Assembly: GCA_947625695.1 (NCBI GenBank)
Contig: CANQPO010000013.1
Coordinates: 1 to 39,705, forward strand
Reading direction: 5' to 3'
Source: an uncultured Clostridia bacterium
GTDB lineage: Bacteria > Bacillota > Clostridia > Christensenellales > Borkfalkiaceae
DNA: 39,705 bases
Part shown: positions 1-39,705 of the stretch, piece after piece
How the letters are laid out: each line of letters starts with the position of its first letter
How positions within the stretch are numbered: the first letter of the stretch is position 1
Notes under the pieces: generated by a model
Told to the model about the DNA's origin: nothing
The model's input: only the letters and a program-made list of their open reading frames with translations
Databases searched by the model: none
Made by a program: the position numbers and the translations under genes

Positions 1-252
1 GACCACATTGTCTGCTTTATCGAGCGTTACCGCAAGATAAACGTCAATGACTTGGAAAACCGCAAGCGGCTGATCGATACCTTTGTAAACAGTATCTACC
101 TGTTCGACGACAAGATTGTATTCGCTTTCAATTACAAGGACGGCACACGAGAGCTGACCTTAAAAGAATTGGAAGAAGAATTGAGTTCGGATTTGGATGG
201 AGCTACTCCACCATGCAAGGGACGGCTTCGCCGTCCTTTTTGCATGCGTTGA
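1..252 (+). CDS. Serine recombinase, C-terminal end (partial)
   Basis: Open at the window edge; reading frame 1 runs from base 1 to a TGA at 250-252. The residues (DHIVCFIERYRK..., then NRKRLIDTFVNSIYLFDD and KIVFAFNYKDG) match the C-terminal tail of large serine recombinases of the resolvase/Recombinase/zinc-beta-ribbon type found on Clostridia mobile elements, where a helical segment is followed by a short beta hairpin. The enzyme would cut and rejoin DNA at attachment sites. The catalytic N-terminus lies outside the window. The last 20 or so residues (from about base 190) run into a 150-bp tandem repeat, so the natural C-terminus may have been replaced by repeat-encoded residues. Assignment to the family is fairly sure; whether the enzyme is active is unknown. 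Confidence 0.7.
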   Translation, partial: DHIVCFIERYRKINVNDLENRKRLIDTFVNSIYLFDDKIVFAFNYKDGTRELTLKELEEELSSDLDGATPPCKGRLRRPFCMR

Positions 253-545
253 GATAATAAGCCGCTCGAAATCATGCCGAGTTCGCCCCGACCGAGGCTT
301 CTTTTTGTTTTCTAAGGTCGGCACGAGAAGCGCCAGCGACGAAGTAATCTCGTTATCTCCACCATGCAAGGGACGGCACAGCCGTCCTTTTTGCATGCGT
401 TGAGATAATAAGCCGCTCGAAATCATGCCGAGTTCGCCCCGACCGAGGCTTTTTTTGCTTTCTAAGGTCGGCACGAGGAGCATTCGCGACGAAGTAATCT
501 CGTTATCTCCACCATGCAAGGGACGGCTTTAGCCGTCCTTTTTGC
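208..545. repeat. Tandem repeat, about 150 bp, just over two units
   Basis: The 18-mer CCACCATGCAAGGGACGG starts at 208, 359 and 509, giving periods of 151 and 150 bp. Each unit opens with a small hairpin (GGACGG, short loop, CCGTCC, then a T run), continues through TTGAGATAATAAGCCGCTCG and a block ending GTCGGCACGAG, and closes with CGTTATCTCCACCA. The third unit stops after the hairpin. The hairpin plus T run looks like an intrinsic terminator in every unit. The unit end resembles a tRNA 3' end with CCA. Confidence 0.85.
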
Positions 546-555
546 TATTTCCAAA

Positions 556-704
556 ATGTCATTTCGCCCCGCGCGCTGTTCTGTTTCTCTAAGCGCGGCA
601 CGAGGAGCTTGCGACGAAGTAGCGAAGTCGAGAAATCTCTGCCTCATTATAATCGTGTGAGGTTTCTCCACGCGGTCGCTCCGCTCCCTTGGTCGAAATG
701 ACAT
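556..704. repeat. Dispersed repeat family A (inverted ends)
   Basis: The block begins ATGTCATTTCG and ends CGAAATGACAT, so its ends are inverted copies. It contains the phrase GTCGAGAAATCTC that recurs at 2210-2447, 12625-12960, 15689-15825, 17530-17700 and 19657-19800. No open frame is shared between copies. It behaves like an extragenic palindromic repeat; no function can be read from the sequence. Confidence 0.75.
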
Positions 705-768
705 AATCAGAACAAAGGAACCCCCTCCCTTGCACAGAACGCGAGAGTTCCCCCAAAACCCTACAAAA

Positions 769-795
769 CACGCCGAAGCAAAATGCCTCGGCGTG
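769..795 (-). terminator. Intrinsic terminator of the SipW/TasA-like gene
   Basis: CACGCCGAAGCA (769-780) pairs with TGCCTCGGCGTG (784-795) around a short loop. On the minus strand the stem is followed by TTTTG. It lies 25 bp past the stop of the gene ending at 820. Confidence 0.75.
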
Positions 796-819
796 CCCGT
801 TTTTATCTTGCCTATCCCG

Positions 820-2112
820 TTATGCCGCATCGATCTTCTGCACGGCATGGACGCAAAGGTCGAACAGGACAAACTTGCTTTCTACTTTATTGTTGTTTTT
901 GTCGTCAAGGAATTTAAGCGTCACGGTAAAGTTTTCCGATCCGCCAACGCTGACCGACCCGATCGCTTCGCCGTCGCTCGCCGTAAGCCCGTCGCCGAGG
1001 AGCACTTCGCGCGTGACCCCCTTCTCCGACACGACCGTCAGCTGCAGCATGGAAGCAAAGGTCTGGTCGCTCACCATTCCGTTGCAAAAGCTCTCGAGAT
1101 AGTAATAAAACGCCACGTCGCCACCGTTTGATATCCGCATTTCGGCGGTAAACGTGCTCCCGGGCGCTGCCAACGTCCCTGCGGCGATACCGAAAACGCT
1201 GTCCTGCGTCTCCGCGGAAAAGTCCTTCACCGTGTCGTCCACGACGGTCGTAAAATTGCCGTCGCTGCCGATATTGTAGGTGGTGAGCTTCACACGCTCG
1301 AGCGTCGCCTTCAGCGACCCCGCAACCAAATGGGTCGGAGTGGACACCGTTTCGTCGTACAGACCGTAAGACACCCCAAACGCAAGCGCAAAACAACATA
1401 GAATCAGTGCAACAGTCAGTACAAATATCTTCTTTTTCATAGATCCCTCTGCGCGGAGGGAGTTTTGCCCGAAGGAAAGACCGCCCTTATATTTGAGCGT
1501 TTCCATGAGCGCCGCCGCAAAAGCGGCCATACAGAGGGCGACAAAGCATTGCGGTTGTCGCAAAATGCAAAAAAGCACGCCGAGAAAGTGGCTATTGAAA
1601 ACCACCTTCCCGATCACACGGTTTGGACTTTGCGTATCGGACGTGTCGATCGTCTGCGTGCCCGCATGCGTCCCGTTGTCGCCGCTGAGCACAATGATGT
1701 ACCCGCCCTCCTCTCTCTCAATGCGCCGTATTCTGTGCGTGATCACTGCGATCCCGCCGATAACTTTATAAGAAAAGGTGAGAACATCGCCCGTTTTGAG
1801 ACTTGAATAGAATGCGCCGCGCGCACCTGCCTCTTGCGGGAGGAGTCTTATGAGAATGAGACTTCCTGCGGGAATGTCGCGAATGGCGTAACTTTCAACG
1901 TCTGCTTGCGGGTTTTTCTCCATCGACGAGGACATGACGATCCGCGCCTGATAGCCGAATAGCCCGCTTTCGCCGGTGAGAAAAAATATCATGACAACCC
2001 CGCCCGCCGCAAGGACGAGCAGAAAGATCAGAATACATTTGAGGATACTTCGGGTACACTTGCGCCCTTCTTTTGTTTTTATCATCGTACAAGGGGATCC
2101 CTCTTCTTGCAA
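820..2112 (-). CDS. SipW-type signal peptidase I fused in frame to a TasA/camelysin-like protein
   Basis: One uninterrupted frame of 430 codons contains two proteins that are normally separate. Residues 1-224 are a signal peptidase I of the SipW/Sec11 type: an N-terminal membrane segment (about 25-46), the catalytic serine motif SSSME (61-65), a THRI motif where histidine replaces the bacterial general-base lysine, SGDNGTHAG, and a second membrane segment near 180-205. From Met225 (base 1440) the chain starts again with MKKKIFVLTVALILCC, a SipW-dependent type signal peptide, followed by a beta-rich domain like TasA/CalY biofilm or spore proteins. There is no stop between the halves, but GAGGG lies 4 nt before the internal ATG, so translation may restart there. 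The outer start is a TTG at 2112 with GGAGGG just before it; an ATG at 2085 is an alternative. Either a true fusion or a lost stop codon or sequencing error. Confidence 0.75.
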   Translation of the reverse strand: MQEEGSPCTMIKTKEGRKCTRSILKCILIFLLVLAAGGVVMIFFLTGESGLFGYQARIVMSSSMEKNPQADVESYAIRDIPAGSLILIRLLPQEAGARGAFYSSLKTGDVLTFSYKVIGGIAVITHRIRRIEREEGGYIIVLSGDNGTHAGTQTIDTSDTQSPNRVIGKVVFNSHFLGVLFCILRQPQCFVALCMAAFAAALMETLKYKGGLSFGQNSLRAEGSMKKKIFVLTVALILCCFALAFGVSYGLYDETVSTPTHLVAGSLKATLERVKLTTYNIGSDGNFTTVVDDTVKDFSAETQDSVFGIAAGTLAAPGSTFTAEMRISNGGDVAFYYYLESFCNGMVSDQTFASMLQLTVVSEKGVTREVLLGDGLTASDGEAIGSVSVGGSENFTVTLKFLDDKNNNKVESKFVLFDLCVHAVQKIDAA

Positions 2113-2163
2113 AGACCCTCCACTATAGTTTATGAAATTTTTTCAAAAAGTGAATATCCCCTG

Positions 2164-2447
2164 TGCCCCCTCTACCGGAAAGGGACTAAGGGGGTGGCAC
2201 CATTCTTAAATGTCATTTCGAGCTTGTCGAGAAATCTCTACCGCATTCTCAAATCACGTCATGTTGAGCGGAGCGAAGCGGAGTCGAAACATGTCCTTAT
2301 TATACTGCGGACTCCCTTCGAAAAGCTACTTCGTCGCAGGCTCCTCGTGCCGCCCTTAGAGAATCAGAACTGCGCGCGGGACAGGGTGACGTGATTATAA
2401 TAAGACGAGATTTCTCCACTTCGCCTGCGGCTTCGGTCGAAATGACA
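2164..2447. repeat. Dispersed repeats: family B fragment then family A
   Basis: 2164-2200 carries a copy of the GC-rich family B phrase (CCCCCT... GGGACTAAGGGGGTGG). 2210-2447 is a family A block opening TGTCATTTCGAG and closing GGTCGAAATGACA, with TACTTCGTCGCAGGCTCCTC and GAGTCGAAACATG inside. No gene is seen between 2113 and 2476. Confidence 0.7.
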
Positions 2448-2476
2448 GATAGAAATAAAAAAATTTTAAGCCGCTC

Positions 2477-2506
2477 TTGACAAAGCGGCTGATTTTGTGG
2501 TATACT
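2477..2506 (+). promoter_or_regulatory. Sigma-A promoter of the structured leader RNA
   Basis: TTGACA at 2477-2482 and TATACT at 2501-2506 with an 18-bp spacer. The start point predicted about 7 nt downstream coincides with the first base of the large inverted repeat at 2512. Confidence 0.75.
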
Positions 2507-2511
2507 AAAAA

Positions 2512-2738
2512 TGCCAAACAAGTTTATATTTTCATGAAGGAGGCGTACAGTTTTTTTCTTTTGTTTTTAATATGAAGAGGTAAGGTATATCCTGCCCCTA
2601 CGACGTTCATATTTGGATTTAGCAATAACGCAAATTCTAATATATGGACGTTGTAAAACTGTACCGTATATAAACTTGTTTGGCGACAATCGGAGTTTGC
2701 GTTTTGTATGCGTCAACTTCGGTTGACGCATTTTTTGT
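2512..2738 (+). ncRNA. Candidate structured leader RNA or small RNA
   Basis: The stretch between a strong promoter and a strong terminator folds into a long rod. Outer arms TGCCAAACAAGTTTATAT (2512-2529) and ATATAAACTTGTTTGGCG (2668-2685) pair at 17 of 18 positions. GTACAGTTTT pairs with AAAACTGTAC inside them, and a 14-bp inner stem joins TACGACGTTCATAT with ATATGGACGTTGTA. The apical loop segment AACGCAAATTC (2627-2637) is complementary over 11 bp (one G-U) to GAGTTTGCGTT (2693-2703) outside the rod, a possible pseudoknot just before the terminator. No protein frame is evident. It matches no RNA family I can name with confidence. A MITE with 18-bp terminal inverted repeats is the main alternative. 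Confidence 0.5.
2709..2736 (+). terminator. Intrinsic terminator or attenuator
   Basis: TGCGTCAAC (2709-2717), loop TTCG, GTTGACGCA (2722-2730), then six T. It ends only 16 bp before the ATG of the next gene and directly before its AGGAG, so it could stop a small RNA or act as an attenuator of the gene at 2753. Confidence 0.85.
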
Positions 2739-2752
2739 TTTAGGAGCAGAAC

Positions 2753-3628
2753 ATGTTTCAAAGGTATAATGACCCGCAGATATATAAGAACATCAAAACC
2801 GCAAAAGTTTTGACGGTTATTTCCTGCGTCCTATCCGTTTTGACCATTCTCACGTATGTGATCTACTATGAGATTTTAGACTTCCCTTTCGGTGCAGAGG
2901 AATACGGCGCAGAATCACTTGTGTATGCAAAAGTAATGTTCTACACAGGTCTGTTATGGTCTTTTTCCGGTCTCATATCGATAGTTTCTTATTCTCATTT
3001 TACGCCTCGGGTACAGAACAAAAAATTTAATGATTGCACGACGTTAAACTCCTTTTTTATGTGCATTTTGGTTCCACTGACGATAAACGCTTGCATTTGG
3101 CTTGTTTTTGTAATCTTAGCGTTATGTGGCACACAGAGCGCGTGGTACGTTTTACTCGATTTGGCTTCGCATATTGGCTGTATGCTTCCGGCTCGTATTT
3201 TTCTTTACGCTGCGGCGGGAATTTTAATGCTCGTTCGCAAATTAATCAAACTTGAATGGGAAAAAAATCCTCCCATGTTTGTTGTCAAAGAAAGGGTCGC
3301 GCAGGAACAAATAGAGGCGGCACAAAAAGCCCAGCAAGATATGGAGCAATATCGGCCGCTGATCGAGCAGTGCGGCATAAAATTTTTCATCAAGTATTAT
3401 CGGCAGATCGTGCGCCTGCCCTTGCGCGATGTAACCGTTACGGAGAACTATTCCTCCCAAGAACGCGTAGAACGTTTGAATGCCGCGAAAAAAATCATTG
3501 GTCTCGGTTTGTCAGAGTTCGCCTTGACCGATATTCTCAAAAGATACAGTGATATCTTAGAACCTGCCGAGGTTGAACAGGCAAAAGAATTGTTGGCAAA
3601 TATACAAACGCCTTCGCAGTCGTCGTGA
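2753..3628 (+). CDS. Four-pass membrane protein with cytosolic helical tail, unknown function
   Basis: 291 aa, not recognised. Four hydrophobic segments are visible at about residues 18-40, 62-84, 100-128 and 140-162. After them comes a charged, probably helical region (KERVAQEQIEAAQKAQQ near 180-200) and a soluble tail of about 90 residues with no motif I know. The ATG at 2753 has AGGAG at 2742-2746. The gene follows the candidate leader RNA and its terminator, so its expression may depend on read-through. Codon and base use are more AT-rich than the permease genes to the right. No same-strand neighbour is close enough to prove an operon. Confidence 0.75.
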   Translation: MFQRYNDPQIYKNIKTAKVLTVISCVLSVLTILTYVIYYEILDFPFGAEEYGAESLVYAKVMFYTGLLWSFSGLISIVSYSHFTPRVQNKKFNDCTTLNSFFMCILVPLTINACIWLVFVILALCGTQSAWYVLLDLASHIGCMLPARIFLYAAAGILMLVRKLIKLEWEKNPPMFVVKERVAQEQIEAAQKAQQDMEQYRPLIEQCGIKFFIKYYRQIVRLPLRDVTVTENYSSQERVERLNAAKKIIGLGLSEFALTDILKRYSDILEPAEVEQAKELLANIQTPSQSS

Positions 3629-3641
3629 CGCGCCTGATAAA

Positions 3642-3666
3642 CAGTACCGAAGCTACTGATTTTTTC
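3642..3666 (+). terminator. Weak terminator after the membrane protein gene
   Basis: CAGTA (3642-3646) pairs with TACTG (3654-3658) and is followed by ATTTTTTCTTTT. The stem is only 5 bp. Confidence 0.4.
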
Positions 3667-3723
3667 TTTTACTATTGAATTTGAAATATATAGAAAAATC
3701 ACGGGTTTTTTAGGACAAAAACG

Positions 3724-3752
3724 TTGATTTTTGGTGGAAAAAATCTTAAAAT
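3724..3752 (+). promoter_or_regulatory. Probable promoter of the 160-aa gene
   Basis: TTGATT (3724-3729), 17-bp spacer, TAAAAT (3747-3752). A GGAG ribosome site follows at 3764-3767, 7 nt before the ATG at 3775. Confidence 0.5.
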
Positions 3753-3774
3753 ATCATAAAAAAGGAGAAAATCA

Positions 3775-4257
3775 ATGGAAAACATCGGCAAAACATCCCT
3801 TTATCGCGGCGATCTGTGCGGCACAAACAGCAAAGATATTTACGAGAAATATGCCGAAATATTCGGTTGGGATATTGGGCAAAAGTCTCAATTCGGCCAG
3901 ATGGGTCAGCCCCTCTATGCTCGTTCCGCCACGCCCGAGGGATACAGCGTGTGGTGCATTGCTTACAGCAACTTAAACGGTGCAAAAGGCGGACATTGGA
4001 ACAATGAAATCTCCAAAGACAAACAAGAGATCAAGGAATTTTGGGAAAACTGCACCTACGATCATCTTCATGATTTTTCCGAGATGACGACCCGCGTCGT
4101 TTTTGCGAAAGAGAAAGACGGCAAATACAAATTTCTCGGCGTGTATAAGTGCGTCTCTCGCGCGGAAAGACGGGAAACGGTCGAATGGGCCGATGCTTAC
4201 GGCTATCTGAAAACCTATCGGTGTATTTCCAAAGAATATCCGATACCGCAAGACTGA
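3775..4257 (+). CDS. Orphan 160-aa soluble protein
   Basis: Not recognised. The protein has no signal peptide or membrane segment. It is rich in aromatic residues (GWDIGQ, GYSVWCIAYSNLN, KGGHWNNEI) and contains the strand KYKFLGVYKCVS. That strand recalls the nucleic-acid or modified-base binding beta barrels that end in a FLGVY-like phrase, but this is too little to name a family. The ATG has a good GGAG site 7 nt upstream and its own promoter. It stands alone between an unknown membrane protein and tmRNA. Low-GC composition suggests acquired DNA. Confidence 0.75.
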   Translation: MENIGKTSLYRGDLCGTNSKDIYEKYAEIFGWDIGQKSQFGQMGQPLYARSATPEGYSVWCIAYSNLNGAKGGHWNNEISKDKQEIKEFWENCTYDHLHDFSEMTTRVVFAKEKDGKYKFLGVYKCVSRAERRETVEWADAYGYLKTYRCISKEYPIPQD

Positions 4258-4323
4258 TTTCTTCTTTTCTGCCGAAAGATCGCTTTGCGAGACAAGGAAA
4301 CGTGAATTTCCCTCGCAAATGGC

Positions 4324-4352
4324 TTGACATTCCGCATAAAATCAGTTATGAT
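4324..4352 (+). promoter_or_regulatory. ssrA promoter
   Basis: TTGACA (4324-4329), 17-bp spacer, TATGAT (4347-4352). The expected start lies about 15 nt before the mature tmRNA 5' end, leaving a short leader for RNase P to remove. Confidence 0.8.
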
Positions 4353-4373
4353 AAAAAAGCGGACGAAGTGCAT

Positions 4374-4756
4374 GGGCCTGTTTCGGATTCGATTGCAAGC
4401 GGATTTCGTCGGACGCACGTCGGAGGCTCGGCTCCGTAAATACGGAAATCTTTTAATTGCTGATAATAAAGGCAGAAGAGCTGCTACCCGTAGAGCATCC
4501 GCTCGCCGCGTAGCGCTTGCAGCGTAAATTTACGCTCCGTTCTGTCCCGAAGCCTACGGTCGGGAACAGGGCGTCATTCAAGTAGGGAACGTTGTTTTTT
4601 GGCTGACTTCCCCCAAAGAACGATGAATTTCGGAAGTATGCCCGCTTAACGCTTGTCTGTGGACCGACGGCGGGCGAGATTTGACCACAGACTAAACGTG
4701 TAGTGTCCGCGGAGGAACCTTGTAAGACCGCAGTTCAACTCTGCGCAGGTCCACCA
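4374..4756 (+). ncRNA. ssrA: Transfer-messenger RNA (tmRNA)
   Basis: 383 nt. The 5' end GGGCCTG pairs with CAGGTCC at 4746-4752, including the G3-U70 wobble that marks alanine acceptors, followed by A and encoded CCA (4754-4756). The T arm is perfect: CGCAG, loop TTCAACT, CTGCG. The 5' segment TTTCGGATTCGATTGCAA is the usual tmRNA start. A tag frame runs from GCT at 4459 to TAA at 4525-4527. The molecule is charged with alanine and, with SmpB, frees stalled ribosomes and marks the peptide for proteolysis. The identification rests on both ends and the tag together. Confidence 0.93.
4459..4527 (+). other. tmRNA proteolysis-tag reading frame
   Basis: 22 codons and TAA. The encoded tag starts ADNKGRR and ends RRVALAA. 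The ADNK start and ALAA end are the normal Clostridia signals recognised by ClpXP-type proteases; the middle is unusually long and carries six arginines overall. The resume codon is inferred from the tag itself. Confidence 0.8.
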
Positions 4757-4783
4757 CCTCGTCGCAACACCGCATTCTCTTCG

Positions 4784-4870
4784 GGTTTGCGCGCAAGCGC
4801 CCAAACCGCGGTTTTAATGCGGGTTGCTCCTCTTCCCAAAAAATCTTTGCTACGCAAATCTTTTTTGGGA
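4784..4870 (+). terminator. Possible ssrA terminators (two hairpins)
   Basis: First hairpin: GGTTTGCGC...CAAACC (4784-4807) followed by GCGGTTTT. Second: TCCCAAAAAA (4834-4843) pairs with TTTTTTGGGA (4861-4870). Either could end the tmRNA transcript; neither is a textbook terminator. Confidence 0.4.
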
Positions 4871-4887
4871 GCCCTGACTCTAATAGA

Positions 4888-4927
4888 ACCCCCTCCTCGG
4901 GAGGGGGACTAAGGGGGTGGGTCTCCT
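4888..4927. repeat. Dispersed repeat family B
   Basis: CCCCCTCCTCGGGAGGGGG hairpin followed by ACTAAGGGGGTGGG, the core phrase of family B. It separates tmRNA from tRNA-Ala. Confidence 0.8.
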
Positions 4928-4945
4928 AAAATTGCTCATATATAT

Positions 4946-5021
4946 GGGGGTATAGCTCAGTTGGTAGAGCGCTTGAATGGCATTCAAGAGGTCACGTGTT
5001 CGACTCACGCTATCTCCACCA
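4946..5021 (+). tRNA. tRNA-Ala (anticodon GGC)
   Basis: 76 nt cloverleaf. Acceptor GGGGGTA pairs with TATCTCC with the alanine-specific G3-U70 pair; D arm GCTC/GAGC; anticodon stem CTTGA/TCAAG around loop ATGGCAT (GGC at 34-36); T arm loop TTCGACT. A73 and CCA are encoded (5018-5021). One T-stem end pair (A49-C65) is mismatched, a small oddity. Confidence 0.95.
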
Positions 5022-5030
5022 AATCAAAAT

Positions 5031-5083
5031 AATCCGAACTCAACAAGGGTAATCGTAACCCGCGATTGGTTCGGATTTATTTT
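5031..5083 (+). terminator. Terminator after tRNA-Ala
   Basis: AATCCGAAC (5031-5039) pairs with GTTCGGATT (5069-5077), followed by TATTTTG. An inner GGGT/ACCC pair extends the structure. Confidence 0.7.
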
Positions 5084-5179
5084 GTATCTCGGGAATGAGA
5101 ACGCATAAGCCAAGCTGCCGAGGAATTTTTCCCTCGGCGGTTCTTTATAATGAAATCTTTGGGGCGATACCTGCCTTGC

Positions 5180-5208
5180 TTGATTTTTGTGTTAGTTTGT
5201 GGTATAAT
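5180..5208 (+). promoter_or_regulatory. Promoter of the 142-aa gene
   Basis: TTGATT (5180-5185), 17-bp spacer, TATAAT (5203-5208). Its position means the real start codon must lie downstream, at 5243 rather than at 5150. Confidence 0.75.
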
Positions 5209-5242
5209 GAAGGCGGAAAGCCGAATCCTGCGGAGAAAAAAT

Positions 5243-5671
5243 ATGAAGTTTTATTCGAACGGACGACCGATTACATACAATTTAAGTTTTTCGGAACTTG
5301 ATCGGGAATTGCGAAAAAAATATCGGGCGAAAAAGATTTCCTTCAAAGAATTATGGGATTTTCGCCCAGCTTGTGGCATTGATGACGCGGGAAACCAGGT
5401 CGAATTATCGAACGAAGAAAAAACGGTCGAACTTTTTACGGAAGGAGAAATTTCCTCAGGAAATATCGCTTGCTATGTGATAGATAATCGAGCTGTGCTA
5501 CAAAAGTATTTTAGAAGCCCATTATCGTTTCCGCAGGGAAATATCGTGTTGGTCGTGGAATTTGATAAAGAGATGAATGTTGTGTTGGATTACTACTGTC
5601 ATACGTCTTATTTTGGTGGAATTTTCGATTATATTTCGAGTAGGCGTAAATTTCAATTTAGCGGAGAGTAA
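5243..5671 (+). CDS. Orphan 142-aa protein
   Basis: Not recognised. The start at 5243 is chosen because a clear promoter overlaps any earlier start and GGAG (5232-5235) lies 7 nt upstream. The protein is soluble with no signal peptide, has a basic N-terminal half (LDRELRKKYRAKKISF) and a beta-rich C-terminal half (NIVLVVEFDKEMNVVLDYYC). It may share an mRNA with the lipoprotein 21 bp downstream. Size and pairing with a secreted protein could fit a small immunity protein, but nothing in the sequence proves it. Confidence 0.7.
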   Translation: MKFYSNGRPITYNLSFSELDRELRKKYRAKKISFKELWDFRPACGIDDAGNQVELSNEEKTVELFTEGEISSGNIACYVIDNRAVLQKYFRSPLSFPQGNIVLVVEFDKEMNVVLDYYCHTSYFGGIFDYISSRRKFQFSGE

Positions 5672-5692
5672 CACTATACAAGAGAGATTGAC

Positions 5693-6112
5693 ATGAAAAA
5701 ACAATTGAGGGGGAAATTATTTTTAGGGCTTTCAGCTGTATTGATGAGTTTCGTGATGCTTGCCTGTATTAGTTGTACGAAAAAAGAACCGTGGGATTAT
5801 CCCAATGTTGATTGGTATTCGGAAGATCCTGTGGTGGAATTGCACACGGAATATTCCGGAGAGCCGTCGATAGGATATATGGAGATCAACGGACAACAAG
5901 TACAGGTATATCTATGTTGGGGACCGCCGACTTACACGTTCTCGATCTATGTTTATAATTCAGAAGATGGAATATCGGTTGGAACTGATGAGTTGTTATT
6001 GAGCGGTAAAGTGAAGTACGACTCAGAAACAGCGACCTTGCTTATAAGTACAGATAATGTGTTCGAGTCTGCCTTTTCGACCATCGTGCTAAGTAGGCGT
6101 ATTACCGAGTAG
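5693..6112 (+). CDS. Small putative lipoprotein
   Basis: 139 aa, unknown function. The N-terminus (MKKQLRGKLFLGLSAVLMSF) is a signal peptide. Two cysteines follow (MLAC and CISC). The first fits a relaxed lipobox with Met at -3, so lipid attachment is likely but not certain. The mature part is a beta-rich domain of about 110 residues with acidic character and no known motif. It lies 21 bp after the 142-aa gene and ends before a strong terminator at 6208, consistent with a two-gene operon. The upstream ribosome site (AGAGAG) is weak. Confidence 0.75.
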   Translation: MKKQLRGKLFLGLSAVLMSFVMLACISCTKKEPWDYPNVDWYSEDPVVELHTEYSGEPSIGYMEINGQQVQVYLCWGPPTYTFSIYVYNSEDGISVGTDELLLSGKVKYDSETATLLISTDNVFESAFSTIVLSRRITE

Positions 6113-6207
6113 TTCCAGAAAGAAATTAGGTTTCTCGTTATTCTCTAAATGTCATTAGATTTCGGTCGCTTCGGTTCAAATCCGAGCTAAATAATAAAGA
6201 TAGAAAA

Positions 6208-6253
6208 AACCGCCGACGGAGCGTAATGCTCTGTCGGCGGTTGCCGTTTTTTT
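6208..6253 (+). terminator. Strong intrinsic terminator
   Basis: AACCGCCGACGGAGC (6208-6222), loop GTAAT, GCTCTGTCGGCGGTT (6228-6242), then GCCGTTTTTTT. Ends the small lipoprotein transcript; the flanking A run means it may also work on the minus strand. Confidence 0.85.
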
Positions 6254-6304
6254 AGGTTTATGACTTTCGGCGCAACCTCTTCGACGAAGTACTCACGCCT
6301 CCAC

Positions 6305-6338
6305 CCACGGACGGCACCTGCAAAGGTGCCGTCCGTGG
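6305..6338. repeat. Perfect 14-bp inverted repeat
   Basis: CCACGGACGGCACC (6305-6318) and GGTGCCGTCCGTGG (6325-6338) around TGCAAA. No T run follows, so it is not a classic terminator. It shares the GGACGG/CCGTCC core of the tandem repeat hairpins at 208-545. Confidence 0.7.
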
Positions 6339-6351
6339 CGAAAATGACGAG

Positions 6352-6386
6352 CCCCTCCATTAGAGGGAGACTAAGGGGGTGGGTGA
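6352..6386. repeat. Dispersed repeat family B
   Basis: CCCCTCCATTAGAGGGAGACTAAGGGGGTGGG, a diverged family B copy. From 6390 to 6620 there is no gene I can support; ORF-like stretches there are short and lack ribosome sites. Confidence 0.7.
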
Positions 6387-6622
6387 CCTCCGCGCGCAAG
6401 CGCGTCATTCCGAGCCGATATAGCAATAACGAAGTTCGGCATGGCAATTCCCCGAGGGAATCTTGCTACGTCTAAGTACGTTCAAAACCACACCCAAACG
6501 CAACAAGATGCCTTCGCGGACTTTCTAACGGGACTGCGTTACTGCATTTCGGCTCAGCATGACGCTTTAGAGAGGCCATTCGCCGCCCCACACCCCTCTC
6601 CCCCCAGTTAAGGCGGAGGAGG

Positions 6623-6695
6623 ACAAAAAAATTTCCGCCCCGCGCAACAAAGTTGCGCGGGACGTTAGAAATATATTTACCATTCTTCTCTTCCG
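6623..6695 (-). pseudogene. Relic of an Xre gene 3' end with its terminator
   Basis: About 73 bp nearly identical to 27061-27133, which holds the last codons and terminator of the Xre repressor gene there. On the minus strand the relic reads ...GREEW and stop (TAA at about 6678), then a hairpin CCCGCGCAAC/GTTGCGCGGG (6639-6661) and a T run. The rest of the gene is gone. The hairpin probably still terminates transcripts from the permease operon that ends at 6762. Confidence 0.7.
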
Positions 6696-6761
6696 AAAAG
6701 GACAAAAGAGCCCGACTTTTGCGTCGCTCACATATTTACAAGTAACGCGGCAAGTGTGCTT

Positions 6762-8048
6762 TTATTCCTCGGCGAATTTGATGACGTCCACGGGGCGTTT
6801 TTTCGCCTCGCGCAGGACGGGGAAGAGCGCGGAAAGGAGGGAAACGGCAAGGCACAGTGCAAAGACGCCGATAAACACGAGCGGCTGATAGGCGATAATC
6901 GCAACGTTCGTTCTCACCGCCGAGGCGATGAGCGTATTGCAAAACGGCGCGATCCCCGCGGTAAGGGCAAGGGCGAGCGCGCCCGAAAGAACCCCCAAAA
7001 ATCCGCTCTCGATGAGGAAAATCTTCAAAACGTCTGCGCTTCTTCCCCCCAGCGCGCGCAAAATGCCGATCATCTGCCGCTTTCCGTCGATGGAGAGATT
7101 GATAAACTGGAAGATCATGAGGGCGGAGAAGGCGGCAAGCACGCCGCCGACCGCTCCGAACGCGCTCGTGATTTTTGCGATCTCCTCGCTGAGCTTTGTA
7201 AACGGCTGAAACAGTTCGCTTCGGTATTCGGGGTGCGAATCGAAAAAGTCGCGCACCTTCTCCCCCGTCGCGGCGGAGCCGTCCCCCGCAAAATAGCCGA
7301 CGTCCACATTCTTTGCAAGCGTTTGAAAGAAGTCTCTGCTCACAAACAGCGCGCCCGTGTACGGCTCTATTCCCACGCACGGACCGAACGTGATGGAAGA
7401 AAACGTCCCTTCCGTCTCGGCATACTGCTTGGCGTAGGAGCAGCCGTCGTTTTGATAGACTCCCGCGATGACGACCGCGCTCGGCGAGGGAAATCTGAAT
7501 TCAAGCTCTTGCCCGATAAGCCCCTCCGCGCTCTCGGCAAGCCCGCTGGCGAGCAAGCCGTTTGCAAGGCAGGACGGAATGAGGACCTCCCCTCCCGCAA
7601 GTCCGCCCTTTCCCGCGAGAAGCTCTATCCCCTCGGCAGAAAGGATCTCTTCGTCAAAACAGCCGACTACCCCTACCTGCACGGTCACATGTACGTGGTG
7701 TTGTACCATGTAGGAGGGCATGCCGCTTGCCGCCTCCTCCCCGCATTCGTAGTACGCTTCTCTAAAAGAGAGCGCGCCGCAGGGTAACCCCCATTCGGTA
7801 GAGAGCTGCTTTACATTGTCGTAGGTCAGCGTTTCGGTCGGATAGAGGGAGATGGCGTCGCCGAATTGCACGTAAGTTTGCACTTTGGCGCGGGCTTCGT
7901 CGTAGGAACCCACAAGGATGGCGAGCCCCGTCATCCCGAAGGCGACGGCCGCAAGCAGCACGGTAAGGCAGAACCGCACGGGTTTTTTGATGGAAAGCCC
8001 CATTTTCAGGGCAGTTTTCAGCGGCAATTTATGTTTTCTTTTTGCCAT
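6762..8048 (-). CDS. FtsX/MacB-type ABC transporter permease
   Basis: 428 aa. One N-terminal membrane helix (about 25-47), an extracellular domain of about 240 residues, and three C-terminal helices (near 295-320, 340-370 and 385-410) with the FtsX signature stretch GKRQMIGILRALGGRSADVLKIFLIES. This is the MacB/FtsX fold: the membrane part couples ATP hydrolysis by a partner ATPase to mechanical work on substrates outside the membrane, often antimicrobial peptides. It has no ATPase domain, so it must use the ATPase at 11806-12486. Its start overlaps the end of the preceding permease by 20 bp, so translation is coupled. It is the shortest and most diverged of the set, and last gene of the operon. 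Confidence 0.85.
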   Translation of the reverse strand: MAKRKHKLPLKTALKMGLSIKKPVRFCLTVLLAAVAFGMTGLAILVGSYDEARAKVQTYVQFGDAISLYPTETLTYDNVKQLSTEWGLPCGALSFREAYYECGEEAASGMPSYMVQHHVHVTVQVGVVGCFDEEILSAEGIELLAGKGGLAGGEVLIPSCLANGLLASGLAESAEGLIGQELEFRFPSPSAVVIAGVYQNDGCSYAKQYAETEGTFSSITFGPCVGIEPYTGALFVSRDFFQTLAKNVDVGYFAGDGSAATGEKVRDFFDSHPEYRSELFQPFTKLSEEIAKITSAFGAVGGVLAAFSALMIFQFINLSIDGKRQMIGILRALGGRSADVLKIFLIESGFLGVLSGALALALTAGIAPFCNTLIASAVRTNVAIIAYQPLVFIGVFALCLAVSLLSALFPVLREAKKRPVDVIKFAEE

Positions 8049-9933
8049 TTTCTCCTCCCGAAGTTTTCCCCTTGATCATCTCGACGCAGGAATACTTCAA
8101 AAATTTGCGGACGGACAGCGCGGCGCAAAGCAGGGGCAGCCCCACGCTCACGAGTAAGATACACAAAATTTGCAAGATGCCGAAATCGAACAGCGGCACT
8201 CCCCGTACTTGGAGTCCGGTGGGATACATCCAACCCCAACACAGCGCTGCAACGCACGCCGTCGCAAGCAGGAAGATCGCAAGCCCGAGCAACAAACTCT
8301 CCAACAAATAAATTTTGTAGATATCCCGATTGCGCGCGCCGAGCGCTTTCATTACCCCCATCTGCTTGCGTTTCCCCTCCACCGAGGCGGAGATGAGGGT
8401 GAAACAGAGCAGCGCGCCGAAGATGGCGAAGAGCGCCCCGCCCGCCGCGCTGAACGTCTGCATAATGCGGAAGCTCCCCGTGGCGTTGAAAATCAAGCTC
8501 GTCAGTTCATGCTCTTCGGCGATCAAGATGAGGTCGGAAGGATAGGGCATCCCCACGCCGGTGGCGCGGTACCGTTCGATGTTTTCCCCGTGGAGCGCAA
8601 GCACGCTTTTCACCGTCTTTCTGTCCGTCGGGCGGGGCGAGACGACTGCAAACGCCCCTCCATCGGGATAGAAAATGTCCGTCCACGCCTTGCTCACAAA
8701 GAGGTTGTGCTGCAAAAAGAGCTTGCGGTTGAGATAATCGACATTCTCAAGATACCACTCCGCGTTGCAGCCCGTGTCTACCACGCCCGAGATCGTCACC
8801 GTGTAAAACATGTCCTTGGGAACGCCGAAATTTTCGCTGTCGTATTTTCCGAACCGCTCCCCCGTTTGAAGGTTGCCGTAGAGGGCAAGTTTCTTGCCGA
8901 TAAGGTCCTCCGCGCGCGTGACGCGGACGATTTTCCCCTCTTCGATCGCGGGGAATTCCTCCTCGTTCAAGATCACGCCGTCGTACTCCTCGGGGTCGTA
9001 CCACGGCTCCTCGGGAAGGTTGTATTGGGGAACGACCATCTCCCCCGCTTCTACGTCCTCATACAGATAGTAGCCCCGCGCCATGAACTCGTGAAGGAAG
9101 CAGGCGTCGATCGCGACCTCGTCCGCCTTTTGCGGCATATGCCCCGCAAGAAGGGAAAAACCGAACGCTCCAAGCAGTTCCTCTGGAAGATAGGCGAGAT
9201 TTTGCCTCAGATTCGTGTCGTCATACGCCGAGACGCGCGTCGCCACGCGGTGTTCGGAAAGGAGAGGCCCCTCTTCGTTGGAAAAATCGTAGTTGTATTT
9301 TCTCTGATACTCCGCCGAATAGGGAGTCCTCTCCGCAAGAGCCTTCATTTGCCCGAAAAAACGATCCTTGCGCACTTCGTCCATTTGTGAAATTCGCCCT
9401 TCCAACGCCCGTATTTCTTCGTTATAAGAACGCACCGAGGCGCGGCGGTCGTAATCGCCGTAAAAGAGGTTCCATTCGTAGATCTCGCCCGAGGCGATCA
9501 GACCCATATCGTAGCCCCTATCGGGAAAGCTGTAAAAAGTATTCGAACTGTGCCCGTAGGAGATCGGAGCATAGAGCTTGGCAAAGGAAAGCCCCGTCCG
9601 CGCGGAAATTTCGCCGATCTCTTCCCCGCTCAGATATTCCCGCACCGTTCGCTGTCCGACAAGGGGCAGGCTCTCGGAATACAGAAATCCTTGCGAAAGC
9701 GCGCTGTCCTCGCTGAAATCGCCTTTGAGGAATGTCAAGGCGGTGTGCGGCGAAGAGTTGAAAATTTTCACCTGTTTGCCTGTGTAGTCGACGATGAACA
9801 TGGTCGAAGTAAACCCGAACGCCGTGGCGCAAAAGGTGAGGAGCAGCACAGTGATCGCCGCGCGGAGCCAAGTTCCCTTCAATGCGCTCAAAGCGAGCGT
9901 CCATGCGGTTTTGAAAGAAAGTTTATGCTTCAT
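8029..9933 (-). CDS. FtsX/MacB-type ABC transporter permease (paralogue 2)
   Basis: 634 aa. N-terminal helix (about 18-42), a long extracellular domain of about 430 residues, and three C-terminal helices with EGKRKQMGVMKALGARNRDI, the conserved FtsX cytosolic loop. The first 60 and last 140 residues are almost identical to those of the permease at 9963-11816, while the extracellular domain is clearly different. The start ATG has GGAG 10 nt upstream. That ribosome site sits inside a relic of an ATPase C-terminus (9923-9976), showing the gene arose by copying an ATPase-permease pair. It probably pairs with the ATPase at 11806. Confidence 0.88.
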   Translation of the reverse strand: MKHKLSFKTAWTLALSALKGTWLRAAITVLLLTFCATAFGFTSTMFIVDYTGKQVKIFNSSPHTALTFLKGDFSEDSALSQGFLYSESLPLVGQRTVREYLSGEEIGEISARTGLSFAKLYAPISYGHSSNTFYSFPDRGYDMGLIASGEIYEWNLFYGDYDRRASVRSYNEEIRALEGRISQMDEVRKDRFFGQMKALAERTPYSAEYQRKYNYDFSNEEGPLLSEHRVATRVSAYDDTNLRQNLAYLPEELLGAFGFSLLAGHMPQKADEVAIDACFLHEFMARGYYLYEDVEAGEMVVPQYNLPEEPWYDPEEYDGVILNEEEFPAIEEGKIVRVTRAEDLIGKKLALYGNLQTGERFGKYDSENFGVPKDMFYTVTISGVVDTGCNAEWYLENVDYLNRKLFLQHNLFVSKAWTDIFYPDGGAFAVVSPRPTDRKTVKSVLALHGENIERYRATGVGMPYPSDLILIAEEHELTSLIFNATGSFRIMQTFSAAGGALFAIFGALLCFTLISASVEGKRKQMGVMKALGARNRDIYKIYLLESLLLGLAIFLLATACVAALCWGWMYPTGLQVRGVPLFDFGILQILCILLVSVGLPLLCAALSVRKFLKYSCVEMIKGKTSGGENGKKKT

Positions 9934-9976
9934 CAGCTTTCATCTCCGTGCCGGAGACCACTCTACCGTCCGCAAG
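9923..9976 (-). pseudogene. Relic of an ABC ATPase C-terminus
   Basis: On the minus strand this stretch reads LADGRVVSGTEMKADEA and stop, against LADGKVVSDTEMKADEA at the end of the real ATPase (11806-11862). The DNA matches almost base for base. The rest of this ATPase copy is missing. The relic now supplies the ribosome site for the permease at 9933 and, in another frame, the last residues of the upstream permease. Confidence 0.85.
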
Positions 9977-11816
9977 ATTTCTGACTCCGGACATGACGAG
10001 TCCCCTTTTTCCCTTCCACGCTGTTTTTCATCATCTCGACGCAAGAATACTTCAAAAATTTGCGGACGGACAGCGCGGCGCAGAGCACGGGCAGTCCCAC
10101 GCTCACGAGTAAGATACACAAAATTTGCAAGATACCGAAATCGAATACCGGAATGCCATGCACATCAAACCACCCGCCGGGGTATAACCAACCCCAACAC
10201 AGCGCGGCAACGCACGCCGTCGCAAGCAGGAAGATGACAAACCCGAGCAACAAACTCTCCAACAAATAAATTTTGTAAATATCCCGATTACGCGCTCCGA
10301 GCGCCTTCATTACCCCCATCTGCTTGCGTTTCCCCTCCACCGAGGCGGAGATGAGGGTGAAACAGAGAATTGCGCCGAACACTGCCGTAATGACGCCACA
10401 GCCGGAGCTGATTGGCGCAAAAAGATCAAACATGTCGTGCCACCTAAAAAGCAGTCGTGAAATTTCTTTTTCTTCTACGATCAAGAGAAGGTCAGACGGG
10501 AAGTTTTCGCCGATCGGAACTGCGTTGTAGCGGTCAAACGACTCTTCAAGGAGAGAGATCACCCTTTCGATGGCCTTTCTATCCGTTGGACGGGGCGCGA
10601 TCACTTCATACGCTTCGCCGTTCGGGAAAAAAATGTCTGTCCACGCTTTACTCACATAAATGCAGTCTTGCAAATAGAAATTACGCGACGTACTGCTTAT
10701 GCTTTTATAGAAGTCGATCCCGCAACCCGTGTCCAAAACGCCCGTGATCGTAACGATATAATACTCGTCTGCGGGAGTATGGAAATAACTGTCCACTCTG
10801 TGTCCGAATATGGTGCCGCTTTCGAGATTGCCGAGCAGCGCGATCTTTTTCCCCACAAGGTCCTCCGCCTTGGTCACCTTCACCACTTTGCTCTCGTCGA
10901 TGGCGGGAAATTCGTCCTCATTCAGAATGTAATATGCGGGCAAATTCGGGTCGTACCATTCTTCTCCGGAAAGATTGTACATCGGCTCCGCCATGTTCCC
11001 CGCCTCAACGTCCTCGTAAAGATAATATCCCCGCTTCATAAATTCATGGAGAAAGCACTCGTTAATTGCCACCTCGTCTGCTTCTTGCGGCATTTTCCCC
11101 GCAAGGAGAGAAAAGCCAAACTCTCCCAAAGTAACTTCGGGAATATAGGCTAAATTCTGCGCATATCTGACATCGCTATCGGAAACGGGGGTGCTGACGC
11201 CGTGCTCGGTTTCGTCGGGGACATATTTTTCGCTATATGCTTTTTCATATGGAGTATGAAGGAGATACATACCTAATGTTTCCCGATTGATCGTCCCATC
11301 CAGCAATCCTTCGTTAAAAGACCGAACGGAGGCGCGGCGGTCGAAATCTCCGTAAAAGAGATTGTATCTCGGAGCGCTGCAAGAGGGAAGCATGCCCATA
11401 TAGTAATCGTCGTCCATGAAGGCGCGCATACTCGGCGTGGGGGCAAATATCCTTGCAAATTCGAGCCCTGTGGTCTCTTCGATGCGCGTGATCTCGCTTC
11501 TCGAAAGATATTCTCGCACATCAGTTCGGCCCGGGGCGACCGGAACATGAATTACTTCATCGAAATAGGAATCGCGTTCGGACACCGTGCCGTCGCTCTT
11601 ATCGGCCTTGACAAAACCGACCGTAGACAGCGGAGAGAGGTTGAAAATTTTCACCTGTTTGCCGGTGTAGTCGGCGATGAACATGGTGGATGTAAACCCG
11701 AACGCCGTGGCGCAAAAGGTGAGGAGCAGCACGGTGATCGCCGTGCGGAGCCAAGTTCCCTTCAATGCGCTCAAAGCGAGCGCCAATGCCGTTTTGAAGG
11801 GGAGCTTATGCTTCAT
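9963..11816 (-). CDS. FtsX/MacB-type ABC transporter permease (paralogue 1)
   Basis: 617 aa, same plan as its neighbour: N-terminal helix, an extracellular domain of about 410 residues, three C-terminal helices and the EGKRKQMGVMKALGARNRDI loop. The ATG overlaps the ATPase gene by 11 bp, so the two are translationally coupled and form the founding pair of the locus. Its C-terminal tail (RHVRSQKSCGR) is odd: it is read out of frame from the ATPase relic, replacing the tail seen in the paralogue. Likely role is export of, or defence against, a peptide or lipid at the outer face; the substrate cannot be told from the sequence. Confidence 0.88.
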   Translation of the reverse strand: MKHKLPFKTALALALSALKGTWLRTAITVLLLTFCATAFGFTSTMFIADYTGKQVKIFNLSPLSTVGFVKADKSDGTVSERDSYFDEVIHVPVAPGRTDVREYLSRSEITRIEETTGLEFARIFAPTPSMRAFMDDDYYMGMLPSCSAPRYNLFYGDFDRRASVRSFNEGLLDGTINRETLGMYLLHTPYEKAYSEKYVPDETEHGVSTPVSDSDVRYAQNLAYIPEVTLGEFGFSLLAGKMPQEADEVAINECFLHEFMKRGYYLYEDVEAGNMAEPMYNLSGEEWYDPNLPAYYILNEDEFPAIDESKVVKVTKAEDLVGKKIALLGNLESGTIFGHRVDSYFHTPADEYYIVTITGVLDTGCGIDFYKSISSTSRNFYLQDCIYVSKAWTDIFFPNGEAYEVIAPRPTDRKAIERVISLLEESFDRYNAVPIGENFPSDLLLIVEEKEISRLLFRWHDMFDLFAPISSGCGVITAVFGAILCFTLISASVEGKRKQMGVMKALGARNRDIYKIYLLESLLLGFVIFLLATACVAALCWGWLYPGGWFDVHGIPVFDFGILQILCILLVSVGLPVLCAALSVRKFLKYSCVEMMKNSVEGKKGTRHVRSQKSCGR

Positions 11817-12486
11817 CGGCTTTCATCTCCGTGTCGGAGACCACCTTGCCGTCCGCAAGTTCGATGATGCGGTCCCCGAACGTCTCCGCAAAATCGCGGT
11901 CGTGCGTGACGACGATGACGAGCTTCTTCTCGGAGAGCTCTTTGAGAAGGGTCAGAATGTTTTTGCCCGTCTCCTCGTCGAGTGCGCCCGTGGGCTCGTC
12001 GGCAAAGATGATCTGCGGGTCCTTCATGAGGGCGCGGGCAATCGCCACCCGTTGCCGCTGTCCGCCCGAGAGCTCCATGGGCTTGCGCTTTGCCATGCCT
12101 TCGAGCCCCACGAGGGAGAGCATTTCCTCTACGTTTTCTGCCTTTCTCCCGATGAGCTCGAGCCCCAAGGCGACGTTCTCCTCCACCGTGAATTCGGGCA
12201 GGAGGTTGTACTCCTGAAAGACGAACCCGAGATATTCGCCGCGGTAGTTGTCGTAGTCGGCGTCTTTGAAATTTTTCGACGAGACGCCGTTTAAGACAAG
12301 TTCCCCTTCGGTGGGCGTATCGAGCCCGCCCATGAGGTGCAAAAGGGTGCTCTTGCCCGAGCCGCTCTTGCCGAGGATGAACACGAGCCCGCGCTCGCCG
12401 AACTGAAGGTCTATCCCCTTGAGCGCCTCCACAGGCACTCCTTTTTTGGGATAGTAGGTTTTTTTGAGATTTTTGACTTCGAACAT
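11806..12486 (-). CDS. ABC transporter ATPase, MacB/LolD type
   Basis: 226 aa from the ATG at 12486, chosen because GGAG lies 9 nt upstream and the domain starts there (MFEVKNLKKTYYPKKG). Walker A GKSGSGKST (near 38-46), Q loop FVFQEYNLL, signature LSGGQRQRVAIARAL, Walker B IIFADEPTGALD and H-loop THD are all intact. The protein binds and hydrolyses ATP in the cytosol and drives MacB/FtsX-like permeases. It is the only stand-alone ATPase for five intact permeases and one broken one in the region, so it is probably shared. First gene of the operon 11806 -> 9963 -> 8029 -> 6762. Confidence 0.93.
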   Translation of the reverse strand: MFEVKNLKKTYYPKKGVPVEALKGIDLQFGERGLVFILGKSGSGKSTLLHLMGGLDTPTEGELVLNGVSSKNFKDADYDNYRGEYLGFVFQEYNLLPEFTVEENVALGLELIGRKAENVEEMLSLVGLEGMAKRKPMELSGGQRQRVAIARALMKDPQIIFADEPTGALDEETGKNILTLLKELSEKKLVIVVTHDRDFAETFGDRIIELADGKVVSDTEMKADEA

Positions 12487-12624
12487 GGCGATGATCTCCT
12501 TTTTATTTTCTCCTGCTGAGCAGCATGTTAGCACGGTCAGCAAATTTATACAAGAGGTTTGGCGTATGCGGTAGCAATGACGGCGTAATTTGCACAATGA
12601 TATTTCGGTAGAGACCGATGTTTT

Positions 12625-12960
12625 AATTTTGTCATTTCACATCGAGCACTATTCTAAATTACGTCACCCTGCCCCGCATTCCTAATTACGTCACCCTGAG
12701 CGTAGTCGAAGGGTGTCCGCATTATAATAAGGACATTCCTCGACTGCGCTACTTCGCCTTCGGCTCGTGCCGCGCTTAGAGAAACAGAACTTCGCGCGGG
12801 GCGGATTGACGTTATTTGAGAACGGTGTTTCGTCCCGCGCTTCTATTATGTCATTTCGACCAAGCGAAGCGCGTGGAGAAATCTCACATTATTAAAATAA
12901 GGTAGAGATGTCTCGACAAGCTCAACATGACGTTATTTGAGAACGGTGTTTCGCTTTCCT
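12625..12960. repeat. Cluster of family A repeats
   Basis: Several overlapping copies: TTACGTCACCCTGAGCG, GTGCCGCGCTTAGAGAAACAG, GTCATTTCGACCAAGCGAAG, GTGGAGAAATCTCACATTAT and GACGTTATTTGAGAACGGTG (the last twice, near 12810 and 12932). No gene is seen from 12487 to 13163. Confidence 0.7.
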
Positions 12961-12964
12961 CCTC

Positions 12965-13160
12965 GCTGTCCCTTTTAGGGAAAGTGGCATGAGCGAAGCG
13001 AATGCCGAAAGGGTTTTCTAAAACCCCTCAGTCACTTCGTGACAGCTCCCCCAATGGGGGCGCCGAGAGTTTGCCCACCCCCTTAGTCCCCCTCCGGTGG
13101 AGGGGGTTCCGCTTTCATGCCCCCTCCGTGGGAGGGGGTAGGGGGTGGGGCGTCCAATTT
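12965..13160. repeat. Family C repeat followed by family B repeat
   Basis: Family C (12965-13068): CTGTCCCTTTTAGGGAAAG, then AAACCCCTCAGTCACTTCGT, then GACAGCTCCCCCAATGGGGG. Family B (13073-13160): CACCCCCTTAGTCCCCCTCC, GGTGGAGGGGG, then CCCCCTCCGTGGGAGGGGG. The family B part ends at the stop of the permease at 13164 and may help terminate it. Confidence 0.75.
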
Positions 13161-13163
13161 CCC

Positions 13164-14825
13164 CTACTTCTCCTTCTTGCCTTTTTCGGTCGCCTTTATC
13201 ATCTCCACGCAGGAGCGGCGCATGAAGAGCCGCAGCGGGAGAAGCACCGACAAAACGGGCACAATCAGGGAAGTCCCAGCAAGGAACAATGCGTTCCAGC
13301 CGTTGAAGATAAACGGGCTCGTTCCTTCAAAGCCTCGGTAGGCAAAGAGCGGCCCGAAGTAGCAGTAGAATACGGTAAGAGTGATCACAAGGGCCACCAA
13401 AAAGACGACAAGCCCGAGAAATGCCGTTCCGATGAGGAAATACGTCGATATTTTCCCCCTGCTCCCGCCAAGGGCGCGCATGACGCCGATCTCCCTGTGC
13501 GCTTGCTGCAGGACGGCGTTCATGAGGACGGCGTTCAGAACGACCGAGAACACGAGGAAAATAAGCCCGATCCCACTGAGAATGAGCGACGTTTGTTGTG
13601 CCGTTGTCGTTCCGTACTCAAACAAAGAGGAGGAGCCTTCCGCTCCGATCATGAAATTGTAATAGTCAAGCTGTGCGGCCGCGTAGGGATAGCTCTTTGT
13701 AAACTCCGCAAGTTTCTCCTCCTGTTGCCGTTTGCTCAAATCGAGCACGAGGTTCAGCGTCTCATCCGATATGGGGCCTTTGGCGATCAAGCCGCCCGTA
13801 TAGAGGTCCCCTTTCTCCAGATGCGCTTGCCGCCAAGCCTCCGAATGGAAAACGATCTGTCCGAACCAGCCGTACTCGTCCGCGTTCCCGTCAAAGCACC
13901 CGCCGCCGAAAGCAAGGGCCTTGGCGTTGAGGCTTGTATATCTTTCGGTCGAACTCGCGTCCACGACTCCGACGATCACGCTTTGTTCGTAGCGATCTGT
14001 TTCGGGATAAATCCCGTCCATGTGACTTTCAAGAAGTTCGGGAGCCTGAAAGGGCATAAAGGTGGCAAGCGTTTTGCCGAGAATATCTTGATAGGAGGAG
14101 ATCGCTATCCCGTTCTCTTCGGGCGGCTGTACATCGTAATCTACGACATACGCGTCTTGGTATTCGTCGTTATAATATCCCATTTCCTTCTTCAGGCCGC
14201 CGTTTGCGATCGCGTCGATATAGCCGCCCCACGCAAACCGTTCATAGAGGCCGACGTCGATGGCGATCTCGTTCTCCGCTTGGGGATACCGTCCCGCCGC
14301 AAGTTGAAAACCGAACTCGTGAAACGCCTGCTCTTCTCCCGCGATGGCGCTTAGAAGCCTGATCATGTGCGGGGGGCGGTTTTCTTGCTCCTCGAGCCAT
14401 TCGCTGTATTCCGCCGTAGGTTTCCCGTCGATCTCCTTTACGCCGCGGAAATAGAACTTATCAATGTACGCCTGCACCTCGGTATCGGTGCGGCAAACAG
14501 AGAGAAACCCGAGCGGAAGCTCCTCGATCTGCCGCACTTCGCTCGGAGAATAGTATGGTCTGCCCCACACGTCTCCCGACGCGTGCAGACCCGTGAGGCT
14601 GTCAACGTTTATACTGATCTCATTCGAAAAGGTCAAATATTTTCTCTCGTGTAGCATGTTCTGATACGCCCGATGAAAATACTCCTCGCGGTCATAGGAA
14701 TAGCCCGTAAAGGCAAGGGAAAAAATGGCAAGGGAGATCGCCGTAAGCAACACGGTGATCCCCCTCGTCACCCACTTCCCGCGGAAGGTAAATTTCAGTG
14801 ATGTATAAACGGGATTGATCTTCAT
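13164..14825 (-). CDS. FtsX-type ABC transporter permease (Xre-linked cassette 1)
   Basis: 553 aa from the ATG at 14825 (MKINPVYTSLKFTFRGKW), with GAGG 5 nt upstream and TATAAT near 14880 on the minus strand. One N-terminal helix, an extracellular domain of about 330 residues, and three C-terminal helices with EIGVMRALGGSRGKISTYF, the FtsX loop. The C-terminus (RLFMRRSCVEMIKATEKGKK) is shared with the other cassette permeases. Directly upstream lies a conserved operator-like box and then the membrane-bound Xre gene 14962-15528, so this permease is probably controlled by that regulator. No ATPase is encoded in the cassette. Confidence 0.87.
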   Translation of the reverse strand: MKINPVYTSLKFTFRGKWVTRGITVLLTAISLAIFSLAFTGYSYDREEYFHRAYQNMLHERKYLTFSNEISINVDSLTGLHASGDVWGRPYYSPSEVRQIEELPLGFLSVCRTDTEVQAYIDKFYFRGVKEIDGKPTAEYSEWLEEQENRPPHMIRLLSAIAGEEQAFHEFGFQLAAGRYPQAENEIAIDVGLYERFAWGGYIDAIANGGLKKEMGYYNDEYQDAYVVDYDVQPPEENGIAISSYQDILGKTLATFMPFQAPELLESHMDGIYPETDRYEQSVIVGVVDASSTERYTSLNAKALAFGGGCFDGNADEYGWFGQIVFHSEAWRQAHLEKGDLYTGGLIAKGPISDETLNLVLDLSKRQQEEKLAEFTKSYPYAAAQLDYYNFMIGAEGSSSLFEYGTTTAQQTSLILSGIGLIFLVFSVVLNAVLMNAVLQQAHREIGVMRALGGSRGKISTYFLIGTAFLGLVVFLVALVITLTVFYCYFGPLFAYRGFEGTSPFIFNGWNALFLAGTSLIVPVLSVLLPLRLFMRRSCVEMIKATEKGKKEK

Positions 14826-14903
14826 GACGGCCTCATCGCGCAAAGCTCGGAAACTTTTTGCGTCTTTGGAGATGGCTCTATTATAACATGCTTTTGCGCG
14901 ATT

Positions 14904-14956
14904 GTGTGTAAAAATACTGTAACTTTTTGTGCCAAGATTTGCTACTTGTGCGACAA
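14904..14956 (-). promoter_or_regulatory. Conserved regulatory box upstream of permease cassette 1
   Basis: About 53 bp almost identical to 15567-15618 and, truncated, to 18946-18992. On the plus strand it includes GTAAAAATACTGTAACTTTT and GCTACTTGTGCGACAAATTT. The minus-strand TATAAT of the permease follows it. Its presence upstream of the permease and of the Xre gene suggests the operator of that Xre protein. Confidence 0.6.
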
Positions 14957-14961
14957 ATTTG

Positions 14962-15528
14962 CTATTCTGCTTTGTCCTGTTCTGCACTCCATTGCTTCTT
15001 TCGTCTTTTCCATCGCAGGAAAAACATGACCGCAACGGAGATCACCACGGCGCAGAGAACGATCACCAAAAACCAGAATAAGACGGCATAGTCCATGTGA
15101 GCTACCGTTATGACCACGGTTTCGGCTCCTGTATTGGAAATAAAGGCTATTTCGCCGCAGATATACAGCGCCAGAGCGAGAACAGGCACAAGACAGCAGA
15201 GCGCGATCAGCGCATTCCGCCTTCTCTTTTTCTTCTTTTCCTCGGCTTGCATTTGCAGGAACAGCTGTATCGTGGCTCGTTCGTTTGTTTGCGCAGGAGC
15301 TTGCTCGGAAGTTCTTTCCGCAGTTTCGGCGACGGCCGCCTCTTCGGCAAGTTCGGCATAGCCAACGCCGAGCGCATGGCATATGTTTTCCATGTCCTCC
15401 GCGCGCGGGACGGCGCGGCCGTTCTCCCAACGGCACACCGTCTGCCGCGAAACGCCGACCTCTTCCGCCAATCTTTCCTGCGAAATGCCGCGGAGCTTCC
15501 GCAGATGTTTTAACTTTTCCCTATCCAT
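14962..15528 (-). CDS. Membrane-anchored Xre-family regulator (copy 1)
   Basis: 188 aa. Residues 4-58 form a Cro/C1-type helix-turn-helix (LRGISQERLAEEVGVSRQTV, then CRWENGRAVP). A Gln/Glu/Thr-rich linker and a basic stretch (EEKKKKRRRN) lead to two membrane helices at about 105-127 and 143-168. A DNA-binding domain tethered to the membrane fits a sensor of cell-envelope stress or of transporter state. No ribosome site precedes the ATG; TATAAT ends 12 nt upstream, so the mRNA has a very short leader. It lies between the two box copies and reads into the permease at 14825. Near-identical copy at 18997-19569. Confidence 0.85.
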   Translation of the reverse strand: MDREKLKHLRKLRGISQERLAEEVGVSRQTVCRWENGRAVPRAEDMENICHALGVGYAELAEEAAVAETAERTSEQAPAQTNERATIQLFLQMQAEEKKKKRRRNALIALCCLVPVLALALYICGEIAFISNTGAETVVITVAHMDYAVLFWFLVIVLCAVVISVAVMFFLRWKRRKKQWSAEQDKAE

Positions 15529-15540
15529 AAATATATTTTC

Positions 15541-15618
15541 ATTATAACCGATTTTCGGGAAATCGTGTGTAAAAATACTGTAACTTTCTGTACCAAAATT
15601 TGCTACTTTTGCGACAAT
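15541..15618 (-). promoter_or_regulatory. Promoter and operator region of Xre copy 1
   Basis: TATAAT on the minus strand (15541-15546), a palindrome CGATTTTCGGGAAATCG (15549-15565) in the spacer, then the conserved box (15567-15618). The arrangement suggests autoregulation. Confidence 0.6.
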
Positions 15619-15688
15619 TTTACTCTTTGGCTCGCCGGAGGCCGGTTTTGCGCGGCTACCCGTTGAGGGAGGGCAAGATTTCCCAATA

Positions 15689-15880
15689 TGTCATTTCGAG
15701 CGGAGCATTCTCAATTTGTCATTTCGACCAAGCGAAGCGCGTGGAGAAATCTCACATTATTAAAATAAGGTAGAGACCCATTCGACTCCACTTCGTTCCG
15801 CTCAGGGTGACATTTTAGAAAGGAGCCCACCCCCTTAAGTCCCCCTCCGGTGGAGGGGGTAGGGGGGTGGGCGTCCAATT
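15689..15880. repeat. Family A then family B repeats
   Basis: TGTCATTTCGAGCGGAGCAT (15689) and a second GTCATTTCGACCAAGCGAAG, TGGAGAAATCTCACATTAT, then CACTTCGTTCCGCTCAGGGT. Family B (15829-15880) with CCCTCCGGTGGAGGGGG ends at the stop of the permease at 15885. No gene between 15529 and 15884. Confidence 0.75.
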
Positions 15881-15884
15881 TCCC

Positions 15885-17372
15885 CTACTTCCCCTTTTTC
15901 CCTTTCACGCTGTCTTTCATCATCTCCACGCAGGAACGTTTCATAAATGCAATCAGCGGGATGAGCACCGATAAGACGGGCACAATAAAGCTGAATCCCG
16001 CCAAAATGAGCACGTTCCAACCCGTTAAAACATAGCGCGAAACGCCGATGTAGTATTCCTCAAGTCCCCTCAGAATAAAGCGGTAATAAAGCCCCAAAAG
16101 CAGGGCGAGCGCGACCAAAAAGATGAAGAAACACATGACGAGGGTGCCGCAGAGATAGATGAGGGCGATCTTCTTTTTACTCCCGCCCAAGGAGCGCAAT
16201 ATGCCGATCTGTTTGCGGCTGCGTTCGAGCAACGCCGTCATAAGGTAGGCGTTCAAAACAATGCAGAGCACGGCAAAAATGCTGCCGGTCCCGCACAGCA
16301 GGAAAAGGTCGCGCCGTCTGCCGGACAAGGTGAATAAGTCCTCGAACTCATCCATTGTTTTGGGGTAGAGGTCGAACTCGGACAAAAGATAGATAAAACG
16401 ATACAAACCGAGATCTAATGGTGTCCCTGTCGTCCGATATGCGTATTCCATAAGGTCGAGGGCGACGTCCACGCATTTTGCGATCGTCTCGCGGTCCTTC
16501 GGCGCGGGGGCGAAGAGACTACGCGGCGCCTTTTCCGAAAGAAAGGTCTCCTCCCATTCTTGTGAGACAAAGATCCTCCCCGTGGGCGAGTCGAAGCGGA
16601 TGCCGAAGCGGGATGGGTCGAAACCGGTATCAACAACACCCACGATCGCGACCTCGAAAAGCTCGGGAGTTGCCCCGCCATGCGAACCGAGGATCCCCTC
16701 CTCCGTGGAATACTCGACGACGATCGTTTTGCCGATGAGGTCCTGCGGGGTTTCGATTCTTTCGACGGCGCACTCCTCATCGAGATACCAATAACCGTCC
16801 TCACACGGGAGGTTCGCCCCTATGACTTCCGGGTTGTAGGCGGGAGAGCCGTCCTCCCACTTCCCGTCCTTTGCAAGATGGTAATTCTTTCGCACGTTGC
16901 GGTAGCCGTATTCGTGGAAATACTCGAACTCGCATTCGCTGACGGCGATTTCGTAGAGTGTTTCGGGAGCTCTGCCCGCCAAAAAACCAAAGCCGAACTC
17001 GTCTGCGGCAGTGAGCAACCCGAGCTCTTCGTAGTACTCCCCGCCGCCCGCGCGGTCGAGTTCGATTTTGCATTCGTAGTCGCGTGCAAAGGAGAGTCCC
17101 GTTCTTTGCTCGATCTCGGCAACATGCTCGGGGGTATAATAGGTTCTCCCAAGCTCGTTTTGCCCCGTGTAGTAAATGTATTCAAATCCCGTTCGCTCGA
17201 GAAAGTTGGAGTAACCGCGCACGATGTAGTCCCGTTCGTTGTAGGTATAGCCCATGGTGACGAATGCGAAGAGGGCAAAAGAGAAAGCCGAGAGGACGAT
17301 CGTAATGACGCGCGTGATCCATTTCCCGTACAGGGAAAGTTTGAGCGCATGGATAAACGGAAGATTTTTCAT
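15885..17372 (-). CDS. FtsX-type ABC transporter permease
   Basis: 495 aa from the ATG at 17372, preceded by GGAGG at 5 nt; the start given by the longest frame (17429) has no such site. N-terminal helix, an extracellular domain of about 280 residues, then three C-terminal helices with RKQIGILRSLGGSKKKIALI, the FtsX loop. The tail (AFMKRSCVEMMKDSVKGKKG) matches the pseudogene permease at 17831. No Xre gene stands directly in front; the pseudogene cassette does. It needs an ATPase from elsewhere, most simply the one at 11806. Confidence 0.87.
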   Translation of the reverse strand: MKNLPFIHALKLSLYGKWITRVITIVLSAFSFALFAFVTMGYTYNERDYIVRGYSNFLERTGFEYIYYTGQNELGRTYYTPEHVAEIEQRTGLSFARDYECKIELDRAGGGEYYEELGLLTAADEFGFGFLAGRAPETLYEIAVSECEFEYFHEYGYRNVRKNYHLAKDGKWEDGSPAYNPEVIGANLPCEDGYWYLDEECAVERIETPQDLIGKTIVVEYSTEEGILGSHGGATPELFEVAIVGVVDTGFDPSRFGIRFDSPTGRIFVSQEWEETFLSEKAPRSLFAPAPKDRETIAKCVDVALDLMEYAYRTTGTPLDLGLYRFIYLLSEFDLYPKTMDEFEDLFTLSGRRRDLFLLCGTGSIFAVLCIVLNAYLMTALLERSRKQIGILRSLGGSKKKIALIYLCGTLVMCFFIFLVALALLLGLYYRFILRGLEEYYIGVSRYVLTGWNVLILAGFSFIVPVLSVLIPLIAFMKRSCVEMMKDSVKGKKGK

Positions 17373-17409
17373 TGCGACCTCCGAAAAAATTTTGGCACAG
17401 ACGTGATTT

Positions 17410-17826
17410 AGAATGCCCCCACCCGTCACCTACGGTGCCGCCCTCCCCCAACAAGTTGGGAGAGGGCTAAGGCCTACCCCTTCAAGGGGGAGGCTCCCGC
17501 GTAGCGGGTGGTGGGGGTTCTCGCCGTCCCTAATTTGTCATTTCGAGCGGAGCATTCTCAATTTGTCATTTCGAGCGGAGCATTCTCAATTTGTCATTTC
17601 GAGCGGAGCCGCAGGCGAAGTCGAGAAATCTCGCCTTATGATAATGCGGTAGAGATGTCTCGACTACGCTCGACATGACGTGATTTGGGAAAGGTGCTCT
17701 GCTTCCCCTTGGCTACCCCTTGAGGGGAGCCGAGGGTTTGCCCACCCCCTTAGTCCCCCTCCCGAGGAGGGGGTTCCGCTTTCATACCCCCTCCGTGGGA
17801 GGGGGTAGGGGGTGGGGCGTCCAATT
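17410..17826. repeat. Repeat cluster with a 28-bp tandem array
   Basis: 17412-17520 is GC-rich family B-like DNA (CCCCAACAAGTTGGGAGAGG). The unit AATTTGTCATTTCGAGCGGA starts at 17532, 17560 and 17588, an exact 28-bp period of the head of family A. A family A remainder follows to about 17700 and family B from 17737 to 17826. No gene between 17373 and 17830. Confidence 0.8.
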
Positions 17827-17830
17827 TCCC

Positions 17831-18941
17831 CTACTTCCCCTTTTTCCCTTTCACGCTGTCTTTCATCATCTCCACGCAGGAGCGGCGCATGAAGAGCCTT
17901 AGCGGAAGCAGTACAGACAAAACGGGCACAACAAAGCTGATCCCCGCCAAGATGAGCACTGTCCAACCGCTGTAAACAAATTTGGGCACACCGAACCATT
18001 CATCCGTCATGCGCGGTACGATATAACCGTAATTGATCGCCAAACTCATTGCAAGCGCCACCAAAAAGATGATCCCCGACAGCATGAGCGTACCGATCAA
18101 AAAGTAGCCCGAAACCCGCCTTCGGCTCGCGCCCAAAGAGCGCATAATCCCGATCTGCTTGCGTTTCTTGTTCATCATGGCAGTCATGAGATAGCTTGTC
18201 AAAACAATTGCAAAAACGCAGAAAATTGCCCCCTCGACTCCCCATACCAACGCTTGCGCGCTTTTCCAGCCTGAAAAAAAATAATTGGGGCTGTTGATGT
18301 CTTTTATCTCCAACAGTCTATCCATTTCAACCAGACCCATCGCGGGAACACGTTCAATCGCTTCGGGATGTTGTTGAAGATGCTCCTCAACGAAATCTTT
18401 GGTCAGTGTGATACATTTGCGCAAATGGGCGTCATCGTGCCGTGCTGATTGCGATCTCATGAACGTTCTCGGGATATCTTCCCGCAACGGGCCGGAATCC
18501 AAACCCTTCGTAGACCTCCTCGCTGCCCACAATGGCCATGTTATTTGTTTGGTTGTTTAGGTTGTTATAGATCTCTGCTTTCTCGGGGGTACTATAATCG
18601 GAAGGTAGGATGTATTCGTATTGCCCAAAATCACTGTTCGCAATCATTTTGTCATAAAGATAGACATAGGGCAGCTCCGTTGTCTCCTGAATGCGTGCGG
18701 CTTCCCCGCTCGTCCACTCCCTATATTGCAACATGACGGAGAAATTCACATAGGGGTATATGTTTTCCAGGAAATGGCGATAAGCGCGCAGCAAGTGATT
18801 GTCTTCGTTGTATGTAAAAGCCATGGAAGCAAGCGAAAAGAGCGTAAAGCTGAATGCAGAGAGGAGGATCGTGATCCCCTTCAGGAGCCACTTTCCGCGA
18901 AGAGTGAGTTTCAGTGATGTATAAACGGGATTGATCTTCAT
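17831..18941 (-). pseudogene. FtsX-type permease, broken (Xre-linked cassette 2)
   Basis: The 5' part (18941-18432) reads MKINPVYTSLKLTLRGKW and continues to EIAISTAR and stop. The 3' part (to 17831) continues in another frame from about RHDDAHLRKCITLTKDF through three C-terminal helices to SVKGKKGK. Compared with the permease at 13164, about 200 residues of the extracellular domain are missing at the junction near 18435, and the frame changes there. The region before the ATG has also lost the promoter and ribosome site present in cassette 1: the regulatory box joins almost directly to the ATG. The gene is therefore probably dead, although the C-terminal half could in principle be expressed alone. 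Confidence 0.8.
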
Positions 18942-18945
18942 GACA

Positions 18946-18992
18946 GAAATACTGTAACTTTTTGCACCAAGACTTGCTACTTTTGCGACAAA
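18946..18992 (-). promoter_or_regulatory. Truncated copy of the regulatory box
   Basis: Shares AATACTGTAACTTTTTG and TTGCTACTTTTGCGACAAAT with the boxes at 14904 and 15567, but lacks the GTGTGTAAA side, the -10 and the ribosome site that follow in cassette 1. Confidence 0.6.
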
Positions 18993-18996
18993 TTTG

Positions 18997-19569
18997 CTAT
19001 TCGTGCTGTTCTTTGCCCTGTTCTGCGCTCCGTTGCTTCTTCTGTCTTTTCCATCGCAGGAAAAACATGACCGCAACGGCGATCACCACGGCGCAGAGAA
19101 CGATCACCAAAAACCAGAATAAGACGGCATAGTCCATGTGAGCTTCCATTATGACCACAGTCCCATGCCCTATATCAGAAATAAAGGCTATTTCGCCGCA
19201 GATATACAGCGCCAGAGCGAGAACGGGCACAAGACAGCAGAGCGCGATCAGCGCATTCCGCCTTCTTTTTTTCTTCTTTTCCTCGGCTTGCATTTGCAGG
19301 AACAGCTGTATCGCGGCTCGTTCGTTTGTTTGCGCAGGAGCTTGCTCGGAAGTCCGCTCCGCAGTTTCGGCGACGGCCGCCTCTTCTGCAAGTTCCGAGT
19401 AGTCCACGCCGAGCGCATGGCAAATGTTTTTTATGTCCTCCGCGCGCGGAACGGCGCGGCCATTCTCCCAACGGCACACCGTCTGCCGCGAAACGCCGAC
19501 CTCTTCCGCCAATCTTTCCTGCGAAATGCCGCGTAGCTTCCGCAGATGTTTTAACTTTACCGTATCCAT
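18997..19569 (-). CDS. Membrane-anchored Xre-family regulator (copy 2)
   Basis: 190 aa, nearly identical to copy 1: N-terminal helix-turn-helix (GISQERLAEEVGVSRQTVCR), charged linker, two membrane helices, and a slightly different tail (RSAEQGKEQHE). Differences cluster in the loop between the helices (FISDIGHGTVVIMEAHMDYA against FISNTGAETVVITVAHMDYA), the part expected outside the cell. It remains intact although its permease partner is broken. The promoter differs from that of copy 1: a good -35/-10 pair lies so close to the ATG that the mRNA is probably leaderless. It may still control the permeases at 15885 or 13164 through the shared boxes. Confidence 0.85.
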   Translation of the reverse strand: MDTVKLKHLRKLRGISQERLAEEVGVSRQTVCRWENGRAVPRAEDIKNICHALGVDYSELAEEAAVAETAERTSEQAPAQTNERAAIQLFLQMQAEEKKKKRRRNALIALCCLVPVLALALYICGEIAFISDIGHGTVVIMEAHMDYAVLFWFLVIVLCAVVIAVAVMFFLRWKRQKKQRSAEQGKEQHE

Positions 19570-19575
19570 AAATAT

Positions 19576-19604
19576 ATTATATCATATCTTACGCGCAATT
19601 TCAA
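19576..19604 (-). promoter_or_regulatory. Promoter of Xre copy 2 (leaderless mRNA)
   Basis: On the minus strand TTGAAA (19599-19604), 17-bp spacer, TATAAT (19576-19581), then only 6 nt to the ATG at 19569. The start point must fall at or next to the A of the ATG. Confidence 0.75.
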
Positions 19605-19656
19605 GGGTTGCACGAAAAAATGTCATGCGCTCTGCCGCCCCTCCCTCCTTGCTGTC

Positions 19657-19845
19657 CCCTACTGTCATTTCGAGCGGAGCATTCTCAATTTGTCATTTCG
19701 AGCGGAGCCGCAGGCGAAGTCGAGAAATCTCGCCTTATGATAATGCGGTGGAGACCCATTCGACTCCACTTCGTTCCGCTCAGGGTGACATTTTAGAAAG
19801 GAGCCCACCCCCTTAGTCCCCCCTCCTCAGGAGGAGGACGCTTTC
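19657..19845. repeat. Family A (tandem) then family B repeats
   Basis: Two tandem heads of family A (CTGTCATTTCGAGCGGAGCA at about 19661, then AATTTGTCATTTCG 28 bp later), a remainder matching 17600-17640 and 15776-15825, and family B (CCACCCCCTTAGTCCCCCCT) from 19803. No gene between 19570 and 19870. Confidence 0.75.
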
Positions 19846-19870
19846 TTGTCTATATTTCAGACAAAAAAAT

Positions 19871-20815
19871 TCACTTCATTTCCCTTTCCCAAAATGCAAG
19901 GCTGTGCGGGAACTTCCACAAAAGCGCCCAGCGATAGTGCAAAAAGAACCGCTGCGGAAGTTGGGAGAGCGCCTCCTTCATCTCCCCTTTGAACGCCTCG
20001 TCCTCCCGCTCCTCTTGGGTGCGTTTTGCGAATTCTTCTTCCTGCGCGCGCAGTTCGGAGAAGAAGTTCACCGTCTGCACACTGCTCCGCACGAGGTCGA
20101 ATAAAAGCCCAAAAAGCGCGCACCCGCCGACGATCCACTCTGCAACGGGCGGCAACTCGCGGGAATAAAACGAGCCGAGGAACATGAGGAGCAATACGCT
20201 CGCAAGCGTAAAGAACGTCCTGCCGAAGTCCCATAGGAGTTCTTTCCGCCTCCGTTTGCACAAGATCGCCTTCCCCGCTGTCCAGAGAACAGCACAAGCA
20301 CAATAGACGATCGCCGTGCAGAGATAGAGATGATCGCCAAAAGCGGGAATGACGTGTTCCAACAGGTAAAGCAGGTACCCGACCGCCACGAGCAAAATGA
20401 CATGCAGGGCGACGGGGAACACCCCAAAGGAATTGAGGCGGAAAGACTTGTGCCGCACGCAGTCGAAAAGATAGTGCAGGAGCCAATCAAAGACGCCGAC
20501 AAGGGTAAACACCCAAAGATAGCGGGGCAAAATTCGGTTGTACCCCCATTGTTGATCGGTCAAGAAGAACTTCACGCTCTCGGGCATGTCGCGCTGATAG
20601 AGGGCTTGGAAGAAGATCATTACAAGCAAAACAAGCGCCGCAAAGAGAAAGAAGGAGAACACCGTGGTGTAGGACGGGAGCTTGACGCCCCGCTTTCCGT
20701 CCCGTATGCGCGAAAGGAGCACGCGGGAAAGGAGGAGACGGTAGCCATAGCACGCCCCCGCGCCGAGGAGGAGAACGCCGAAGAAGGATAAAAGCAAGAT
20801 ACCCATTACGCTCAT
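19871..20815 (-). CDS. Multi-pass membrane protein paired with a LytTR regulator
   Basis: 314 aa, family not recognised. About seven hydrophobic segments: residues 3-25, 50-72, 98-118, 130-152, 160-180, 198-218 and 222-242. A cytosolic charged tail follows (RAQEEEFAKRTQEEREDEAF) with coiled-coil character. Its start overlaps the end of the LytTR gene by 4 bp (20812-20815), so the pair is co-translated. LytTR proteins without a receiver domain are often inhibited or signalled by a membrane partner encoded next door; that is the likely role here, but it is inferred from the layout only. Confidence 0.75.
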   Translation of the reverse strand: MSVMGILLLSFFGVLLLGAGACYGYRLLLSRVLLSRIRDGKRGVKLPSYTTVFSFFLFAALVLLVMIFFQALYQRDMPESVKFFLTDQQWGYNRILPRYLWVFTLVGVFDWLLHYLFDCVRHKSFRLNSFGVFPVALHVILLVAVGYLLYLLEHVIPAFGDHLYLCTAIVYCACAVLWTAGKAILCKRRRKELLWDFGRTFFTLASVLLLMFLGSFYSRELPPVAEWIVGGCALFGLLFDLVRSSVQTVNFFSELRAQEEEFAKRTQEEREDEAFKGEMKEALSQLPQRFFLHYRWALLWKFPHSLAFWEREMK

Positions 20816-21267
20816 ATGCCGAACCTCCTCTTGAATTCCGCATAATAGGTGCGGGAGACGGAGGTGCGGATGCCGCCCTCCAAGATGAGTTCGAAGCGGC
20901 TGCCGAGCGCGGGGACGATTTTGACGAGCTTCTTTCGGTTGATGATCGCCGATTGGTTGACCCGCACGAAATCGTCGGAAGGAAGCTCTCCCTCGATGAC
21001 ATAGAGGCGTTCGCGCAGGCGGAATTTTTCTCCCCTGCTGTGGAAGATGAGATCGTGGTTAAAGCTCTCGACCATGGCGATCTCTTCGCGGTCGAGAAGC
21101 ACGTTTTCCCCGCGCTCGTTCTGCACGAGAAAGCGGTCGGGAAAGAAATTCTCCTCCGAGAGGACGAGTTCGCCGTCGGCAGACACGGTAAAACCGCCCG
21201 CGCGTAGCATGCGCTCGAGCTCTTCCCGCTTTTCTTCTCTGCAACAGAGCCTGACCTTTACGTCCAT
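20812..21267 (-). CDS. LytTR-domain transcription regulator
   Basis: 151 aa. The C-terminal part from about residue 50 is a LytTR DNA-binding domain: ENVLLDREEIAMVES, FRLRERLYVIEGELP, then FVRVNQSAIINRKKLVKIV and TSVSRTYYAEFKRRFG. The N-terminal 45 residues form a small alpha/beta segment, not a phosphoacceptor receiver domain, as in the short LytTR regulators that act with membrane partners. The gene is followed by its membrane partner with a 4-bp overlap. LytTR proteins commonly control bacteriocin, competence or transporter genes, which would suit the permease array downstream. Confidence 0.88.
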   Translation of the reverse strand: MDVKVRLCCREEKREELERMLRAGGFTVSADGELVLSEENFFPDRFLVQNERGENVLLDREEIAMVESFNHDLIFHSRGEKFRLRERLYVIEGELPSDDFVRVNQSAIINRKKLVKIVPALGSRFELILEGGIRTSVSRTYYAEFKRRFGI

Positions 21268-21382
21268 GATCTTATCCCGTTACTTATAGGATTGCCTTTA
21301 TAAATTCCCTTCTTAGCATAGCACAAAACCGCAAATTCCGCAACCGCTCCGTCGCAAGCGGACGAAATTTTGTCGTATATGG

Positions 21383-21415
21383 AAAAGGACATGCCGAATA
21401 AAGCATGCCCTTTTT
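21383..21415 (-). terminator. Intrinsic terminator after the nucleotidase gene
   Basis: AAAAGGACATGC (21383-21394) pairs with GCATGCCCTTTTT (21403-21415). On the minus strand the stem GGGCATGC/GCATGTCC is followed by TTTTCC. It isolates the LytTR pair from the nucleotidase operon. Confidence 0.75.
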
Positions 21416-21438
21416 CGCAGAAAATTTCTTTCGTGCCT

Positions 21439-23106
21439 TTATTTGACCTCAATCCGGCCCTGCGGCAGAGCGTATTCCTCCCCCACCGCGCCGTGAAGGT
21501 TTTCCATGAGATAGGTCATTAAGATCTCATAATCTGTCATGCCCTCGTCGATGATGAGTTCGTTGTCCGTGAACATATTCAGCCCGTCTCCGCCTTGCTT
21601 GATGAGATAGTTGTGGGAGGCCACCGTATAGACTTTATCGGGCAGGAGCTCCGTATAATTGCCGTTTTCGTCAAGCACCATGACGTCCTTCACTCTCCGA
21701 GCGGCCACGCGGCTGAAATTTCCATGCTCATCCGTCTCCACCGTGGAGCTTACAGAGGCGTCGATCGTATATTTCAGCCCCGACACCTGCAAAAAGCCGC
21801 CGCATTCCCCCACCGCGTTTTCGCCGTCGCTCGGGCTTGGAAGGCAGAAGCGGCTCGCCATCTCCAACGCGTCAAGGATCTCCTGCCCCGTCGCCTTCAC
21901 GACGCACAGGGAGTTTCCGTAGGGATGCACGCTCAGCATATCCCCATAGGTGATCTCGCCCGCGGGAAGATCCGCGCGGATACCGCCCCCGTTCACAAGC
22001 GCGATGTCCGCCCCCGAAATTGCCCTGTATGCGTCCGCGCAGAAGTCCCCCAAATTGGTCTCCCTGTTGCGGACAAGGCGAATGCCCGAATCGGAGACGG
22101 TGGTAAGTGCGACTTCAGCTGTGCCGATGTGCTTATTGAGCTCGGCTTCGAACTGCTCCTCCATGCTCTTTATACAGTCCGACATTTCGCCGTCCCTCTC
22201 CGCATACTCCCCAATGAGCCCCGTCTGGAGAATTCCGCTTGCGGTGATGGTGAGGCGGCCGATATTGTGAAGCCCCGTACCCGTGGAGGACAAGAGCGTC
22301 TTCTCCCCATCCTCGTTTTTGACGACGTCGCAGGAAATTTCGCTGTGGGAATGGCCGTCGAGCACGACGTCGATCCCCCTTGTGTTTTCGATCAGCTCAC
22401 GGGAGGTAAAGGGCGAGGAGGACGCGTCCGTCCCGAGATGGGCAAGCACGACAACATGATCCGCGCCGCCCTTCAAACAGGCGTCCACGTTCTCCTGCAC
22501 TCGTCCGTATAATTCTTCGCCGCTTCCCCCGCAGAAATCGTACACATACTTCCCGTTCTCATCGCAAAAGTAGGCGGGAACGGATTTTGCGATGCTCTCC
22601 GGCGTGGATACCCCGATGAAGGCGACTTTCACCTCGCCGTAGGATACGATTTGATAGGACAGGAGGCGGGAGAGAAAGGCCGCGTTCCCCTCCCCCGAAT
22701 AATTGATGTTGCAGCCGAGATACTGCGCGCCGCTTATCTCCATGAGCCGGTCGAGCTGTTCCATCCCATAGCCGAACTCATGGTTTCCGAGCACCGCGAA
22801 GTCATAGCCCGCTCTGTTCATAAGTTCCGCGGGATATTCCCCCTTCGAAACCGTTCCGATGACGTCCCCCTGCAAGGCGTCCCCGCAGTCAACAAGTGTG
22901 ACATATGGGGTTTGTTGCTCGCACCACTGCTTATATGCCACGAGCCCCGCATAGCCGATGTCGTCGTCTATGGCGCAGTGCACGTCGTTGGTGTATAAAA
23001 TGATGACGTCATCCTCTGCCTTCGTTGCATTGCAGCCGCCCAAAAGCAGCGTAGCCGCAAGGAGAGCGGCGAGGAGGCAGGAAAGTTTTTTTTGAGATGT
23101 CCGCAT
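21439..23106 (-). CDS. 5'-nucleotidase / UshA-family metallophosphatase lipoprotein
   Basis: 555 aa. The signal peptide ends in the lipobox LLGGC, so the protein is a lipoprotein outside the cell. The N-terminal calcineurin-like phosphoesterase domain (about 32-290) shows the metal ligands YTNDVH, DCGDALQGD, LGNHEFGYG and DGHSHSE. The C-terminal 5'-nucleotidase substrate domain (about 320-540) shows NLGDFCADA, NGGGIRADLPAGEI and VASHNYLIKQGGDG. The enzyme would release phosphate and nucleosides from nucleotides or related esters. It begins 18 bp after the ABC importer fusion gene on the same strand, so the two probably form a scavenging operon ending at the 21383 terminator. Confidence 0.93.
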   Translation of the reverse strand: MRTSQKKLSCLLAALLAATLLLGGCNATKAEDDVIILYTNDVHCAIDDDIGYAGLVAYKQWCEQQTPYVTLVDCGDALQGDVIGTVSKGEYPAELMNRAGYDFAVLGNHEFGYGMEQLDRLMEISGAQYLGCNINYSGEGNAAFLSRLLSYQIVSYGEVKVAFIGVSTPESIAKSVPAYFCDENGKYVYDFCGGSGEELYGRVQENVDACLKGGADHVVVLAHLGTDASSSPFTSRELIENTRGIDVVLDGHSHSEISCDVVKNEDGEKTLLSSTGTGLHNIGRLTITASGILQTGLIGEYAERDGEMSDCIKSMEEQFEAELNKHIGTAEVALTTVSDSGIRLVRNRETNLGDFCADAYRAISGADIALVNGGGIRADLPAGEITYGDMLSVHPYGNSLCVVKATGQEILDALEMASRFCLPSPSDGENAVGECGGFLQVSGLKYTIDASVSSTVETDEHGNFSRVAARRVKDVMVLDENGNYTELLPDKVYTVASHNYLIKQGGDGLNMFTDNELIIDEGMTDYEILMTYLMENLHGAVGEEYALPQGRIEVK

Positions 23107-23124
23107 TGTGATTCTTCCCGAAAG

Positions 23125-26100
23125 TTAAAAAGTAATGATCACCGTATTGATCCCGTCGGCATAAGCGTGAACGCTGCTCTTGGTGCGGCTGATCGCAAGC
23201 GACGCGCTCAGCTCGTCTCCTTGCGTCAGCGGATCGAACTCCTCCCCGTTCCAACGGATGAGGGCTTCGCATTCGCTTCCGTCCTCGCTGCAGAGCGCGT
23301 CGAAACTCAAATTGTACCCGTCGTCCGGCAGGGTCGGCAGAATGTTCGTCACGCACAGCTCTTCGAAGAGCTGCTGATATTTGAGCAATTGCCACGAGCT
23401 GAGCAGCTGCTTGTGAGCGAAGCGGTCGATCTCTGCCGCCGCGCCGATGAAGTCGAACTTCTTGGAAACAATTTCGAGATGGAGGTTTTTCAGGCGGTGG
23501 ACAAACGCACGGCAGCGATCGGTCTTGGGCTGATCGAACACCTGCTCCGGCGCCCCTTCCTCGTAGACGACGCCTTCGTCCATGTAGAATACCCGCGTGG
23601 AGACGTCCCGCGCAAACTTCATCTCATGCGTCACGATCAGCATGGTCAGCCCTTGCTCGGCAAGGCTGCGGATGACTGCCAGCACCTCGCCCACCATGGT
23701 GGGATCGAGCGCGCTGGTCGGTTCGTCAAAGAGGACGATCTCGGGCTGCATTCCCAAGGTACGCGCAATGGCGACGCGCTGTTTTTGACCGCCCGAGAGC
23801 TCGTCAGGATAGTTGAGCGCCTTTTCCTCAAGCCCCACGCTCGCGAGCAACTTCATGCCCCGTTCATAGGCCTGTTGGCGGGTACAGCCGAGCAGCTCTA
23901 CCGGACCGAGCATAATATTTTCGATGACGGTTAAATGGGCGAACAGGTTGAAGCTCTGGAACACCATTCCCATGCGGCGGCGCACTGCGCCGAGCTGCGT
24001 CGGCTTCACGCCCGTCACAGGCTGGCCGAACACCTCGATCTCCCCTTCCGTCGGCGTTTCCAAACGGTTGATACAGCGCAGGAAGGTGCTCTTGCCCGTG
24101 CCCGAAGGCCCGATGATGGAGATGACTTCCCCTCTGTTGATGACGGCGTTGACGTCCTTTAGGGGGGTCGCGTTGGGGAATACCTTCTTCAGATGGGAGA
24201 TCGTGATGACGGGCTCCCCGTTTTGCGCAGTGTTCGCCTCTTCCGCGGTTTCGGGAAGAGAAATGTTCGTGTCGATCCCCTTTAACCCTCTGCGGCGGCG
24301 GTGAGGGTCGATCTTCGTCTCTATAAGCCCCAAGAGAAGGGTCAAGCCCCATGCCAACAGGAAATACAGAATTGCAGTCAGAATCAGCGGGAAAAACGCC
24401 TCAAAGGTGCGGCTGCGGATGAGGTCGGTGGCCTTGGTCAGGTCCTGCACCGCGATATACCCCACCACGGAAGTCATTTTTACCATGGAAATAAATTCGC
24501 CCTTATAGACAGGCAAAATGTGCCGCGCCGCTTGGGGAGCGATGATCTTTGTAAAGGTCTTGACCCGTCCGAAGCCCATGGCGGACGCCGCTTCCCACTG
24601 CCCTGCGTCCACGGCGTCGATGCCCGTGCGCATCATTTCCGAGACATACACGCCGAAGTTGATGGAAAATCCGATGATGGACACGATGATCCCATCCAGT
24701 CTCGCTCCCGCAAATACGACATAGAAGAGCACCATGAGGAGCACCAGCACGGGGACCCCTTGGATGATACGGATAAATGCCGCCGTAATCTTGGAGGCGA
24801 CTTTGTTGCGGCTTCTGCGCAGCATGCACAACCCAAAGCCGAGCGCCGTACCGAAGAGAGCCGCAAAGATGGAGATGAGGAAGGTGACGCCAAGACCCGA
24901 GAGGATCATTTGCCATCTGTTTTCCTGAATGAAGTTCTTATAGAAGCTGTTCCCGAGTCCTTCCCAAAAGCCGACGTCGTCCTCTTTTGAAGCCGCGCCC
25001 AAGCCCATGTCTTCGCCGCGGACAACGAGCGTCGAGCCGCCCTCATAATGGGAAATGGGGAAATCGATGCTTTGCTTCCGCTCTTCGGTAATGCTGATGG
25101 CGCCCGAGACGATATCCGCCCTGTCGCTCGTCAGCATATTGATGAGCGAATTGAAAGTGGTCTGGGTGATCTCGAGCTTCATTCCAAGCTCTTTGGCGAT
25201 GAGGGAGACGAGCTCCACCTCATAGCCGAGGGACTGCCCGTTGCCGCCCACATAGCTCATGGGCTCCAACGTGGAGTCGTGGGCATACCGCAGGGTGCCG
25301 TTCGGCGCGTCATACTCCCCTATGTCGATCGTCTTTTTGCTGTCGTCGGCGCCCAGCCATTTTTCCCGCAGGGCGTCAAGTGTGCCATTTTCCTTATATC
25401 TCTCGATGATGACGCTGATTTTGTCCGTCAGAGGGCTACCCTTTTGCAACCCCAAACCATAGGTGTCGGGCGCAAGCGTATCGGGGAAGATCGCAAGTTC
25501 GGGCTGTCTCGCTACCGCAAGCTGTGCAACGGGCATATCGTGCGCCATGGCGTCAAGTTCGCCGGTCTGCAACGCAAGAAGCATCGTGGAGGCGTCATCG
25601 TAATACTTAAAGTTGCAGCCGCTGACGACAGAGTTTATAATCGTATCGTGAATGCTACCCGACATGACGCCCACGGTGGTCCCCGCAAAATCGTCGAGCG
25701 TTTTGAAGCGGACGTCGAATTGTCCGCGGTTCGCTACGACTGCTACCACGCCGCCGGTGTAATTCGGCGCGGCGAAATTTACGCTCTCCGCCCGTTCCTC
25801 TGTCACAGTCAAGCCGGTGGCAGAAACGTCGTACATCCCCGTGCCGAGCCCCGCGAAAATGGATGTGACCTCCGTACTTTCTACCTCCAACCCATAGCCG
25901 CGGGCCTTGCAGAAGCGCGCCATGATGTCAATATCATACCCGACGATCTTGTTGTCCTTGATGTAGCAGAAGGGCGCAAGGTCGGTCTTTACCGCCATAT
26001 GGATGACGCCGTTTTCTGCAGGGAAGGACTTCCAGTCCTCCACCACCTGTTTGCTTTCGTCGGTGCCGATCCAGATACTGTCGATTTCTTCAAGCGTGCC

Positions 26101-26577
26101 GTCCGCCTTGATTTGCGCCAAAAATTCGTTATACTCGTCCCGCAGCTTCGCGCCGCGGTCGGTCTTTGAGAAAGCGGCCGCATAGCTCTCCTGCACGAGA
26201 ACCTCGGGGAGATAGGTCACCGCCTTGTTCTCCATGCAAAGAAGTCGGGCGATCGGTTCGTCCATCAAAAAGGCGGCGATCTGCCCTTGCTCCACCGCTA
26301 AGGCCAGATCGGGAATGCGGTCGTAATACTTCTTCTCCGCATTCTCGATCAGATTGTCGGTATGGACGTCAAAGCTGGAGCCGGTCATCACGCCGATGGC
26401 CTGTCCGTCGAGCTGACGGACGTCGGTGATCGCGTCATCCTTCCCGCCGCCCGTTCCGCAGCTTACAAGGGGCAGGCACACTCCGAAAAGCAGGCAGATT
26501 AGAATGAGCGCCAAGGATAAAGTGAGGCAGAATTTCTTCGGCCGTACCGCGCTTGTTTTGAAAATTTGATTGTTCAT
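23125..26577 (-). CDS. All-in-one polar amino acid ABC importer (binding domains, permease, ATPase, C-terminal extension)
   Basis: 1150 aa from the ATG at 26577, chosen over a GTG at 26586 because AAAGG lies 7-8 nt upstream. Order of parts: signal peptide and lipobox LVSC (Cys 40); the second half of a family-3 binding protein (about 51-175); a complete family-3 binding protein (189-415, with [10 protein letters not shown] and [11 protein letters not shown]); the first half of another (425-521, [23 protein letters not shown]); a His/Gln-type permease (552-757) with the EAA loop [12 protein letters not shown]; an ATPase (790-1022) with [32 protein letters not shown] and THE; and an extension of about 115 residues. 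That extension ends in [10 protein letters not shown] and [11 protein letters not shown], reminiscent of a degenerate SpoIIAB/RsbW-like ATPase domain. It imports an amino acid. Fusion of all subunits is unusual. Confidence 0.9.
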
Positions 26578-26606
26578 GTTATGCACCTTTCAAGAAATTG
26601 AGGAAC

Positions 26607-26636
26607 TTCGTAAAAATAATATTCGTAAAAATAATA
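26607..26636. repeat. Perfect 15-bp tandem duplication
   Basis: TTCGTAAAAATAATA occurs twice head to tail (26607-26621, 26622-26636), 30 bp upstream of the importer gene. It could be a duplicated regulator site or simple slippage. Confidence 0.8.
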
Positions 26637-26688
26637 ATGGATGGAATTTGCAGTATGTTTTCTCTGCGCAATGCGCTTTTCCCCGAGC

Positions 26689-26880
26689 TTAAAGGAGGCC
26701 CTTATCCCTTGCCAAATTTTCGATGCTCCTGTCGTAGGTCGCCTCCGCCTCTTTGGAAAAGAAGCAAGCGGGAACGCCCTCGTTGTGGTCGCGGTGGTGC
26801 GCCACGCAGGCGCAGCACTTCCCATGGCGCGGGCAGTCATAAGTACACGGACAGGGCCTTTTGTTGTCACAAGTATTCAT
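26689..26880 (-). CDS. Small cysteine-rich protein, DUF6485-like
   Basis: 63 aa from the ATG at 26880 (GGAGG 8 nt upstream). The N-terminal half carries CDNKRPCPCTYDCPRHGKC, CACVAHH and PACFF: eight cysteines plus histidines, suited to bind metal. The second half is a short helix (EATYDRSIENLARDKG). The pattern matches a family of short Clostridia proteins known only as domains of unknown function; the exact family name is from memory. It has its own promoter at 26910-26938 and may read on into the importer gene 111 bp downstream, since no terminator separates them. Confidence 0.8.
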   Translation of the reverse strand: MNTCDNKRPCPCTYDCPRHGKCCACVAHHRDHNEGVPACFFSKEAEATYDRSIENLARDKGLL

Positions 26881-26909
26881 ACGTAATTCCTCCTGATATT
26901 CCATGATTT

Positions 26910-26938
26910 ATTGTAACATATATCGTCTTTCAAAGCAA
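26910..26938 (-). promoter_or_regulatory. Promoter of the Cys-rich gene
   Basis: On the minus strand TTGCTT (26933-26938), 17-bp spacer, TACAAT (26910-26915), 30 nt before the start codon. Confidence 0.65.
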
Positions 26939-27061
26939 TACAAAACCCCAATCAAAACAAAATCTTAACAATTTTTCACGAATGATAACAGAGGGCTCCC
27001 GCAGGATCGCTCCTTATTGGCAAAATGAAAAACGGTATCGCATTGCAGGCATGGAGAGTGC

Positions 27062-27102
27062 AAAAAAAATTTCCGCCCCGCGCAGCAAAGCTGCGCGGGG
27101 CG
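27062..27102 (-). terminator. Terminator of the Xre repressor gene
   Basis: CGCCCCGCGCAG (27074-27085) pairs with CTGCGCGGGGCG (27091-27102); on the minus strand a run of eight T follows. A duplicate of the element is at 6623-6661. Confidence 0.85.
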
Positions 27103-27114
27103 TTAGAAATCTAT

Positions 27115-27324
27115 TTACCATTCTTCTCTTCCGCAGAGAACATCGATAGAGACCGAAAACAGATCGGCGAGGAGCCACAGATAGGAAAGCGTGGGTTCCG
27201 TTTTCTTTTGCTCCCACTCGCTCACGCACTGTTGCGTGACCCCTATCGCCTTGGCAAGCGCCGCCTGCGAAAATTTCTGTTCGGTGCGAAGCGTTCTTAA
27301 ATTCTCCGCAAAGCGCGTCTCCAT
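27115..27324 (-). CDS. Xre/Cro-C1-type repressor
   Basis: 69 aa, essentially one helix-turn-helix domain: NLRTLRTEQKFSQAALAKAI, GVTQQCVSEWEQKKTEPTL, then a short dimerising tail LLADLFSVSIDVL. It is encoded divergently from the zinc-ribbon membrane protein at 27419. Two perfect palindromes lie between the genes: one (27329-27343) just before its own ATG, the other (27366-27379) inside the promoter of its neighbour, so it probably represses both. No ribosome site is visible before its ATG. Confidence 0.88.
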   Translation of the reverse strand: METRFAENLRTLRTEQKFSQAALAKAIGVTQQCVSEWEQKKTEPTLSYLWLLADLFSVSIDVLCGREEW

Positions 27325-27328
27325 AAAA

Positions 27329-27343
27329 ATAGTTTACAACTAT
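27329..27343. promoter_or_regulatory. Operator palindrome 1
   Basis: ATAGTT-TAC-AACTAT, a perfect inverted repeat 4 bp upstream of the Xre start codon; likely autorepression site. Confidence 0.6.
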
Positions 27344-27357
27344 TCTTGTGAAAATGC

Positions 27358-27386
27358 TTGACGTACAATTATAATTGTGATATAAT
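27358..27386 (+). promoter_or_regulatory. Promoter of the zinc-ribbon membrane protein, with operator palindrome 2
   Basis: TTGACG (27358-27363), 17-bp spacer, TATAAT (27381-27386). The spacer contains ACAATTATAATTGT (27366-27379), a perfect 14-bp palindrome that would block RNA polymerase if bound by the adjacent repressor. Confidence 0.75.
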
Positions 27387-27418
27387 TATTTTACAAACAA
27401 ATGTAAAGGAGAGATTTG

Positions 27419-27874
27419 ATGTTTAGCTTATTAAAACGTTTGATCCTTTGGGGGGTCAGAGCAGTTTGCGCAGTTCTACTGATCGTTGGCATTGCGATGG
27501 CAATCATGGACGAAAAGGCGCGCGTAACAGGAATCATTCTTGCCGTTGTGTCACTGGTCGTTGGCGTTGGATCGGCAAAGATATCGGATAAAATCACAAG
27601 CAAACAAAAGAAAAAGAAGGTTAGCGTCTGCAAACATTGTAAGCAATCTCTGCGCGGTGCGCGGTGCACTTACGAATATGATCTCTCGAAAGTCTGGAAC
27701 GATCATGTGACACTCCCTGTAGATATTACTTTGACCTGCCCAAACTGCGGGAAAGAGACGTATCTCCCAGAATACGTCTATCTATCCACCTATACCACAG
27801 GTTCGCCCGATGTAATCCAAAAAGATGCGGAAAAGCAAATCGATAAACTGCTCGATGAGCTGTTCTCCGATTGA
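27419..27874 (+). CDS. Membrane protein with zinc-ribbon domain
   Basis: 151 aa from the ATG at 27419, 7 nt after GGAG; the TTG just before it is not needed. Two membrane helices (about 10-28 and 36-55), then a basic stretch (KQKKKK) and a zinc ribbon formed by CKHC (near 71-74) and CPNC (near 108-111). The tail is acidic. Such small zinc-ribbon membrane proteins are common in Clostridia without a known role. Control by the divergent Xre repressor is likely from the promoter layout. Confidence 0.8.
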   Translation: MFSLLKRLILWGVRAVCAVLLIVGIAMAIMDEKARVTGIILAVVSLVVGVGSAKISDKITSKQKKKKVSVCKHCKQSLRGARCTYEYDLSKVWNDHVTLPVDITLTCPNCGKETYLPEYVYLSTYTTGSPDVIQKDAEKQIDKLLDELFSD

Positions 27875-27906
27875 GGAATATTCACAATTAAAATAAAATT
27901 TATGAA

Positions 27907-27945
27907 ACACGGTATCCGAACTTGCAATCGGATGCCGCGTTTTTA
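27907..27945 (+). terminator. Terminator after the zinc-ribbon gene
   Basis: ACACGGTATCCGA (27907-27919) pairs with TCGGATGCCGCGT (27928-27940), then TTTTT. One A-C mismatch. Confidence 0.8.
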
Positions 27946-28003
27946 TCGAAGAATTTTACGCACGCGCTTTTGTCCCGTGCAGACGGAAGCCACACAACGC
28001 CAT

Positions 28004-30007
28004 TCAATTCAAAACCACATCTTTCAAGCTGTCGTACTTTTTCAGGGCGGCTTTTTTGATCTCCTCGAAGTTGAGCCGCTTTTCAAACGCTTCGTCGGAG
28101 AGCTTTTTCGCCGCAAAAATGACGTCGGTGGAATAGCGCAAATTCTTGATGTCCTGCAAAAATTTGCCGCTCTGGCGGGTGCCGAAAAAGTCGCCGCCGC
28201 CCCTTAGCTCCAAGTCCTTTTCGGCGAGTTTGAAGCCGTCCGCCGTGTTCTTCAAAATATTCAGTCTCTCCGTCGCCGTCTCGCTCCCGCTGCCGACGAG
28301 CAGGAAACAATAGCTCTTGTCGCTCCCCCGCCCCACTCTTCCGCGGAGCTGGTGGAGCTGCGAAAGTCCGAACCGTTCGGCGTTATACACCACCATGATG
28401 GTGGCGTTGGGCACGTCCACGCCCACCTCGATGACGGTCGTCGAGACGAGGCAATCGTACTCCCCGTTTTTGAACGCCGTCATGATCTCCGTCTTTTCCC
28501 TGTCCTTCATTCTGCCGTGGAGGAGGGCAAAGCGCACGTCGAAGAGCTTGCCTTTGAGTTCCTCGTAGAGTTCGGTGACGGAGGTCACTTCCCCCTCATC
28601 GTCGTCGATCTTCGCACACACGAAATACGCCTGCTTGCCCGCCTTCGTCTCGCGGCGGATGTAGGCGAGCATGTCCTCGTATTTGTAAGAGGGAATGACC
28701 GAGGTCGAGATCTCCTGCCGCTCCTTGGGTTTATCGGGAATGGTGGTGATATCGAGATCGCCGTAGAAGATGAGCGAGAGCGTCCTCGGAATGGGGGTCG
28801 CGGACATGACGAGCACATCTGCGCCGTTCCCCTTTTCGCTCAGCGTGTTGCGCTGGGAAACGCCGAACCGATGTTGCTCGTCGCATACGCAAAAGGCGAG
28901 ATTATGAAAGAGGACGTCTCCTTGAAGAACGGCATGCGTGCCGCAGAGGATATCGATCTCTCCCGCCGCGAGCGCTTTTTTGAGTTCCCGCTTTTCTTTG
29001 GCAGTAGAGCCGCCTGCCAAATATCCTACCCGATAATCGGGAAAGATCTTCTGCAATAGCCGATAATTCTGCTCCGCGAGCACTTCGGTCGGGGAGAGAT
29101 AGACGGCCTGGAAGCCGCTCTTCACCGCCATAAAGATGCCGGTGAGCGCAACGGCGGTCTTGCCGCTTCCAACGTCCCCCTGCAAAAGGCGGTTCATGCG
29201 CACGGGCGAGGTGAGGTCGTTATAAATCGCCCGCACGGCGCCCTGCTGCCCCGCCGTAAAGACAAAGGGGAAGCGTTTTTCGAAGTCGGCGACCTCTCGT
29301 TCGGTGACGGTGTAGCGGTTGAGCCGCGCCTCGTTCTTGTCCCCCTTGATGAGTTTGAACGCCGAAATGAGGATGAAATACTCCTCGAGCGCAATGCGTT
29401 CGGAGGCGTTCAAAAGCCGCGTCTGCGACTCGGGCATGTGCACGTCGAAATAAGCCTGCCTCAAGGGCGGAAGTTTATATTTTCGGATGAGTTCTTCGGG
29501 AATGATGGTATTGATGGGCTCGGTGCGGAGGGCGGCTGTGATACTGTCCCGCAAGACTCGTTGGGTGAGCGCCCCCTTGAGGGGATAGACGGGCACGAGC
29601 CCCTTGAGGCGGCTGTTCTTTTCGAGGGGCTCGAAGGAGGGATTGACGAGGGAAATGCGGTCGTAATAGTTCTGTACCCGCCCGTAAAAGAGATATTCGC
29701 CCGGTTTGAGTTTTTGGGCGATGTAGGGCATGTTGAACCACACGGCGGTGAAGTTGTCCCTCCCCTGCTCGAGGAGGGCGCGCACGAGTTTCGTCCTGCC
29801 CGTATAGCGCACGGGCTCCACCGAGACGAGGGTGCAGGCGATGAGCGCCATGTCGTTGTGAAAGACCTCGCGGATGGAGACGCGGTTGGTCATGTCGAGA
29901 TAGGTGCGCGGAAAGTAGCGGACGAGCTCCGCCGTGTCGGTGATACCCAGTTTTGCGAAGTCCTTGGCGCGTTTCTCTCCCACGCCGCTCAGATGTGAAA
30001 GGTTCAT
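28004..30007 (-). CDS. recG: ATP-dependent DNA helicase RecG
   Basis: 667 aa, close to the usual length. The ATG at 30007 has GGAGG 4 nt upstream; the longer frame into the upstream gene is not real. N-terminal helical and OB-type wedge domain (LSGVGEKRAKDFAKLGI; RYTGRTKLVRALLEQGRDNF), helicase domain with GDVGSGKTAVAL, DEQHRFGVSQR, SATPIPRTL, and the C-terminal motor part with VSTTVIEVGVDVPNAT and QLRGRVGRG. RecG regresses stalled replication forks and remodels branched DNA. It overlaps the preceding small membrane protein by 4 bp. Its place after fakA is conserved in Bacillota. Confidence 0.96.
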   Translation of the reverse strand: MNLSHLSGVGEKRAKDFAKLGITDTAELVRYFPRTYLDMTNRVSIREVFHNDMALIACTLVSVEPVRYTGRTKLVRALLEQGRDNFTAVWFNMPYIAQKLKPGEYLFYGRVQNYYDRISLVNPSFEPLEKNSRLKGLVPVYPLKGALTQRVLRDSITAALRTEPINTIIPEELIRKYKLPPLRQAYFDVHMPESQTRLLNASERIALEEYFILISAFKLIKGDKNEARLNRYTVTEREVADFEKRFPFVFTAGQQGAVRAIYNDLTSPVRMNRLLQGDVGSGKTAVALTGIFMAVKSGFQAVYLSPTEVLAEQNYRLLQKIFPDYRVGYLAGGSTAKEKRELKKALAAGEIDILCGTHAVLQGDVLFHNLAFCVCDEQHRFGVSQRNTLSEKGNGADVLVMSATPIPRTLSLIFYGDLDITTIPDKPKERQEISTSVIPSYKYEDMLAYIRRETKAGKQAYFVCAKIDDDEGEVTSVTELYEELKGKLFDVRFALLHGRMKDREKTEIMTAFKNGEYDCLVSTTVIEVGVDVPNATIMVVYNAERFGLSQLHQLRGRVGRGSDKSYCFLLVGSGSETATERLNILKNTADGFKLAEKDLELRGGGDFFGTRQSGKFLQDIKNLRYSTDVIFAAKKLSDEAFEKRLNFEEIKKAALKKYDSLKDVVLN

Positions 30008-30453
30008 GTTTCCTCCCGAACGCGTTTTCTTTCGCGGGCAAGAAAAACGACGTATGCGATGGAGAGCGCAAACGCGGTAAGATATGTCCCTCCGGTGAGT
30101 GCAATGAGCGCCGCAAACACCGCAGAGCGCTCCGCGAGCATCATGTTCAAGCCCAAAGAAAAGAGTACAACGGGCAGGAATACGGAGAGAATGACAAGTA
30201 GCGTTTCCGCGCTCCCGTATTGTTTTTTCTTTGCAAGAAGAAGGATCCACACCACGACAAGGCCCGCCGCAATGACGGGAAAACAAAAGGTGGGGATCGC
30301 CGTCAAAAGCACGATCAATACCGTCGCGAACTCCTCCGAAAGGTCGCCGCTTCCGATCAAGTCCCCGATATTTATCATACATACGAAAAATGCCACCAAA
30401 AACGCGGCGGTGAGCGCCGTGAAAAGCAGCAGAGATATGCGAGTTTTTTTCAT
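30004..30453 (-). CDS. Small multi-pass membrane protein between fakA and recG
   Basis: 149 aa from the ATG at 30453 with an excellent GGAGG site 4 nt upstream. Four hydrophobic segments: about 9-30, 42-72, 82-103 and 113-137, with a basic C-terminus (RERKRVREE). No family recognised. It stops within the recG start codon (ATGA overlap), so both are translated from one mRNA. It is not part of the standard cluster. Confidence 0.8.
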   Translation of the reverse strand: MKKTRISLLLFTALTAAFLVAFFVCMINIGDLIGSGDLSEEFATVLIVLLTAIPTFCFPVIAAGLVVVWILLLAKKKQYGSAETLLVILSVFLPVVLFSLGLNMMLAERSAVFAALIALTGGTYLTAFALSIAYVVFLARERKRVREET

Positions 30454-30485
30454 ACAACCTCCTCTCATTCTTCTATGTACGATCT

Positions 30486-30515
30486 TACAAAAACGGCTGC
30501 GCAAACAGCGCAGCC
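30486..30515 (-). terminator. Terminator after fakA
   Basis: GGCTGCGC (30495-30502) pairs with GCGCAGCC (30508-30515); on the minus strand GTTTTTG follows. Confidence 0.8.
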
Positions 30516-30522
30516 ACAGTCG

Positions 30523-32175
30523 TTATTCGAGGGAAACCAGATAGTAGTAGACGGGCTGGCCACCGCTGTGGTAGTCCACGTCGCAGTCGGGGAAGGCCTC
30601 CGCGACCTTTGCGGTGAGCGCGATCGCGTCCTCCTCGCTGACTTCCTCCCCATAGTAGAGGGTGATGACCTCGTGCTGGTCCTCTTTGAGCCTGTCGAGG
30701 AGTTTGAGCACGGTGTCGTCGATGTTGTCGCTCTTTGCGAGGATCTTCTTGTCGTCGAGCCCGATGATGTCCCCTTCCTTGATGTTGAAGCCGTTCACGC
30801 TCGTGGTGCGCACGGCGTGGGTGACGCTGCCCGCCTTCACGTTGTCGAGCGCGTGGATCATGTTCGTCTTGTTCTCTTCCACGCTCGCGTCGGGTGAGAA
30901 GCAAAGCGCCGCCGCAAAGCCCTGCGGCACGTTGCGGGTGGGAATGACGTGAATGGTGCGGTTGTCCACAAGCGCCTTCGCCTGCTCCGCCGCCAAAATG
31001 ATGTTCTTATTGTTGGGGAACACGAACACGTTGTCCGCGTTGATCTTCTGCACCGCCGTGGCGATGTCGGACGCAGAGGGGTTCATCGTCTGCCCGCCCT
31101 CGATCACGCGGTCCACGAACAGGTCTTTAAAGATATCCGAAATGCCGTCGCCCGTGCAGATGGCGAGCATGCCCTGCTCTTTTTTCTCCGCGGCGATCTT
31201 GGCTTTGAGGGCGCGGTTCTGTTCGAGCATGTTCTCGATCTTGGGACGGTCGAGTTCGCCGAGCTCCAAGGCATAGGTCAGCGCCACGCCGGGGCAGTTG
31301 GTGTGCACATGCACTTTGATCATCTCAAGGTCGCCGATACAGATGACCGAATCGCCGATGTTCATGAGATTTTCTCTCAGCTTGTCGATATCGGCAAGGG
31401 TGGTGCTCTTTTTTAAGTTGATGACGAAGAACTCGGTGCAGTAGGCAAACTGTATTTCGCCGAGGTCCATATTGATGATGTCGGAGTTGTCGCCGAAGTC
31501 CGCGTCGAGGCTCTGCGCCGCGTTGGCGGCCTCTGTCTGCACTTCGGAGACGATCTCGTCCCCCATGATCGCCGCCTGGAAGCCGCGCATGATGGTCATG
31601 AGCCCCACGCCGCCCGAATCGACGACCCCCGCCTTCTTCAAAACGGGCAGAAGTTCGGGCGTCTTGGCAAGCGCCCTGTCCCCCTCCTCGATGATGGCGG
31701 GAATGAAATTTTCATATTCGCGGTATTTTCCCGCGTTCTTCACGGCGAATTCGCTCATGAGGCGCATGACCGTGAGGATGGTGCCTTCCTTGGGAATGGC
31801 AACGGCGTTATAGGCGACCTTGGTGCCCGCCTCGAGCGCCTTCGCAAACGCGCGGGTGTCCACTTCCGGTTTGCCCACGCGGAGCACCGAGCAAATTCCT
31901 CTGAAAATCTGGGAGAGGATGACGCCCGAGTTTCCGCGCGCGCCCTTCAAAGCGCCCTTGGAAACGCAGTCGCACACTTCCATAAAGTTATTCGAAGTGG
32001 TGCCCGTGAGCTCCTTCACCGCCGACTGCATGGTGAGGGACATGTTGGTGCCCGTATCGCCGTCGGGAACGGGGAACACGTTGAGCGCGTCCACCTTCGC
32101 ACGGTTATTGTCAAGCATTTTTGCGCCGACCAAAACCATTTTGCGGAAGGTCGCGCAGTTGATTGTTTTCTGCAT
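30523..32175 (-). CDS. fakA: DAK2-domain fatty acid kinase FakA (YloV)
   Basis: 550 aa. The N-terminal DhaL/DAK2 domain has the ATP-metal aspartates in NVFPVPDGDTGTNMS and the loop GARGNSGVILSQIFRG; the C-terminal half is a DegV-like/DUF1949-type region (DNVFVFPNNKNIILAAEQAK). FakA phosphorylates fatty acids bound to a FakB (DegV) protein for phospholipid synthesis; no fakB is in the window. AAGGAG lies 6 nt upstream of the ATG. It follows the Asp23/Gls24 gene as in other Bacillota. The two genes are separated by 66 bp and share the promoter at 32649-32677. Confidence 0.93.
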   Translation of the reverse strand: MQKTINCATFRKMVLVGAKMLDNNRAKVDALNVFPVPDGDTGTNMSLTMQSAVKELTGTTSNNFMEVCDCVSKGALKGARGNSGVILSQIFRGICSVLRVGKPEVDTRAFAKALEAGTKVAYNAVAIPKEGTILTVMRLMSEFAVKNAGKYREYENFIPAIIEEGDRALAKTPELLPVLKKAGVVDSGGVGLMTIMRGFQAAIMGDEIVSEVQTEAANAAQSLDADFGDNSDIINMDLGEIQFAYCTEFFVINLKKSTTLADIDKLRENLMNIGDSVICIGDLEMIKVHVHTNCPGVALTYALELGELDRPKIENMLEQNRALKAKIAAEKKEQGMLAICTGDGISDIFKDLFVDRVIEGGQTMNPSASDIATAVQKINADNVFVFPNNKNIILAAEQAKALVDNRTIHVIPTRNVPQGFAAALCFSPDASVEENKTNMIHALDNVKAGSVTHAVRTTSVNGFNIKEGDIIGLDDKKILAKSDNIDDTVLKLLDRLKEDQHEVITLYYGEEVSEEDAIALTAKVAEAFPDCDVDYHSGGQPVYYYLVSLE

Positions 32176-32241
32176 GAGATACTCCTTGACTTCTCAGCCT
32201 GCTTGTTATGAAAAAAGGGCTAATTAAACGCCGTAAGCACG

Positions 32242-32592
32242 TTACAGTTTCAAGCCCATGACGTTGACGTTCACGGTGTCCACGATCATGCCCGTAAACT
32301 TTTCAACTTTGTATTTGATTGCTTCTTTTAAGGATTCGGCGACTGCCTCGATGGAGACGCCGTATTTGATGAGAACGTAAACGTCGATGAAAATGCGGTT
32401 GCCCTGCGTGGTGACCTTTACCCCTTTTCCGCCCGCGTCCTTTTTGAGGAGCTCGGCGAGGGTATCGGTGAAACGGCGCGCAACGGTATCCACGATGCCA
32501 TAGCTTTCCATCGCGGCTTGGGACGCTACCTTTGCGATAGCGAGTTCGGAGATCGAGATTTTTCCGTAAGCGTTGCTTGTGCTGACCGACAT
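32242..32592 (-). CDS. Asp23/Gls24 family protein
   Basis: 116 aa from the ATG at 32592 (GGAG 6 nt upstream). The sequence GKISISELAIAKVASQAAME opens the typical Asp23 domain, followed by IFIDVYVLIKYGVSIEAVAE and VNVNVMGLKL. Members are small cell-envelope or alkaline-shock proteins; this position next to fakA (the yloU place) is conserved. A promoter at 32649-32677 drives it, divergent from rpmB. Confidence 0.92.
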   Translation of the reverse strand: MSVSTSNAYGKISISELAIAKVASQAAMESYGIVDTVARRFTDTLAELLKKDAGGKGVKVTTQGNRIFIDVYVLIKYGVSIEAVAESLKEAIKYKVEKFTGMIVDTVNVNVMGLKL

Positions 32593-32648
32593 AATGTTCT
32601 CCAATGGGCAACCCAAAAAGAGCGGCTTTTGGCTACCCGCCATTACCT

Positions 32649-32677
32649 ATTCTATCCTATTATTCCGTTTTTTGCAA
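32649..32677 (-). promoter_or_regulatory. Promoter of the Asp23-fakA operon
   Basis: On the minus strand TTGCAA (32672-32677), 17-bp spacer, TAGAAT (32649-32654). The leader that follows can form a hairpin around GGGTAGCC and GGGTTGCCC. Confidence 0.65.
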
Positions 32678-32738
32678 GCATTATTATAAATTTTTTCCCG
32701 AAAAATCGGAAATTTTTCAAAAACGGGCTCCTTTTTAA

Positions 32739-32767
32739 TTGCTTTTTCGAAAAAGAAATGGTATGAT
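32739..32767 (+). promoter_or_regulatory. rpmB promoter
   Basis: TTGCTT (32739-32744), 17-bp spacer, TATGAT (32762-32767). Confidence 0.65.
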
Positions 32768-32837
32768 ATTAAAGATTTCCGTATTGGGTCTTTCCTTGCG
32801 GAAAAAAACAGGAAATAACCGATTCGGAGGTGAAGAT

Positions 32838-33026
32838 ATGTCGAGAGTATGCAGCATCTGCGGGAAGGGACGCACGAGCGGCAACAATGTGAGCCACTCC
32901 AACCGCAAGACGAAGCGCGCGTTCAACGTAAACGTCCAGAAGGTGACCTACAAAGCAGACGGCAAGGTGGAGACCGGCTATATCTGCGCGCGTTGCCTCA
33001 AGAGCGATAAAGTGGAACGCGTATAA
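32838..33026 (+). CDS. rpmB: 50S ribosomal protein L28
   Basis: 62 aa. MSRVCSICGKGRTSGNNVSH and the CARCLKSDKV end are typical of L28 with the zinc-binding cysteines (two CxxC pairs) retained. GGAGGTG lies 5 nt before the ATG. It is divergent from the Asp23 gene, as in Bacillus. It has its own promoter and a terminator. Confidence 0.96.
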   Translation: MSRVCSICGKGRTSGNNVSHSNRKTKRAFNVNVQKVTYKADGKVETGYICARCLKSDKVERV

Positions 33027-33040
33027 ACACAAAACATCCA

Positions 33041-33071
33041 AAAAAGGGACTGCCCGCGCAGTCCTTTTTTT
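33041..33071 (+). terminator. rpmB terminator
   Basis: GGACTGC (33047-33053), loop CCGC, GCAGTCC (33058-33064), then a run of T, with a matching A run on the 5' side. Confidence 0.9.
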
Positions 33072-33089
33072 ATGCTTAAAAAATGAGGT

Positions 33090-33330
33090 CCTCTCCCCTA
33101 CCCCTCCCACGCTCCGCGGGGGCGGGCGAACGGTGTTCCGCTTTCCCCTTGCTGTCCCTGAAAGGGAAAGTACCCGCGTAGCGGGGGAAAGGGTTTTCGG
33201 AGAACCCTTCAGTCACCTGCGGTGACAGCTCCCCTACAAGGGGAGCCAAGAAAATTAAGGTGCCCCTGCTCCCCTCCCACACGTGTTGGGGGAGGGCAAG
33301 AAAAAATCTCCCCTATAAGGGGAGACAAGA
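33090..33330. repeat. Family C and related GC-rich repeats
   Basis: TTGCTGTCCCTGAAAGGGAA, AACCCTTCAGTCACCTGCGG, TGACAGCTCCCCTACAAGGG (family C, like 12965 and 36715), then CTCCCCTATAAGGGGAGACA. No gene in 33027-33337. Confidence 0.75.
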
Positions 33331-33337
33331 AGCCTCT

Positions 33338-33622
33338 TTACGCCGCTTTTTGCTCTTCTTCCTCTTCGGCGGCGGTCGCGGCTTTTCTGCGGTCCTTCAA
33401 CAAAAAGTACAAGAGCACGGAGAATGCCGAACAGGAGAGCAGCAACACCCCGCCCGCTACGCCGAGCATGATGAGATTGCCCCCGAAATAGGCGCTCGTC
33501 TCCCCCGCATGCAACACGGGATATTTTAATTCGGTCACCGTATAGCCAATGAGGCTATATAGCGCATACACGGTCAAGAGTGCGGAAATCACGGCAAATA
33601 CGATCATCTCTTTGCGTTTCAT
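33338..33622 (-). CDS. Small two-pass membrane protein
   Basis: 94 aa. Two membrane helices (about 6-28 and 46-73) followed by a basic then very acidic tail (KDRRKAATAAEEEEEQ). GGAG sits 7 nt before the ATG. It begins 4 bp after the lipoprotein gene at 33627, so the two are an operon. No family recognised; it could anchor or regulate the lipoprotein. Confidence 0.75.
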   Translation of the reverse strand: MKRKEMIVFAVISALLTVYALYSLIGYTVTELKYPVLHAGETSAYFGGNLIMLGVAGGVLLLSCSAFSVLLYFLLKDRRKAATAAEEEEEQKAA

Positions 33623-33626
33623 AAGT

Positions 33627-34298
33627 TTACTCCATTACAAATCCGCCGACAAAGTTTCCCGCTTTGTCGAGGTACCCAAGTTCGCCCTCGGTTACGATCT
33701 CTTCCACCTCTCGGTGCTCGCTGAAGCGTGCGATCTCGTTTTTGAGTTTCTCGGGGGTGAGGAGCCCTGCGATCCCGATCTTGTTCTCCTCCGCAACGAG
33801 CAGGTTAAAAAGCCCGAGCGTGAACGCCGTGCAATTCGCCGTCACCGACCAGCGGTTTTTCTCCCTCAGATAGCCGTTTATTTCCGCAAGCCCCTCTTGG
33901 GTGACGGGAGCTGTGACGGAGAGCCTGTCGTTATACTTTACGCGCTGTTTTACAAAGGCGCTCTCTACGTTGAACCACACGCCGAACCGCTTTGTGAGCG
34001 ACCATGTGCTGATCGTCGCACTCTCCCCCGCAGCAAGAGAAAAGCCGCATAGATCGAGGGTCTCCCCGCTTTTATTCGTGAGCTGCAAAAAAGCATGCCC
34101 GAAGTTGAACAGCCCGAACACCCGCTCGCCGTCGCCGCTGCTCGCAAACACGGTGACGGTCGCCGCCGCGTTCTCATCGGGAACGACCGTCCGCGGTTCC
34201 CCTTCTTCGCCGCAGGAAGTGAGCATGGCAAGAGAGAGCGTCATCATGAGAAGCAGTGCACACAGCCGCGCCCATCTTGTTTTTTTGGACTTTTCCAT
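33627..34298 (-). CDS. Lipoprotein with possible permuted papain-like (NlpC/LRAT-type) fold
   Basis: 223 aa. Signal peptide with lipobox LTSC (Cys 29). After it comes a beta-rich part with FNFGHAFLQLTNKSGETLDL, and later NRWSVTANCTAFTLGLFN. A histidine in GHAF followed about 90 residues later by a cysteine in NCTAF is the order of the permuted NlpC/P60-like cysteine hydrolases, with papain-like catalytic residues exchanged in sequence. Those enzymes cut peptides or acyl-amide bonds, often in cell walls. The match is by motif only. AAGGA lies 6 nt before the ATG and a promoter lies at 34335-34362. The next gene starts 4 bp downstream. Confidence 0.75.
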   Translation of the reverse strand: MEKSKKTRWARLCALLLMMTLSLAMLTSCGEEGEPRTVVPDENAAATVTVFASSGDGERVFGLFNFGHAFLQLTNKSGETLDLCGFSLAAGESATISTWSLTKRFGVWFNVESAFVKQRVKYNDRLSVTAPVTQEGLAEINGYLREKNRWSVTANCTAFTLGLFNLLVAEENKIGIAGLLTPEKLKNEIARFSEHREVEEIVTEGELGYLDKAGNFVGGFVME

Positions 34299-34334
34299 GG
34301 TTCGTCCTTTGTTTAATACCTGAATAATATCAAA

Positions 34335-34362
34335 TTTATATATGATAATTAAATTGTATCAA
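34335..34362 (-). promoter_or_regulatory. Promoter of the papain-like lipoprotein gene
   Basis: On the minus strand TTGATA (34357-34362), 16-bp spacer, TATAAA (34335-34340), in a very AT-rich stretch. Confidence 0.6.
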
Positions 34363-34429
34363 ATCTGGTGAGCAAAAGCAAGCATTCTTCTGTGAAAATA
34401 CGCAAAAAACCGCCCTTGCTATAAAATAT

Positions 34430-35341
34430 TCAACCAAGTATCTCCCGAAACACGCGCAGGGCGTTTTTAAAACAAATTTTTTCGGCGATCTCCCCGCCGA
34501 ATTTTTTTTGCAACGCCTCTATAAACCGCGGCACAAATGTGGGGTTTTTCAGATAGGGATTTTCGGAAATGCCGTCGAAGTCGCTCCCGATCGCGAGAAC
34601 GTCCTCCCCGCCGACCTTGATGATATGCTCCGCATGGGCAAGGAGCGCAGTTTTTTGCCCCGCCGCGCTCTTGTCGGAAGAGAGAAAGTCGGCAAAAAAG
34701 TTGAGCCCGATCACGCCGCCGCTGTCTGCAATGAGCCGTATCTCTTCATCTCCGAGGTTGCGCGGGTGCGAAAATACCGCGCGCGCATTGGAATGGCTCG
34801 CAACAAAGGGGGCGCCCCGCATGATCTCCGCAACGTCTTTTACGAGGCAGTCGCTCCCGTGCGAGACGTCCGCGATCATGCCGAGCTCCTTCATGCGCTC
34901 CACCGCGCTCTTTCCAAACGCCGTTAAGCCCGTTTGGGCATTTTGCGGCGCGGCGAACGCGGAGGCGTTCGCCGCGCCGATTTCATTCTCAAAATTCCAC
35001 GTCAGCGTCATCATGCGCACGCCGCGGCGGTAGAGCGCTTCTAACTTTTCAAGGCTCCCCTCTATGGCTCCCCCTTCCTCCACCGTGAGCATGGCGTTTA
35101 TTCTTCCCTCTTCTATCTCCGAGAACTTCCGCACGACATGGTAGCCCTCTTCTTTGCACATCTCATCGAATTTCTCGCACAAAAGAACCGCCCGCGAAAA
35201 CCGTCCCGCGGGATATTTTTGCACATTGACAAAAGCGGCGAAGCACTGCAACATACAGCCGCCCCGCCGCAAATTCTCCTTTGTGACTTGCAAAACGCCC
35301 TCGTTTGTGAGGGCGTCGCAATGCAGATCAAGATATTTCAT
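34430..35341 (-). CDS. Membrane dipeptidase family protein (peptidase M19)
   Basis: 303 aa from the ATG at 35341. Metal-site motifs of the renal-dipeptidase TIM barrel are present: LHCDAL, the bridging glutamate in TVEEGGAIEGS, DVSHGS, ASHSNARAV and IGSDFDGI. It would hydrolyse dipeptides with a zinc pair in the cytosol, as there is no signal peptide. The start is uncertain: GGAG touches the ATG without a spacer, while a GTG at 35368 has GAGG 8 nt upstream and would add nine residues. It follows thiN by 58 bp and is not a usual member of this cluster. Confidence 0.9.
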   Translation of the reverse strand: MKYLDLHCDALTNEGVLQVTKENLRRGGCMLQCFAAFVNVQKYPAGRFSRAVLLCEKFDEMCKEEGYHVVRKFSEIEEGRINAMLTVEEGGAIEGSLEKLEALYRRGVRMMTLTWNFENEIGAANASAFAAPQNAQTGLTAFGKSAVERMKELGMIADVSHGSDCLVKDVAEIMRGAPFVASHSNARAVFSHPRNLGDEEIRLIADSGGVIGLNFFADFLSSDKSAAGQKTALLAHAEHIIKVGGEDVLAIGSDFDGISENPYLKNPTFVPRFIEALQKKFGGEIAEKICFKNALRVFREILG

Positions 35342-35399
35342 CTCCTGTAGAACAGCCGCACGATGCACCCGAGCGCCCTCGGAAGTTTCAAGCAGATGA

Positions 35400-36032
35400 T
35401 CATACTTCCTCCTCGTTGATGATGACGAGAACTTCGCCCTCTTCCACCCGAAAGGAAATTTCCTCCGCTTCCGCAACATTGGAAATGCCGTGGGTGGAGC
35501 CGTAGCAGAGCCGCAGATCGGCGGGCGAATATTTGAGTCCCCGCATATTCATGATATGCGCCTCGCCGCCGAACGGCAACAGGGAGACCGTCTTTTTGCC
35601 GCACGAAAATTTGCATTCCCCCGTGCCGCAGAGGGTAATTGTTGCGCCGTTTGTCACAAGCGCGGCGTCTGCGCCCCCTTCCTTTGCCTTGTGGAGAAGG
35701 TGCAGATTGCCGAGAAAGTGATCTTCGCGCCCGCCTCCGCCGCCATAGAAGAGGAGCTCTGTCGCGCCAAGCTCGAGCGCGCGGTCCACGGCGAGCTCGC
35801 CGTCCGTCTCGTCCTTCTCGGAGGGGAATTTTTTGCGGGGCGGGGGAACGGGAATTTCGCCGAGGGAATCGAAGTCCCCCAAATTCTCGTCGATTTTTAC
35901 CCTGTTTTTCGCCCACGAATACGCCCCGTCGCAACAGAGCACATAGGCGTTTTCGGCGGGAATTTCGCCGCGGTATGGCTCGCCGTTGAGGAGGATAACG
36001 ACCCGCTTCGCCGTTTTTGTTTCGGGTTTCAT
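35400..36032 (-). CDS. thiN: Thiamine pyrophosphokinase
   Basis: 210 aa. Family motifs are clear: CCDGAYSWA, LGDFDSLG, EKDETDGELAVDRAL and GGGGREDHFLGNLHLL for ATP and Mg binding, then the thiamine-binding C-terminal sandwich with GLKYSPADLRLCYGSTHGIS. The enzyme turns thiamine and ATP into thiamine diphosphate. It overlaps rpe by 4 bp, the same order as in Bacillus (rpe-thiN). Confidence 0.95.
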   Translation of the reverse strand: MKPETKTAKRVVILLNGEPYRGEIPAENAYVLCCDGAYSWAKNRVKIDENLGDFDSLGEIPVPPPRKKFPSEKDETDGELAVDRALELGATELLFYGGGGGREDHFLGNLHLLHKAKEGGADAALVTNGATITLCGTGECKFSCGKKTVSLLPFGGEAHIMNMRGLKYSPADLRLCYGSTHGISNVAEAEEISFRVEEGEVLVIINEEEV

Positions 36033-36676
36033 CCGCGGAGCCTCTTGATTGTCGCCGCCATGTCGGGCGATCTGAACACGGCGCTGCCCGCCACGATGAC
36101 GTTCGCCCCCGCCTTGAGCACCTCCCCCACGTTCGCCTCGGTGACGCCGCCGTCCACTTCGATGTCGAGTTCGGGCCGCCCGATCTTCACGCAGTAGTTG
36201 CGAAGTTTTTCGATTTTATGAAGGGTCTCGGGAATAAATTTCTGCCCGCCCCAGCCGGGGTGCACGCTCATGAGAAGGAGCATGTCGGCAGTCTCCGCCG
36301 CGGGGAAGAGCTTTTCAACGTCCGTTTCGGGATTGACGACGGCGCTCTTCTTCACGCCGTAGCCCTCGATTTGTTTGAAGAGTTCGGCGATGTTGCACGC
36401 TTCAACGTGCACGGTGATGATGTCCGCGCCCGCCTCGGCAAAGTCTTTGAGATGAGTCTCGGGATGAAGCACCATGAGGTGGCAGTCAAGCGGGAGCTTG
36501 GTGTGCGGGCGGATGGCCTTCACCATCTGTGCGCCGAAGGTGATGGGCGGCACGAAATTCCCGTCCATCACGTCGCAGTGAACATAGTCCGCGCCGCATG
36601 TTTCGAGCCGCGCGACCTCCTCTCCGACTTTTGAAAAATCGCTTGCCAGAATACTCGGCGCAATTTTGATTTTCAT
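36029..36676 (-). CDS. rpe: Ribulose-phosphate 3-epimerase
   Basis: 215 aa, full length. KIAPSILASDFSKVGEE, HCDVMDGNFVPPITFG, LDCHLMV, MSVHPGWGGQKF and IEVDGGVTEAN are the conserved metal and substrate sites of this TIM barrel. It interconverts ribulose 5-phosphate and xylulose 5-phosphate in the pentose phosphate pathway. GGAG lies 6 nt before the ATG. Normally prpC, prkC and rsgA lie just upstream; here repeats do. Confidence 0.97.
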   Translation of the reverse strand: MKIKIAPSILASDFSKVGEEVARLETCGADYVHCDVMDGNFVPPITFGAQMVKAIRPHTKLPLDCHLMVLHPETHLKDFAEAGADIITVHVEACNIAELFKQIEGYGVKKSAVVNPETDVEKLFPAAETADMLLLMSVHPGWGGQKFIPETLHKIEKLRNYCVKIGRPELDIEVDGGVTEANVGEVLKAGANVIVAGSAVFRSPDMAATIKRLRG

Positions 36677-36714
36677 ACCGTTCTCCTTTTTTCGGGTTTG
36701 CAGTTTGCTCTATT

Positions 36715-37020
36715 CTCGCTGTCCCTTTTATTCTTGCTGTCCCTTTTAGGGAAAGTACCCGAGCAACGCGAGGGGGTAAGGGTTTTGGCAAACTTTCGTA
36801 AAACCCCTCAGTCATTTCGTGACAGCTCCCCTACAGGGGCGCCAAGGGTTTGCCCGTCGCCATTCCAAATTGTCATGTCGAGCGAAGTCGAGACATCTCG
36901 TCCTTCATGCCTCCCCTCGCAAAGCGGGGGGAGGGTAGGGAGAGGGGGCGCCTTGTTTCTTGCATGGCCCCCTTTCGGCACTGCGTGCCACTTTCCCCCG
37001 CTTCGCGGGGGACAGCAAGA
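36715..37020. repeat. Family C, A and B-like repeats between rlmN and rpe
   Basis: CGCTGTCCCTTTTA twice (36718, 36736 region), AGGGAAAGTACCCGAG, AAACCCCTCAGTCATTTCGT, GACAGCTCCCCTACAGGGG (family C); TTGTCATGTCGAGCGAAGTC (family A, 36869); CCCTCGCAAAGCGGGGGGAG and CCACTTTCCCCCGCTTCGCG. No gene is supported in 36677-37185; the remainder (37021-37185) has a GCGCGAGCAAAACC hairpin and a short copy of the rlmN end at 37031-37058. Confidence 0.75.
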
Positions 37021-37030
37021 GGTTTGATCA

Positions 37031-37058
37031 TTTTCCGTCAGAAAAAATTCGTGAACAT
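37031..37058. repeat. Short direct repeat of the rlmN 3' end
   Basis: TTTTCCGTCAGAAAAAATTC (37031 onward) matches TTTTCCGTCAGGAAAAATTC (37196 onward) inside the last codons of rlmN, 26 of 28 bases. It may mark a recombination scar. Confidence 0.6.
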
Positions 37059-37185
37059 ACAAATTTCCTGCGCGAGCAAAACCACGCTTTTGCGCTGCGC
37101 GACTCAATTTGGCAAACTCTTTTGCCTTAGTGTAAGACAAGGCGAATCAGAGGACAAAAAGTTTAAACCGCACACGCCCATTTCC

Positions 37186-38238
37186 TCACGGAATTTTTCC
37201 GTCAGGAAAAATTCGTGAATATCTCAGTTGCCCACAAGCGCCGCCGATATCCGAGCCCATGCTGCGACGCAAGGTCGCAGAGATGCCCTGCTCCTCTAAA
37301 ATTTGCAAAAATCTGCGGGCGGTCTTTTCTTCGGCGGCATGGAGCGAGCGTTCCTTCACCGCGTTGAGCCGTATCAAATTGACGTGGCAGGGCCTCCCTT
37401 TTAGCAACTTCGCAAGCGCTAAGGCGTGTTTTTCGTCGGCATTTTCCCCCGAAATGAGGGTGTATTCGAAGATATACCGCCGCCCCGTCTTTTGAAAATA
37501 GTTCGCGCACGCCTCCAAGATTTCGGAAATTTTATATCGGTTCGCAATGGGCATGGTGCGGGCGCGCTCCTCGTCGGTGGTGGCGTGCAGGGAGACGGTA
37601 AGATTGAGGGGGATCCCCTCTTCGGCAAACTGTTTCATTTCGGGGACCAGCCCGCAGGTGGAGAGGCTGATGTTCCGCGCGCTGATTTCAATTCCCCCCT
37701 CCGCGGTGACGTTGCGCAAAAACCGCACCACGTTCTCATAATTATCGAAGGGCTCGCCGCTGCCCATGAGCACGACGTTGGTGACGGCGCGCTCTTTGAG
37801 CGTTCCCCCCTCGCTGCGGTTGACGGCTGAGATCTGGCACAAAATTTCCCCCGCGGTGAGGTCGCGCACCCGCCCGCCGAGCGTGGAAGCGCAAAACTTG
37901 CACCCCATGCGGCAGCCCACCTGCGTGGAGACGCACTGCGTGTTGCCGTATTTATACTTCATGAGGACGCCCTCGATGAGGTTGCCGTCCGCAAGGGCGA
38001 ACAGATACTTTTTGGTGCCGTCCTCCTGCGAAATATACGTCTCCGAAATGCGCACGGGCTCGTCCTCGAACCGTTCCAAAAGAGCGGCGCGGAGAGCGGG
38101 CGAAATATTCAGTTCGGAAATTTTCTTCCCCTGCATGAGCCCGAGATAAACTTGCTCGGCGCGGAACTTTTTCTCGCCCAAACCGATGACGAGTTCTGTG
38201 AGTTCCTCGCGGGAAAGGTCCTGTAAAATTTCCTTCAT
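37186..38238 (-). CDS. rlmN: 23S rRNA (A2503-C2)/tRNA methyltransferase RlmN
   Basis: 350 aa. The radical SAM cluster motif CRMGCKFCAST is present, with the N-terminal helical domain (LSREELTELVIGLGEKKFRAEQVY), GSGEPFDNYENVV, LSTCGLVP, VSLHATTDEERARTMPI and the C-terminal catalytic cysteine region (GSDIGGACGQLRY). It methylates A2503 of 23S rRNA and A37 of some tRNAs. It starts 4 bp inside the end of rsmB, the usual arrangement. Confidence 0.97.
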   Translation of the reverse strand: MKEILQDLSREELTELVIGLGEKKFRAEQVYLGLMQGKKISELNISPALRAALLERFEDEPVRISETYISQEDGTKKYLFALADGNLIEGVLMKYKYGNTQCVSTQVGCRMGCKFCASTLGGRVRDLTAGEILCQISAVNRSEGGTLKERAVTNVVLMGSGEPFDNYENVVRFLRNVTAEGGIEISARNISLSTCGLVPEMKQFAEEGIPLNLTVSLHATTDEERARTMPIANRYKISEILEACANYFQKTGRRYIFEYTLISGENADEKHALALAKLLKGRPCHVNLIRLNAVKERSLHAAEEKTARRFLQILEEQGISATLRRSMGSDIGGACGQLRYSRIFPDGKIP

Positions 38239-39455
38239 ACTTTCCTCAATTTTGCAACGTAAAAGCCCGCCCCGAAGGCCGTATCGGGCAGAAATTGCGA
38301 CCCGTATTGCATTTTCTCATGCGCGAGCGGGCAATCTGTCTCTTCCGCTTCAAACGCACTCCCTTTCAAGAAGGCGCGGACGACATTGTCGTTCTCCTCT
38401 TCCAAGATAGAGCAGGTGGAATAGTACAGCGCGCCCCCCTTCTTTACATAACGGGCGCAGTTTTTAAGAATGGCGAGCTGGGTCGTTTGCAGTTCTTCGA
38501 ATGCTTGCTCCGTCTTGCGGAGAGGCAGATCGGGGTTTTCGGCGACCGTCCCGAGCCCCGAACAGGGCACGTCGCACAGCACGCCGTCAAATTGCTCCTC
38601 CCATTCGGGACGAAAAACAGCGGAATCGCCCATAACCGCAGTCACGTTCTTCACGCCCATGCGGGAGACGTAGCTCTCGATGAGGGAGACGCGGTGCGGG
38701 TGCAGTTCGCAGGCCGTCACTTGGGCGCACTTTTCGGAGAGCAGAACGCTCTTCCCCCCGGGTGCGGCGCAGGCGTCGAGGAGCCTTTCGCAGGGCTCCA
38801 CTACCGAGCAGATCGCCACGCTCCCCACCGATTGGAAGGTATAATCCCCCTCGAAAAAGCCGTCGTCGCGGACGAAATTGGGGAAGAGATAGAGATGTTT
38901 AAAGGGGGTATTTTCGTGCGGACGGCCGAGATATTTCTCCTCGCCGCGCACAAAGCGAACGCTCAGGCCTTGGCTCCTTGCCACCATGATCTGTTCGGCG
39001 CGTTCCCCGTACTGTATTTTCAGTTTTTTCACCGCAAAGAGCGGGAAGTTGTATTTGACGGAAAGCCCCTCGTCCCCCGCGGGCAGTAAGACTTTCCCCT
39101 CGTTAAAGTTGCGCAAAAAGGCGTTGACAAAGCCCGCCATTCCCCCCTTGCCCATCTTCTTCAGAAGATCGACGGCGGTGTCCGTCACCATGTAGCGGGG
39201 CTTCTTCAAAAAAATGAGGAAATAGAGCGCGATCTTGAGAAGAATGCGCACCGTCTGTTTGGGGCTCTTTTGGGCGAACGTCTTGATGCAGAGGGAGAGA
39301 TAGCCGTCGTTTTCGAGCACGCCGTACACCGTTTTCACGGTGCGGGCGCGGTGAAGCTCTTCAAGGTCGGTCTCCGCGAGCGCGATTTTAAGGTGCGCTC
39401 CCTCGGCGTAAATTTTCGTTAAAACGCGGTACGGGTCATAAAACGGGTTGGTCAA
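38235..39455 (-). CDS. rsmB: 16S rRNA (C967-C5) methyltransferase RsmB
   Basis: 406 aa. N-terminal NusB-like RNA-binding domain (about 1-125), then the Rossmann methyltransferase with DACAAPGGKSVLLSEK (SAM site), GDSAVFRPE, the DVPCSGLG cysteine and the catalytic YSTCSILEEEN. The start is a TTG at 39455 with AGGA about 7 nt upstream; it overlaps fmt by 20 bp. The N-terminus is slightly shorter than usual. Confidence 0.94.
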   Translation of the reverse strand: MTNPFYDPYRVLTKIYAEGAHLKIALAETDLEELHRARTVKTVYGVLENDGYLSLCIKTFAQKSPKQTVRILLKIALYFLIFLKKPRYMVTDTAVDLLKKMGKGGMAGFVNAFLRNFNEGKVLLPAGDEGLSVKYNFPLFAVKKLKIQYGERAEQIMVARSQGLSVRFVRGEEKYLGRPHENTPFKHLYLFPNFVRDDGFFEGDYTFQSVGSVAICSVVEPCERLLDACAAPGGKSVLLSEKCAQVTACELHPHRVSLIESYVSRMGVKNVTAVMGDSAVFRPEWEEQFDGVLCDVPCSGLGTVAENPDLPLRKTEQAFEELQTTQLAILKNCARYVKKGGALYYSTCSILEEENDNVVRAFLKGSAFEAEETDCPLAHEKMQYGSQFLPDTAFGAGFYVAKLRKV

Positions 39456-39705
39456 AGCGCTGTCCTGCCTGTATTTTTCTTCCGTTGAGAAAGTCGCGCG
39501 CAGACATTCTCCGCCCGCCCGCAGGCTGCAATTCGAGGATGTTCACGGCGCCCTCTCCGCACTTGACGATAAGCCCCTCCTTGGGAGAGACGGAAAGCAC
39601 CGTGCCCGCGGGCGCGTCCGTATCGCAGGGAACTTCCTCCGCGAACCAAAAATTCAAGGTGTTGCCCCCAATGGTTGCAAAAGCGAAGGGGGAAGGCGAG
39701 AGGCC
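39436..39705 (-). CDS. fmt: Methionyl-tRNA formyltransferase, C-terminal part (partial)
   Basis: Open at the right edge of the window. The frame reads GLSPSPFAFATIGGNTLNFW and continues through GTVLSVSPKEGLIVKCGEGA to QPAGGRRMSARDFLNGRKIQ, which is the C-terminal OB-fold domain of Fmt. The enzyme formylates Met-tRNA for initiation. Gene order fmt-rsmB-rlmN confirms it. Confidence 0.93.
   Translation of the reverse strand, partial: GLSPSPFAFATIGGNTLNFWFAEEVPCDTDAPAGTVLSVSPKEGLIVKCGEGAVNILELQPAGGRRMSARDFLNGRKIQAGQRFDQPVL

What the first reader, a model, noticed from the sequence alone, without database searches (positions are those of the whole stretch)
6762..21267. Expanded FtsX permease array with one ATPase, membrane-bound Xre regulators and variable ectodomains
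Five intact FtsX/MacB-type permeases and one broken one lie on one strand with a single stand-alone ATPase. The sequence shows paralogues whose membrane ends are nearly identical while their extracellular domains differ strongly. Two of the cassettes carry a membrane-tethered Xre protein instead of the usual two-component system. A LytTR/membrane protein pair closes the block. Inference: a modular export, immunity or sensing system in which ectodomain variety sets the substrate and one ATPase powers all permeases, with regulators that sense at the membrane. I do not know a described system with this makeup.
Basis: partly seen in the sequence, partly recalled or inferred. Interest (0 to 1): 0.75.

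Follow-up and report, generated by a model that had tools for sequence, protein, structure and literature searches.

The report
Shared-motor transporter with swappable outer parts
In an uncultured gut bacterium, one motor protein and one short membrane partner lie beside several longer membrane partners with very different outer domains; relatives suggest that these outer domains are swapped as cassettes together with a matching secreted protein, which would be a new modular version of a known transporter class.

Summary
The anatomy is confirmed: five intact FtsX permeases, one broken, one stand-alone LolD-like ATPase, two Xre-2TM genes and a LytTR/membrane pair. The locus recurs. Of 103 same-genus genomes, 15 carry the stand-alone ATPase at 364 bits or more. 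These 15, and one further contig, show one ATPase of this kind, one short P5-type permease and 0-4 intact long permeases. Short and long permeases fall on separate branches. I infer a constant motor module (ATPase + short permease) serving exchangeable long subunits. The end/ectodomain contrast is real for one pair, P3/P4, and is a recombination mosaic, not positive selection. In relatives, a secreted protein family not found in the window's genome lies directly upstream of a long permease in 8 of 8 genus-wide hits; in one relative, secreted protein and ectodomain look swapped together. Xre-2TM is facultative (6 of 15 arrays) and not one clade; palindromic operator-like sites lie between it and its target. 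Function (immunity to, or handling of, the secreted protein) is inferred. Novelty: new variant of the type VII (MacB/FtsX/Lol) ABC class.

The parts
6762..8048 (-). P5, short FtsX permease (428 aa), the constant subunit found once per array
   Evidence: PF02687 E 1.6e-14; hydropathy 4 TM; separate branch with one row per array; PDB sequence matches MacB, YtrF, LolF
8029..9933 (-). P4, long FtsX permease (634 aa); overlaps P5 by 20 nt
   Evidence: PF02687; orthologues in three relatives at 84-89%
8425..9753 (-). ectodomain block of P4 that differs from P3 (mosaic block, P4 codons 61-503)
   Evidence: synonymous-site scan, 0 of 1000 shuffles as extreme
9963..11816 (-). P3, long FtsX permease (617 aa); overlaps the ATPase gene by 11 nt
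   Evidence: PF02687; coordinates
10383..11636 (-). ectodomain block of P3 (P3 codons 61-478), near saturation against P4 while the end windows have dS 0.24-0.34
11806..12486 (-). stand-alone LolD/FtsE-type ATPase (226 aa)
   Evidence: ABC_tran; LolD TIGR02211 E 3e-62 but below the cut-off; 15 of 103 genus genomes
13164..14825 (-). P2, long FtsX permease (553 aa), downstream of X1
   Evidence: PF02687; 88% to the sister-species copy
14929..14945 (.). operator-like palindrome between X1 and P2
   Evidence: 3 matches in the window, 0.04 expected; same layout in relatives
14962..15528 (-). X1, Xre-type protein with two C-terminal TM helices (188 aa)
   Evidence: HTH_3 E 2.5e-15; TM by hydropathy
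15590..15606 (.). operator-like palindrome upstream of X1 (no mismatch to the pattern)
15885..17372 (-). P1, long FtsX permease (495 aa)
   Evidence: PF02687
17831..18941 (-). P0, broken long FtsX permease: N-terminal and C-terminal pieces in different frames, part of the ectodomain missing
   Evidence: relative G476 has an intact counterpart, 68% to the C-terminal piece
18964..18980 (.). operator-like palindrome between X2 and P0
18997..19569 (-). X2, Xre-2TM protein (190 aa), 90% identical to X1
19871..20815 (-). membrane protein with no Pfam, NCBIfam or PHROG match above cut-off; partner of LytTR
   Evidence: 85% in G476, same order
20812..21267 (-). LytTR DNA-binding protein without receiver domain
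   Evidence: PF04397 E 1.1e-18; 92% in G476

Best explanation
This is a shared-motor type VII (MacB/FtsX/Lol-like) ABC system. The ATPase and the short permease P5 form a constant module. The long permeases (P1-P4; P0 is dead) are alternative partners, each giving a long:short heterodimer whose long ectodomain sets what is recognised outside the cell. A long permease travels as a cassette, in relatives with a secreted protein (SEC) directly upstream, and cassettes are duplicated, recombined and lost. The window is an array without SEC genes. Some cassettes are controlled by a membrane-bound Xre one-component regulator that binds palindromes in front of the cassette. The most likely role is protection against, or handling of, SEC-type secreted proteins on the outer face of the membrane, with SEC-less permeases as orphan immunity genes. 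Shown: gene content, one ATPase of this kind and one short permease per array, separate branches, mosaicism, SEC adjacency, repeated operator-like sites. Inferred: heterodimer, exchange of partners, DNA binding, the immunity role.
For: One ATPase of this kind and one short permease in the 15 genus arrays and contig L101, long permeases 0-4 intact. Short, long and fused permeases separate in the tree (long 94/92, short 92/55). Overlapping genes ATPase-P3 and P4-P5. No second stand-alone ATPase close to this one in the own genome. Mosaic P3/P4 with breakpoints at the ectodomain edges, 0 of 1000 shuffles, against 213 and 62 of 1000 for two orthologue controls. SEC next to a long FtsX in 8 of 8 hits over 103 genomes. 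Cassettes a and c in G433 share the SEC signal-peptide end and the permease C-terminal end and differ between. Operator-like sites in front of targets in three species. Identical duplicate long permease in G462.
Against: G433 has six lone FtsX permeases, all most similar to long ones, but no stand-alone ATPase of this kind and no short permease was found; the genome is 89% complete, so they may be missing or a fused motor may serve. The window's genome gave no SEC hit at E <= 1e-3 in an 81.6% complete assembly. SEC has no family or significant fold match, so nothing shows that it is toxic. SEC divergence tracks permease TM ends about as well as ectodomains (r 0.77 and 0.82). G435, G439 and G034 have a further, more distant ATPase gene close by (34-43%). 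The long permeases of G016, G435 and G439 lie outside the main long clade, and the short clade's SH-aLRT support is 55. Operator similarity in the three close species may be common descent.
Confidence: 0.5

Rival explanations
1. A general antimicrobial-peptide resistance array: several 4-TM FtsX permeases, induced by membrane-bound Xre sensors, protect against different cell-wall-active peptides of competitors, as BceAB does with a two-component system and BcrAB with BcrR. SEC proteins are only helpers or passengers.
For: A membrane one-component regulator inducing an ABC transporter is the BcrR arrangement (passage in PMC3968067; passages of PMC10269533). MacB-type transporters are linked to protection of Gram-positive bacteria against peptides (PMC5985334 passages). 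Duplicated and decaying cassettes fit changing exposure.
Against: SEC adjacency in 8 of 8 hits and the joint SEC/ectodomain mosaic suggest a dedicated partner. No two-component system and no 10-TM BceB-type permease among the ten intact genes scanned in the window block (TM counts).
Confidence: 0.25
2. An envelope-remodelling signalling complex like FtsEX: the long ectodomain binds and activates a secreted partner (SEC) at the cell wall instead of moving a substrate.
For: FtsX works with secreted wall hydrolases or their activators (abstract starts in the search listing). SEC is adjacent and has a signal-peptide-like start.
Against: SEC has no hydrolase family match in Pfam or NCBIfam. SEC was found in 4 of the 15 array genomes.
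Confidence: 0.12
3. A duplicated and decaying permease cluster with no joint function: the short and long permeases work independently and the single ATPase is a remnant.
For: Broken copies in the window, G441 and G016. MAG incompleteness could hide other ATPases.
Against: dN/dS below 1 in the P2, P4 and P5 pairs compared. One ATPase of this kind and one short permease in all 16 arrays seen.
Confidence: 0.08

Closest known systems
Type VII ABC transporters (MacB, LolCDE/LolDF, FtsEX, YtrF)
   Same: FtsX C-terminal domain, one TM then a large ectodomain then three TM, LolD-like ATPase
   Different: One ATPase and one short permease beside several alternative long permeases; no MacA-type adaptor among the ten intact genes scanned in the window block; relatives not scanned for adaptors
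BcrR and its ABC transporter in Enterococcus faecalis (passage, PMC3968067; passages, PMC10269533)
   Same: One-component membrane regulator next to an ABC transporter; inverted repeats before the target (the BcrR repeats are recalled, the window's are)
   Different: Two TM helices here (BcrR: four, recalled); the transporter is FtsX-type; a site also lies before X1 itself
Lactococcin 972-type operons such as scbABC (passages, PMC11796350)
   Same: Sec-type secreted protein followed by genes for predicted immunity and transport proteins; the window ATPase's third NCBIfam hit is TIGR03608, a putative bacteriocin export ATPase, below the cut-off (that the model belongs to this system is read from its name)
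   Different: Full-length SEC proteins are about 240-290 aa with no bacteriocin family match; several permeases beside one ATPase
Group II ECF importers (abstract start in search listing, PMC7755397)
   Same: Proposed logic: one energising module, exchangeable specificity subunits
   Different: An importer class; no homology claimed or tested
LytTR regulatory systems (abstract, PMC6193735)
   Same: LytTR protein without receiver domain plus adjacent membrane protein
   Different: Direct repeats and inhibition not tested; the link to the array rests on order kept in one relative, G476

Membership tests
Type VII (MacB/FtsX) ABC transporter | FtsX C-terminal permease domain | tested here: met
   PF02687 above cut-off in all five intact permeases
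Type VII (MacB/FtsX) ABC transporter | 1+3 TM topology with the ectodomain between TM1 and TM2 | tested here: met
   simple hydropathy scan, four TM in each intact window permease; no 3D model available
Type VII (MacB/FtsX) ABC transporter | mechanotransmission | not testable with these tools
   needs biochemistry
LolCDE-like heterodimer | two different permeases with one ATPase gene | tested here: met
   gene content: one short permease plus long permease(s) (in G441 only a broken one) and one ATPase of this kind in 15 genus arrays and L101; physical pairing not tested
LolCDE-like heterodimer | LolD equivalog score | tested here: not met
   TIGR02211 210 bits, cut-off 307.75
MacAB | adaptor protein MacA in the operon | tested here: not met
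   window block only: none of its ten intact genes matches an adaptor family; relatives not scanned
BceAB module | 10-TM permease and two-component system | tested here: not met
   window block: 4-TM permeases, Xre instead, no kinase or receiver
BcrR-type membrane regulator | N-terminal Xre HTH plus C-terminal TM helices, next to an ABC transporter | tested here: met
BcrR-type membrane regulator | binds inverted repeats before the target and senses a ligand | tested here: inconclusive
   palindromes present; binding and sensing not tested
Lactococcin 972 system | bacteriocin and immunity families of that system | tested here: not met
   no Pfam or NCBIfam match above cut-off for SEC; ATPase 188.1 bits against TIGR03608 cut-off 254.85
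LytTR regulatory system | LytTR regulator without receiver, adjacent membrane protein | tested here: met
   same pair in G476
LytTR regulatory system | direct repeats upstream of the operon promoter | not tested
   -

The most novel reading that the evidence does not exclude
A polymorphic effector-immunity system: a secreted effector (SEC) and its cognate long FtsX ectodomain are exchanged as one recombination cassette between conserved flanks, and all long permeases dock onto one shared ATPase/short-permease motor, so a genome can stockpile orphan immunity permeases like the window's array.
Probability: 0.3. Interest if true: 0.85.

Novelty: new variant of a known kind. Interest (0 to 1): 0.6.

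Why it matters
If partner exchange on a common motor is real, type VII ABC exporters have a modular form comparable in logic to group II ECF importers. If the SEC-ectodomain pairing reflects specificity, it gives a computable list of secreted proteins with matched receptors in gut Clostridia, and a way to test how an FtsX ectodomain reads a protein outside the cell.

Tried and rejected
Positive selection on ectodomains: not supported. Ectodomain dN/dS exceeds that of the TM ends (P4 0.26-0.31 against 0.14-0.16; P5 0.25-0.40 against 0.15-0.22; P2 0.63 against 0.36) but stays below 1.

Each permease with its own ATPase elsewhere: not seen in the own genome, with the MAG caveat; ABC ATPase hits under 45% identity were not classified.

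Xre-2TM as a dedicated partner of FtsX arrays: rejected as a rule. 30 non-array Xre-TM loci (some with more than two TM) were checked within about 1.5 kb or to the contig end: no FtsX and one ATPase-like hit. These 30 include 6 loci from earlier searches; the 7 array rows aside, one search listed 44 hits and loci were held for only part of them.

Known defence systems: only generic ATPase and HTH matches. Known fold for SEC: four PDB sequence hits, best E 0.087, not significant. SEC/ectodomain co-divergence: does not separate ectodomain from TM ends. The G433 pair b/c gave a different best split from a/c and a/b (SEC codon 218 to permease codon 45), so the shared-flank pattern is clearest for a/c. 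An order-wide search (396 genomes drawn evenly, E <= 1e-30) matched only the window's genome; the array genomes G026, G034 and G035, whose proteins are in the model, were apparently not drawn.

Paper listings that showed nothing describing such an array. Any claim that it is undescribed rests on these listings only.
Full report
Observation. The minus strand of the window carries, in order of transcription, LytTR, a membrane protein, X2 (Xre-2TM), broken P0, P1, X1 (Xre-2TM), P2, ATPase, P3, P4, P5. All five intact permeases pass the FtsX cut-off. The ATPase is closest to LolD but below that model's cut-off. ATPase/P3 and P4/P5 overlap, and 29 nt separate P3 from P4, so ATPase-P3-P4-P5 is probably one operon (inference). 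P0 has its N-terminal and C-terminal parts in different frames. Compared with its counterpart in G476 a stretch of roughly 125 aa of ectodomain is missing, and its upstream region lacks the -10-like stretch seen before P2.

Genome context. The genome is a 1.89 Mb MAG, 81.6% complete. Its other FtsX domains are in two fused ATPase-permease proteins (contigs C38, C42) and in one two-domain permease on C78 with a separate ATPase gene on the same contig. No second stand-alone ATPase close to this one was seen; ABC ATPases under 45% identity were not classified.

Recurrence. In 71 of 79 the matching ATPase lies in one polypeptide with FtsX; FtsX arrays with a free ATPase of this kind are L099, L100 and L101; L125, L128, L137, L148 and L159 have a short, split or unlabelled ATPase frame or end there, and were not followed up. 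Over 103 genus genomes, 98 have a hit at E <= 1e-75. The 15 best genomes, all at 364 bits or more, have an ATPase frame of at most 420 aa; most hits below are in frames over 700 aa, a few are shorter, some at contig ends; the listing was cut at about 260 bits. G483 and G016 have contigs of the same lengths as L099's and L100's and are taken as the same.

Array rule. Neighbourhoods of the 15 and of L101 show one ATPase of this kind and one short P5-type permease each (in G026 it is cut by the contig end; it is most similar to the short ones). G435 and G439 have a further ATPase gene at 34% next to the array, and G034 one at 43% about 2.5 kb behind P5, with other membrane genes. Intact long permeases: window 4, G476 3, G483 2, G462 2, G026 2, one each in G470, G035, G034, G453, G435, G016, G442, G439, G449 and L101, none in G441 (one in two pieces). 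G016 has a further broken one, and G439 a fragment at the contig edge. G462's two long permeases are identical in DNA, a recent duplicate or an assembly artefact. In the tree of 52 C-terminal domains, 15 short rows, 11 of 13 fused rows and 21 long rows each group apart (long 94/92, short 92/55); long rows of G016, G435 and G439 lie outside. G026's short fragment and the G433 permeases were not in the tree.

Mosaicism. Between P3 and P4, dS is 0.24-0.34 in the first and last windows and about 0.8 to saturation between. A scan of synonymous identity puts the breakpoints at codons 61 and 478/503, 0 of 1000 shuffles as extreme; orthologue controls gave 213 (P4) and 62 (P2) of 1000, and P1/P2 751 of 1000. 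Between window and G483, P5 has dS 1.2 while the ATPase has 0.36, P4 0.31 and P2 0.14; window P5 against G476 and G470 has 0.35-0.36. So parts of the locus have different histories, and P5 was probably replaced in the G483 lineage (inference).

Secreted partner. In G483, between Xre and P2, lie a 151-aa and a 240-aa protein with signal-peptide-like starts. The 240-aa family (SEC) occurs in 5 of 103 genus genomes, 8 hits at E <= 1e-3. Four of these are rows of the search model and had been seen next to permeases; the four in G433 were found by the search. All 8 lie directly upstream of a long FtsX gene on the same strand, under 100 nt away. G433 has two further lone permeases without a SEC hit; all six G433 permeases are most similar to long ones. 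Cassettes a and c in G433 lie on different contigs. Their SEC codons 1-40 are 99% identical in DNA and 226 bp around the permease end are 94% identical, with near-saturation between (0 of 1000 shuffles). Copies a/b share only the right flank clearly, and b/c split elsewhere. One copy (d) is shortened to 114 aa.

Regulation. Of 15 genus arrays, 6 have Xre-2TM upstream: window, G476, G483, G441, G462, G035. Several contigs end close upstream, so this is a minimum. Xre of the window, G476 and G483 form a clade (100/99); the others lie elsewhere on long branches, so recruitment more than once or rapid change; one origin is not ruled out. A search with X1 alone in 61 genomes listed other Xre genes of G035 but not its array Xre at E <= 1e-10. 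A 17-bp palindrome occurs three times in the window, 0.04 expected, upstream of X1 and between Xre and target in both cassettes, and behind Xre in G483 and G476; G462 has its own repeated palindrome-like stretch before a long permease and before SEC. In three close species this could be common descent. LytTR and its membrane partner stand in the same order before Xre in G476.

Interpretation. One short permease per array against a variable number of long ones is what an obligate long:short heterodimer with exchangeable long partners would leave. Type VII transporters act on things already outside (recalled), and MacB-type ones are linked to protection against peptides (passages of PMC5985334), so a secreted protein coupled to its own long permease suggests immunity to, or handling of, SEC. 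This last step is inference. The organism is taken to be an uncultured Clostridia species from record titles of relatives; the window itself is unnamed.

A recount confirmed 71 of 79 fused loci, the LytTR-membrane-Xre order in G476, the long kinship of the six G433 permeases and the short kinship of G026's fragment. Statements mended after it: 'one ATPase of this kind' in place of 'one ATPase', the adaptor test limited to the window block, P2's dN/dS added.

Noticed in passing
window 12849-12908, 15717-15776, 17564-17655, 19663-19754: Near-identical intergenic repeats (up to 100% over 60 bp) stand between the array genes; possible recombination substrates.
   Followed up: partly
L099:8308-8832: A resolvase-domain gene (PF00239) lies directly behind P5 in the sister species, on the opposite strand.
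   Followed up: no
L099:1121-1576: A second small protein with a signal-peptide-like start (151 aa, no family) behind the operator-like site in the sister species.
   Followed up: no
window 23125-26586: One 1153-aa protein fuses solute-binding domains, permease and ATPase of an importer.
   Followed up: no
window 3775-4257: Small protein with an SRA domain match (PF18491).
   Followed up: no
window 5150-5671 and 5693-6112: Two small proteins with signal-peptide-like starts, no Pfam family, on the opposite strand just beyond P5.
   Followed up: no
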